From the NCBI RefSeq assembly GCF_039555335.1, contig NW_027305501.1, positions 787,501 through 851,500 on the forward strand: DNA of 64,000 nt, read 5' to 3'. The notes beneath the pieces are model-generated. The model had not been told where the DNA came from and did no database searches. It worked only from the letters and a program-made list of their open reading frames with translations. The translations under genes and the position numbers were made by a program. Source of the DNA: Amphiura filiformis (lineage: Eukaryota; Echinodermata; Ophiuroidea; Amphilepidida; Amphiuridae). This document shows, one piece after another, positions 1 through 64,000 of the stretch (position 1 is the stretch's first letter; each line of letters starts with the position of its first letter).

Positions 1-2217
1 CTACGCGAGCGCCTTGGCATTAGATACGCCCGTACGACGCGCACGGGCTAGCTTGACAACTGACTCCCTTTTTTGTTTACCCAGCATAGCAACGTACCAC
101 ATTTTCACTGATTTTGAGGCCAAATCTTGACCGTTTTCAACCAAATAAAGTTTAAACACGTTCCCGTATATTCATCGATCTCCCGTATGAATTTGGAGAC
201 ATTTGGATCGAAACTGACGGAGCCTTTATAGGCCTACATACATAGATAGATACAACATTCCCCTATTTATAGTAAGACTAGCGGGACACCCGCGCTACGC
301 GCGGGTCCCCGCTAGGTGAGTAAATGGGAGCGTTCACTAAAACGGGAGGAATTACTGAACAGGTAGAATCATTGAAAAGGTAAATTTCATTTATCTGAGT
401 CTGACCCTCTTAAGCCTAAGTTTCCATTTTAGTTTCTTTCTTTCTTTTAGTTTCTTCTACATGGGCCAATTTTGTTCCATTTTTTAAAAACATTTTGCTG
501 CTAAGCTTGCAAATTTCCGTTACCATGTTTTTTATTTACTCAATCCCGTTCCCATTATTTTCTAAATCTGTCCTTTCTTACATTTCCCTGTTGACTTCAT
601 TTTTTATTTGCTGCTTAGCTTGTGATTTCCCGTTTTCATTTTCCCGTTTTTATTTAAATCATCTAATTTTATTAGATTTTATTATTCTTTCCTTCTTTAG
701 CCTATTTTATTCCCGTTTTCATTTTCTTACTGTGACTAACTATAGGCTAACCCACATACTCGTAGGCCTACCTGTTTGTCCTCATTTTGTTTTCTTTTTT
801 AATTACAGTAGGCCTACCTCTTCATGTTGTTTGTACTTTTTAACACACATCTTTTCCCCGTATTTATTACGCCTACGGTCGGTCGTTCACCCGTATTATC
901 GCGCGACTCTGCGTCGTTTACGCGCGACATGGCGTAGTACTGCGTTACCCGCGCGCTATCGCTGCGCTACGCGAGCGGCTTGCCATTAGATACGCCCGTA
1001 CGACGCGCACGGGCTAGCTTGACAACTGACTCCCTTTTTTGTTTACCCAGCATAGCAACGTACCACATTTTCACTGATTTTGAGGCCAATTCTTGACCGT
1101 TTTCAACCAAATAAAGTTTAAACACGTTCCCGTATATTCATCGATCTCCCGTATGAATTTGGCGACATGTGGATCGAAACTGACGGAGCCTTTCCATGAT
1201 ACATAGATACATAGATACATACATAGATACAACATTTCCCTATTTATAGTAAGACTAGCGGGATACCCGCGCTTCGCGCGGGTCCCCGCTAGTGAGTAAA
1301 TGGGAGCGGTCACTATGACAGAAAGAATTACTGAACAGGTAGAATAATTGAAAAGGTACATTTTATTTATTTAAATCTGTCTCTTCTTACATTTCCTTTT
1401 TTCTGCTTAGCTTGTGATTTTCCGTTTCCATGTTATTTATTTATTTAACCCCATTCCAATTATTTTATAAATGTGTTATTTCTAACATTTCCCTTTTAAC
1501 TTCTTTTTTTATTTGCTGCTTGCGATTTCCCGTTTCCATGTTTTTTATTTAATTCTGTTCTCATTATTTTAGCTTCTTTTTTTCTTACATTTCCTGAATG
1601 ATTTCTTTCCTTCTTTGTTTCGTTCCCGTTTCATTTAGTTACTTTAACCCGTTGGCCTATTACTCGTACCTCTTTTGTCATTTTAAAATTTCCATTTTTC
1701 TTTACAGTACCGCTTCATGTTATTTATACAAAACACATTTTTTTCCGTATTTATTACGTCCTCTCATATCGTGTATGCGGACGTGTTCATCCGTTATCAT
1801 AATCCCGTGACCCGTCCATGTACCTTTTTGTCTTTGATTTTCTATTTATTTTTCCTTCTTTCTATATTATCATGTCCACTGGTCTCTGGCTTGCAAGTCG
1901 CGTGGCTCTGTGCCGTTTACGCGCGCATTGGCGTAGTGCGCATTACGCACGCGGCGCTGACGCGCTGCCTGCCAGCTGCAGTTTTTCATAACAAAACCCC
2001 CGTTTTTACCCATATTTTCACTGTTTTTGCAGCCAATTCTTGACCGATTTCAACCAAATAAAGTCGAGGCAATTTCCCGTATATTCCTCGATCTCCCGTA
2101 TGAATTTGGCGACATTTGGATCGAAACTGACGGAGCCTTTTACATAAACCACATACATACATACACACACACATACAACATTTCCCTATTTATAGTAAGA
2201 TAATGATGCGACCATAA
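1..2217. repeat. 966-bp tandem repeat, about 2.3 units
   Basis: The sequence from position 1 (ctacgcgagcg...) recurs at 967, giving a 966-bp period, and a more divergent partial third unit lies at about 1900-2217. Each unit has a conserved block of about 330 bp that starts GC-rich and holds a strong GC hairpin (ACCCGCGC facing GCGCGGGT, near 289-306 and 1268-1285). The rest is T-rich and variable. The predicted reading frames across it are T-rich and not conserved between units, so I see no gene. The family is unknown to me; the array probably continues left of the window. Confidence 0.85.
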
Positions 2218-2237
2218 ACACTCCGAAAACGAAGTTA

Positions 2238-2402
2238 ATGTACATCGGTGAGACAGCACGTTCTTTGGGTGATCGGCTGAAAGAACACACGTCACAGAGC
2301 AAAAGTGCGGTTATGAGACTCCCCCATAATAGGATTGTTAAGAACATAGTGCACGAATTCACCGTGACCTTTCCAGCCATAAACCCGCTTATTGAAGATT
2401 AA
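2238..2402 (+). pseudogene. Relic of a Penelope-like element GIY-YIG endonuclease
   Basis: A 54-codon open stretch begins MYIGETARSLGDRLKEHTS and ends at TAA (2400-2402). The YIGET-R-L-RLKEH pattern is the conserved core of the GIY-YIG nuclease at the C-terminus of Penelope-like retroelements, which nicks target DNA for reverse transcription. The open frame enters from upstream (Lys-Leu before the Met), so the Met is probably internal and not a start. No reverse transcriptase domain lies upstream; instead the 966-bp repeat abuts directly. This is a short, dead 3' fragment. It is divergent from the larger Penelope element at 53.4-56.2 kb, which has YAGET in the same place. Confidence 0.7.
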
Positions 2403-3290
2403 ACCGATATATGCAGTACTAAACCATTATATAGTAATCTATTGTCCAATGCAAATTTATTACCACCTGATAATATTGATCCAATGAGCGACCGAATTGT
2501 CCGCTACGGACGACTAATCCAATCGATAATGACTCTATTGACATGTACGAACGGAGCCCCACTGACCGAGTTTTGGGATATTTTTCACTGGTTTGCAGCT
2601 GTTTGCTGTCATTTACTCATCAAGGCGGAGTACCGTTATTATAAGGACTATGCCAATTATTTAAAGATTGACATGTAGAGAATAAGCCATAATTGATTGA
2701 CAGAAAGTACTAAATTTGTACCTATGACGGTTTTATGACGCCAATCTTCAAAATACGATCAAAAAATGGCTGCCCGGTGAACTAAAATGTGCATAGGACT
2801 AACACGGCGAGTTTTGATAGATGGTAGGTTTTTCTTTTTAATAAAAATATATGTTCCCCCGTTATTAAAGCTTGTACCGGGTTGAAGATTTAGATATTTG
2901 GAAAAGAATAAGTAATTGAAACAGAGAGAAAGTACCAAAATCATAGCTTTTATACTTTTTGATATATGATACTAACTAGTTCATCCCCGATAGCTACGAT
3001 ACAGCGCTACCAGTAGGGTTCAATTGCCTATTGTGAGTGCCCCTGTGTTGTGTGCATACATGTAGTTAACAATAACTGCATGATGAGGAAAGCAAGTCCC
3101 TAAAGGAGTCCATAGCCAACTGACAGTAGAAACAAGTTAAGCTCAACAGAGACGGAGGCCGGGATCTTCCGGGAAATTACGACTGTCTTCTAGAAACACC
3201 AAAATCATCCAAGTGTGAAGAAGACAGTCAGCCAGTCATTACTGCTTGATGGTGGTAACAGTTACATGTAGTTACCGAAAATATGTAGTA
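2403..3290. other. Unassigned intergenic DNA
   Basis: No gene or clear repeat is visible. An open frame at 2442-2678 (78 codons) follows the Penelope relic but shows no domain I recognise and no repeat copy in the window. Confidence 0.5.
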
Positions 3291-3454
3291 GATAAAGGGT
3301 TCAAAACAGACCATTACCATAGATAATCGGTGTCTTGTTGAGGTATGGTGAGCATGTTGAGTCGCTCGGAAGGCGAGACCCGAGACTAACATGCGAACCT
3401 ACCTCAACAAGACACCGATTATCTATGGTAATGGTCTGTTTTGAACCGTTTATC
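3291..3454. repeat. Fold-back MITE with ~60-bp arms
   Basis: The left arm starts GATAAAGGGTTCAAAACAG. The right arm ends with its complement, with one mismatch at the seventh base. The arms match almost perfectly for nearly 60 bp and surround a loop of about 40 bp rich in gcgag motifs. There is no coding capacity. This is a non-autonomous, hairpin-forming element; the superfamily is not determined because no clear target duplication is visible. Confidence 0.85.
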
Positions 3455-4380
3455 TTACATATACGGTGAGCCAAAATAAACGAATTTGTTGTTATGGTTT
3501 ATTCATTTTCCAAAAGACAAACTGGAAAAGCTGATATGATTATCTTGTGTAAGTTTAGGGTTTTCCAAAAATAAAAACACACCGAGACAGTGTAATATTC
3601 TTTCCGTGTGTCCTGCGTTTGAGTCTACGAGTCTTATAGCTTCTTATCTAGAGTCAATTGAAAGTGATTTAATCAAATCAATACAACATTGATTTTAACC
3701 GGAGATTCTATTCAATTCACTTTGTGGTCATGTCCCACTCGATTATACGTATTCGTAATATTAATAATGAATATGTAAATAGTTCAAAGGTCAAAGTGGG
3801 TGTGTTTTACCTAGACATGGCGGTAACTCATTTAACACCATAGAATTTATATTTATCTTTAATATACTTATAGAACAAATGTCCTGAACCAAATCAACGC
3901 ATATTCCTGGGTACCTTCCTCGACCTTTTTTGGTTGGGGTTAGGCCGCAGATTGTTGTAGTTTTTCTACATCTAGTCTTGTGGCCTGTAATGTACTGCAT
4001 TTTAGGTGCAAAATATCCTTGGTTGAACTTAATTTGTAAGACCTCGTGGCTCTTGTTTTGTTACCTACTTTGTCGGAATCTGCGTTAGTTGGGAGAGGGG
4101 GGACAAAGGTAGATTGACATCCTCGTCCTAATTATACAGGCTTTAAGACATAATACAAACTAATTTGCATTATTCAATAAAGGTGTTCTTGGTGTCATTC
4201 AATACACACAAGTATTGTTTACCATCTTCATTTAAATCTAATATGCATAAACTTGCATAATAATTTATGCTGATCGTGTAAAATATATTAAACTTTGATG
4301 CATTTTAAGTTTGTTGAAATGTCCAAAAAGTCAAATAATGTGGCCAGTGTTTCTAAATGTGAACATGTACTTCTCTTGTT
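3455..4380. other. Unassigned AT-rich DNA
   Basis: No gene or repeat structure that I can support. Short reading frames here lack codon structure or domains. Confidence 0.5.
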
Positions 4381-4491
4381 TATCTTGACCTGACCAAGAA
4401 TATCTTGACCTGACCAAGATTATCTTGACCTGACCAAGATTATCTTGACCTGTCCAGATTATCTTGACCTGTCCACATTACTTGATATAAT
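4381..4491 (+). repeat. Minisatellite, ~20-bp unit, five copies
   Basis: Five tandem copies of a unit close to TATCTTGACCTGACCAAGAT. The last two carry the variant TGTCCA. The unit contains TGACCT, the complement of the nuclear-receptor half-site AGGTCA; no function is claimed. Confidence 0.9.
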
Positions 4492-5417
4492 CGACAGTTG
4501 ACCAGACTTTGAACAAAAGAAATACAATAGATAATGGAACAAAAGAAGAGGGCTAGACGTATATTAACAGGTAAATATTTGTTTATTTGCCTTCAGTTTC
4601 CGTTGCAGGTTTTATACTTTTCTTGGTTATGAGCAGAGAAGATGTAAAGAAAGGAGATAGATCCAGCTATCCTCAAACAAAATATGTGTGTTGCCGCGCA
4701 TTCAAAAGCAATCACGCTATTTAGGTTTAACTATAAAATACAACAAAAGGGTTCGAACCCATGACGGGTGGGATACACAAGTTGCTGCTTACTAGTTTTA
4801 GGGAAAGGTCAGTGTCTGTATACCATCAATACTATGCATACCATGCATGTAGATCCTAACATCCAGTTTATTTCAAATAAAATATGACCGAAGTTCCATG
4901 GCAAATAATAATTTTGCACGCTTGGTTACGCTTTCAACCTCTACGATTTATGATACAGACTATTTTCAATTATCAAAATATCTTTATTAGGTTTGCAGGA
5001 AATGACAGGAAAATACATAAAACAATAAAATATAGATGATCAAAAAGCATCCCTTTTCTAACAAAATCCTAAAACACTCTCCTAAATAATTAATATATGT
5101 TCCAAAATGGGCGGATTTTTTTGGAATCTTTACAAAACTACATTTCTTTCTTATAGTATCCACGTGTGGCATCCCTTCAGAGCAACATCAGGTACTTAAC
5201 ACACACGTGTCATACTTTCAAGGGATTAATTCTCTATAGAAACATTGGATATGGTTTCAATTCTGGAGTGAAAATTAATCAACCGTAGTCGGCAACACAC
5301 ATCACATCAAAGGCTACTTTTAAGTAGATGTGTAACTACTTGAGAATAAAGGATATAATTCCGTTCTCCCTCCTTTCTTTACATCGTCTCTGGTTATGAG
5401 GTATTTGGTCAAAATGC
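4492..5417. other. Unassigned AT-rich DNA
   Basis: No coding signal or repeat structure recognised. Confidence 0.5.
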
Positions 5418-5712
5418 TAAATTGAAGGCAAAAACTGCCCTTTTCAAAAGTCACAAAGTAGGCCCATGCTTGTCACAAAAGTTGATTCATGGCTTATTAC
5501 TATTTAAAAAAAATAATGGAAAACCCCATGTGTTTGAGTGCAGTTTAAAATCCTCACCAAGTGAACATTTACTGTAATTTACAGCCATGCAAATCCCCTT
5601 GGTGCAGAGTTCAGCACAGTGAGTTGTAAGATGGTCAGTTCCATTCCTTGCAGTTAACAAGCATAGGCCTACTTTGTGACTTTTGGAAAGGGCACTTTTT
5701 GTCTTCAATTTA
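5418..5712. repeat. MITE with ~50-bp terminal inverted repeats
   Basis: The left end reads TAAATTGAAGGCAAAAACTG and the right end is its complement with a few mismatches. The arms continue through the block around AAAGTCACAAAGTAGGCC. Between them lie about 190 bp with no conserved frame. The TA at each edge could be a TA target duplication, as in Tc1/mariner-type MITEs, but could also be part of the inverted repeat. Confidence 0.8.
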
Positions 5713-6327
5713 GGCTCATTCAGCCCTGAAGTCATGGAAATCTCTCATTTTCACACAGCACTTAGTAAACAGTCATATAATTATTTCAAAGTTAGTTTTG
5801 TTGGTACAAAACGAAACCTTACGATGTTATGACGACATGTTCAGAGGGGGACTTATTTCTTTTGAGGTGTTTATTTAAATGTCGGGTTATATAAATGTCA
5901 TGAAAACATTGTTAAAATGTTGAAAAATTTTTTTTTTAATGTTGTCAAAATGTTATTCTCAAATATTTTTTGCCAAACATTTTTGGAAAATGTTTTGTCA
6001 ACACTTAAACCATTTAAGGCTCATAAGAAATGTAAACCCAATATAACATAACAACCATTACCATATCCACTGATGAATTGGGTGATTTTGCTATGACTAG
6101 TCTAGGCCTATATAGGATTACATAACAATTGTTCAGTTGCGTAAAATTTCTCAGATCATGATAACACTTAAACTATCCGACTTCTTTATTTTCCGCTGTG
6201 ACAGTAAATAACTATCTAGTATTTGCTTTCACAGTAGATCATATGTGTATATCGCCGGGATATATCGCCGGGACAAATCTCACCATGACTTTATGTTATC
6301 AGCATGATTACTATATAATGAAGTATG
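5713..6327. other. Unassigned AT-rich DNA
   Basis: No gene visible. A short direct repeat (atatcgccggga) occurs twice near 6249-6274. Confidence 0.5.
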
Positions 6328-6845
6328 CACAAAAAGTAACGCTGCTGTTATAAATTCGCCTATGGCTTCAGAACTAATAATAATTGTTTTCACAATGTTT
6401 CAACATAAAAAGAAGGATGATTTAACTACGCGCATTTTGATACCCAATTTGTCCAATTGTGTTCAATATTAACAATACAGCAGTGTTTTGAAAAAAAAAA
6501 CCCGAATTTAAAAGTCGCAGCTATTTGCATTGGTTTGAAGTAAGCGCGAAGATAATGGCGGGCTTTTAGTACGTGCTATTATTTTGATAATCTATGGTGC
6601 TACCACTCTGTGTGGTGCTACAGTGCTTGCATAATACCCATTAATCGCTGTAAACTGCAACGTTTAAATTCGGGTATTTTTCTTTAAAAGCACAACTGTG
6701 GTGTTAATATTGAACGACATTTGACAAATGGTTATCAAAATGCGCGTAAATAAATCATCCTTCTTTTTATGTTGAAACATTGTGAAAACAATTATTAGTT
6801 CTGAAGCTATAGGCGTATTTATAATAGCTGCGTTACTTTTTGTGC
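6328..6845. repeat. Large fold-back element, ~190-bp arms
   Basis: The left arm runs from GCACAAAAAGTAACGC at 6328 to about 6520. The complement runs from about 6655 to 6845, with about 135 bp between. The arms differ by scattered substitutions and small indels, so the element is not young. The open frames over it (such as 6664-6876 and 6782-7000) are the two arms read in opposite directions, not genes. Confidence 0.85.
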
Positions 6846-8690
6846 AAACTTTAGTCAAAGGCCATGTGTTTTGCACTCGCTATCCAGAAAAGGGTGGTAT
6901 CTCGAAACCCATACATGGCCTTAAGGGTAGACTAGGCATAATAAAAATTCCCTTAAAAAAGGAATGGGGCGCCCATTGTGAGCTGGACGTGATATGGTGA
7001 ATTCCATGGTGATTAGATTTGGTATTATAATGATTTTTTTCCAAGGGAAGAGTAGAAGATGATCAAATACAAGAGAAATGCTTCATGGAATGAAGCTTTC
7101 GCGTCAATTTGATATTCTGTTGGGTGGGAGTTCTGTTTTGGGGGCCTATTGTAGTGATATTGCTTTGGAATATGAATATTGTTGCATTTCGTTATGCAGG
7201 ACCTAGTGTATATGGATAGTATATATAGAAGATACAAATAAGTACGCTTCCCCCTAGTCATCTATACACTCATTCTTGTCACACAACGAATTTCGACAAA
7301 GTCATGTAAACGTAATTTTGAAAACTTGGGGTCGGCGCGCTCATGCCAGTTTATCCTAAGGTATACTCTGTTGTAGCCCACCAACCCTGTGGCTAAGAGA
7401 GGCTAGGAAATACTTAAACTAATAAAAAAAAATCATACCCTCCTTTCATATCAAACAGTTCCAAGAAATTTACAGGCCTGTTAAAAGGAATCAAGGGTAA
7501 GATCGATCGTTATTTTTTATGAAACGGGCACAGCCCATTTTTTATGTTATTAATTCTGCTAAAAATTAATTAAATAATAACAAAATTACGTCATAATTAT
7601 GACTTTAAGTCGGCCATAGAACTCTATTTAAAACGGACAAAATAGCCATTGGGGTTTCTTTCACTTTACCTTGCTAGGAACCCTTCCCAGCATTTAGGCA
7701 TATTAGATAATATTACTATAAATATTATTTCATTCAGCATTTTTGGTAAACACTAACAAAATGACGTAGGCCTAAATAAGCTGCCCGACACCGACCCGGG
7801 TTAACAACGGTTACGAGTCAAAAGTCGCCTAATTGGGCTACCATATCGCGGGGTAGGCAACTCTGGTTGCAACTGACCTTCAAGCATGGACCCATGGTTC
7901 AACACAATCATGTCTTCCGAATTTATTCCTTTCTCGGCTGACCAGAATTGAACTTCGTTAATTAATGTTTTTTATCAGAGATAGTCGCCACACAGATACT
8001 GAGCTGTGTTCTAATATCTTTGGTCACAATCAGTTAGCAGTCAAGCACATAAACTAATTAGTGATTTCATGATTGGTCAGTGGTTGTGTTGGTCAACCAT
8101 AATTAATTGGTGTTGGTTTAAGGGTTAAATGTGCAAAGGTCACTATGGACCACAATGGTCTCATTCCAGTGGCATATTATCAATAAATTTAATTAAACAA
8201 TCATAGTGCAAAATTTGACCTCAAGTTGCAGAGTATGAGTTTTTGTACTCACATTTTCAAAGGTCATTCAATGAATGTACAAATGCATTGGGGTTAAAGA
8301 ACTGTGCCCTGATAGATGAGCATGTTGTAGATTCTAGTGAATATCATGAATATGGCATGTTCACACTGTAAACAACTAGTTCGTGCGCAAACATGTTCAA
8401 AACATACATAATTAGAATGGTCAAATGCCACCGTCTATCGGGTTCTAAGAGGCGGTGAACTGGTTTAAGCCCGCACAAAGGTCACGGTTTATTTGGTGTT
8501 TTTATAAGTCCATTAATTTTGTTAAAGAATATACGCACACGATTTTATCCCGTGCATATCAGAAAACAATAATAAAATCAAATCCAAGCAAATTGTGGTT
8601 TTATTTCTGAGCTGGGCATAATTTTAGCAAAACAATTGCGGATTAAATCTAGCAAGAGTGAAATTAGAGCTTTTCACAAAGTCATGCCCC
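6846..8690. other. Unassigned AT-rich DNA with one degraded repeat
   Basis: No gene recognised. The stretch around 7575-7680 (ATTATGACTTTAAGTCGG..., TTTCTTTCACTTTACC) resembles, in inverted orientation, 19510-19610 inside the 5.4-kb unit and is probably a degraded relative. Confidence 0.5.
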
Positions 8691-8960
8691 CTCCGTAGAG
8701 GGCGCCCCAAAAAGGTTCATTCTCCAAATCAGGCTCCAAATCATATACTTTGAAAACTTGCTTGATTTATTGTAGTGAATGAGTTATATACGTTTTATAA
8801 AAGTATTGTTGTCTCAGTCCTCTTTACAACATATCTCAAGAACCACAGCACCTACAAAAGTATATATGTGATATTTGAATTTTTCTACACACTCGCTATG
8901 AAGTACCCAATATCACCACAGTTTAAAACAATTGCTAACATTAAAGCCATCTTTTAAAAT
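8690..8960 (-). repeat. Dispersed repeat, copy 1 of 3
   Basis: The block containing TGTCTCAGTCCTCTTTACAAC, the ACCACAG motif and a TATATGTGATATTTGAAT stretch recurs in opposite orientation at 30950-31150 and 34780-35010. The three copies share order but differ by small indels. No coding potential is shared between copies; the 60-codon frame at 8775-8957 is not conserved. Confidence 0.75.
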
Positions 8961-9130
8961 GAGTTTATTCATGGGTTTTTTTTAACTTGATTTTTTGGCA
9001 TATTTGCAATGTTTGCACATGCCCAGTGGCGTAGAATGCTTTTTGACAGCGGGGTTTTGCCATATTGAAGCTGAAAACAATTAAATTCACGTGAAGAGCG
9101 CAAATATTGGCACTTTGTAGGCTTAAAATA

Positions 9131-10648
9131 CAGGGTGTGCCATAAAAAAAAACCCTCGTTGCACCCTTTTTTCTCCTATTTTTGTAGGTTGATCAAATAT
9201 ATTTTTGTATGTAAGAAAAAATAAGTAATTGTAAGTGTAGGGAGCGAATTCCCATCCCACATCCATTTTGCCGACAAGTTAATGACACCTAACCAATAGC
9301 TACCAATTCCATAGCCCATGACATTATTTCGTAAGTTCTACTAAATAAAAGTTAGTAAAAACGATGTCTCGTTCTACTAATTAGTGATTTGTAAGGCATG
9401 TTTAGCGATGCTATTATATTGGTTGGGTATGCCGAACAAGTCTGCTTTACCAATGAAACTGTTCGTACGGCATACGCTTTACGAATTTCAAACCTGCCGT
9501 ACTAACGTTATAAGATCGTAAAAACGATGTCTCTTTCTACTAATCTTGGTTAGTTCGACAGGCTCAACAAAGTTTAGAACTCGTTTGTCTGGTCGAACAA
9601 ATCAATTGTACAATGTGATGTACGATGGTTGTGAAAGTGGAAAACTATGCTAACAGATAATATTTCAAGTTATTTCTCTCAAAATGAGCACTAGATATTG
9701 TATTGATGTGCCACATGTGCAGTGTGCAAAGTCACAACTGCGTCACATCGCATGTAAGCTTACAGCTTTAAGCTTACATGCGATGTGACACAGCATCATG
9801 ACTTTTAGTCTTTACGACCACACTGTACATGTGGCACAGCATTTCTGATCATACAAAAAGAAGCTTACACCATCAATACAATATCTAGTGCTCATTTTGA
9901 GAGAAATAACTTGAAATATTATCTGTTAGCATAGTTTTCCACTTTCAAGTTTGTCGCTGCACAACCGCTACTCGATCAGTCGTCTGCAAGCACGAGCACA
10001 TGATCGAAACAGCGGGAATGTTTAAAACATCGTAAAACCACCAGAGATTTGTAAAACCAAATGGTACAACGAGTTCGTAAACGCCGCGATGACAGCGTTT
10101 ACGAACCATCGATGCTGTACTAAATGTTGCATTGTCGTAGAACTTCCAAATCCAATTGGTAGGACCTACTCCACAACTATTATTCCTTCATTTACGAGTC
10201 TCGCATACGTCTGCTTAGTATACATATATCGTAAGACATCGTAAACCTGGTAGCATGCGCTCAAGCAGTTTATTTTACTAATTTAAATTAGTAGAACACA
10301 ACGAAAAACAAGCTTTTGTTTTCAGTGTAAAGGCCCCCAGCTGCATGCATAAACCCACCGGTAAAGGCCATTCCATAAATAAAGTTGTTATTTTATAAGT
10401 TCTCATTGAGGAATGTTTGATATTCACGCATGGTACGCGTACTTCTTTTCAATCCTTGAAGTATTCAAACCTCCTCCGTGGACAGAGTGAAAAACAGGTA
10501 CATTTCTTTAAAAGAGCATTTGTTCAAAAGTTGTGAGCAGATTAAAATATTTGATTCGGTTTATTAAAGCTAAAAAATAAAGGTTTCTTTACATACCAAA
10601 ATATATTTGATCAGCGTTGTTTGTTTGTTTGCTTTTTGGGACACCCTG
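9131..10648. mobile_element. Mariner-type element relic, TA target duplication, interrupted
   Basis: The ends are CAGGGTGTGCCATAAAAA and TTTTTGGGACACCCTG, each flanked by TA. The subterminal blocks (CCTATTTTTGTAGGTTGATC at the left; CGTGGACAGAGTGAAAAA and TTCTTTACATACCAAAATAT at the right) match the mariner-type element at 52446-56283 in the same family. That copy retains a transposase relic. Here the centre has been replaced by another insertion at about 9335-10297, and no transposase remains. Confidence 0.8.
9335..10297. repeat. Insertion with GTTCTACTAA termini and a central palindrome
   Basis: The ends are GTTCTACTAAATAAAAG and, inverted, GTTCTACTAATTTAAATTAG. Sequence on either side matches contiguous sequence in the 52.4-kb mariner-type element, which supports an insertion. 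Within it, 9637-9947 is a long palindrome: the arms share CACTAGATATTGTATTGATG and CACATCGCATGTAAGCTTAC, with the axis near 9765. The ACGATGTCTC... motif is repeated at 9361 and 9521. No reading frame of note. The exact borders and superfamily are uncertain. Confidence 0.65.
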
Positions 10649-13600
10649 TATGAGGTTAAATGGTCGGAAATCTACATACAGGCGTCAACATGGGGAGGGT
10701 GGTTGATATATGGACCACCCCCTTATCAAAATATTGGGGAAGATCCTAATCAATTGGTTATTTTGGCAAAATTGGGTCTTTGAGCTGAGTTGTACTACAG
10801 TTCAAGATATTTTTTTTTTTTGAGTCAAATCGAACACACCGTTCATATTTTATATTTAATTGAAGTAACAAAGGTTTCGCTAAATAAGTTGTTTCTAGAC
10901 TTTTAAACATTTAAAAATGTTTCAGACTCTAAAGTTTGATGCATGATATCTCACAAAATGGCCGCCGTTGGCGCCCATATTGGTTTCCTAATTTGCATAA
11001 TTTATGCGAAAATTACTATTTTGCGTATAATTCAATATATATTTTCATATTAACCATGAAAATGTTAAAATAAAAAAAGTTTGATTAAGATCTTTCTAGC
11101 TTAATCATTTTCTTTCGACAATTGCATACGCGTATCAGTTAGCTGTATAATTACTTCAAATGAATATTATATAAGCCTGTTTTGAACAACTTTTGGAATA
11201 AATTCTCGTAAATTGTATAAAGATTTTGTAACTTCTTGTACAGTATGTAATTACACACCGTTTTGATTAAGTTAAGGGGGAATAATACCCTGATTTTCAT
11301 CAGTACCCCTCTTCTTTTTTTTCTTGCAAATTTATAAAGTACATAAATATGTTCATCACCTCATGTCCTGAACTTATAAAATATATCTACATACAAAGTA
11401 CTTTTAAACCATTTTAGTAAGTCATTTTAGCCCTATATATTTTTTGTTTACTGTATCCTAGTAACTCAGATGCGTGTTTCATAACAAACCATAATTTATT
11501 CTATTCAACATGTTCAAGTGGGGTACATGAATAGAATACATTAAATCCTTTGTTATACTCTCTATAGAAAATCTAGTGGCGCATGCAAAATATATAACAC
11601 TGAATAAATTAAATAAACACTTACACAATGGATGCATAGTCAATTAGTCAATTTAATACTATAATGTGTTGTTAGGAGAAGAAAAGGCTATTAGGTCACC
11701 GTATGTCAGGTTATAGGTCAATTGGTTCAGGTCAAATTTAAGCATCAATTTTGAATACACATGTGGGAGTCTGTGATATCATAATGAGGCATAATTTTGA
11801 TATTCTGTCTTTAACTGGATATATATCGAGAAGTGCAAGGTGGATATACTAATATACCTTGGGATGTAAATGGTGAGTACAATTTAGAATGCCTAGTTGA
11901 GATGGATTTCACAAATAAATATAAAATAGTTACCAAAATCACAAAAGTTAAGCTTACGGAAAACTACCCAATATGGTGGTATAGGTGACAAGAAATACAA
12001 GTTTTTCAACATTGCTGTAGTATGGTTGTGGTAACCTGTTACCTGTGGCTTAATTAAGTTTCAGTGAAATAATGTCGCAAGTTAAAAATACAAAATATAG
12101 CTCAACATTGAAAATAGAAGCATTTTAACCTGTTCCTTTTTTGATAGTTGTGGAGCACCAAGTTCATGAAGTCATAAAAGAAATCAGGAACCACTTATTT
12201 CCATTTTACATATCAACTTTATTTCCTTAATGTGTTAGCAACACATATCCAAAATTTTAACGAAATCCGTTGATAGTAAGCTTTCCAAAATGAAGTGAAT
12301 TTAAATCATCAGTGATGTACCACCTTTTGGCTTCTACTTTTAAAAGCATGTAAGCTACGTTGATACCGATGCCACCAATAAAACGAGAAGATTTGCCCTT
12401 CATTTTGCATACCACTTTGTCCAATTTTTTTTGTAATTTCTTCACAAAATGCAAAAAAAATGCAAACAAAAATCAATGGGTGTAGTACCCCCTTAACAAA
12501 ATCTGAATGTTTGATGAAAAGTAAAATAAGACTGGTAACTATTGCGTACACATGAACAATAAATGCACATTATATACAATGTAATCACTCTAATTTACTA
12601 CTTAGCCGGCAGTTTTCTTCTTTTAAATTACAAAGCTTTGTTGCAATATTCTGGATGGCTGATGTGTATCCTAATTCAGTTGTCCTGCGAAAATCGCTGT
12701 TTAACGAAATCCATCGTACAAATTATATATCCTTTGCGTGTAAAAATAACTTACACAGATAACAATCTCCAAAAATGATGCTTCTTTCACCAATCACTCT
12801 CTTTCTCCAGGAAAAAGCTTATCCACTTCATTGACAGATGTGTTGTTTTATAAACCAGACTCCACCAAGTCGGCAGAAGAATATTAATCCCTTGGAGAGG
12901 AGCATATTCGTGTACTCAAAATCTCCTTTGTTGCTGTTTTAATAGCACAACAATATTGGCTGTGCAAAGTGGTTCACATGTACCTAATTTTTAGGCACAA
13001 CGACGACCAACCCACAGATATCCTCGAATCAATCTCTTCATAATCTGATCAGTGAAAACTCCATTGCTTTCCCCTTTCATACTAAAGTAGTAAAACTGGA
13101 ATTTCCCCAGGTATGATTACTTATTACTGTAATTCTACGTTATAATATCCACGGGGACTTAATTTCCTACATTATACAATACAATGCGATCACATTGAGA
13201 CATGTAGTGATGTGCGATTGCGGGGCAGGGAAAATGAAGGAAAATCGTGTTTTTTAATCATCTTACTTGTATTTGTTGTTATTATTTTGATGAAATAAGA
13301 ATCACAAAATGTTCTGGTATGTATGAACGGAGCACAATCGGCCCAAGGGCATAAACAACATTCATAAAATATATGAATGAATCCCTAAATAAAACAAATT
13401 GTGTGACCATCCACCACAAACCGCTTGTAAAGTCGGCAAATTGTATTTGAATTACAGTGCAAAATGTGCATAAAGGTTGTATACATCAAGTTTGTGTACC
13501 TCAAGTTTGCCCTACATGTTGCTCATTTTGTTAGTGCCAGTTAAACACCTTTTAAGCCAATCATTAATCCTATTGTTGAAGAGGATAATACCTGTGTATA

Positions 13601-13963
13601 TAATTCCTAATATCTCTAGTCTTTGTTTGCTTTGGCTAAATCCTTTCCAAGTGGTGGGTTAAGCAACAATTAAAAATGGAGGACATTCCTGAGCCTTGTT
13701 GACTTAAGAATGATTTGAATTGACCGCCAATATGATCAAATTATATTTATTACCAGCAATGTGGTAAAAGAGACATAATGTAGCACCAAAATCAGGTACC
13801 CTTTTGCTGAAGCAACAAACCATAATTCCGCTTCTGGATATCGTTTATGATAAACATCTGGATAAAGCTTATGATATATATTTTCTAAACACGAAATTGA
13901 CCGGGTCGACTTTACGAGCGTTTCGTGATGGACGGTCACATATAGCTAAATATTGAACGTTTT
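10649..13963. other. Unassigned AT-rich DNA
   Basis: 3.3 kb without a supported gene, RNA gene or repeat pair. Reading frames of 60-80 codons here overlap on both strands and show no domains. The end includes long T and A runs. Confidence 0.5.
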
Positions 13964-15610
13964 AAGGGATCTGGAATGAGCGTTTTGAGCGTTTCGACAG
14001 TATTTTTGTGGGACATGAGAGCACATCAGACATATCGAATTGCATTCTGAATACGAAGAATGTCTTTCTGATATCAAATAATTTTCATTTTTGAAATTCA
14101 CGATACAATACAAATTTTATTACAAATTATTAAAATTTGATATATTTCACATTTTTGCTGAACCATGTTATCAGCCTATAAGAGTAAATGTTACTAGCTT
14201 ACTTACTAGCTTACTTACTAGCTTACTTACTAAGTTACTAGCTTACTAACTGACTAACCATTTGGTCTGAAATGGACATATCTCTAAATGCCACGAAGGT
14301 ATGACCCCATGAGTGGTGTCATATGAAAGAGGACAACATAAAGAATATAATAAAAATATTTCCAAACGTCGGAGGTCATCCAGGGGTCACAGGGGTCAAA
14401 AAAGGTCATTTTAACTGAAAATGCTCCGATTGAGCTTAAATTTAAATGCAATGATCCTTGTGACATTCTAAACATGTTTTAAACATTTAAAAATTTATTT
14501 AAGGTCATTAAGGGGTCATAAAGGGGTCAAAGGTCAAGGTTCTCAAAATGCTCCAATTGAGCTGAAATTTAAAAGCAATGATCCTTATGACATTCTAAAC
14601 ATTTAAAAAATATTTTAAGATTCATTTAAGGTCATTAAAGGGGTTATAAAGGGGTCAAAGGTCAAATTTTCCAAAATGCTCCGATTGAACTGAAATTTAA
14701 ACGCAATGATCCTTATGACATTCTAAACATGTTGAAAATATTTTAAGATTCATTTAAGGTCATTAAGGGGTTATAAAGGGGTCAGAGGTCAAGTTTTCCA
14801 AAATGCTCCGATTGAACTGAAATTTAAACGCAATGATCCTTATGACATTCTAAACATGTTGAAAATATTTTAAAATTCATTAAGGGGCAATAAAGGCATC
14901 AAAGGTCAAGTTTTCAAAATGCTTCAATTGAGCTGAAATTTAAATGCAATGATCCTTATGATATTCTTAACATGTTTTAAATATTTTAAAACTCATTTAA
15001 TGTCATTAAAGGGGTCATACAGAGGTCAAAAGTCAAGTTTTCAAAATGCCAGCTTCTCACTATCAAGGTACCGGTATATTAAAACAGCAATTAATGAAAC
15101 AGTCTTATTAAAATTAATACTATCCTGCACAGTATTGCTGCTTGATCAGATCGTCACAGTCATCCGCCTAACTTACCTCGTGCCCTTGCAAAGGGCACAG
15201 TTGCTCTAGTTTATTTTATATTCTTTACTTTTCCTCTTTCATTAACACCACTTGGGCGGTCATACCTTCGTAGCATTTCAAGATTATGTCCATTACAGAC
15301 TCCGGGTGACAGTGGTATAGGCCTACCACAATATACTGCCGAAGCCACATGGTTCAGCTATGGTGCGGTTATCGCTCTAGTTGATATATAACAGTCCTCG
15401 AAGTAAATTTTATAAATCTAATGTTATATTCTTAAAGTGTATTTAGCTGGGAGGAAAAGTGACGATCAATTGAAAATTTTGACCTTTCATATTGAAGATA
15501 TGGATTTTTTTCCCAAAAAGACCTATTTTTTTTGGTGTTTTGGGAAAAAATCCATATCTTCAATACGAAAGGTCAAAAAATTTTAAAGCGGGTTTGTTAC
15601 TTTTTTTGAG
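13964..15610. repeat. Palindromic MITE (family A), split by an insertion
   Basis: 13964-14160 matches one arm of the complete element at 44007-44671 (start AGGGATCTGGAATGAGCG; shared CATATCGAATTGCATTCTG). 15384-15600 matches that element's central part, including the hairpin around GAAGATATGGATTTTTT. The arm at the far right is missing. The intervening 14161-15383 is foreign sequence (see the next entry). Other family A copies lie at 19745-19937 and 28109-28301. Confidence 0.8.
14272..15294. repeat. TIR-bounded segment with 127-bp tandem array
   Basis: The ends AATGGACATATCTCTAAATG and its imperfect complement at 15258-15294 (both containing GAAGGTATGACC or GGTCATACCTTC) suggest an inserted element. 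Inside are about five copies of a unit whose marker ATGCTCCGATTGAGCTGAAA falls at 14423, 14550, 14678, 14805, 14921 and a truncated 15048, giving spacings of 127, 128, 127, 116 and 127. Each unit has GGGGTCAAAGGTCA-like sequence. Just upstream (14192-14255) is a short run of TTACTTACTAGC repeats. Confidence 0.8.
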
Positions 15611-15872
15611 ATATTTATAATATAGGGCTATTCTTATACCATGTGGGTAACAAGATTCACTACCCTTTTATTATTTAATTAGTTATTTGATTTAATCTCA
15701 CATTTTAGAATCTCTCTGAATTAAATGTCCTCGATTTGAAGAACAGTCTGTGTGCAAGCTGTTAGGGGTTTACTATACGGCCCTGTCGATAAAGTCGATG
15801 GGGAAAAATAAGCAATAGCGCCATCGATTCTTAGTAGCGGCCGAAGCATTTAAAATTGAGGGTTATTTTGTT
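15611..15872. other. Unassigned flank of the 5.4-kb unit
   Basis: Low-complexity AT-rich sequence with no recognisable feature; it forms the outer left flank of the inverted pair. Confidence 0.5.
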
Positions 15873-15956
15873 CATAGGGCCTGCACTTTGGCTCGTTTTT
15901 TGCAGGTTTACATGGTCCAATAATCACAAGATGACTGACATGTGGTAACAAAGGAA

Positions 15957-18229
15957 CAGAGATGTATCGTTCGAGTCCGGACTCGGACTCGAGTCCGGAC
16001 TCGAGTCCACTTTTTGTTAGACTCGGACTTGGCTCGGACTCGGACACAAAAAGACTCGGCTCGGCTCGGACTCGGACACAAAAGGACTCGGACTCGAAGG
16101 CGAGTCCGGTCCGAGTCCAGTCCAATGTCCAATCCTATGTAAAATGTGAAATGATTATCTAAAAATGTAAAAATAGATCTCAAATTTGTTGACTTTACTT
16201 ATTTGGCCATTTTCCAAATTAATTGGGGCTGTCAAATCTGTGACCTGTTATTATTCCTACATATCCACCAAATTATTTACATTTATCTGTCACTTAGCAG
16301 AATCATATTTTTGTTATCATTTAAAATGAAATAATTGATAATTAATCAAATGCATAATTTTATTAAATATTTGGACTATATAAAAATTTCTACAATGTAA
16401 GACTTCTTTCATGGAACTTTCCAATCCATTAAGCTCTTGAAAGAGAAACATGCACACTGGACTGGACGATACATCTCAGCTCCCACTCAGTAGGGCTATA
16501 GTTTGCATGTGCTCAGTAAGTGAGTACACATGACATTTGTGTGGGCCAATTTTGAAAATATGTTTAGAATTATAAAGGTGAATTTCTGTTAGTATTATTA
16601 TTATTATAATGATGATGATGTTAATTTTCTATAATGTATTTGAATATATTGCAATTCATTTACATGTAATACTGCACACAGCCTATAGGTATGCCAGGCA
16701 AACCTATCTGCTAGTCAGCCAAATTCGCCTAGAACACAATACATATTATCATAGAAATTTAAAAGAACAGGTAGGTCAAGGAAACCTACATAAATATGTT
16801 GTCTATATTTCACTTGACCCAAATATATGATTTTTTTATGGCGATGAGACACTCGCACATGGAATTTTGACCTGGATTTTGATAGCAGTTCCACATAGAA
16901 AAGCTGCTATCATCATGAGACTAAGATCTAGAAACACCACCGAAATATCAGACAAACTAGTACCTAGACCAGTGACTTTGACTCGCGTAGTGAAGCGAAC
17001 ACTGCTTAGCAATGACTTGAACAAGGACGCATACCCGGACGCAAGCAAGCAGATAATGTTCGCGTCTACAGAACAGGTTGCATTTGACGCGGGCGATAAC
17101 GGCGCAGTAACCACGCAACCGAGAGCGTCAGAATGTACGCGATTATCTCCGCGCCTAGTAACCCCGTCAATTCGTCAATATCACCTTGGATACAGGGCTT
17201 CACCTCCCGCTGTGGTAAGGGATGGGCAGTCATAGGTCCAGGTGGTATGTCTATGACCGAAATGTTGTTTTGTTAGCTGAATGGAATCTTTTTGATGAAA
17301 GTCAATCTTTGACAAGATGTAACTTTGCTACGGAAAGTGCTATGACAAAACGGTTTTCAGTTTTGAGTTTATTTACTCCAGGGCTTTAATTTGATATATA
17401 AAATGATGCAGTTTGATGGCAAATTTGAATTCACCTGGCACACCTACAGCCTTGTCCCTAGGCACAATTAAGTTAACTGTGAGTTTACATGTAGTGTGCT
17501 ACACACACACCCCCACACACAAAATACCCCCACGTGCCTGCTGTCTGATAGTCTTGATACAGGTACTAGGTGGTCTGATACGTGTAGTTTTTACCTTTAG
17601 GAGTAACCTATTCATGGACATGAAGAAAGTGTGTACGGTTGGTTGGTTGAGTCAACAGTGTTGGGTGGGGTTTGGTAGAGTGGGGTGTGGTGTGATGCAG
17701 GGAGTGACCTTCTCATCACATTTCTACAATTTTATCATCACAATGCCATAAAATTATGCGGAAACTTTAAAATTGACCTTTTTCAGCAAATTTGTATTGT
17801 AAATTTTTCAAATAAGAAATAAAATATAAAATTTGGCTCCATTTTTGCAAATAATGACCCATTTTTTCAAAATGTTGTACCAAATGACCCCTTTTTTCAA
17901 AATTTTATACCCAATTACCCCTTTTTCATTTTGTTATACCCAAACTAAGCAATGCCAATAGGTAGATACCTGTCACATTAAAGTTGAATGACCCCCCCCA
18001 CCACCACCACCACCGGCATGGACTCTCACCCCGAGTCCGGACTCGAGCCGGACTCGAGTCCGGACTCGGTCTTATTTTGTTGGACTCGGACTTGGCTCGA
18101 CTCAGCACCCCTGGACTTGGACTCGAGTCCGGACTCGGACACAAAAGGACTCGGACTTGGCTCGGACTCGGATACAAATGGACTCGGCTCGGCTCGGACT
18201 CGGACAAGCTGGACTCGGGTACAAGTCTG
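15957..18229. mobile_element. hAT-type element with subterminal GGACTCGAGTCC arrays
   Basis: The 8-bp duplication CAAAGGAA lies at 15949-15956 and 18230-18237. The right arm of the inverted pair has the uninterrupted site with one CAAAGGAA at 29810-29817. The ends are CAGAGATGTATCG and, inverted, CAGACTTGTACCCGAG. An 8-bp duplication and CAG-starting ends are hallmarks of the hAT superfamily. Just inside each end is an array of CGGACTCGAGTCC units (about 15965-16125 and 18025-18220), itself self-complementary. The interior is AT-rich, with a moderately GC-rich island at 16850-17240. No hAT transposase domain is recognisable. Confidence 0.88.
16867..17235 (+). CDS. Hypothetical 122-residue frame inside the hAT element
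   Basis: This open frame lies in the only part of the hAT element with higher GC content and balanced composition. The protein is basic at the start (RKAAIIMRLRSRN) and has no motif I recognise, in particular no hAT dimerisation or zinc-finger signature. The opposite strand is also open over much of the same stretch (16836-17114), which weakens the case. It could be a captured host fragment or chance. Confidence 0.2.
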   Translation: MTWILIAVPHRKAAIIMRLRSRNTTEISDKLVPRPVTLTRVVKRTLLSNDLNKDAYPDASKQIMFASTEQVAFDAGDNGAVTTQPRASECTRLSPRLVTPSIRQYHLGYRASPPAVVRDGQS

Positions 18230-18599
18230 CAAAGGAAGCAGTCACTGCAATTTGATTATGTCCCATATGATTGGCCATTCAAGACACCCATGTGAATATA
18301 CTATAGCGGCCTTTTCAAAATATAATACCTGTTTGCTTGATTGCATTGACAATACCCGGGAACAATAGGCCTACACACAGTATATGCATTAGACAAACTT
18401 TTTACAATAAGCATGATAAGTGATGATGTGACCTCCAGATTTATACATCGTTCGTCTCGCACACTGACAACATTTGATTGAATGGACTGTAGGCTACTGC
18501 GCCGTGATTACGGTGTAGGACACTTTTCAAATCCTTTGTTTGGAGCCAATCAATAAAAGCATGCAGGGCCTCTATACTCATGTACAGTTTATCCCTTAC

Positions 18600-19445
18600 A
18601 TAACCTATGTCTTGAATAAGCTGGCAAAGTTATGTAATAATCGGATTAATACTATATATATAGCAGTAGGTAAAAATAAGTTTTGAATAATCCGCGCTAC
18701 AAAGTCCCATTCAGTGATCCCAGCGAAAGTGAAAAAAAAAATCAAATTGTTACGTTTATAAATTTTTTTAATGAAAAACAAATGGCAAAAAAACAAAACA
18801 GGAAAACGACAGTATTGACGAAGTTGAAGCCCCATTCAAATACATGTAGCTAATTTATATACTGTCAGTACCGGTATATAAATTACAGACTCACGTAAAT
18901 GCATTATTTTTTGCCTTAGACACACGGCTTTCGGCTGAACCACTGCACTAGCAAGCTTTGTTAGCACATCTATGACAATGACGAAAGGTACAAAATCAGC
19001 CATGTAAGGCCTTTAGATAGCAGAAGACACCAAATGACCAAATTGGTGTTTTATGACCTTTGACATTCTTTTGTGGCGAGTGACATGGTCTTTCAATTCA
19101 CGCCGAGTGTCCTTGACAGGTTTGACTATGCTTCAGTGGTCATGAAAGAATTCAAAAGATAACCTCTGCCCCAATAATCCCAAGCAATTGTCTGAAACTG
19201 CTCCTCGGATCATAAGAACTCAGTCCTCAAATGATAGTCATAGTAATGTCCAAAATATAAAAATTACTGACTATCATTGAAGACCGAGTTCCGCAGTCTA
19301 GTATCCAAAATCTGAATTTTGATGATTTTTACGACCGTCGGGATGAAAAAAAAAATCACTGAATATTCCTTTAGTTCCCTCCTCTCCTTACCCTGGCAAT
19401 ATAAATCAAAGAAAAATAAATAAAACAAGAAAAGAAAAAAAAAAG
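18600..19445. repeat. Internal inverted arm (left) of the 5.4-kb unit
   Basis: The sequence from about 18600 to 19445 is matched in inverted orientation by about 22320-23045. Shared blocks include TTCACTTTCGCTGGGATCAC, GAAGCCCCATTCAAATA, GGACACTCGGCGTGAATTGA and TTAGTTCCCTCCTCTCCTTA. Identity is lower than between the two whole units, so this internal fold-back is older than the 5.4-kb duplication. Confidence 0.85.
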
Positions 19446-19937
19446 ACAAAGAAAATTATGAAATAATACTAGTAATAATTATCGGGAATGGTTTCTGTTA
19501 ATTTTGAGCTGAAATAATAAGGTAAAGTGAAAGAAACACTGCTTGTTATTTTGGCCGTTTAACACGCAGTTCTATGGGAGGACATTATGACTTTATGTCG
19601 AACTTTGCTCTATTTACCTACAAACACAAGCAATTTGGCTGATTCCATTTAGGTGCAAGTTGTAAACATTACAAATATGCTAAAAAATCAGGTTTGAAAA
19701 AAATTAACCAAATTCATATTATAAGATCGTACATTATGACTTTAAGGGATCTGGAATGAGCGTTTTGAGCGTTTCGATAGTATTTTTGTGGGACATGAGA
19801 GCACATCAGACATATCGAATTGCATTCTGAATACGAAGAATGTCTTTCTGATATCAAATAAATTTCATTGAAATTTATGATATAATACAAATTTTATGAC
19901 AAATTATTAAAATTTTATATTTTTCACATTTTTGATA

Positions 19938-21066
19938 CAGGCTGTATCAAAATGATTGGTACCGAAGACTTTTAATTTTTTGCAGATTTTTTAAAACTAT
20001 TTTTGTGCCAGTTTGGGGTTAATTGTTTAAATATGTGTAATTATAGTAGTGTTATCTTCTCTAAGAATTTTAGATCATAAAGATAGCACATTCTATTCAG
20101 AAGTTACAGGATTCTAAAGGAAAGTAGGTGTTTTTACACTTTTCATCGTAACGCTGGATCAGTAGAGCACCATTTTCAAAGCTCTATTTTAATGCAAATA
20201 CCTTGTGAGGATGATATGTTGAAAATCATGGAAATGTTTAATATTTTCCCTGCCTATTTTTTAATTCATAATATATATCAATGTAATAATCAATATTTAT
20301 TGCTTGAGAGTAATATTATTCACTTGAATAATTTAGGTGGGATGAAAGAAGTTTGTGTATCAACACCATCCAGGGCGGTAATTTAAGTTGTATTTTTGAG
20401 ATTACTCTAAGTAGATGGTGTGCCAGAATGGCTATACTGTAGACAGTGTAAGTTAGTTTAGACCTGGTAAGAGTTATTGGAATGGCTCCACAGTTTTCCA
20501 CACTTCAGTGTGCATTCATAGTTAAGAATCACTGGTCGACACGAAGCTATAGAGAAGTACAGGGAAGATTTAGGAGACAGTTTCTAAGAGCAAGGCGTAT
20601 CCCATGCAAACATGCTATAACTTGCAATGCTTCAAAATTTGATATGGGCAGTTATAGAATGGACCCATCCCAGTTGTTAAGTTCTTTCAAGATAGGGCTT
20701 CACCTCACACTGCCTGGGTCGTAAGGCAAGGACTTCAGGAACTATCTTTCTAAAAGCATGTGCAAAGCAATTTTATGTTATGTATACTGAGGTGAGATAT
20801 TGAAAGTATGTATGCAATAAATGGTGCAAGCAGTGAACCTATTCATCTTGTGTTGTGTAAGTAAAACCATAATTACGTCGATCTTCGTTTATATGACAAT
20901 AGCTCCCAGATGCATCAACCTATCAACTTCAGATTAATAGATCAATAAGTTAACATATGCCCTTTCTATTTATAGTACAAAAACTATATTAATTAGCAAT
21001 TTTATATTTTTGATATATTTTTGAAAATGTCATATAGCCCGGTACCAATCATTTTGATACACCCTG
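19938..21066 (+). mobile_element. TA-flanked mariner-like element, nested (left copy)
   Basis: The ends are CAGGCTGTATCAAAATGATT and, inverted, CAGGGTGTATCAAAATGATT, each flanked by TA. It interrupts a family A MITE: 19745-19937 and the block from 21067 (TATAACAGTCCTCGAAGT) are joined in family A elsewhere. It encodes only the short frame described next and lacks the catalytic DDE part, so it is a non-autonomous deletion derivative. The identical nesting at 26980-28108 shows it was present before the host unit was duplicated. Confidence 0.88.
20482..20724 (+). pseudogene. Truncated mariner-type transposase N-terminus (HTH, DUF4817-like)
   Basis: 80 codons starting MAPQFSTLQCAFIVKNHW. The arrangement FS-x-FIVK-x-W-x-T-S-x-REV-x-x-RF-x-x-F fits the N-terminal helix-turn-helix (DUF4817) found on mariner-like transposases, which binds the element's inverted repeats. 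The catalytic DDE domain is absent: the frame ends at TAA after about 80 residues, where a full protein would have about 350. The second copy (27323-27565, minus strand) has Lys for Asn at residue 17, the only protein difference. The family assignment is from pattern recognition and should be tested with a profile search. Confidence 0.6.
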
Positions 21067-22113
21067 TATATAACAGTCCTCGAAGTAAATATCATAAATC
21101 TAATGATATATTCTTAAACAGTCCCTGGCATACCATACATGTATAGTCCTATGTATAGTAATTTTGCTTTATCTGTTTTGTGCTGTTTAAACAAATAGTT
21201 AAACATAATTTCCATAAAATGTAAGCTTTTACTGTCAGATATGTCCCCTTTTAATTTTGAGCAGAACAAGTGAGGTAAAGCAAAGAGGTGTGTGTGTGTG
21301 TGGGGGTGCGTATGTGTGTCCTGCACGCGTATTTTTTTTCTGTAACTATAATGGGACGCAATACGATACCGGTATGTTATAAGAATCAAACTTACAAGAA
21401 AAATGGCTCTTGTCAAATCCTACAATTCTGTCAGAGAAAATATGCATATTTGCATTAAATTTTTAATTAATTGACATAATTGATTAATTAATAAATATTT
21501 TATTTAATGATTTACCATAATTCCAAACATGTCAAACAATGTGTCAAATTAAAGCTAATTAAATGCTTTATAAATTGGTCAGATAGAGCACATTTTGCAG
21601 AATGCATTTAGTATTTTAGTTACATGACTCCAAACATTCTATTCCAATTCCAAGGAGCTGTACTTTTAAAATCCGCGCCTAATCAATAATAATAGTCTTT
21701 CACTCCATTGTCAAACCTAGAGTGTGATGGTTTTGTAGCAGATGACAGTGCTCATTCAAGCCTGTCAAGGTCAGTTAGTAGCCACTTGCTGAATGGATGG
21801 CCATTATCAGCTATCAAAGAGATGCCTTGTGCAGCTGCCAATCACAGTAGAGGTTTGATAACATTTTGTTAAAAACCCAAATGTGATATAAGGACAAAGC
21901 TGTGCATGTTGGTACTTTTAATTGTTTGGATTCTTATGTTGAAATGCCCTTGTATTAGTATTTTTATGTGTAGTGTATATTGTTCATAAATTATATAGCT
22001 TTTAAATTATGGGCATTTTTGCTCTGTTGCACTGTACCATTATGGAATATGAGCAAATCAATTACCGACACAAGCAGGTATACAGTGCATTATTTTATTT
22101 TTATTTCGTATCT

Positions 22114-22211
22114 CAGGAGCACAGCTCACTTGGTAAGGCATCAGAATTTTGTTCACGAGCGCTTCGAACTTTAAATCGGAAGGTGGTGAGTTCGAGCCTC
22201 ATCACGGTCAC
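22114..22211 (+). repeat. tRNA-derived SINE head (left unit)
   Basis: GGAGCACAGCTCACTTGGTA resembles an A box and GGTGAGTTCGAGCCTCATCA a B box, separated as in a class II tRNA with a long variable arm. A T/C-rich tract follows (22250-22330). The stretch cannot fold into a normal tRNA with an intact anticodon arm, so I call it a SINE head or tRNA pseudogene rather than a tRNA gene. The same sequence is at 25833-25930 on the minus strand. Confidence 0.65.
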
Positions 22212-22319
22212 ATTAATTTTATATACCAAATATTGTTCGAACTTTTCATATTTGTTTTTCTTTTATTGTTTCTTTTCTTTGTCTTTTTTTTCTTGTTTTC
22301 TTTTTTTTCTTCTTTTTTT

Positions 22320-23045
22320 TTCTTTGATTCATATTGCCAAGGTAAGGAGAGGAGGGAACTAACGGCCCATTCAGTGATTTTTTCATCCGGACGATCGTAA
22401 AAATCATCAAAATTCAGATTTTGTACTGCGGAACTCAGTCTTCAATGATATAGTAGTCAGTAATAATCTTTTGGTCATTATATGACTATCATCATTTGAC
22501 GACTGAGTTCTTATGATACATCATCCGAAAAACAGTTTCAGACAATTGCTTGGGATTGTTGGGGCAGAGGTTATCTTTTGAATTCTTTCATGACCACTGA
22601 AGCAGAGTCAAACATGTCAAGGACACTCGGCGTGAATTGAACTGACCATGTCACTCGCCACAAAAAGAATGTCAAAGGTCATAAAACATCAATTTGGTGT
22701 CTTCTGCTAGTGGTTCAGCCAAAAGCCGTGTAGGCCTATTTAAGACAAAAATAATGCATTTACGTGAATCTGTAATTACAGACAGTATATAAATTAGCTA
22801 CATGTAGGCCTATTTGAATGGGGCTTCAACTTCGTCGATACTGCCGTTTTCTTGGGTTTTTTGCCAATTTTTTTAATTAAAAATTTTAATAAAAGTAACA
22901 ATTTGATTTTTTTTTTTCACTTTCGCTGGGATCACTGAACTGGGCTTTGCAACGCGATAGGCCTATATTCAATACTTGTATTCACCTACTGTTATAGCAT
23001 TAGTCCGATTATTACACAACTTCGCCAGCGTATTCAAGACATACA
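22320..23045. repeat. Internal inverted arm (right) of the 5.4-kb unit
   Basis: This is the inverted partner of about 18600-19445. Beyond it, 23040-23300 includes a block (GATTACGGTGAAGGACACCG, GGTTCAAATCCTTTG) that recurs at about 18500-18545 in direct orientation and at 46810-46870. GGTTCAAATCC is close to a Pol III B box, so this block may also descend from a tRNA-like promoter. Confidence 0.75.
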
Positions 23046-23561
23046 ATGCAAATAATCATCTAGATTATGACGTAGCATACCGTAAATATGGCGGAGTACT
23101 CAAATTCATTCAACAAAAGCATGATTACAAGCTATTGCAATCTACCGCGACATCTCACACACATAACAAATTTAATGCACTATACGATCAAATAGGTTGA
23201 CGACAACGTTTGATTGAATGCACTGCATTGCGCCATGATTACGGTGAAGGACACCGGTTCAAATCCTTTGTATGGAGCCAATCAATAATTTCACGCACAT
23301 CCTCTATTATTGCCAAATTATTGCCCGAGATGATTGCACACTGTAAAAGAGCTATTGTTATAATGTTTGATGAAATCGTGTTTAACTATTTGCTTAAGAA
23401 CGGCACAATACAGATAAAGCAGACAGATTTACTACATGTGGTACATGTATATACATAATAGGGAATGTGTGTGAGTCGAGTATTACCTAATTATAATAGG
23501 GGCGTATCCAAAAATGAATTCACGCCCCTTTCAAATGTCGAGCCAAAGTGCAGGCCCTATG

Positions 23562-24480
23562 CCGGTTTTGACTGTTCAGACTATTTAAGCCCACGGAGAG
23601 TGGGGGGGGGGCACTCCCATATATTGACATACGTCATGTGCCCATAAAAAGACCCCGGTATTTTGCAGGGGCGTAGCAAGCGGGGGGCAGGGTGGACGAA
23701 GTCCATGGGCCCCGCGTGTTCAGGGGGCCCGAACACAAAAGCGAAAATTAAATAAGGGCTGATGAGAACAGTGCCGGATTTACCATTGGACCATTTGGGG
23801 GCCCCAAAGTTGCCATATGCATCTTTCTTTTAACCCCAATATATGTATTTTTGGTGAAAATTGTAAAATTTTCTGCGCTTCGCACGCATTCAAATAGCAA
23901 ATTTCATGTTGGTCTGTGGCTAAAATAGTCTGAAATTGAATTTTTACGCGTGCTTTGCGCGCAAATGTCCTAGTATATAATAATCGGAACAAAATATGTT
24001 AGTCCCCCTCATAATACGTAAACCAAAACTTGACCACTGATTTGAGTGCACATGCCTTCCGCAGCACGTGAGTTCAGGGCTTCCAAATTTTGGCCTGGCC
24101 CAAGGCCAAGGCCTCCATAAGATAAATCCCGCCCTGGTTAAAAGGGCCCGTAGGCCTACTGCTCCTTGTCCATGGGCCCCTGATGCTCTTGCTACGCCCC
24201 TGTATTTTTGGCAAATCATACACCCAATGACCCTGGGTTTTTTTAGTAGCCTACAATGAGTGGCCCCCTTACTTTAACAATTAGTCCTCATAATTGAAAT
24301 TTCGCATTTTGAGCAAAATAAATGAGTTTCCTATATTTTGCACTGTATAATTGGGTAAAAAGCTATTTTTGACCGTCAATGATGCGAAATTTTGGGCGCT
24401 CCCATATAAATCACCCCATTTTTGACATTGCCAACACCGAATGACCCCCTTTTCCTCAAAATCTTTACACCGATAGACCC
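23562..24480. other. Spacer between the two inverted 5.4-kb units
   Basis: 919 bp not shared by the arms. Outside its central hAT insertion it is a low-complexity repeat with phrases like CAATGACCC and CTCCCATATA, similar to fragments at 17800-17940 and 41800-42000. A run of ten G lies at 23603-23612. No gene. Confidence 0.7.
23666..24202. mobile_element. Short hAT-type MITE in the spacer
   Basis: The ends are CAGGGGCGTAGCAAG and, inverted, CAGGGGCGTAGCAAGAGC, with flanks GTATTTTG and TATTTTTG. The flanks agree with a degraded 8-bp duplication that has a one-base change in the T run. The size is 537 bp, with no transposase. CAGTGGCGTAG-like ends also occur singly at 9023 and 51099, suggesting related fragments. 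Confidence 0.75.
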
Positions 24481-25832
24481 CATAGGGCCTGCACTTTGGC
24501 TCGACATTTGAAAGGGGCGTGAATTCATTTTTGGATACGCCCCTATTATAATTAGGTAATACTCGACTCACACACATTCCCTATTATGTATATACATGTA
24601 CCACATGTAGTAAATCTGTCTGCTTTATCTGTATTGTGCCGTTCTTAAGCAAATAGTTAAACACGATTTCATCAAACATTATAACAATAGCTCTTTTACA
24701 GTGTGCAATCATCTCGGGCAATAATTTGGCAATAATAGAGGATGTGCGTGAAATTATTGATTGGCTCCATACAAAGGATTTGAACCGGTGTCCTTCACCG
24801 TAATCATGGCGCAATGCAGTGCATTCAATCAAACGTTGTCGTCAACCTATTTGATCGTATAGTGCATTAAATTTGTTATGTGTGTGAGATGTCGCGGTAG
24901 ATTGCAATAGCTTGTAATCATGCTTTTGTTGAATGAATTTGAGTACTCCGCCATATTTACGGTATGCTACGTCATAATCTAGATGATTATTTGCATTGTA
25001 TGTCTTGAATACGCTGGCGAAGTTGTGTAATAATCGGACTAATGCTATAACAGTAGGTGAATACAAGTATTGAATATAGGCCTATCGCGTTGCAAAGCCC
25101 AGTTCAGTGATCCCAGCGAAAGTGAAAAAAAAAAAAATCAAATTGTTACTTTTATTAAAATTTTTAATTAAAAAAATTGGCAAAAAACCCAAGAAAACGG
25201 CAGTATCGACGAAGTTGAAGCCCCATTCAAATAGGCCTACATGTAGCTAATTTATATACTGTCTGTAATTACAGATTCACGTAAATGCATTATTTTTGTC
25301 TTAAATAGGCCTACACGGCTTTTGGCTGAACCACTAGCAGAAGACACCAAATTGATGTTTTATGACCTTTGACATTCTTTTGTGGCGAGTGACATGGTCA
25401 GTTCAATTCACGCCGAGTGTCCTTGACATGTTTGACTCTGCTTCAGTGGTCATGAAAGAATTCAAAAGATAACCTCTGCCCCAACAATCCCAAGCAATTG
25501 TCTGAAACTGTTTTCGGATGATGTATCATAAGAACTCAGTCGTCAAATGATGATAGTCATATAATGACCAAAAGATTATTACTGACTACTATATCATTGA
25601 AGACTGAGTTCCGCAGTACAAAATCTGAATTTTGATGATTTTTACGATCGTCCGGATGAAAAAATCACTGAATGGGCCGTTAGTTCCCTCCTCTCCTTAC
25701 CTTGGCAATATGAATCAAAGAAAAAAAAAAGAAGAAAAAAAGAAAACAAGAAAAAAAAAAGACAAAGAAAAGAAACAATAAAAGAAAAACAAATATGAAA
25801 AGTTCGAACAATATTTGGTATATAAAATTAAT

Positions 25833-25930
25833 GTGACCGTGATGAGGCTCGAACTCACCACCTTCCGATTTAAAGTTCGAAGCGCTCGTGAACAAAATTC
25901 TGATGCCTTACCAAGTGAGCTGTGCTCCTG
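25833..25930 (-). repeat. tRNA-derived SINE head (right unit)
   Basis: Mirror copy of 22114-22211, with A-box-like and B-box-like blocks intact. Confidence 0.65.
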
Positions 25931-26979
25931 AGATACGAAATAAAAATAAAATAATGCACTGTATACCTGCTTGTGTCGGTAATTGATTTGCTCATATTCC
26001 ATAATGGTACAGTGCAACAGAGCAAAAATGCCCATAATTTAAAAGCTATATAATTTATGAACAATATACACTACACATAAAAATACTAATACAAGGGCAT
26101 TTCAACATAAGAATCCAAACAATTAAAAGTACCAACATGCACAGCTTTGTCCTTATATCACATTTGGGTTTTTAACAAAATGTTATCAAACCTCTACTGT
26201 GATTGGCAGCTGCACAAGGCATCTCTTTGATAGCTGATAATGGCCATCCATTCAGCAAGTGGCTACTAACTGACCTTGACAGGCTTGAATGAGCACTGTC
26301 ATCTGCTACAAAACCATCACACTCTAGGTTTGACAATGGAGTGAAAGACTATTATTATTGATTAGGCGCGGATTTTAAAAGTACAGCTCCTTGGAATTGG
26401 AATAGAATGTTTGGAGTCATGTAACTAAAATACTAAATGCATTCTGCAAAATGTGCTCTATCTGACCAATTTATAAAGCATTTAATTAGCTTTAATTTGA
26501 CACATTGTTTGACATGTTTGGAATTATGGTAAATCATTAAATAAAATATTTATTAATTAATCAATTATGTCAATTAATTAAAATTTAATGCAAATATGCA
26601 TATTTTCTCTGACAGAATTGTAGGATTTGACAAGAGCCATTTTTCTTGTAAGTTTGATTCTTATAACATACCGGTATCGTATTGCGTCCCATTATAGTTA
26701 CAGAAAAAAAATACGCGTGCAGGACACACATACGCACCCCCCCCACACACACACACACCTCTTTGCTTTACCTCACTTGTTCTGCTCAAAATTAAAAGGG
26801 GACATATCTGACAGTAAAAGCTTACATTTTATGGAAATTATGTTTAACTATTTGTTTAAACAGCACAAAACAGATAAAGCAAAATTACTATACATAGGAC
26901 TATACATGTATGGTATGCCAGGGACTGTTTAAGAATATATCATTAGATTTATGATATTTACTTCGAGGACTGTTATATA

Positions 26980-28108
26980 CAGGGTGTATCAAAATGATTG
27001 GTACCGGGCTATGTGACATTTTCAAAAATATATCAAAAATATAAAATTGCTAATTAATATAGTTTTTGTACTATAAATAGAAAGGGGCATATGTTAACTT
27101 ATTGATCTATTAATCTGAAGTTGATAGGTTGATGCATCTGGGAGCTATTGTCATATAAACGAAGATCGACGTAATTATGGTTTTACTTACACAACACAAG
27201 ATGAATAGGTTCACTGCTTGCACCATTTATTGCATACATACTTTCAATATCTCACCTCAGTATACATAACATAAAATTGCTTTGCACATGCTTTTAGAAA
27301 GATAGTTCCTGAAGTCCTTGCCTTACGACCCAGGCAGTGTGAGGTGAAGCCCTATCTTGAAAGAACTTAACAACTGGGATGGGTCCATTCTATAACTGCC
27401 CATATCAAATTTTGAAGCATTGCAAGTTATAGCATGTTTGCATGGGATACGCCTTGCTCTTAGAAACTGTCTCCTAAATCTTCCCTGTACTTCTCTATAG
27501 CTTCGTGTCGACCAGTGCTTCTTAACTATGAATGCACACTGAAGTGTGGAAAACTGTGGAGCCATTCCAATAACTCTTACCAGGTCTAAACTAACTTACA
27601 CTGTCTACAGTATAGCCATTCTGGCACACCATCTACTTAGAGTAATCTCAAAATACAACTTAAATTACCGCCCTGGATGGTGTTGATACACAAACTTCTT
27701 TCATCCCACCTAAATTATTCAAGTGAATAATATTACTCTCAAGCAATAAATATTGATTATTACATTGATATATATTATGAATTAAAAAATAGGCAGGGAA
27801 AATATTAAACATTTCCATGATTTTCAACATATCATCCTCACAAGGTATTTGCATTAAAATAGAGCTTTGAAAATGGTGCTCTACTGATCCAGCGTTACGA
27901 TGAAAAGTGTAAAAACACCTACTTTCCTTTAGAATCCTGTAACTTCTGAATAGAATGTGCTATCTTTATGATCTAAAATTCTTAGAGAAGATAACACTAC
28001 TATAATTACACATATTTAAACAATTAACCCCAAACTGGCACAAAAATAGTTTTAAAAAATCTGCAAAAAATTAAAAGTCTTCGGTACCAATCATTTTGAT
28101 ACAGCCTG
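26980..28108 (-). mobile_element. TA-flanked mariner-like element, nested (right copy)
   Basis: 1129 bp, the same length as the left copy, with CAGGGTGTATC and CAGGCTGTATC ends and TA on both sides. It interrupts the family A MITE at the same position. Confidence 0.88.
27323..27565 (-). pseudogene. Truncated mariner-type transposase N-terminus (right copy)
   Basis: Same 80-codon frame as at 20482-20724 with one residue changed (Asn to Lys at position 17). It is open in both copies, but because the copies are nearly identical this is weak evidence of selection. Confidence 0.6.
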
Positions 28109-29892
28109 TATCAAAAATGTGAAAAATATAAAATTTTAATAATTTGTCATAAAATTTGTATTATATCATAAATTTCAATGAAATTTATTTGATATCAGAA
28201 AGACATTCTTCGTATTCAGAATGCAATTCGATATGTCTGATGTGCTCTCATGTCCCACAAAAATACTATCGAAACGCTCAAAACGCTCATTCCAGATCCC
28301 TTAAAGTCATAATGTACGATCTTATAATATGAATTTGGTTAATTTTTTTCAAACCTGATTTTTTAGCATATTTGTAATGTTTACAACTTGCACCTAAATG
28401 GAATCAGCCAAATTGCTTGTGTTTGTAGGTAAATAGAGCAAAGTCCGACATAAAGTCATAATGTCCTCCCATAGAACTGCGTGTTAAACGGCCAAAATAA
28501 CAAGCAGTGTTTCTTTCACTTTACCTTATTATTTCAGCTCAAAATTAACAGAAACCATTCCCGATAATTATTACTAGTATTATTTCATAATTTTCTTTGT
28601 CTTTTTTTTTTTTCTTTTCTTGTTTTATTTATTTTTCTTTGATTTATATTGCCAGGGTAAGGAGAGGAGGAACTAAAGGAATATTCAGTGATTTTTTTTT
28701 CATCCCGACGGTCGTAAAAATCATCAAAATTCAGATTTTGGATACTAGACTGCGGAACTCGGTCTTCAATGATAGTCAGTAATTTTTATATTTTGGACAT
28801 TACTATGACTATCATTTGAGGACTGAGTTCTTATGATCCGAGGAGCAGTTTCAGACAATTGCTTGGGATTATTGGGGCAGAGGTTATCTTTTGAATTCTT
28901 TCATGACCACTGAAGCATAGTCAAACCTGTCAAGGACACTCGGCGTGAATTGAAAGACCATGTCACTCGCCACAAAAGAATGTCAAAGGTCATAAAACAC
29001 CAATTTGGTCATTTGGTGTCTTCTGCTATCTAAAGGCCTTACATGGCTGATTTTGTACCTTTCGTCATTGTCATAGATGTGCTAACAAAGCTTGCTAGTG
29101 CAGTGGTTCAGCCGAAAGCCGTGTGTCTAAGGCAAAAAATAATGCATTTACGTGAGTCTGTAATTTATATACCGGTACTGACAGTATATAAATTAGCTAC
29201 ATGTATTTGAATGGGGCTTCAACTTCGTCAATACTGTCGTTTTCCTGTTTTGTTTTTTTTGCCATTTGTTTTTCATTAAAAAATTTATAAACGTAACAAT
29301 TTGATTTTTTTTTTTCACTTTCGCTGGGATCACTGAATGGGACTTTGTAGCGCGGATTATTCAAAACTTATTTTTACCTACTGCTATATATATAGTATTA
29401 ATCCGATTATTACATAACTTTGCCAGCTTATTCAAGACATAGGTTATGTAAGGGATAAACTGTACATGAGTATAGAGGCCCTGCATGCTTTTATTGATTG
29501 GCTCCAAACAAAGGATTTGAAAAGTGTCCTACACCGTAATCACGGCGCAGTAGCCTACAGTCCATTCAATCAAATGTTGTCAGTGTGCGAGACGAACGAT
29601 GTATAAATCTGGAGGTCACATCATCACTTATCATGCTTATTGTAAAAAGTTTGTCTAATGCATATACTGTGTGTAGGCCTATTGTTCCCGGGTATTGTCA
29701 ATGCAATCAAGCAAACAGGTATTATATTTTGAAAAGGCCGCTATAGTATATTCACATGGGTGTCTTGAATGGCCAATCATATGGGACATAATCAAATTGC
29801 AGTGACTGCTTCCTTTGTTACCACATGTCAGTCATCTTGTGATTATTGGACCATGTAAACCTGCAAAAACGAGCCAAAGTGCAGGCCCTATG

Positions 29893-30203
29893 CCTAGTTT
29901 CGTACGCTGGTGGGCACAGGTACGTCACTTTCGAGTGCCCCCCCCCCCCCACCCCCTCCCCGGGATTTAAGCCCCAAATGAAGGTGTGTTTTGCTAGCTT
30001 ATGCATGGCCAGTGCGTGCAATCGCGCAAAATTTTGCAATTTTACCGGTACCCCATTTGAGCCACAAAAAAAGATGCAGATGGCAATTATTGCTTCATTT
30101 GCTTCAAGGATGCATTGAAGTGTGGTGTGTAAAGCACAACATTTGTGTTCGTGCATAATACATATATTTTTCTGCGTTCTCTGACATTGTGTCTATTCCC
30201 AAG
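29893..30203. other. Unassigned flank with a C run
   Basis: A run of twelve C sits near 29938-29950. The rest is unique-looking sequence. Frames on both strands (29818-30156 and 29846-30118) overlap each other and are not supported. Confidence 0.5.
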
Positions 30204-30314
<111 letters not shown>

Positions 30315-30949
30315 AAAAAAATAAAAAAAATACGACCGACCAACCTTCTTTATTTTAAAGCCGTGTAAGGGCAAACAACCCTCCTTTTTAAACCTATAGA
30401 GCTAGAGCCATACTGAATAGTACTTTTTAGGGAGGTTATGGAGTGGAAATGTATTACGTAACGCATCGGTCCTTTGATGCCGAATCGATTACCCCCCCTC
30501 CCCTCCTCCATCTATCCTCGCTCTCTGAAACTTTACCCCCTATATAATACCCCACTCGCACTCCAGTTTCCCCTCCCCAGTGTCGTTGTCAGGGTTTTTT
30601 CTTTTATAAGGGCATGGGGAGGCAACTTTCAAGGGTGAAACATTATTAATAAAAAAATGGCAAAAAAGGTCTAAACACGTAAATTATCACGGCGGCCAGC
30701 ATCCAACAGGGGAGGGTCAAGAAGGAGGACAAGATGTTCCATGGAAGAGCTGTCCCTAACCCTTGGCTGCCACTTCCAATGCCCTCTCTCTCTCTCCTCC
30801 TCCTCCTCCCTACCCCTCTCTTACCAGGCGCAACCTATGACATGTTATATTTAAAAATATATGCTATACTCTCCAGTAAAAATAGACTGACCATTTATAC
30901 GGGAACTAATAACCCCTTTCACAGAACACGATTTATGGTCAGTAACTAT

Positions 30950-31150
30950 TTTAAACTGTAGCGATTTGGTAGTTCACAGCATCCTGCGAATGGTAGTGAG
31001 CTTTGGCAAAAATTGCATTGATCATTTCATAGCGAGCGTGTAGAAGAATTCAAATATCACAGATATACTTTTGTGGTTCTTGAGTTAAGTTGTAAAGAGG
31101 ACTGAAACAACAACAATTTTGTAAAACGAACATAATTCATTAACAGCAAT
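30950..31150 (+). repeat. Dispersed repeat, copy 2 of 3
   Basis: TTTTAAACTGTAGCGATTTG through CATTAACAGCAATAA matches 34780-35010 in the same orientation and 8690-8960 inverted. Confidence 0.8.
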
Positions 31151-31179
31151 AATTTTTTTTTTTTGCTCTTCACTTTTTC

Positions 31180-31292
31180 AAACCACCGAAAAAAAATGGG
31201 TCAACCTTTTCGGGCTGTTGAGGAAGGGGCGGCAAAAATTGAATTTTCTTCAGCCCCCGGGGTAGGAGCGGCCACGGTACGCCACTGATTTT
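31180..31292 (-). repeat. Repeat end with CAGTGGCGTACCGTGGCC terminus
   Basis: The block ending GGCCACGGTACGCCACTG matches, inverted, 35761-35870 (CAGTGGTGTACCGTGGCC). A CAGTGG start suggests a hAT-type end. The partner end is not identified in either place. Confidence 0.6.
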
Positions 31293-31307
31293 ATTACAGC
31301 ATATTGA

Positions 31308-31364
<57 letters not shown>
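31308..31364. repeat. (TTA)n microsatellite
   Basis: About 18 near-perfect TTA units. It produces a poly-tyrosine frame that is not a gene. Confidence 0.97.
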
Positions 31365-33523
31365 TTCGCCTTACAAGGACCCCAAGGCTTTTTGGGCTAT
31401 CCTTGGTACTCATTGGTATATCTTCCATTATCACATCGTTCAATAGTTTATTCTGGTACTCTGAATTACGTACATATACAGTAGATTTTTATGTATTTTA
31501 TCCATAATGTGCAATCTATTGTATTTTCTTTTTGTTTGCAATTTTTGATATGTATTGGGTGCTAAATAAATTGAAATGAAATGAATAAAATTCGACCCAC
31601 AATACCTCGTCTTACTCTACCCTAAACATTGTACTTAAAGGCCCATTCAGTGTCAGTGAAAGTGTAAAAAGGAAACATTTTGTATAATTGCTTATACAGT
31701 GGGTAAACGATAAAATCATTAAAATTGTCATCGGGTATTTTTGAAATGAAAAATTTGGCAAAAACGAGGAAAACAAGAGTATTGTCAAATTCAAAATAGA
31801 AGCCCCATTCAAATACATGGAACAATGTCAATTTTACGAGAACAAAAACACCTCCTCGATCCCTCCTCACAAGCTTTCACTTTTCCAAAAAGGCGGGGAC
31901 GTGAAACGAATTTGTATGTGGCCTATTAGGGTTAGTTCGTTCAAGTTCAAACTGACAGTAGGTAATTAACGGGGTAATCCCCATCAAAATTCATACATTC
32001 AGTCAAGTGGAAATAACATGTATACACCTGTTTTTAGTTTTGCCTTTTGTGTATTATTACCAATGATTGCAAAGTCATTCCCTTTTAAATATTAGGACTA
32101 ACGACAGTTTAAATTTACATAAAGACTTTCAATGTATGAGGTTTTTGATTAAAATGAACTATTGTGGTTTTCACAAAAGACCGAAACTAGGAAGAATTAA
32201 CACCGGAATATGAGAATGAATGAGGGTGTCACGCACGGGAAAGAACAATCCGCGAGACATGCCATAATCAACCTTTGCGAACTTTGTTTTTATATATTAA
32301 TTTTTACATACAAGTGGTGAAAGTCAGGTATATTAATATTTTCAAGTTCACATTCACATATTTTCCTTTTTTTCTTCTTTTTTTCCCTTTTTTTCAGTTG
32401 ATGGGGGTAAAGGAAAGAGGGAGAGGAGAACTTGAAGGGAAGCGAGATAGATGGAGGCAAGGGGACCGGACAACGAAGAAGGACGATGATTGAAATTAAT
32501 TAAATAAAGTGACTAATTATTATTAATCTTTCATAAATTAAGTAGTTCATAAAAGTTTTCGCAATGAAATTTAGAGGGTCAGTGGTGATGCATTTGTGTA
32601 AATTGCGTTTTTGCAATATAATTATACACTGCTTTTTTCACATCATTTTGATATTAATCTTAGTAGGCCTAATTACAGTATCAAAATTAGCACAAAACTA
32701 GCCCAAAATAAAATTGGAAAACTTGCTCATCTTGATATGAACGCAGCAAATACAAAACGAATTTTGGTTTTGGTCAAAATGTTTTTGCAAAATACCAAAT
32801 TATTGGGTTTAAATGAAAGTCATGAAAACGGTTTGTATGAAACACAACACAGCTACAACATATTATTGTGCAATATTGGGATTCTGCGCACCCCACCCCC
32901 TCACAGACACAAACACCACGCAAATAAATCCTGTCTAAATAGACGGGTTTGCAGCAAAATTTTAAACAAGTGACACGTTTTATACCATTATAACAGAATA
33001 AGTTTATGGTACAAATACGAGCGAAGCGCGCGAATTTTTTTTGCCATATTGAAGCTAAAGTGCATGATGAAATATGGTGCAAAGCAGAATAAGTTCGCGC
33101 GAAGTGCTCAAAAATTGACACTTTTTAGGTTAAAAAGGCCAAATATGGGGATAATTTTGGTCCCCCTCCATGGGGGATGATTGTATGGATAATCCGCTCT
33201 ATTAGCAAAATATTAGCGGGAATTTATCCATCCCACCAGGATCTACAAAATGCTAACCACTCCCGTTTACTATCCGCTCCCGTAAGAGCGCGAAGCGCGG
33301 GTCTCCGACTGGTTTCTATAGGAGATCACAAGGCTTGAGGGGCGTCATAAAAATTTCAGACCAATGTCCATACTTTTTCTTTCTTTTTTTTTGTCATGGG
33401 CACGCACCCTTCAGTCACCCAAGGTCACGCCACGGACACATTGTAACATAAAGGTATAATTTTTTAACATAATGGGTTGAACTTAACCACCCTGTTATTA
33501 AAATTCACTCGCGATATCAAAGG
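31365..33523. other. Gene-free stretch with one degraded repeat
   Basis: 31630-31830 is a diverged relative of 18715-18840 in the 5.4-kb unit (CATTCAGTG..., GAAGCCCCATTCAAATACAT). The remainder has no recognisable gene; a frame at 32275-32493 is a purine-rich run. Confidence 0.5.
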
Positions 33524-34203
33524 TACACTCATAGAAATGACTTGTTCGCCTTGTTGGCGCAATTCAAAAGGAGTAAGTTAAGTTTGGACAACTCAAAAAT
33601 AGTGTCAAAGTTGCCAAAACAAAATTCATTTTAGTTATCCGAACTTAACAAATGCTGAACAAGCTCAAAAAGTTCCGTCAACTAATCAACTTTGTTGGCA
33701 TTACTTAAAAAGTTGATGTGAGTCGTTGCATCAACTTTTTAAGTAATGCCAACTTCCGGATTCAAGTTTAGGGAACTTAGAAAAATAAACAAGGTTCAAA
33801 GGACCAATTAGTTGAGTTATTGTAACTCAACATGTAAGTTGATGTAACTCGTTCATATTAAGTTACTGGTACTTATTGTTTTGAGTTATTCCAATTTGGT
33901 ACTTTGTTACTTAATTCACGTAATTGGATCATTTTCTGCACAATTAGCAGTATTTAAATATTTATTTTTGTAATCAGTGCAAAATTTTGTATACTATAGC
34001 ACACCTCTAGAAAATTATGCTAACCTAGGATAGTTTCATTTTCTGAGTTGTAACAACTCAATAAAGTAAGTGCAAATGAGTGCGACCAACATAATGATAT
34101 CGAGTCAGCGTTACTCACAATTGTACGCGTTGGCATTACTCGGAAAGTTGTCGCAACGACTTTTACTGAGTAAATATGCCAACGAACAATTTCTATGAGT
34201 GTA
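33524..34203. repeat. MITE with TACACTCATAGAAAT ends and an internal perfect hairpin
   Basis: TACACTCATAGAAATGACTT at the left faces its complement at 34178-34203 (ATTTCTATGAGTGTA). TA at each edge may be the target duplication. Inside, 33694-33718 and 33729-33753 are perfect 25-bp complements around a 10-nt loop. The interior is rich in AACTCA/TGAGTT motifs. No coding capacity. Confidence 0.85.
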
Positions 34204-34779
34204 CATATTAATATACGTTGTGGGAAATTACCTTGCCTATTTAATATATCATTGAAACATTATTGAGACGGAACGTTACAGATACTGCTTCTATTCACTT
34301 GTTGCGCAATTCTGCAGATACAAAACTTATCGCTACGATGACAACCTGAGACAATATTATGAAATATTGTTGATTTATTTATACATGACATAATAACTAA
34401 ACATATAAACTTGCCTGTTTAAGATCATGGTTCAAGTTAAATGTTAAATGTACCCAGAAATATTACAAAACAATCAGTGATATTACCCAACTATTGAGCA
34501 AAATGAGTAAATTGAACTCAATACTGCAAAAACAGCAAACATGCACTACACCAAATGGCTTCAAATAATTATGTCTTCATTTTTGCAAAACAAATCTACC
34601 TTTTCCAATCTTAAACCACCATCAGAGTAATTATTTGACAACTTGATTTGTACTTATTTTATCTCTTTTGCCTCCAAATATAATCGGGAAATTGCTTTTG
34701 CAGGGCCCTAATCAATTCTTCAGATGGATTAGTAATAGAAATAATGAATAAACTTGGGCATCAAAAGAGATTTAAAGTT
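34204..34779. other. Unassigned AT-rich DNA
   Basis: No feature recognised. Confidence 0.5.
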
Positions 34780-35010
34780 TGCAGTTATTTTAAACTGTTG
34801 CGATTTGGTAGTTCACAGCATCTTGCGAATGGAAGTGAGCGGATTGGCGAAAATTGCATTGATTAAGTAGAAGAATTCAAATATCACAGATATATTTTTG
34901 TAGGTCCTGTGGTTCTTGAATTATATTGTAAAGAGGGCTGAAACAACAACACTTTGGTAAAACATACATAACTCATTAACAGCAATAAATCAAGCAAGTT
35001 TTCAAAGTAT
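34780..35010 (+). repeat. Dispersed repeat, copy 3 of 3
   Basis: Same block as 30950-31150 (ACTGTTGCGATTTGGTAGTT... AACAGCAATAA) with small indels. It extends further right into AAGCAAGTTTTCAAAGTATA, as in the inverted copy near 8750. Confidence 0.8.
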
Positions 35011-36021
35011 ATGTTTTTAGAATGAACTTTTGCAAAACATCAAAGTGTTATTTTTCAATAATATATTAATTTCGATAATGAAAATCATTTTTTTTACTGC
35101 TTCCACCAACTATACCTAGTCTATCACGGCTGTTTTCGGCAAAGGTATGACAAACGTTTGTTAAACGGTTTAAAAACGGATAAGGAGCCATTCACTAATT
35201 TAACGTTTTTAAAAAACGTTTGTCAAATGTTTATGGAGCAAAATGTTTGTCAAACGTTTTATTTTAATCATCTTTTAGTTGTTCTGCAAATGTTTGCCAC
35301 ACGATTTAAAATTTACGTTTAGTTTTAAATGATTTTTGGCCAAAAGTATGATTTTCTTTATATTTCTGATCAAAAATTTGTTTTTTGGTAAATAAAATGT
35401 GATTTTTTTTTTTGGTGAAAATGTGATTTTTTTTTTACCAAAAATCACATTTTTGATCAAAAATGACCCAAAATCACAAGCTTAAGCAGGATTCTGCAGG
35501 AAATATAAACAATGGGAACAAAATATGTTGAAAAAGAAAAGAAACATCGAAGCTGAAAGGATGTAAGAAAGTGAGAAAGTAAGAAATTTAAAAAAATATT
35601 GGGAACGGGGTTCAATAAATAACTAACATGAAAACGGAAAATCACAAGCTAAGCAGCAAATAAAAAATCTAAAAGGGAAATGTAAGAAAGGGCTGATTTA
35701 AAGAATAATGGGAACGGGGTTTAAATAAATGAGTCTACCTATTCAGTAATTGCTCCTGTTACAGTGGTGTACCGTGGCCGCTCCTACCCCGGGGGCTAAA
35801 GAAAATGTAAATTTTGCCGCCCCTTGCAGTAACAGCCCGAAAAGGTTGATCCAATGGGGGGGGGGGAAGGAGCAAAAAATAAAAGTAAAATTTCACAGGT
35901 GTAAAACCCCCCTCCTCATTACCCCACGCCGCTTCAAGCTGTTGCCCTGTTGACGGTCAAAAAGGTATAGTTTCATTAGTTTTCGCCGTCGCAAATAATA
36001 AAGGAGAAAAGTATAGTAAAA
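35011..36021. other. Unassigned AT-rich DNA with repeat fragments
   Basis: It includes AAACGTTTGTCAAA motifs (35140-35270), a short T-rich inverted repeat near 35395-35460, a stretch at 35465-35750 resembling the T-rich part of the 966-bp repeat in inverted orientation, and the CAGTGGTGTACC repeat end at 35761-35870. No gene. Confidence 0.5.
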
Positions 36022-36064
36022 GTGATCCCGCCTGGGAATCGAACCCAGGACCTCAGGTTTACGA
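36022..36064 (-). repeat. tRNA-like 3' half (SINE or tRNA pseudogene)
   Basis: The minus strand reads CCTGGGTTCGATTCCCAGG, a perfect T-arm stem and loop with a consensus B box (GGTTCGATTCC), followed by CGGGATCAC. The 5' half, D arm and anticodon arm of a tRNA are not visible. It is probably a retroposed fragment. Confidence 0.6.
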
Positions 36065-36589
36065 AATTAACCTGGATTTAAAAAAAAAAAGAACTTCCAA
36101 AATTTAGAAGTGAATCAATCGGAACTAAGACTTTTATTTTTGACATTTTCTTAAAAAACATAATAGCTTTTGAAACCGATCATGAGTTATGAGCGGCAAA
36201 ATCTGATCTAAATAAATGTTGCTCAAATTCTTCCAAATTCGAAATATTATATTAGACTACATGCATATAATGTTTAATAAAACTTGAGAATTTCCCCAAA
36301 AACAGTATCACCGTTTGATTTGTGTAAGTGGGCAATTACCTCAATAACGTGGGTTCAGAAAAGTTCAGAAAATTATTAATTTTATAATATGTATAAAGTC
36401 AAATAAGACACTTTTCATTGAACATGCATGAAACGTCATTTGAACATCTGTCCTAATGTACAATTCTGTACGTCCACCATGTAATACACATTGTTATTAT
36501 AGAATACTTTGTGGCTGTACATACAATTAAAATTTAAATGTAATAAGGAACCGAAATCTTTATAGCTCGTCGAAAATGTTTATACGTAT

Positions 36590-37620
36590 TACTATTAATC
36601 CTATTCCAAACAATAACATTCCTTTATATAATATAGTACTATTATAAGGTAAATGGCAAGGGGCATTGTGACATCGGGGACAACTCCCTCGAAAATGTTT
36701 ATACCTATTCCAAACATTTCTTATATAGTATTACAAATGTGGCTGTACACTGCAGGTGCACTAGTACTAATAAAATAATGAGCTCTGTCTGTCTGTCTGT
36801 CTATCCGGCTATGCGTTTCGCTGCGCTTCAACGCATCGTTCCGATATTTCGGATATAGATAGGTATCGGGCAGTCCACGTTTATGGGTGGTTTGAAAGGT
36901 CATCGGAGGTCAAGGTCAAAGGTCCAATTTTAAACTTTGTCCGGGCTCAAATTTGGTGGGTGGAATCCTTAATACGAGGGGAATATATGCCAGAAATAAA
37001 ATTGAGGTCAAAGGTCATTACGGAAGGGTCAAATACCGTGCATCATCTTACATGCAAGCTTTCATTTTCAATATCGTGCAGGTTTTCAAATTTGAACAAA
37101 ACCTAATTAAAAAGGATTTCATAGAACAAAATATGAAGCCCATTGACAGTTTAATCACTAGTGCGCATTGTGTTGTATGACATTTCTTTAAAACTTGGAA
37201 TGAAGTGAATTGACACATGCGTTATGTAATCGATCATTTCTTCGCGATCAGTCAATCGATTCCAGTAAAATTAGCGAATACGATGCAGAATAAGATGGGC
37301 TACACGCTGATATTTAGATTGTTGGATCCTGATATCTATTCCGACTTACGTCCAAACTCATTTGCCCGGTAATTTTTTTCTGGGGCACCCTGTATATTAT
37401 AAAGCAAAATGGCAAGAGGCATTGGGACAACTCCCTCGATAATGTTTATATACGTATTATTTTTATTCCAAACATTTCTATAGTATTATATATTATAACG
37501 CAAAATGGCAAGGGGTATTGTGGCAACTCCCTCCAAACATTCCTTTATAAAATATGGTATCATATATTATAAGGAATAATGGCAAAGGGCATTGTGGCAT
37601 CCAGGGCAAGCTCATCATAC
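36590..37620 (+). repeat. Scattered copies of a CAAGGGGCATTGTG repeat
   Basis: A unit of roughly 100 bp (TTATACGTATTA, CCAAACATTTCTTTATATAA, GGCAAGGGGCATTGTG, CAACTCCCTCGA) occurs at about 36560-36720, 37395-37500, 37500-37620 and again at 40850-40995. Copies vary by 10-20 percent by eye. GAGGTCAAGGTCAAAGGTCC lies at 36905-36925. No gene between them. Confidence 0.7.
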
Positions 37621-37767
37621 CACTAATAAGGAGCTATCGGTCTGTGGCAGAAATATGGCTAAGTGGGTTATAAGGTCAGGGGAGTGAACCTAAAACAATT
37701 TATGCAGTCCTGACTTACTTCTGTGTTCAACTGCAGTAGTATTTTGTTTATCCCTATTAGTGGACAC

Positions 37768-39041
37768 CAGACTTGTAGTCGAGTCACTGAAAGTCGAGTC
37801 CGAGTCGAGTCGAGTCATTGAGCCCTCGAGTCTCGAGTCGAGACGAGTCATGAAGCCCTTCGAGTCCGAGTCGAGTCGAGTCATTTGAAGTTGTCAGTCG
37901 AGTCGAGTCGAGTCGAGTCAGGCCATTCTGTCGAGTCGAGTCGAGTCGAGTCAGATATATGTTGTCGAGTCATTTCGAGTCACTAAAAAGTGTGTGTGTG
38001 GGGGGGATTCCTGATTTGCTTAATGTACAAATACAAATTTGCTAAAATAAGAGAATTTGAAAGTTCTGCATTATTTTGATGATAAAATGCTAGAATCAAA
38101 GGGGGTCACTGGGTAGCCGACCCTAAAAATAAAAGAGGTCATCGGGTACGACTTAAAAAAGATGTCATCAGGTATATTTGACTATAATGAATGGAACCCA
38201 CTACAATACCACACTTACTTCTAAAGTTGAGTGCCCCGTCTCCCTTCTGAGTCCATGTCAAAAAATGGACTGAGCTATGGCTTTTATCAAAGATTCTAAC
38301 AGAATTGTAAGAATTTGGAATCAATCCCATAATATACATGTACACTACCACAATGTAGGACTATGCAGAGTTTCAAGGAAAATAACACCTTTTTGTCTCA
38401 CAATGCCCCCCCCCCCCCTCAACTCACACCACCCCACACAGTTGACACTTCACAGACTCACCCCAACAGCCATACACGATTATACTCTTCAAAGACTCAA
38501 CCCAACCACCATTAGGCCCTACAATAATTTAATAAACCTGAATACACCCCAACACAGGTACATTTCTCAAAAACTACATGTATTTACATGGATCAGGCAG
38601 CAGACTTATGTGGAGGTGTTGGTGTGTGTGGCACATTAGGGACATGACATGTAACTCAAAGATGCACACAGCATACATGTAGCCTACATGAAGGGCAATG
38701 TATTCAATGGGAGGGGGGTATAATAAAAAATATAATAATGATATGAGTAATATGATAATACAAATGATAATAATAATCATAATAATAGAAAATTACCATT
38801 CAGGTATTATTAGAAATAATTTATATTTTCGAGTCATTTTTAAAATGTCGATTCAGCCACAGTGACTCGAGTCACAAGCCTCGAGTCATCGAGTCGAGTC
38901 ATCAAATTTCGAGTCATCGAGTCATCAACCCTCGAGTCGAGTCGAGTCGTCGAGTCGCCTTGGCTCGAGTCGAGTCATCGAGTCACCAAAACTCGAGTCG
39001 AGTCGAGTCGAGTCATTTCGAGTCGAGTCACTACAAGTCTG
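37768..39041. mobile_element. hAT-type element with subterminal GAGTCGAGTC arrays
   Basis: The exact 8-bp duplication GTGGACAC flanks it (37760-37767 and 39042-39049). The ends are CAGACTTGTAGTCGAGTCAC and, inverted, CAGACTTGTAGTGACTCGAC. The first ten bases match the right end of the hAT element at 15957-18229, so both belong to one family. Arrays of GAGTC/GACTC units occupy 37783-37980 and 38828-39030. The ~850-bp centre is AT-rich and noncoding and unrelated to the centre of the larger element. Confidence 0.92.
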
Positions 39042-39289
39042 GTGGACACCATACCTATAATAGCAGTCGCTAGAGAATAGTTCAAGTAACACATGCATGC
39101 ACCGTAATGTCTACCCAGAATTCATTGCTGCAAATTATTTTTGAATTTCAAACTATGTCCGAATGGTCTGCAAATGGTACAGATTTGTCATTTCTGTCTG
39201 TTGGTAAGGGTATGGAAGTGGTTGTGTAAGGCTACCCATAATGCAATGTGAAGTGGTTGTTTACCCATAATGCAATTTGTAAAGTTGCT

Positions 39290-39790
39290 CCAATCGGGTT
39301 GTAACTCGGGGATAGACACTCCGGGAGTATAAAACCACAAAGGTCATCTAAGGTCAAAGGTCAGGTCAACTTTAAAGTTGCTCCGATCGGGCTGTAACTC
39401 GGGGAAAATAATCCCTACCAAACTGCAAAGGTCATCCGAGGTCAAAGGTCAGGTCAAATTTGAAGCTACTCCAATTGGGCTGTAACTCGGGGAAAATGAT
39501 CATCCTCAACACTCGGGGAGTCAAAAAACCGCAGAGGTCATCCGAGGTCAAAGGTCGGGTCAAATTTGAAGTTGTTTCGATCTGCCTTTAACTCGGGGAA
39601 AATGATCCCTGACACTTGGGGAAACATCAAAGGTCATCCGAGGTCAAAGGTCAGGCCAAATTAAAAGCTATTCCGATTGGGCTGTAACTTGCGGAAAATA
39701 ATCCCCGACTGCCGCGAAGTATAAACCCGCAAAGGTCATCCCAGGTCAAAGGTCAGGTCAAATTCAAAGTTGCTCCGATCACCAGGGAAC
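39290..39790 (+). repeat. Tandem array, ~90-105-bp unit, with AGGTCAAAGGTCA motifs
   Basis: The marker CTGTAACTCGGGGAAAAT falls near 39300, 39391, 39480, 39586 and 39681, so there are about five units. Each has a GAGGTCAAAGGTCAGGTCAA block, which contains a direct repeat of AGGTCA spaced by one base (a DR1, the textbook site for RXR- or HNF4-type nuclear receptors). Whether it binds anything is unknown. GGTCA-rich tandem DNA also occurs at 14.4-15.0 kb. Confidence 0.85.
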
Positions 39791-41716
39791 AGTTTGGAAC
39801 ATTTTGCAGGAGTCGTGTCAAAGGTCAAGGGTCCACCTCCCCAAACTTAATTTACGGTCTATCAGTAGACTATCACCACGATTTGGCTTTAGTGGAATAT
39901 GTTTATATACGTATGTAACAGTGAAGATTATTAGGGTGATTTTCGTTTTGTTCAACTTAGGATCCAGGGGCTTACTCGGGCGATAATAAATGTCCAATAC
40001 CGTTACACAAAATAAAACACATTGAAGACTTGTAAATATACAATGTTAATGCTCTGGCTTTAATATATGATGATATAATAATAATGTAGAAACAATATGA
40101 AGATCGATGCGATGATAATATGATGACGATTGAATTGACTACAGGTTGAGCAGTTGGAGGCTCAGATCGAAATGAAGTGAAAATATTCTAAGAAACAAGT
40201 TCATATGGAAACCAGCTTTAAGTACCATCTCTGCTACAGCATAAATAATAACCCTAACTAAGCATTTACTTAATACAAATCTTAACAATACACAACCCGT
40301 TAAAGAGATAAAACTTCCTCATGAATAATTCATAAGTAGATCACCTACAATCTCAAGCTAAAAGATAAGTGGCAATATAATTTACACCACACTCAAGTTT
40401 TTAGGATAACAATACACACTCATATAAAAGGAATCAATTGCTAAAGTGCTCTTAAAACTTCTATGAATGGAAGACAATAACCAATGAAGACATAAACATT
40501 TAAAGTACTCATAAACTTGAGAATCAAAGGATGCAGCGTGTTCATTATCAATGCATGAGGTGAATGACCTTTTCAAATTAAAGATAGACCATAATCTATT
40601 AAAATAATTTCAAAGACATTGATGATTACGATGGAAAATAACTTAACTTGATGATGATTATGATCGATTGATTACACTACAGATAGAAATATAATTTGAT
40701 ATGAAACCAAAAACCTACATTAATTAAGAATGACACAATCAAAATAAACAAAATAATAAACATGGTAAAGAATCATATACCTTAAGTCCTGACATTTCAA
40801 ACCCTAAACTTATTATTAAAACCAACCATTCTGATGCCGGTTACACGTAATTATTCTTATTCCAACCATTTCTTTATAATATAGTATTATATATATTATA
40901 AGGCAAAATGGCAAGGGGCATTGTGTCATTAGGGGGGAACTCCATCGAAAATCTTTTTATACGTATTATTGCTATTCCAAACATTTCTTTATATAATAGG
41001 GGCCTAATGTATAATTATATATTACTAGGCGGTTGCCCATATTTGGCGGTTCTCGGCTGGGCGCGATTACCTGGTTGATGGTGACTTTACCCACCAAGTT
41101 TCATGCCCAAGTGACTGTTTTTACTAATTTGACCTCAGATGACTCGTGGGTGAAACTCAGAGTAACGACTACCTATTCTAGAAGGACTATCTGGTTAGAC
41201 TATCTTTTGAATAAAGTGCTCAATCCCAAAAGGGAGAGCGTATAAAAATTCAAAGAACAGACCTACAGAAATAGGAGTTTCATGCCTAGAAGGCAATCGA
41301 AGATTTTATACTATGAGATAAGGCACTTTGTACAAACGGCCTATACCATGCTATACCGCAGTTGAAGACCGCGACCGGCAATTCGCAAGCGTCGTCGCCG
41401 GCCAAGTCTTACTGCGATCGTGTAATGAGAAGAGACCATAGAGTCCTACATAGAAGTCTGAGGAAGAGACGGTCCGAATCGTAATTTATTATTTATTACT
41501 TTATCGGAAAATCACATTTTTGTACCGCTCACAAAACAAAGAGTATAAGTCCGCCCACCGCTGTCAATCATTCTAATGAAAAATAAAACAAGCTCTGGCA
41601 ATGACGTAATCTTAACGAAGTCTCTAACGAAGTCCTCGGTTGATTTACTCATTTAATACCATGTTTACGTAATCTCAGAGCATTTTATGACCACTGATAA
41701 CGGAAAACCCCGGGGG
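39791..41716. other. Gene-free stretch
   Basis: AT-rich sequence with ATGATGATTATGA-like low complexity at 40070-40700, one CAAGGGGCATTGTG repeat copy (40850-40995), and moderate-GC unique sequence at 41020-41470. The 70-codon frame at 41033-41245 shows no recognisable domain. Confidence 0.5.
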
Positions 41717-42060
41717 TTCTCAGTACAAATGACCATATGGGGACGTGCCGCAAATATGGGTAGCATTTTCAGCCTCTTGGTATATCAATGACCCCTTTTT
41801 CAAAGCCTATTTTGGTATATTAATGGGTCCTTTTTTCAAAATTTTCTCAATTTTTTCAAAAAATAGCCCAATTTTTCGTTAATTTAGCAAAAATTTTCAA
41901 AATTTTCCCGAAATTTTGGGAAAATTTGTAAAAACTAGGACAATTTGGGTTAAATTCGGCCGAAAATTTTGACTTTTGGTATATCAATGGGTCCAAATTT
42001 CTTGAAAAATTGGTATATTTATGGGTCCACTTTCAAATTCTCAGCGGCACGTCCCTACCA
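41717..42060 (+). repeat. Dispersed repeat with CGGCACGTCCC ends, copy 1
   Basis: CAAATGACCATATGGGGACG through TCTCAGCGGCACGTCCCTAC matches 63530-63830 in inverted order (GGTCATTTGTATTGAG, GCTGAGAATTTGAAAGTGG). The interior is AAATTTT-rich. A family of about 320 bp. Confidence 0.75.
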
Positions 42061-43762
42061 AAACCAAATTCCAATAAAACATTCACGTCTCCCGTTTCTC
42101 TCCTCGTCTCAGCCCCAAACATCTCCCGCGCCGTTTACTCACATGTTCAGGACTGAAACACAAGAGAGAGAGAGAGAGAGACCAAGGAGTGTTGGGGCAG
42201 GTGTCAGGTCGCATGCAAGTCTAGCAACTCAGATTATACCTCGTATATAGCCTATCTGATATTATCAAGATAATTCACTCATCACTTCCTCATCCAAGGT
42301 AGCTATAGACGAATCCAACGAGCTAAGTCATGGTCAGGATTTGGTCGGCCATTATAGGGTCCCCGTATGCACCAAATAGGTGTTGTGAGTGCCCAATTGG
42401 GTGGATTAAAGCCATATTATAATATTTGCTGACGAGAACGCCTCAAAAAATTTATAAATTCTGGTTTTTACACGATTGTAATGTACTTTAGCCAATAAAG
42501 ATACTCTGCAAAAATCAAGACTTTAGGTGCTGTAGTTTTGTCAAAATCCGAGATTTTGAATAAAACGATGGAACCGGCGTTTTATTATTATGATGGAAAT
42601 ATTAGTCGAACACGTATGCACAGTACGCACACGGCGTGCGGGATACGCATACACACACACCCCGAGGATCGTACCGTATTACAACCGCGGGAGTAACATG
42701 CATGGGCGCTATTGCGCTAGTAGTAAATTCCAGTTTTCTATGCGTTACCTCACGTGTTCGGCTCAAAATTAAAAGGGGATATATCTGACAGTAAAAGCTA
42801 TAACATTTTATGGAAAATTAATACTAATTTTTTTTTTACAGAAATGTTATAATATGGCTTTAAACCCGCTTAAAATTCGATGTTAGATTCTTTTGTGTTG
42901 TAAACTGTCATCATTCTTTTGTCTACGTGTAACACGGGTGATAGAATGCAGTTTAAAATACCCTTCAATGCCGCATCATTTCACATTTTTAGGTGAGATA
43001 GCGGGGTCCCCGTCGCGGCTATGACTGTCATTGCGGTGTAGGAATGCGTAAAATTGGATTCGTCTATAGCCGAATGACTGAGACTCACATGTGACCTGCT
43101 CATTCCCGTACACATAAAAAAAGAATGGATCGTAATTAAATAAAAATTCAAATTGTGCTGACATCGCTCAAACCTGTACTACGATTAGTGTCTTTGAAAA
43201 GAGCGGTATTGTATTTAATCATTGATTGCACACATACACTAAGCATATCTCGAGATTAAATTGAACAGAACGAACGTCATTTGAGAGCTAAGACTACGCC
43301 CTTGGCGTTGTTGTAAGCATCATATCACAACGTTATTTTCTAATTGCCAAAGAGGGCGCTGTTCACTTGCACAATTTTTTGAGACAGGCTGTATATTCGT
43401 TTATTGCTATGGTAATTATTAATTAATGCTTTTGAATCACTACCTCTACGGCGAATATAAATCATATTAGTCTAAAAAAGCAGCTGAAGATTTATCGCAT
43501 GGCCCACTCCACATTATACCCCCAAATTTCATCAGGATTTAGAATTTCACAGCCATAAAAAAAAAATCCGAAAATCAAATCTCGTAAGGAAAATAGGATT
43601 CGTATAACAAATTGGGTGAATTCAAAACTGATTCTTCAAAGACGATTCTCCTTAAGTCCTTTCGCAATAAACAAAACTGATTATTGCACTGTGTGACAAA
43701 ATTCTACCCTGTTCGCCATTTGGAAAGAGTATGCACAATGGGTATTAGGCATGCCAAGTTGA
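42061..43762. other. Gene-free stretch downstream of the EF-hand gene
   Basis: An (AG)n run at 42160-42182. 42735-42810 matches 26760-26840 of the 5.4-kb unit (CGGCTCAAAATTAAAAGGGG, ATATCTGACAGTAAAAGC). 43160-43450 resembles parts of the 45.2-46.5 kb repeat. The 3' end of the EF-hand transcript should lie in 43.5-43.76 kb; I see no clear AATAAA near it. Confidence 0.5.
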
Positions 43763-46700
43763 TCAAGCTTTTACTTCTGGAAACTCTTCCCATGAAATCA
43801 TCGCATCGCCTGGAATAAAATAACAAAACAAAAAAACATTTGTCATATTGCGTATTCATTATTTGATTTATTGTGGGATATACTGATTGAACAATGGACT
43901 GAACCGATTTGAGCACTGCCATACTGGAAAATGTTGCCAATCAATATTCGTGAAGTCATGTGATTGACACCATTTATAGTTGTACAATATTTAAATAGGC
44001 ACCTTTAAGGGCTGGGGTATGAACGTTTGGACAGTATTTATTTTGGGAATTTAGAGCACATCAGACATATCGAATTGCATTCTGAATACGAAGAATGTCA
44101 TTCTGATATCAAATAATTTTGATTTTTGAAATTCGCAATTTAATACACATTTTATGGCAAATCATTAAAATTGATATTTTTGATATTTAACAGTACTTGA
44201 AGTAAACTTTATAAATCTGATGATTTATAATTAAAGTGTATGTAGGTGGGATGAAAAGCCGACCGATCAATTGAAAATTTTGACCTTTCGTATTGAAGAT
44301 ATGGATTTTTTTTTCCCAAAACAACAAAAAAAATTAGGTCTTTTTGGGAAAAAATCCATATATCTTCAATATGAAAGGTCAAAATTTTCAATTGATCGTC
44401 GGCTTTTCCTCCCTGCTACATACATTTTAAGAATATATCATTAGATTTATATAATTTACTTCGAGGACTGTTATATATCAAAATTTGAAAAATATCAAAT
44501 TTTTATAATTTGTCATAAAATTTGTATTATATTGTGATTTAAAAAAATGAAAATTATTTGATATCAGAAAGACATGCTTCGTATTCAGAATGCAATTCGA
44601 TAGGTCTGAGGTGCTCGCATGTCCCACAAAAAATACTGTCGAAACGCAATAAACGCTCATTTTGGATCCCTATTATTAGGTGTTTATATTTGTACATGGG
44701 CGTATCGAGAGCTGTCATAACGTGTTTATTCATTTTATTTAAAATAGCCTCACAAACCACTTTGGGCGTCACCTAGGAATTACATAGGCCCTATATAGAA
44801 ATTGAGTCATCTCAAGCGCAAGATGCTCGCCTGCTGTGTAAAGCGTTAATATGCTGTCGGGTCAGTTACCAATTTAATGGTGGAACCCTTTTGTTCGAAA
44901 CAATGATAGTATTTTCACAGGGCTGTCAACTCTCACGCATTGGCCGTGAGTTTCACGTATTGGGTCACTTTCTCACGGTCTCACGCCAAGGTAGTATAAT
45001 ATCACGCCTGAAAGTAAATCTCACGCAAAAAGCTGAAAATTGAGTAAAATCTCACGCATCGCCATGAAAAAATTGTTGTTGCTACCCCCCGCTGCTTTCA
45101 CATTTTTGAGCACCGTGGCTTAAATAATCATGGGTCAAAATGAACATTGAAGGCGGCAATTACCGGTATGCCTCTGTCTGACGACAAGCAATTCCAAAAA
45201 GTTGACAGCCCTGATTTTCATGAATTCGCCGTAGAAGAGATGATGTAATTAGGATTAACTACCATAGAGATAGGTTATAACAATTTTTGAATATATCGCA
45301 CTTATCTATTCCGTTCACACGGTACCATGTACCATTGAACCATAAATGTCAAAAAAAAACAGGGATAAAGATCTGGATCGTAATTCTATAGAATTTTTAT
45401 ATCATAATGATCCCTCGCACCTGTAAGATTAGCGGTATTGTATTTAATCTGTGATTGCGGACGTATACATTGGTGATGAGTGCAAGCTGCTTTTAGTGCA
45501 GGGCGATATATTTAAAAATTGTTTAAACTTTTGCTATGGTAGTAAATCTTGTTACATCATCACTTCTCACGGCGAATAGCCTGTCGGCAAATCAAATCGA
45601 TATCAAAGGAACAATGCGTTACGTAATCTATTGGCTCGCCATGTTTATATACGCTGTCGAAGTGATGATGTAACAGGATAGGATTAACTACCATAGCAAT
45701 AGATGAATACAATTTTTGAATAGATCGCCCTGCACAACAACGTTCACGCGGTACCTATGCATTGAACCATAGATGTCAAAGAAAGGCTGATCACTCGCAC
45801 CTGTAAGATTAGTATCTTTGAAGAGAGCGGTATTGTATTCAATTTATGATTGCAGACGTATACACAAGTGATGAGTGCAACCTGTTTGTAGTGCAGGGCA
45901 ATATATTCAAAAATTGTTTTAACCTATTGCTATGGTAGTAAATCTTGTTACATCATCACTTCTCACGGCGAATAGCCTGTCGGCAAATCAAATCGATATC
46001 AAAGGAACAATGCGTTATGTAATCTATCAGCTCGCCATGTTTATAATACGCTGTCGAAGTGATGATGTAACAGGATTAACTACCATAGCAATAGATAAAT
46101 ATAATTTTTGAATAGATCGCCCTTCACTACAACGTTCACGCGGTACCTATGCATTGAACCATAGATGTCAAAGAAATGCTGATCACCTGTAAGATAAGTA
46201 TCTTTAGTCGTGATCACACAGTCGGATATAAGTGAGTTATTACCGGTAATAAGCGACTTATAACCAGTATCAGTGACTTATTACCGGTATTAAGTGACTT
46301 AAATCCGAGTGTGTGAACACAACTTTTGAAAAGAGCGGTATTATATCCAATCTCTGATCTATGATTGCAGACATACACAGGTGATGAGTGCAACCTGCTT
46401 GTAGTTCGATCTATTCAAAAATTGTATTGATCTATTGCTATGGTAGTTAATCCGATTATTTCGTAATTTCGACAGCGTATAACCTCGCATATGAAAATCA
46501 GGAAAATTTCGGATCTGTTGCCCTTATAGAGGTTGTGCATATGACGTATCATACCGTAAAAATGCATTCAACAAATGCATGATTTCAATCTACCGCGACA
46601 GTTCAGTTGTGTTCACACTGTCGGATATAAGTGATTTATTACCGGTAATAAGCGACCTAAATCCGGTAATAGTGACTTATGACCGGTATTAAGTGACTTA

Positions 46701-47406
46701 AGTCCGACCGTGTGAACACGACTTTCGTCTCACAAACATAACAAAAATGCACTACGATCAAATAGCCTAAGGTTGACAATGGTTGATGACAACATTTGAT
46801 TGAATGGACTGCACGTGTCGTGATTACGGTGAAGGACACCGGTTCAAATCCTTTGTTTGGAGCTAATCAATAATTTCATAATAATTTCATTATAACATAA
46901 TCTTATTTGGACCTTACCATTGGCATCGTCATCCTTGAGGAACTCTACAAAGTTGTCAATTGTACCAGCAGAAGCTACCCATTCCTCCAATTGTATCTGC
47001 TTATTGCCATTCACGTCCAGAAGAGTAAACACTTCTTTCTTTGTCTTCTTTGAAGCATGCGAATCTTCTGCTGGCGCTTTAGCTTCACGTTTGAATCTGC
47101 AAACAAGCGTGTAACCTTTCATCAATAAGTATAAAAAATATGGGGGTCAAAAAAATTACCTCCTATCACAGGGGGATCAAAATATTCAGTGCATTAATAG
47201 AGGGTCAAAAACATTAAATCATAAACAAAGAAATGGAATATTTACCTATGCTCCATGCCGACTCCAACAGCTCCTGTATCTGGATCATATGTTGGGTATA
47301 CATCCGTATTGTCACCAACGGGTACCCTGCAGGACCATCCAGGTTCGGGAATCAGTAGGCCTACTAAGCAAATCAGCATCACTGCAAAAAAGAGTGTCTT
47401 GGCCAT
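43763..47406 (-). CDS. Small secreted protein with two EF-hands, three exons
   Basis: The coding exons are 47406-47246, 47096-46918 and 43809-43763 (TGA at 43765-43763). Together they give 387 nt, a 128-residue protein. Both introns have GT...AG ends (CATAG|GTAAA, TTTGCAG|ATTC, AATG|GTAAG, TTCCAG|GCG), and the phases agree. Residues 1-25 (MAKTLFFAVMLICLVGLL...) form a signal peptide with likely cleavage before Cys26. EF-hand 1 has the loop DVNGNKQIQLEE. EF-hand 2 has DANGDAMISWEE, with ligands D1, N3, D5, position 7 and E12 all suitable for calcium. Its loop is split by intron 2 after the second base pair of glycine context (phase 1), so only splicing reveals it. The protein is a compact, secreted, probable calcium-binder. 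I cannot name an orthologue. Intron 1 is 149 bp; intron 2 is 3108 bp and full of MITEs. Confidence 0.85.
44007..44671. repeat. Complete palindromic MITE (family A)
   Basis: The left arm (AGGGCTGGGGTATGAACG...) and right arm (ending CATTTTGGATCCCT) are inverted copies sharing CATATCGAATTGCATTCTG and TTGAAAATTTTGACCTTTC. The central hairpin (about 44279-44384) repeats GAAGATATGGATTTTTT on both sides. It lies inside intron 2 of the EF-hand gene. This is the reference copy for the fragments at 13.96, 15.38, 19.75 and 28.1 kb. Confidence 0.88.
44918..45213. mobile_element. hAT-type MITE with CTCACG-rich interior
   Basis: The ends are CAGGGCTGTCAACTCTCACG and, inverted, CAGGGCTGTCAACTTTTTGG. The flank ATTTTCA is present on both sides (44911-44917, 45214-45220), 7 bp of a likely 8-bp duplication. 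The interior has repeated CTCACGC words. It lies in intron 2 of the EF-hand gene. Confidence 0.85.
45225..46480. repeat. Tandem and inverted ~390-bp units in intron 2
   Basis: Two large units begin near 45505 and 45900, each containing a self-complementary pair: TTGCTATGGTAGT...TTACATCATCACTTC facing GAAGTGATGATGTAAC...ACTACCATAGCAATAG. Partial units flank them at 45215-45350 and 46320-46480. The block GTTCACGCGGTACCTATGCA is repeated in each. There is no coding signal. Confidence 0.8.
46207..46323. repeat. Small palindromic MITE, copy 1
   Basis: A self-complementary ~117-bp element built of TATAAGTGACTTATTACCGG words, ending GTGTGAACACAAC. It matches 46606-46732 in the same intron. Confidence 0.85.
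46606..46732. repeat. Small palindromic MITE, copy 2
   Basis: Ends GTTGTGTTCACACTGTCGG and, inverted, GTCGTGTTCACACGGTCGG. The interior is of ACCGGTAATAAG type. It sits within a diverged copy of the 5.4-kb unit's 23.05-23.30 kb block (46520-46880: ATCTACCGCGACA, TGATTACGGTGAAGGACACC), so it is a later insertion into that older repeat. Confidence 0.85.
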
Positions 47407-47462
47407 GATGATCTAAAAAATAAATAAATAAATAAAAGCAAATCATTTATCAATGCGACGAG

Positions 47463-48063
47463 GAAAAAAACCTGTTCTACGGGCGGACGGACCTTTCAAG
47501 TAGGACCGGTCGGGCGGGCATTTTTTTTTTCATCTTTTTTTTTTCTGGAGGCTAAAATTACCTTACAATTTTACCAAAATCTGACAAATCTGAATTAAAA
47601 AAAAAAACATATTTTCTAAACATTTTCAGGGCGCGCACCACCAAATCACTCCGCTCGCGATGTAATGTGGATGAGTTACGGTAAAAACGAAATCTTTTTA
47701 AAGGTATTTTGGGCCTTTCTGTGGACTTGTAAAGATAAAGAGAAGCATGTTATAGCTTAGATAAAAAAAAATTTGAGACCTATGAACTTTGATCGCCCAA
47801 AAAGATGCAAAACACAATTTTTGAATAAAGTAGGCCCGCGGATTGAAAAATGGCCAGAAACGGGTTTTCAGGGTAGAGAAGGGGTCGAAAATGGTGATGG
47901 CGTTATAAACACACATATAGGCCTATCTCGAAATGGGACGCTGAATTGGTGGCGTGCGCCCTTCAGCCAACATTTTACATGATTTTAGCAAAATTGAAAA
48001 AAAAAATCTCCAAAACACAACTGGGTCGGTCGGTCTCGTAAAACAGGGTTTTTTTCGCCGCCT
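47463..48063. repeat. Repeat with CCTGTTCTACGGGCGGACGG ends, copy 1
   Basis: The left end CCTGTTCTACGGGCGGACGG faces an inverted end near 48010-48063 (GGTCGGTCGGTCTCG...ACAGGGTTTTTTTCGCCGCC). The same family is at 59195-59463. It lies just upstream of exon 1 of the EF-hand gene (47406), so it occupies the promoter-proximal region. The interior is purine/pyrimidine-rich and noncoding. Confidence 0.75.
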
Positions 48064-49423
48064 TTATACTAAAGATCATTGTGCTTTACAGAAAGCCCAA
48101 GACACATAAACCATTCAGCATCATTTAGGGAGGCAGCCTATAAGCCCTACTTGCAGATTCATTCACTCATCAAACTTTACATGGCCGGCCATGAGGTGTT
48201 GTGGCTCATTTTGTGAAAAAATCTAAAAGAACTGACACATTATACCCGTTAATCATGGTAATGCTCTCCCTCATTAGGGGTTGATACCTCATATGCCTTG
48301 ATAAGTGAATGAGGGGCTAGAGGGACAAATATAAAACTTTGAAGGTGAAAATCAATGAACCAACCTTCCATCCCACCCCCACCCTCGTGAAATCTGCCAG
48401 ACATACCTGGTATTCTGGATTATGCAGTTGGTTGGTTGGTTGGTTGGTTGGTTGGTTGGTTGGTTGGTTTGACTTGACTTTGTCCTTGTTACTTAGATCT
48501 GAGGTGTGCCAACTGACAATGCTCTATGTGTATCTGGTGTTGCTAATTTATGCCGCTGTTATTTATAGTAAAATAACAGATAACATTTCTACATGGGCCC
48601 TTAACGTAGAATCACGTGTCAAAAGATCGAGATTTCATTGGTCTAGTTCACCATGGAGTGCCACCACTTTCTTCATGGCCGGCAGCATTAAAAGATGCTG
48701 TCATCCATATTTGCATATTACGAATTAACTTTAAAAATGGGACCTGGAAGGGGAATACCCATTTCTACCCTACCGTAATAAACCGCACCTCCTTAGTATT
48801 CACATTGTCTTGTTTGCTTCCTGCACGGGATCGGTATTATTATAAACACAAAATAAAACGTATTGTTTTGGGGTGTTTTTTTTTTAGGGTGTACCAAAAA
48901 TTTCTTAACCATTTTGAACTTCCATATCTTTCACAAGGACCAGGACAGGAAAAATCAAAGCATTTGGAAAGAAAAAAATGTGCAATTATATACCAAGCTG
49001 TATAAAGAGTTTCCTTTTCATTGAAATTAATACTCTCACAAACTTAAAAACCGACAGATAGCCTATGCTTCCCGGCAATATTGCGGACACTGGCTGCAAA
49101 ATTTATATTCAGTTTGATTCCTTTTGTGGTCATTTTAAGAGGTCTTAATACAAAATCTAAGAGGACATACCACATAGCTTGCACGAAAGTAAGAAAATGT
49201 CAGTATGTTATACCAATTTAGTGTACGCCTTATACTTGTAAAACCAAAATATATAGCACAATTGCTATTATTACAAAGTTTTTTGTTGTTGTTTATATTT
49301 TTTTTACTAATCTGCGCTATGGTCATTGCTCGGAGATCACTCTTTCCATAGTCACCAGGGCAGGCTTTTACTTAGGATCGCTATACTTTGTAAGCTTCGA
49401 CGCATTATCTTTTGTATGAAAGC
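48064..49423. other. Gene-free stretch with (GGTT)n microsatellite
   Basis: A run of about eleven GGTT units lies at 48427-48469. A 129-codon frame reading through it (48339-48728) is an artefact of the repeat. Nothing else recognised. Confidence 0.6.
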
Positions 49424-51270
49424 AATTTGTGGCATTTGGTGTATGTTGCAATGTTGAATTGTTGTGTTTTTGCTATCAACTGCAGATAGCTCAATTTAAA
49501 CGCGTGTTGGTGTCGTTTTTGTATGCTGAACGAGATGAATCGATATTTTATAGAATCGTGTTACTGGTGCTATCTTCTGAAGATCACTTGTGTTGCGACA
49601 TTTTGATTTGGCTTTATTAATATTTTTAACTCATGTGGTTTTGTTGTTCTTGTTTTCTATCTACAGAAGATAGCTTCAATAAAATGGTTAAGTTTGTAAT
49701 TTTTTTTTCTCCTGAGCGAGATTTTAGAATCACAATAAGCCTCCCAGATAACATGGCGATACTGGCCCGATGGTGGCCCAATTTATGTTCAATAATGGAC
49801 CAATGTCATTTGCTCATGGGTCCAAGATTGGGCTTGGGCCAAATATTGGGCCTATGGACCAATTTAGGCTACCACTGTGATGCCAATATGAAGATTACCG
49901 ATAGTAAGCCAAGATTGGCCCGATATGGGCAGCAAAATAATGCCGATTTGCCGGATCCAAGATTGGCGTTCGAAAACCAACGTTGGGCCAATAATTATGT
50001 GCATGTTATCTGGGCTACTGGTACTATATCTACTGAAGATCAAATAAAAAATTCAAGCAGTGAATGTCTCCTGAACGTGAAGGATTGCTTTAATCTTCAG
50101 TAGGTGTGAAAAACACATGTATTCGACATAAATATAGGCCTAATACAAAAATATGTGACAACACTAAGAAACTTTTATTTGATCTTTAGTAAATAGCGCC
50201 ATAATCACAATTCTAAGAACATCAATCTGTTTTGTTCAAGAAGTAAAAATAACAAAATGCATTAAATTCGGGCTATCTTCGGTAGATAGCAAATGCGCAC
50301 GAAATCAATAAAATAGGAAAGAACTCGCAGCAAACACGTTTCATGAGCAGAAATATTTTGATAAAAATAAACAAAATACCATTTTACACAATTTTAAATG
50401 AATAATATTCTGAATATAAAAATTTAGTTGGTTTGTGGGCAAAACTTTTTTAGTATTATTTTGTTTACAAAACTGGCTTTGCTATCTACTGAAGATAGAT
50501 CGAATGTTCCGAGTGATTGCGTAAAACTCAAACAACGCGCTAATTGGATGACGTACGAGTACTGACTACGTTTTGTTTTTCTCAAAGTAATATTGCAACA
50601 CTTTGCAGGCCTAACTGCTTGCATATTTAAACTTGATCTCCAGTAGAAAGCACTACTGGAGATCAATTACGCCACCAATTTAATTTAAGCGGTCTTTCTT
50701 AGATAGTAAAAATACGATCTATCATATTTTTCCACGAGAAAATGTCGCAAAACGTGCCGTAATTTGCTCGATTTTGGTACTCGATATCTATTAGGCTCCT
50801 GCATTGATTTACATGGTGAATATTAAAATTGAAAACGGGATACCGTATGATGCTGGAACAAACTTTGAAATTAACTCACCCGGGTTAACTCAATACATTT
50901 CCCTATCTGTTTTAATTTATTTAATGTAAGTTGATTTCGTGTGTTTTTGCTATCAATTGCAGATAGCTCAAATTTAAATTTTTTGTTTGTCGTTTTTGTC
51001 TGCCGAAGAAGATGAATCGATATTTTATAGAATCTTGTTACTGGTGCCATTTTCTAATATAAAGATCACTTGTATTGCGGCATACTGTTTTGGTTCAGTG
51101 GCGTAGCTAGAGGTTCTGGCGCCCAGGGCTACGGATACATAATAATTGCGAGCGGAAATAGTCGGTTTGTGAGCAAAACTTTTTTTAGTATTATTTTGTT
51201 TACAAAACTAGCTTTTTTATCTGCTGAAGATAGATCGAATGTTTCGAGTGATTGCGTAAAACACAATTGG
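49424..51270. repeat. Field of short imperfect palindromes with internal duplications
   Basis: Words close to GCTATCTACTGAAGATAGC recur near 49458, 49581, 49661, 50028, 50273, 50483, 50947 and 51218, on both strands; a related CCAGTAG...CTACTGG pair lies near 50640. In addition, 49430-49590 is repeated at 50940-51075 (GATGAATCGATATTTTATAG), and 50438-50540 is repeated at 51170-51270 (TTTAGTATTATTTTGTTTAC). No gene spans the area. Confidence 0.75.
49743..50015. repeat. TGGGCCAA-rich MITE with CCCAGATAACATG ends
   Basis: CCCAGATAACATGGC at the left faces CATGTTATCTGGG at the right. The interior is a degenerate array of TTGGGCCAATATTGGCCC-like words on both strands. The 156-codon frame at 49633-50103 is simply read-through of this element. 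Confidence 0.8.
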
Positions 51271-52033
51271 GTGATTGAGTGCAAGCAACAATATTTAATT
51301 CGTTCCACACTGCATAGGCTTAGGATCCGGGGGGCTTGAGCCTCAAACTTTTGGTGCGGGGGCTGGAATACCTTTTAGATATCTCAAGATCGCATCCGAT
51401 GTGTTCAAATGTAACCAATTTTGAACATACCGAACGTGTTCTAGGTTTTTATCGTCTTTGGAAACATCTATAGATATTCAGGAATATTTAGTATTTTCTT
51501 ACACAAACAGAATCCTTAAAACACAGAGACTTGGACAGAGTCAAATAACGTACTATGATATCTGGGATTAATTATTAAATCGTCGTCAAAAGATTTTCCT
51601 CTTGAATCTTTCAGACGAATCCAGAACGCGTCCGATTTGCAGTCTACATGGTCTATCCTTTATAATGACGGAATATTTACAGCACATTGGTACTGATAGT
51701 TTTGTTATCTTCGGTCGAAAAACAGCAATTAGATGAAATCGGACATTCCTAAGTGAAGATATTGAGTTCATAAATTATGGTATTATAAAATTGAAAACTG
51801 AGATATCGGCCTTTAAAAATATTATTGACAATGTTGAGAGTAGGAATTACCTAAAAAAATACAAGATGCCAGTTATATTCCGGTCTAAAACTATCTGACA
51901 ATATTTTTAACATTAATAACATCACAAATTTGCAAAAATCCAAATTGTGAAAAAATCACCCACAGGCAGATTTTTGGCTATTTCTCCATTTATGATCCTG
52001 CCCAAAAGTGTCTCCTTTTGACATGACACGTCA
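51271..52033. other. Unassigned AT-rich DNA
   Basis: No feature recognised. A CAGTGGCGTAGCTAGAGG hAT-like end lies just to the left, at 51099. Confidence 0.5.
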
Positions 52034-52445
52034 CAATTATTAAACTGATTTGCTTCTCTTGGCTCTTCGGTGTTTACTAACGCAAATATCGTGCAACAAT
52101 TAAATCAAATCATTAAACTGACTTGCTTCACTTGGCTCTGCGGTGTTTACTAACGCAGATATCGTACAACAATTAGATCAAATCTTTAAACTCATTTGCT
52201 TCACTTAGCTCTGCGTGTTTACTAAAGCAGATATTGTACAACAACTAATTTGCTTCACTTGGCTTTAGCTCTGCGGTATTTACTAAAGCAGATATCGTAC
52301 AACAATTAGATGAAATCATTAAACTGATTTGCTTCACTTGGCTTTGCGGTGTTTACTAAAGCAGATATCGTACAACAATTAGATCAAATCATTAAACTGA
52401 TTTGCTTCACTTGACTCTGCGGTGTTTACTAATTTAGATATCGTA
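52034..52445 (-). repeat. 73-bp satellite array, left part
   Basis: About six units of a ~73-bp repeat (marker GATTTGCTTCACTTGGCTCT, then TTTACTAAAGCAGATATCGT, ACAACAATTAGATCAAATC), one with an internal deletion. It continues at 56284 after the inserted element. Confidence 0.9.
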
Positions 52446-53032
52446 CAGGATGTCCCAAAAAGAAGAGGCCCCTCATTGCGCCCTCTTTTTCTCCTATTTC
52501 TGAAAAGTTGATCAAATATATTTTGGTATGTAAAGAAACCTTGAGTTGTTAGCTTAAATAAACCAAAACAATTATATCAATCGGCTCACAACTTTTGAAG
52601 ATATGCTCTTTCAAAGAAATGTATCCGTTTTTCACTCTGTCCACGGAGAAGGTTTCGCTACTTCAAAGATTGAAAAGGAGTACACATACCATGCATTAAT
52701 ATCAAACATTCCTCAATGATAACTTTATAAAATAACTTTATTTATGGAATGGGCTTTACCGGTGGGTTTATGGGCAATGGATTTTGCAAATAGTGTCACT
52801 AATTTGTGGGTAAAATGGATGCCGAATGGGACTTCTTTTGCTTTACTTGCAATTACTTATTTTTTCTTGGTTGTTTATGCCTTTTTGTTTTATCTTTCTT
52901 ACTTTCTTACTTTGTTGTTTCTTGCTTTTTTCTTTTTTTTTTATTTACAACATAAGTAATTTCTAATTTAGGATAAAAGGTAGCCCTAAAAGGCAGTTTG
53001 GTTTGTATTTAGTTCTTCTGAAGTGAGTTTAC

Positions 53033-53260
53033 TGTGCTGCTCTGCCCTCTACCTGGTTGCCTCCTTGGCGAATGCAGGTTTCAGCCCTTGTCCTCATTGC
53101 ATCAATTGCGTTGCGTACCATCCTTGTGCGCCGGATACTTGCGAATGCATTCAGTAATACGTTTGCGAAGATCTTGGATTTTGCCACAAAGGAAAAAAAT
53201 CAAGTGGTGTGAGGTCTGGTGATCGTGCAGGCCACTCCACAGCATGAGCCATCCCAACCT
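53033..53260 (-). pseudogene. C-terminal relic of a mariner-type (DDE) transposase
   Basis: The minus strand around 53253-53192 reads HAVEWPARSPDLTPLDFF, the diagnostic block of mariner-like transposases that carries the third catalytic acidic residue (the Asp of SPDLTPLD). After a frame change the downstream part reads RKRITECIRKYPAH, and after another, AMRTRAETCIRQGG, the usual C-terminal pattern. At least two frameshifts are needed, and the N-terminal two thirds are missing. It is dead. Confidence 0.8.
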
Positions 53261-53441
53261 TTCTGTTTGCTATCCGTGGACAGAGTGAAAAACGGGTATT
53301 TTTATTCAAAAGGGCATATCTTCAAAAGTTGTGAGCCGATTGAAATAATTGTTTTTGTTTATTAAAGCTAACGATTAAAGGTTTCTTTACATATCAAAAT
53401 ATATTATTTTGTAAATTAAATCAAATACTGGAACTAAAATT

Positions 53442-53492
53442 TGCAACTCACTTTGCTACGTTGCGTCCGAAAACATCGGACTTCGTCAGGCA
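53442..53492 (-). ncRNA. Hammerhead-ribozyme-like motif, sense copy at the 3' end of the Penelope element
   Basis: The order is stem I UGC, core CUGACGA, stem II GUCCGA/UCGGAC closed by a short loop, GCAA, a ~2-bp stem III with loop, GUU, then GCA pairing back to stem I. Hammerheads with a very short stem III are known in terminal repeats of Penelope-like elements. The core GAAA is here GCAA, one substitution at a normally invariant position, which predicts low or no cleavage. Confidence 0.6.
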
Positions 53493-55971
53493 TCTGATTG
53501 AAGATGTTGTGATGACGTCAGATGTTGTGACGTCAGACGGCGAGGAATGTCTCGTAACGTCGGGTCCCATGCACGTGACAACTGGAAGCGGAGTCCCCCT
53601 TTTTTGTTAATGGCGGGCTCCTCCACTCTCTCCCATATGGATTCTCTGACTCCTCGCTCAAACCACTTCTCCTCCTTATCTAGAATAACCGCTTCCTCAG
53701 GGTTGAAGAAATGTTCAGTTTACTTGTTGCAGTGGTTGTAAACCGCGGAGTTTTGGGCTTCGCTGGAGCTAGGGCGCCTGTGTTGGTTCAAACGCGCTCG
53801 AAGAGATTGTTTTGTCTCGCCTGCATAGGAGTCACCACAGTCCGGGGCAGCACAGGTAATGCCATACACTAGATTGCACTGTTTATCTCTGGGGGGTTTG
53901 TCCTTAACATGCACGAGCTTCCCCCGTAGGATGTTGGTGGGTTTGAAGCACGTAGTGATGCCGAAGGACTTGAAAGAGTTCTTAAGCCTTTCAGATAATC
54001 CAGCAATGTATGGGATGGTTACCTGTGTGCGATTGTCAAGGTTTACCTCTCCTGTGGTGGATTTAGTGGAGTCTTTGATTTTGTTCGCTTTGGTAAACGC
54101 CCAACCGGGGTATCCACAATTTCCAAGGGCTTTCTGTAAGTGATCTTTTTCCTCCGGAATGTCCTCAGAATTGCTTATGACAGTGTCCGCACGGTATTGG
54201 AGGGTTCTGATCACGTGAAATTGTAAATAGTGATCGGTATGCGTGGGCTTTCTATAAACCGTTGAGTTGAGGGTACCGTCACTGTTCAAATGAACCAAGC
54301 AGTCCAGAAAAGCTAACTTATTATCCACACATTCCTCCTGAATGAATTTGATGTTCGGGTCAACTTGATTAATGAAATTAAAGAAGGACTCCGACTCGCT
54401 TTTGTCTATGATGATGAATGTGTCGTCAACAAAACGAAGCCACAATTTGAGCGGTTTACCGGGGTAACTGCTCAGCACGTGTTGTTCAAATTTCTACATG
54501 TAGAGATTAACCACAATTGGGGAAACGGCTGAGCCCATCGCGCACCCATATTGTTGGATGAAATACTTATTGTCGTACGAGAAATAAGTTGTTTTGAGGC
54601 AGATGGTGACAAGTTCAACAATTTGTTCAACGGTTAAATCTGTGCGTTCACTCAAAGTGGTATCCTCCGATAAGAAATCCTTTACAACCTTGATGGCGTC
54701 GTCCGGTGGAATGGAGGTGAAAAGTGCGCTCACATCGTACGAAGTAATAATCTCGTTATCGTCCACTGAGGTATCGCGGATTTTCTTTACAAAGTCCTGT
54801 GTATTGACAAGATGGTGTGGGGATTTTCCGACAAGCGGTCCTATAATCGTCGCTGCGTGTTTGGCTAAGTTGTACGTAACCGAGCCAATGCTACTAATTA
54901 TTGGTCTCATGGGATCTGGCTTGTGTATCTTAGGCAGGCCATAAAAAGCTGGAACGCTCGGTTCGGTAGGGGGGTCAATCTAAATTTGAGACTGAGGTCA
55001 ACCGCCCCAGTAGTGTGGATTTTGTTGATAAACTCCGACACTTGCTTTCTATAACCGTTGGTAGGGTTATAACCTATGGGTTTATAAGTTTTCTTGTCCT
55101 TGAGTAACAGTTGGCACTTGCTATTGTAGTCAGTTTTGTTCAGAACAACAATACACTTGCCCTTATCGGCAGGTACGATAACAATGTTATTGTCCTTGCT
55201 CAGCTCATCAAGAGCTTTCTTTTCCTCTTTGGTGATATTAGGAGGTGGGGGTTTGGTGTTACGAAGTGTGTTACTGACCTTGTGACGAAGATTTTCAGCT
55301 TTTGATGGGTCTAATTTGGCCTGCTTAATCGCGGTTTCCGTAGCTGTGATGAAATCTGCTGTGGGGATTTTGTTTGGAACAAACGCGTAATTAAGTCCCT
55401 TGGCTAGCACAGATACTTCACTATCCTTCAAATTTCTATCCGACAGGTTCCGGACCCATTTCCGTTGGAAGTCAGGGTTATTAGAACTTGATCTCCAATT
55501 CTTATCAAGGTCCGCTTGCGATCTTTGTTGCGATGCAGTTTAGTATTTCGCAAATTTTTCAAGATGGCGTCCCTTGGTTACAGCGTGTTGACTCAGCTGT
55601 GCAACCCTGTTGAATTCGGCAACCTTGTCGTATTCCGTACCCGGAAGTAAGTTGGACAAACGATCTTCTAAATCCGACTTTTTCTGGTTTAACACATCTA
55701 TTGTAAAGTTCGTCTGCCTAATTCTCTCGTTTAACAGCTTCCGTTCCGCATTTCTCAGGATGTTATCCGCTCGATGTCCTTGCAAACTCGATTTCAATTT
55801 GACACTCCTCGGGGTGATTTTCTCATGCAAACACCGTAGGTTGAAACGCAAATGGTTCCTGAAGTTAGCGATCTTCCTTGCCGTCTTTTCGTGGTTTCTA
55901 ACCAGATCAAGGCATTCCTGCCCGAAATTGTTCTTTATATCTTGGTGTAGATTATTCATCCAGTAGTTCAA
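53486..55971 (-). pseudogene. Penelope-like ORF: reverse transcriptase plus GIY-YIG endonuclease
   Basis: About 828 codons in one reading path, broken by in-frame stops at 55540-55542 (TAA), 54494-54496 (TAG) and 53720-53722 (TAA), and one single-base deletion in a C run near 54975. From the N-terminus: a coiled, charged leader (first Met at about 55959), the block IVIVPADKGKCIVVLNK, the RT core (RPIISSIGS; SYDVSALFTSIP; GCAMGSAVSP), the catalytic box FVDD (YADD in most relatives), then a C-terminal nuclease with LVYGI and YAGETKQSLRARLNQH. The last 77 codons (ILDKEEKWFERGVRES...) follow the third stop in frame. The coding end TGA lies inside the hammerhead-like motif. The damage is small, so loss of function is fairly recent. 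Confidence 0.9.
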
Positions 55972-56072
55972 AACATTATTTTGTAAATTAAATCAAATAC
56001 TGGATACTTAAATCAAATTCCTCGCCGTCTGACGTCACAACATCTGACGTCATCACAACATCTTCAATCAGA

Positions 56073-56123
56073 TGCCTGACGAAGTCCGATGTTTTCGGAC
56101 GCAACGTAGCAAAGTGAGTTGCA
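56073..56123 (+). ncRNA. Hammerhead-ribozyme-like motif, inverted copy at the head of the Penelope element
   Basis: Same sequence as 53492-53442, in opposite orientation to the coding region, carrying the same GCAA variant. Because both copies share the change, it was present before the inverted end formed. Confidence 0.6.
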
Positions 56124-56283
56124 AATTTTAGTTCCAGTATTTGATTTAATTTACAAAATAATGTTTTGAACTACTGGATGAATAATCTACACCAAGATAT
56201 ATCAAAATATATTTAATCAACTTCTCAGAAATAGGAGAAAAAGAGGGCGCAATGAGGGGCCTCTTTGTTTTTGGGACACCCTG

Positions 56284-56646
56284 TACAACAATTAGGTCAA
56301 ATCTTTAAACTGATTTGCTTCACTTGGCTCTGCGTGTTTACTAAAGCAGATATCGTACAAAAATTCGATCAAATTATTAAACTGCTTTGCTTCACTTGGC
56401 TCTGCGGTGTTTACTAAAGCAGATATCGTACAACAATTAGATCAAATCATTAAACTGATTTGCTTCACTTGGCTCTGCTGTGTTTAATATTTAGATATCG
56501 TACAACAATTAGATAAAATCATTAAACTGATTTGCTTCACTTGGCTCTGCGGTGTTTGCTAAAGCAGATATCGTGCATCAATTAGATCAAATCATTAAAC
56601 TGATTTGCTTCACTTGACTCTGCATTTACTAACGCAGATATCGTAT
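56284..56646 (-). repeat. 73-bp satellite array, right part
   Basis: About five more units of the satellite seen at 52034-52445. The last unit (56582-56646) is inside the GPCR coding region. Confidence 0.9.
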
Positions 56647-58042
56647 GGGTAATTCTAATAGTATGTGTTACCATTTCTGAGAGACAAACTCCTCGAGTGT
56701 TTGACGGATCACCACTATCCGAAACTTCCATAGGGGCTACTGCCACCGAAGTATCTTCTTCAAATACAGCCGAATGTGATGTCACAAGAAAAACGTTGCC
56801 GCGTGAAGTGGGCTCGTCTTCTGGTAATGGCTGCTCCCTTGATGGTATTGTATCTTCAGTATCGTCAGTTGTACGCCTTTGTAAACGCCTCGCGTTATCT
56901 GAGTGAGTCTCAGTTGACTGTCGGTTTTGGATCCTCGTAGACCGAGAACAAAGTATCTTCTTAAAAGCCCTTCTGTAAGGTCGATTAAGAAGGCCGTACA
57001 AAATAGGGTTTAACATTGAGTTGGACATTGCTAATAAAGTAGTTGTGGTGTACACAAAGTCGGGCAGATCATCATCCATACTGTCAATGATAAAAGAATA
57101 CATTGTAACACCATGTGGCACCCAGCACGCAACAAATGCACCTATAACGACCAATAACATGAAGGCACTTTTAGCATCCTTTTTAAAGTGACGTTTAGTG
57201 CTTCCTCTGAACAGCGATGAGCGCGGATTATTATTTCGTTCCGACGTAGTGTCCCTATGATTATTCTGATGGCACTGAAGGAAAGCTGTCAATGCGGTAA
57301 TTTGGCGGGAATGTCTTCTTGCTACAATGAAAATCCTAACATATGAGTATACCATGACTATAAATGGAACTAAAAAACAGATGACGCTTAATGTTATAGT
57401 GTATGATATCTCATATCCCCAATTGGCAGTACATAGGTATTCATTCCTGATGTAGATATACTCTGACCATCCTAACAGAGGACAAACTGATATGATCATC
57501 GACTGGATCCAAATCCAGCACACGAAAAAGTAAATTTTAGACTTTGACATACGATTATGATACTTCAGAGGATGTACTATAGCGTTATATCTATCGTGGG
57601 CAATAGCACCTAGAGTTCCCATGCTGACGGTGCAGAGTAAGATGATTAAGAAAGCTAAGAAAGAACACATTGCTTCTGTGAAAGGCCACTTATACGTTAT
57701 AGTGCATACCAGAACGAGAGGCATTGCTACAAACCCGTTAGTAAAATCTGCAATTGCTAGATTAGCGACAAAAATAGAGGTTTTGTTTTGTAAGTTTTTG
57801 TTTCTGTAGATGGCGAGAAGGACTAAGAGATTCCCGGCGCTACTGAGAAGAATGATGATGCAGACGTAGATCGCTTGAATAACGATTGCTGCAGTACTTC
57901 TTGTATCCACATCATTTGGGTCTGGACAGTAACCGCGTTTACATAACGATCTGTTCGGTAGGATACCAATACCTTCAATGTCATCTTGATTTATACCAAC
58001 TTGAATAATAACTTGGATGTTAGAACCAATAATTGGTATCAT
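56582..58042 (-). CDS. Rhodopsin-class (class A) G protein-coupled receptor, orphan
   Basis: A single-exon 486-residue receptor. Landmarks: N-terminal glycosylation site at Asn30; TM1 with Asn71 (GN); TM2 LAIAD with Asp99; Cys126 at the top of TM3 and Cys204 in loop 2 for the disulphide; HDRY at 149-152 in place of E/DRY; Trp in CWIW of TM4; Pro226 in TM5; a third loop of about 45 residues; CWVP at 306-309 in TM6; NPILY at 345-349 in TM7; then a 130-residue tail. TM3 position 3.32 is Ile, not Asp, so an amine ligand is unlikely. The TM7 retinal-lysine position is Met, so it is not a working opsin. Loop 2 and TM3 have an opsin- or melatonin-receptor-like look. The last ~21 residues (ending SSEANQFNDLI) come from the 73-bp satellite. 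It acts at the plasma membrane through G proteins; the ligand is unknown. Confidence 0.93.
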   Translation of the reverse strand: MIPIIGSNIQVIIQVGINQDDIEGIGILPNRSLCKRGYCPDPNDVDTRSTAAIVIQAIYVCIIILLSSAGNLLVLLAIYRNKNLQNKTSIFVANLAIADFTNGFVAMPLVLVCTITYKWPFTEAMCSFLAFLIILLCTVSMGTLGAIAHDRYNAIVHPLKYHNRMSKSKIYFFVCWIWIQSMIISVCPLLGWSEYIYIRNEYLCTANWGYEISYTITLSVICFLVPFIVMVYSYVRIFIVARRHSRQITALTAFLQCHQNNHRDTTSERNNNPRSSLFRGSTKRHFKKDAKSAFMLLVVIGAFVACWVPHGVTMYSFIIDSMDDDLPDFVYTTTTLLAMSNSMLNPILYGLLNRPYRRAFKKILCSRSTRIQNRQSTETHSDNARRLQRRTTDDTEDTIPSREQPLPEDEPTSRGNVFLVTSHSAVFEEDTSVAVAPMEVSDSGDPSNTRGVCLSEMVTHTIRITHTISALVNAESSEANQFNDLI

Positions 58043-58104
58043 TGTCAGTGTTCAGTTTTAGTAGCGTCTTACGATGGAAACATTTCAATATAGAATATTC
58101 CTTG

Positions 58105-58650
58105 ACTCAAAGGCAATATCGAGCTCAATGGCATATGGTTATCCATGAAGATGACTGTTCCGATTTTAGGTAGTGCTGGAACTGCTTCGCGCGTAGGTTG
58201 TCACATCAGATGAAAATGAAAGCACAATATTTTAAATTGCCTACGTGTAATTTGCATTCAACTGGTAATAAAATGTCAAACTGGCTTCGCAATTCAGTTT
58301 GAAAAGAATTTTTTACATGTTGCCAAATGTTGCAGGTTAGCCAGAGCTTTTGTCATCGACCACAAGTCACAATTCTCAAATCTCAAAGGCAATATCGAAC
58401 TCAATGGTATATGGTTATCCAAGAAGATGTTCCGATTTCAGGTGATGTTGGAACTGCTTCGCGCGTAGGTAGTCACATCAGATGAAAATGAATGCACACT
58501 ATTTTAAATTGCCTACGTGTAATTTGCATTTAACTGGTAATAAAATGTCAAACTGGCTTCGCAATTCAGTTTGAAAAGAAATTTTTACATGTTGCCAAAT
58601 GTTGCAGGTTAGCCAGAGCCTCTGTCATCGACTACGAGTCCTATCTGACA
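58105..58650. repeat. Tandem duplication (277 bp) upstream of the GPCR
   Basis: 58105-58381 and 58382-58650 are direct copies (CTCAAAGGCAATATCGA; TGGAACTGCTTCGCGCGTAG; CAGTTTGAAAAGAA). They differ by a few substitutions and a small deletion. They begin 63 bp upstream of the start codon and so probably include 5' UTR or promoter. No other copies are seen in the window. Confidence 0.9.
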
Positions 58651-59194
58651 GTAAATCACAATTCACTTAGAAACAAAAACTCGAGTAAATCGTTCAAATG
58701 TTCAAAAGTGCTTTACTGTGAACGACATGAGGGTAGATAAGATAAAATTCAAATCACATGCAACTAGCTCAAACCTTCACATACTGAATGTTAACATCCA
58801 AAATGTCTACTTGAACTTTCATTCCAGACATTAATAAACATGTAGTGCCATCTGCCAACCTTAATCACCTTCATATGTGACGTAAATTAAATTTCCGTTG
58901 CGTTTTTAATATTTAACATTTTATAATATAACATTCACATAACGATGGGCAAGGACGATACGAAGTAATATAAATACGTATAAGCGCAATAGTCTGGTAT
59001 ATTAGCAGTTTCTAGGAGTGATGTTTACATTTCAATAAGGGTTTGTTTTATTGGTAGGTAACAGTACAATCTTAATGTAATATTCAAGTGGTTAGTAACC
59101 AACAATATATGGCAATATATTTCATATCTGCATGAGTCTTCAATGTACAATGATGTATATAACCTAAGAAGCAACCTTCAGGTGACGAGAAAAA
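58651..59194. other. Unassigned AT-rich DNA upstream of the GPCR
   Basis: No feature recognised; a promoter for the GPCR may lie here but no clear core element can be assigned. Confidence 0.4.
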
Positions 59195-59463
59195 CCCAAC
59201 CATGTTCTACGGGCGGACGGAACTTTCAGAAGTAGGGTCGGTCGGTGGGGCCATTTTTATTTTATTTTATTATTTTTATTTTTTGCAAAATGACCCCCCC
59301 AAAATATACAAAATTTGTAAAATTCTGCAATTTGGGGGAATAGTTTCGAAATAATGTGTCGACATTCACTTGTACAGGAAAAAAATTGTTTCCCAAATTT
59401 GGGAAAATCTGGGTCGGTCGGCCGCCGGCCGGCCCGTAGAACAGGGTTTTCTTTTTTCGCCGC
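59195..59463. repeat. Repeat with GTTCTACGGGCGGACGG ends, copy 2
   Basis: TGTTCTACGGGCGGACGGAA at the left faces GGCCCGTAGAACAGGGTTTT at the right. About 270 bp; a compact version of 47463-48063. The right end CTTTTTTCGCCGCC matches the 48063 end. Confidence 0.82.
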
Positions 59464-59555
59464 CTTATCAATAATTAAGTATACGGTGATCATTTTGGGA
59501 ACAGCACATTAATCTGAAGGGACATAAATCCCGAAAGAGGTTTAAGTTATTTTAT

Positions 59556-59700
59556 TAGGATTAGGGTCTAGGGATAAGGTTAACATATTAGGGGTAGTGT
59601 TAGGGATCGGATTAGGGAAAGTGTTAGGTTTGGGTTATGTTTAGGGCTTAGGTTATAGGTTATGGTGAATTAGGGTTAACCCAGTTAGGGTTTATAACTG
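59556..59700 (+). repeat. Degenerate TTAGGG-like tract
   Basis: A run of TTAGGATTAGGGTCTAGGG-type words: TTAGGG and one-base variants recur roughly every 6-20 bp to about 59690. It could be an old interstitial telomeric insertion or chance enrichment. Confidence 0.6.
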
Positions 59701-60120
59701 TGTTATAACTGGGTTTATAACTAAGTTATTGGGTTTTCCAACTTTATTTGTTCTTGTGCAAAGATTGGTGAATAAATTATGTTTAAATGCATGCTTGAAC
59801 CTAGTCTACTGTAGTAGACCAGTTTAATTTATCATTCCCTAAATAAATCTCTCTGAACTGGAAAACTCATCATTCCTGTTCTGATTCAACAGCTCAGATA
59901 TCCATGAGAATTTCTCTGGGCAGGGCAGTCACTGGAGATGTGATGTGTTTCGTCATAGATTTTAAATGGTTTCATGCATGGAAACGTATGAATTGTTTAT
60001 CAAAATAAAAAAAATAAAAAAGGAATGCAGCGCAGTCTAGCTTGAACCATATTTTGTATTCTGTTCTCAAAATTACAGAAAAAATTACTCAGGTAAATAT
60101 CGTATAGCAGGCTGGCATTA
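59701..60120. other. Unassigned AT-rich DNA
   Basis: No feature recognised. Confidence 0.5.
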
Positions 60121-60974
60121 CAGGGTGATTTAAAATGAACTGTACCCAACTTCAAAAATTAAAATAAAATACTTACCGACATTTAAATAATTTGTGTTTG
60201 TAAGCTGTAACTGGATAGTATGTTTCCTGTTATTGGTGAAAAAATCATGTCTTTACCTCTAATGGTTATGAAGAAAATTACATTCTTAGAAAACACACCA
60301 AAAACGATGTTGCACACGGATGAGTATTTTATTCAAACTATCTGTTCTACAGCATTTTGCTCACTCAACTGCCCTCAAACAGTTTCAGTTCAACATAAAT
60401 TGCGAATTTAAAAATGAAAATAAGATGAATTGATAAATAAATGAAATTAAAATTAAATACTTACCGACATTTGAATAATTTTATTATGCTAGCTGTGATA
60501 TGGTAATAGGCCATGTTTTCTATTATTGGTGAAAAAAATCAGGTCTCTTGTTCGAGTGTATGGATATTGCACCAGCACCATTTTTATTTGAATTTCCCTC
60601 TACAATTTCAAGTCAACGGATTCTTTGTTCTACATGTATTATTTAACATGTAATCTTTGCACACCTGATATTGTAATTGAATATCAATATTATTGATTTA
60701 ATAATGCGAAATAACATCTGTCTTGGTTTTGCTGTACATGTACGTAGTCATGGTAGTTGAAAACATGGATAAACATAGTTCCGTGTGTTGGTCTAAAAAT
60801 GGGATGATAACTTGAAAATGCGATATCTTCTGACTAAAACCACTTTAAAATCAAAATTCCTACTACAGAGCACTTATCACTGCTTTCTATGATAGTTTTT
60901 TGATATGTATAATTTCCGCAAATATATATAAAAAAATTGGTGAAGTTGGGTACAGTTCATTTTAAATCACCCTG
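60121..60974. mobile_element. TA-flanked non-autonomous element with 35-bp TIRs
   Basis: The ends CAGGGTGATTTAAAATGAAC are nearly perfect inverted copies for ~35 bp (continuing TGTACCCAACTTCA) and are flanked by TA. The CAGGGTG start recalls the mariner-type elements here. Inside, the block AATACTTACCGACATTTAAA is repeated at 60170 and 60460. No transposase. Confidence 0.87.
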
Positions 60975-61327
60975 TATGTAACATGAAATAGCAAAACTTT
61001 CCCTCATGTCAAACAAAAATCCCAATTTAAGGTAAAGCAGGCGAACCTGTATTTATAAACAGTGAACAGAGTTCCTATAGCTCTTTCATTGACTATAATT
61101 TTCATAGTGGGTTTTGAGGCTCTTTAGAACTAAAAATCATCAATTTCAGTCACTTATTTTGGGACATAATCACGGGCATACAAGTATAAGATTAACCCTT
61201 GTAAGGTTCCTCCTGAATATCATATCATGTCAAAGCAGATGGTGCGAGGGTAATTAAAAAAAATATTTTCCCCATTTTATTTTTGCATGATTTTATCTGT
61301 TTTTTCGGAGGATTAGGGGGAACCCCT
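60975..61327. other. Unassigned AT-rich DNA
   Basis: No feature recognised. Confidence 0.5.
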
Positions 61328-61622
61328 GGACCTATTTTGAAGTTCTGGGATCTTCGTAGTTCATTTAAAAAAAAATTAAAAATTATGAAAAATTTACAAT
61401 TTGTTATCTTTAGTGTACAAAAGTATAATTTGTGTTTACCTCATTCCTCTATCATACAGCAAAAATGCACTGGGTTTTCTATGTATTTCTACTATATAAT
61501 AGGGGAATGATGAAAACACAAATTATAGTTTAGCACACTAAAGATAACAAATTGTAAATTTTTTCGTAACTTTTTTTTTCTTCAAATTAACTATGAAGAT
61601 CCTAGAACATCAAACCTGGTCC
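61328..61622. repeat. Fold-back repeat with ~110-bp arms
   Basis: The left arm (GGGATCTTCGTAGTTCATTT; TTTACAATTTGTTATCTTTA) is matched by the complement at 61513-61622 (AAAGATAACAAATTGTAAAT; ATGAAGATCCTAGAAC). The loop is about 70 bp. Noncoding. Confidence 0.8.
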
Positions 61623-62050
61623 ACGGAATGCACTGAAAAAATAGAAAAATCACCAAAAAAATTTTAAAACAATTTTTCGCTGGAATTTGTATATATTTGT
61701 AATATCTTTAGGTTAGAGCAAGATACTGGGGTAGGGTAAACGTTAAATTAGGGCAAGGTTTGGAGGATTGGTTCAGGTTTTTGTAAGGCTGCGAGTATGA
61801 CCAAAATGGGCCAAAAGTTTGGGGAAATATTTTTAAAAAATCACGCCTGTAAATATCAGGGCGGCCATCATACTATCAGGTAACCCATTTGAAATTCATA
61901 CTCCCTGCATGGAAGATTAAGGTCATGTCTTCCATAAGGTGTGTATGAATTTTAACTGGATTAGCCCAATAATTGCCAGCACCTGGTCCTGTAATGTTTA
62001 TAATTACTAAGTATACTGTGCCAAAAAAGTATCCGTACACTTGTAAACAA
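61623..62050. other. Unassigned AT-rich DNA
   Basis: No feature recognised. Confidence 0.5.
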
Positions 62051-62224
62051 AATCCTAATTTTAAAACTAAATTGGGTAAATTTATTTGTTTAATAGATGC
62101 ACTATTTCATGACACCCCATTGAACTTCAAGAAGCAAAGTTACAAGCAAGATGTGCAAGATTAGATAGTGCATCTATAAAAATATAAATTTACCCAAATA
62201 TGGTTCAGTTTTAAAATTAGGATT
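62051..62224. repeat. Palindromic MITE, ~174 bp
   Basis: AATCCTAATTTTAAAACTAA at the left faces its complement at 62205-62224. Inner arms also pair (ATAGATGCACTAT with ATAGTGCATCTAT). Noncoding. Confidence 0.85.
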
Positions 62225-62575
62225 TTCAACTTCCTTTTAAAAAGTCTGTGTCTGATGGTCTGAAACATTCACATTCAAAGTCTTTCTGCAAAATTCATGT
62301 TTTTCACATTTTATTTGATTTTCAATTACATGGAAAATAAAAATAATAGAAACACAAGTTTTTTAAATGATTTTACTTTCTCAACAAATGGCTTGTGCTT
62401 GATAGTCTAGGACCCTATATCTCTCTATTCAGGGATCAGACCACTAACATGATCTCTTTTTAGACATTGAGAAAGTCATTGCAGTTCATAAAAGACAGTT
62501 TTTGATTTCCAGCATTTTATATAAATACAAAAAACAGCTATGCACGCCTTGTTTTTGTATAGCTATTCCCAAATT
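62225..62575. other. Unassigned AT-rich DNA
   Basis: No feature recognised. Confidence 0.5.
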
Positions 62576-62729
62576 CAGGGATGCAAGCTGACTTGAAGGA
62601 AAAAGCCTGAAAAAGTGTGTGAATCTGGGCCAAAAGCCTCCAATACAGGCTGAAAATAATGAAAAGTGCGGGAATTTGGACTTCATGAAAGCAGGAATTC
62701 CTGCAAAAGCAGGAAAACTTGCATCCCTG
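62576..62729. repeat. Probable hAT-type MITE with CAGGGATGCAAG ends
   Basis: The ends are CAGGGATGCAAG and, inverted, CAGGGATGCAAG, with CAAATT directly outside on both sides, 6 bp of a possible 8-bp duplication. The interior has CCTGCAAAAGCAGG-type short palindromes. Confidence 0.7.
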
Positions 62730-62894
62730 CAAATTTTAGTACTTTGCGAAGAGCTATATGTTACACCATATCATCAGCAAATCTGCAGCCCAATGTGAAC
62801 AAGATATTATTTTCCTTTGCATGATTTTTCTGGTAAAAGCTGGGGTAGAACAACAAGGGTTGACATTTACATGCAATTAAATCTAAGTCACAAA

Positions 62895-63085
62895 GGTCCG
62901 ATTTCTCGAAGCTTGGCTAGTGCTTAGGCTTCCTAAGCCATCAGGCTAGCCTTACCAAGTGGATCAATTTTATTGATTATCTTTCTAGGTGAGGTACGAT
63001 GTGAAATTGTAAGCACTGGTATAAAAAAAAAAAGACTGTCTTAGGAGGCCTGACCACTACTAGCCATGCTTCGAGAAACCGGCCC
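62895..63085. repeat. MITE with GGTCCGATTTCTCGAAGC ends
   Basis: The left end GGTCCGATTTCTCGAAGCTT faces, inverted, GGGCCGGTTTCTCGAAGCAT. AAA directly outside on each side could be a 3-bp duplication, which would fit the Harbinger type. The interior (CTTAGGCTTCCTAAGCC) is also self-complementary. Confidence 0.8.
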
Positions 63086-63529
63086 AAAGGATCCACCGAG
63101 TGAGATCATTACTTGCACCTAATTCAGACAGTCAACATGACGTCACTTGTGATAGATCACTTCATAGCATTGCCAGGATTTGGTTGTTCCATCTTGTGCC
63201 CTTTAATAAAAATAAATCCCTTTTGGTAAAACAATTCCAAAATTTCAATTTCTTTATCAGGGAAATCAACTTCAAATAATTATAAACGAAAATGCAAATT
63301 GGTATTTTCTATGCTGAGAAAATTCTGCACAAACCAATAGGGAATTCATGAGGGTGTCCCCTTTGACAAACATGACAAATTGGTAATAGATGGAACAACA
63401 CCCGGCCACCGAGAGAATGGAGAACCAAGTCCCTCTGTGTGGGTCACAACCAAATGATATGGAAAAGAACAAATTTAGGTATTGAAAACATAAATATATT
63501 GAAGTCCATTAGGTATGTTCAGTGCCAGG
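63086..63529. other. Unassigned AT-rich DNA
   Basis: No feature recognised. Confidence 0.5.
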
Positions 63530-63830
63530 GGGAGAGGGAGGGTACTCAAATTTGGTCCTGGTAGGGGTATGTTGCTGAGAATTTGAAAGTGGCCCCATCA
63601 ATATACCAATTTTCAGCCAAATTTAACTCAAGTTGTCTTTAGTTTTTGGAAAATTTTTGTGAAAATTCCAAAACTTTTGGCTAGAGTGAGGCAAAATTGA
63701 GAAAGTTTTGAAAAATCGGACCCATCCATACACCACAATTGGCCTAGAAAAGGGATTTATTGACACACCAAAAGGCTGAAAATACTACCAATGTTTATGG
63801 CACATCCCGTGTGGTCATTTGTATTGAGTA
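63530..63830 (-). repeat. Dispersed repeat, copy 2 (inverted relative to 41717-42060)
   Basis: TAGGGGTATGTTGCTGAGAA through CGTGTGGTCATTTGTATTGA is the inverted counterpart of 41717-42060, with about 15-20 percent divergence by eye. Confidence 0.75.
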
Positions 63831-64000
63831 CACACGCCGGGTAAATTGCAAACACATCATTTTGATGGAGGCAGACTATCAACTTCATGGCAAAAAACTT
63901 AAAATTTAAAACTCATTTGATGTGTCCTCCACAACAAGAGTTGAAAGAAATGGGCTATTCCACTTGAAATCCATACACCCCCTATGTTAGACCTTAAACT

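Follow-up and report, generated by a model that had tools for sequence, protein, structure and literature searches.

A 5.4-kb unit with perfect 23-bp inverted ends, present as an inverted pair in Amphiura filiformis, is probably a non-autonomous DNA transposon

Two near-identical copies of one unit, A and B, lie side by side in opposite orientation in the 64-kb window (the whole stretch of Amphiura filiformis DNA that was analysed). The unit is probably a non-autonomous DNA transposon, 5.4 kb long and of the terminal inverted repeat (TIR) type, mobilised in trans and copied locally. Its copies are delimited as follows:

15873..23561, plus strand: unit A, TIR-bounded, 7689 bp in total including a hAT-like insert
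24481..29892, minus strand: unit B, the inverted counterpart of A, 5412 bp, without the hAT-like insert
23562..24480: spacer, the 919 bp of DNA between the A and B arms; with about 80 bp of the B right flank maybe one older repeat
15873..15895, plus strand: 23-bp TIR, left end of A (L end of the unit)
23539..23561, minus strand: 23-bp TIR, right end of A (R end of the unit)
24481..24503, plus strand: 23-bp TIR, left end of B (R end of the unit)
29870..29892, minus strand: 23-bp TIR, right end of B (L end of the unit)

Ends and identity of the two copies

The perfect 23-bp inverted repeat CATAGGGCCTGCACTTTGGCTCG was found at all four unit ends, exactly on the outer limits, and gives the unit the termini CA..TG. 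With up to 7 mismatches allowed, the 23-mer occurred in the 64-kb window only at those four sites; its leading 20 bp, at no more than 3 mismatches, matched 4 times in the window and 0 times in 100 shuffles. As a control, 200000 segments of 5412 bp were drawn at random from the window, and 24 of them had a perfect terminal inverted repeat of even 8 bp. The exact 20-bp end had no match in viral_contigs and genome_contigs (viruses and prokaryotes) and, searched in paper texts as 14-base terms, the end sequence was absent among the matches listed. Within 400 bp of either end, no motif of 8-10 bp occurred three or more times. In the predicted folds the L-end TIR would pair with the DNA just inside it as a stem of 7 bp, and a second stem, of 8 bp, would form near the R end.

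A preliminary description had presented the pair as two 5.4-kb mirror units. The limits 15873, 23561, 24481 and 29892, the inverted orientation, the 919-bp spacer and the 23-bp ends were all recovered; the size did not hold for A, which is 7689 bp long. After removal of the hAT-like insert and of one copy of its target duplication, A measures 5408 bp and B 5412 bp. The two copies, compared with the insert excluded, differ by 3 substitutions in 5399 aligned positions, which leave no diverged islands along the full length, and by 17 gaps, every one of them in a homopolymer run. The older inner repeats occupy matching places in A and B, so that the earlier observation of nested elements at equal positions in both copies was borne out.

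Contents of the units and of the spacer

Among frames contained entirely in the unit and clear of the hAT-like insert, the longest measures 118 aa from stop to stop. Pfam was run on 2174 of the 3588 translated letters, in open pieces of at least 35 aa. In the 2174 letters covered it recognised no transposase, in agreement with the earlier remark that none is visible. A non-autonomous state fits the frame lengths and this Pfam negative over 2174 letters.

The following features lie inside the units or in the spacer:

15949..15956 (left) and 18230-18237 (right): 8-bp target duplication CAAAGGAA, perfect
15957..18229: hAT-like insert, in A only, 2273 bp, ends CAGAGATGTA../..TACAAGTCTG
18466..18575, plus strand: direct repeat R, copy 1, 80% identical to copy 2 and also related to 46728-46878
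18606..19455, plus strand: left arm of an inner inverted repeat, old and long, about 80-85% like its partner, present in B too
19741..21118: old dispersed repeat, common to A and B
19936..21070, plus strand: mariner-like relic (presumed), bounded by TA on either side; it divides the old dispersed repeat
22273..23043, minus strand: right arm of the inner inverted repeat, partner of 18606..19455
23202..23307, plus strand: direct repeat R, copy 2
23666..24202: MITE in the spacer, presumably hAT-like, 537 bp, CAGGGGCGTAGC termini

Relatives of the dispersed repeat were found at 13961-14157 with 15381-15578 and in the palindrome 44020-44671, and its unsplit form near 44180. The relic that splits it, which from its termini we take to be of mariner type, gave no Pfam match on the piece tested. 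A SINE had also been listed among the passengers; neither ARAGORN (0 tRNA genes) nor Rfam at the gathering threshold (0 families) recovered it. Both programs could miss a tRNA-derived SINE that is worn, and a motif near 22190 is presumably B-box-like.

The insert at 15957-18229 had gone unmentioned in the preliminary description. Elements of the hAT superfamily follow the terminal rule CAG..CTG, and the insert in A (not the whole unit) resembles them in its CAG..CTG termini and its 8-bp target duplication. Its open frame 16831-17235, the one frame covered, matched no recognised family. B carries the CAAAGGAA site once, as the empty site for the insert. Unless B once had the insert and lost it without trace, A received it after the A/B duplication.

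The MITE in the spacer, whose hAT label is our assumption, is flanked by TATTTTG and TATTTTT, which were read as an imperfect target duplication. The spacer itself may belong to an older repeat. Direct alignment revealed a similarity over a poly-G run between the spacer start and the B right flank. The spacer start aligned with the inverted B right flank with a score of 48, the best of 500 shuffles being 34; without the poly-G run the score was 23, which 51 of 5000 shuffles and 2 of 2000 random 60-mers of the window also attained. The putative older repeat would have inverted ends poly-G/CACTC..TGTGCCCA, and the B left flank ends after GACCC, one 33-bp step past an earlier GACCC (24443 to 24476). 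This moderate evidence, weaker once the poly-G run is set aside, suggests that B may interrupt an older repeat made of the spacer and the B right flank.

Insertion sites and comparison with known elements

At each of the four junctions of A and B the flank is different. A low-stringency search under the low-complexity filter detected no homology between the flanks, except for one weak inverted match of 79 bp (72%, E = 0.001) between the B right flank and the spacer. The spacer edges had been called unrelated; exceptions are this match and the poly-G similarity.

Target duplications, a check that had been proposed earlier, were looked for at offset 0 in six flank pairings, in duplication sense or same sense, and none of at least 3 bp was present in any. 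The insertion sites read TTTTGTT^CCGGTTT and GATAGACCC^CCTAGTTT. A has no target duplication and B has room for 0-2 bp, for example CC. Both right flanks start with CC and TT stands to the left of A, so a CC duplication would require two changes at A, where the adjacent unit has only 3 in 5399; a 2-bp CC duplication is possible for B only. Two traits serve as criteria of a TIR transposon: TIRs exactly at the limits of separate copies were seen at four of four ends, and a target-site duplication of fixed length, at 3 bp or more, at neither A nor B. Because that duplication is missing, "TIR transposon" is meant here as a statement of what the unit works like. The absence of the usual duplicated target letters at both copies is an oddity of an otherwise ordinary element.

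From the flanks, several constructions were rejected: a single composite element 15873-29892, the outer flanks sharing no duplication of at least 3 bp at offset 0; a spacer inverted between two units, no such duplication appearing even after the inner flanks were swapped; and a doubling of alleles, the flanks being non-homologous.

The unit resembles non-autonomous TIR (cut-and-paste) transposons and the large MITE-like elements of animals in its short perfect TIRs, its passengers and its exact-ended whole-unit duplication, and also in that a partial Pfam test found no transposase; it differs from them in that its copies lack a target duplication of at least 3 bp. Among TIR elements, the absence of target duplication is a trait described for the Spy group of the PHIS superfamily (PMC4482050, PMC11304231), which the unit resembles in being TIR-bounded; A shows no duplication, and B allows 0-2 bp. 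The Spy TIR lengths given include 15, 26, 27, 167 and 467 bp (PMC11304231). Spy is described as having a strong, non-absolute preference for AAATTT (PMC4482050), about 60% of 8810 sites in human cells being at AAWTT (PMC11304231), whereas neither of the two unit insertion sites fits AAATTT.

KolobokP elements are described from animals including echinoderms and lancelets as composite-like, with paired repeats flanking a middle stretch; their terminal direct repeats are long, their termini RR..YY and their duplications mostly 3-5 bp (PMC9587614). The present pair is likewise arranged on either side of a middle stretch, but it is inverted, ends in CA..TG and has no 3-5 bp duplication. ISL2EU and PIF-Harbinger, with an AT or TWA duplication and TIRs that usually begin with GG (ISL2EU) or A/G (PIF/Harbinger) according to PMC4482050, do not fit the unit. 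Nor do piggyBac and Kolobok, for which a TTAA target duplication is described (PMC9587614); that duplication is absent from the unit flanks. The 8-bp duplication of hAT, present only for the insert in A, is absent for the whole unit, and hAT was rejected for it. Target duplications measure 2-3 bp in EnSpm, 7-8 bp in P, 5 bp in Transib and 3-4 bp in Academ. By length alone, EnSpm (EnSpm/CACTA) would suit a 2-bp duplication at B, and none of EnSpm, P, Academ and Transib suits A. Of the superfamilies whose termini were compared, none matches the ends of the unit.

Origin of the pair

In the reading that we favour, a transposase from elsewhere in the genome would bind the 23-bp ends and move all between them, the cargo being a mosaic of older dead repeats. 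Local transposition around replication would probably have placed a copy of A or B close by in the opposite orientation. A hAT-like element then landed in A, unless B lost its copy later. As for the missing target duplication, the transposase may make 0 or 1-2 bp, or end joining may have completed the integration. The mobility is inferred from one pair, since only two copies, side by side, are known. The preliminary description had proposed that the whole unit was copied recently using its 23-bp ends. Copying of the whole is the best reading of the four coincident limits and of 3 substitutions in 5399 positions; "recently" is insecure, because gene conversion can keep 5.4-kb inverted arms 0.9 kb apart identical.

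Such conversion could mean that two old insertions of a TIR element were kept identical between the inverted arms, an explanation that we consider unlikely; it concerns date and history and is compatible with the unit being a TIR element. Inverted arms of 5.4 kb lying 919 bp apart have the geometry for arm-to-arm conversion, a process described for sex-chromosome palindromes (PMC3403216); the tracts would likewise end at the unit limits, and the missing target duplications suit a greater age. Against it, the 2273-bp insert of A was left unerased, and just 3 substitutions are present over the full length, with diverged islands absent. A segmental inverted duplication by replication or repair error, such as template switching, would place the limits on inverted repeats by mechanism and not by a transposase. 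The copies are indeed inverted, adjacent and free of target duplication, of which repair need leave none, but in both copies each limit coincides with the outermost base of the shared 23-bp repeat, and zero flank was carried at either end, where a break-driven event would be expected to take some; this origin is improbable.

An assembly artefact, with two alleles or a unit that was read twice placed side by side, would account for the very low substitution count and for the length differences, which with 17 of 17 in homopolymers have the pattern of long-read consensus errors. It is made highly improbable by the non-allelic flanks of A and B and by the presence in A alone of an insert whose 8-bp duplication is clean; in addition, the arms are 919 bp apart, so that the sequence does not turn back at one point. 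Least credible is a rolling-circle element of the Helitron2/Helentron type, which we regard as very improbable indeed. Such an element would share with the unit the lack of a target duplication of at least 3 bp and, possibly, hairpins near both ends, to judge from the stems predicted at the L end (7 bp) and near the R end (8 bp). Helitron2 is described as having asymmetric repeats of 8-15 bp, the 3' one subterminal (PMC3627910), whereas the unit has perfect, symmetric repeats right at its termini. The hairpin at the R end is inside the repeat rather than beyond it, and the target at B does not follow the T-rich rules. Neither the Helitron pattern (5' TC and CTRR 3' with an A^T target) nor the Helitron2 pattern (asymmetric TIRs with a T target) fits the ends and flanks.

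To return to the TIR-transposon reading, it is rather doubtful that the unit comes from an undescribed lineage of TIR transposons characterised by no target duplication, no AAATTT preference and local inverted moves of multi-kb non-coding cargo. The effect of the finding is modest either way, the mechanism being already of a known kind and the element type ordinary. If arm conversion explains the identity of the copies, the pair would be a small case of transposon-seeded palindrome maintenance. If other genomic copies agree, it would add a TIR family that leaves no visible target duplications and would also show a non-coding block of nested dead repeats moving as cargo.

Limits and terminal repeats of the two units

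BLAST self-comparison of the window revealed that positions 18230-23561 match 24481-29817 in inverted orientation (99.55% identity, gaps counted) and that 15873-15956 matches 29810-29892. Joining the two matches gives unit A, at 15873-23561, and unit B, at 24481-29892. Two units of 5.4 kb had been described: B is 5412 bp long and A 5408 bp without its insert and one copy of the insert's duplication, while A as found holds an extra 2273 bp. This insert (15957-18229), the gap in the match of A to B, is bracketed on both sides by an 8-bp duplication, CAAAGGAA, of which B has a single copy at the site. Its ends are CAGAGATGTA and, on the opposite strand, CAGACTTGTA; ends and duplication are of the hAT kind.

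The sequence CATAGGGCCTGCACTTTGGCTCG was found at all four limits of A and B, inverted within each unit. The preliminary description, which placed both copies' limits exactly on a shared 23-bp inverted repeat, thus held at 4/4 limits. Inward of 23 bp the two ends, L (15873 in A, 29892 in B) and R (23561 and 24481), diverge. No further copy of the 23-bp end was found elsewhere in the window at up to 7 mismatches, and its first 11 bp gave no additional match in the window at one mismatch. A perfect 8-bp terminal inverted repeat occurred by chance in 24 of 200000 random 5412-bp window segments. A subterminal stem, GGGGCGT..ACGCCCC (24514-24543), lies just inside the R end; folding of the L end differs.

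Older repeats inside and around the units

The repeats recognized within the unit and the spacer (23562-24480) are as follows.

18606-19455 with 22273-23043: long inner inverted repeat, inside the unit
Between the inner arms: old dispersed repeat, related to 13961-14157, 15381-15578 and 44020-44671
19936-21070: mariner-like relic with TA at both ends, splitting the old dispersed repeat
18466-18575 and 23202-23307: direct repeat, with a relative at 46728-46878
23666-24202: hAT-like MITE, inside the spacer

The inner arms within one unit are only about 80-85% alike, so the passengers of the unit are far older than the copying of A and B or their last conversion. An unsplit form of the old dispersed repeat, without the relic, was seen near 44180, and the relative of this repeat at 44020-44671 is a palindromic form. 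A cluster of related repeats (45224-46890) includes, at about 46603-46722, a short element whose ends are similar to GTTCACAC..TGTGAACAC, and, near 45641-45784, a stretch similar to the inner arms at their outer end (97/152 aligned columns).

No Pfam family reached the cut-off in six translated strings of the unit (2174/3588 letters), the one match below it being DUF5494 (E 0.066), and none was found for the open frames of A at 20452-20724 and 22006-22362. A SINE had been proposed as a passenger; tRNA-gene (ARAGORN) and Rfam scans did not confirm it.

Elsewhere in the window, retroelement remains, which we take to be Penelope-like, occupy 53720-55992 (minus strand), with RVT_1 on 54494-54979 at E 2.9e-5, yet below the Pfam cut-off. 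They are flanked by two arrays of a single 73-bp satellite (52035-52447 and 56283-56645), with a perfect 146-bp inverted repeat (53403-53548/56017-56162) near both sides. A rhodopsin-type receptor open frame of 489 codons (56582-58051, minus strand; 7tm_1, E 5.8e-61) overlaps the second array in its last part, and a 272-bp tandem duplication (58106-58640, 92% matches) lies just upstream. The presence of such a receptor points to animal DNA.

Flanking sequences

The flanks read TTATTTTGTT^CCGGTTTTGA for A and CGATAGACCC^CCTAGTTTCG for B. At offset 0, none of the 6 pairings of the four flanks gave a match of at least 3 bp, in duplication or same sense. These pairings argue against both an inversion between A and B and a single composite 14-kb insertion. 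At offsets of up to 3, perfect 3-bp matches joined A left to A right and A right to B left, and the best imperfect matches (6 bp, one mismatch) joined A left to A right and to B right. Such offset matches are weak, because 143 of 2000 random pairs, over the same range of offsets, matched perfectly across 4 bp in duplication sense. The flanks of B are compatible with a duplication of 0, 1 or 2 bp (CC).

Near its start the 919-bp spacer contains a poly-G run and then CACTC..TGTGCCCA; the right flank of B has an inverted form of this (local score 48, where the highest of 500 shuffles was 34). The score is mostly due to the run and drops to 23 when the run is omitted, a value reached by 51/5000 shuffles and 2/2000 random window 60-mers. 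GACCC occurs twice, 33 bp apart, immediately before B (24443, 24476), and the right flank would extend the preceding GACCC to GACCCCC. With moderate confidence, spacer and right flank appear to be one older repeat broken by B.

Origin of the two copies

A and B share identical exact limits at the 23-bp repeats and the same nested older content, and one insert is present in A only. They differ by 3 substitutions in 5399 aligned positions (0.056%, 95% interval 0.011-0.16%). All 17 gaps fall inside single-base runs at least 3 long, which make up 1282 of the 5412 bases of B; this resembles slippage or the consensus errors of long reads, and substitutions are thus the better clock. The main rival explanation attributes the near-identity to gene conversion between the arms, but conversion leaves the origin of two exact-ended copies unexplained.

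Among known systems, Spy elements (PMC4482050, PMC11304231) lack target duplications, but their strong AAATTT preference fits neither of the 2 sites of A and B. Helitron2 and Helentrons also make no duplication, but their repeats are asymmetric or subterminal and they insert at T targets (PMC4067079, PMC8969392, PMC3627910). KolobokP differs in that its terminal repeats are direct and its duplications are mostly 3-5 bp long (PMC9587614). In Repbase (PMC4455052), a non-autonomous element is placed largely according to its terminal sequences, its duplication and the features of its TIRs; two elements with equal duplication length and identical first 11 bases go into one superfamily. A Repbase-type entry with these 23-bp ends may already exist.

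In the transposition reading, which we prefer to conversion, a transposase supplied in trans would act on the 23-bp ends, the unit would have been copied locally, and integration would proceed without target duplication or with a very short one.
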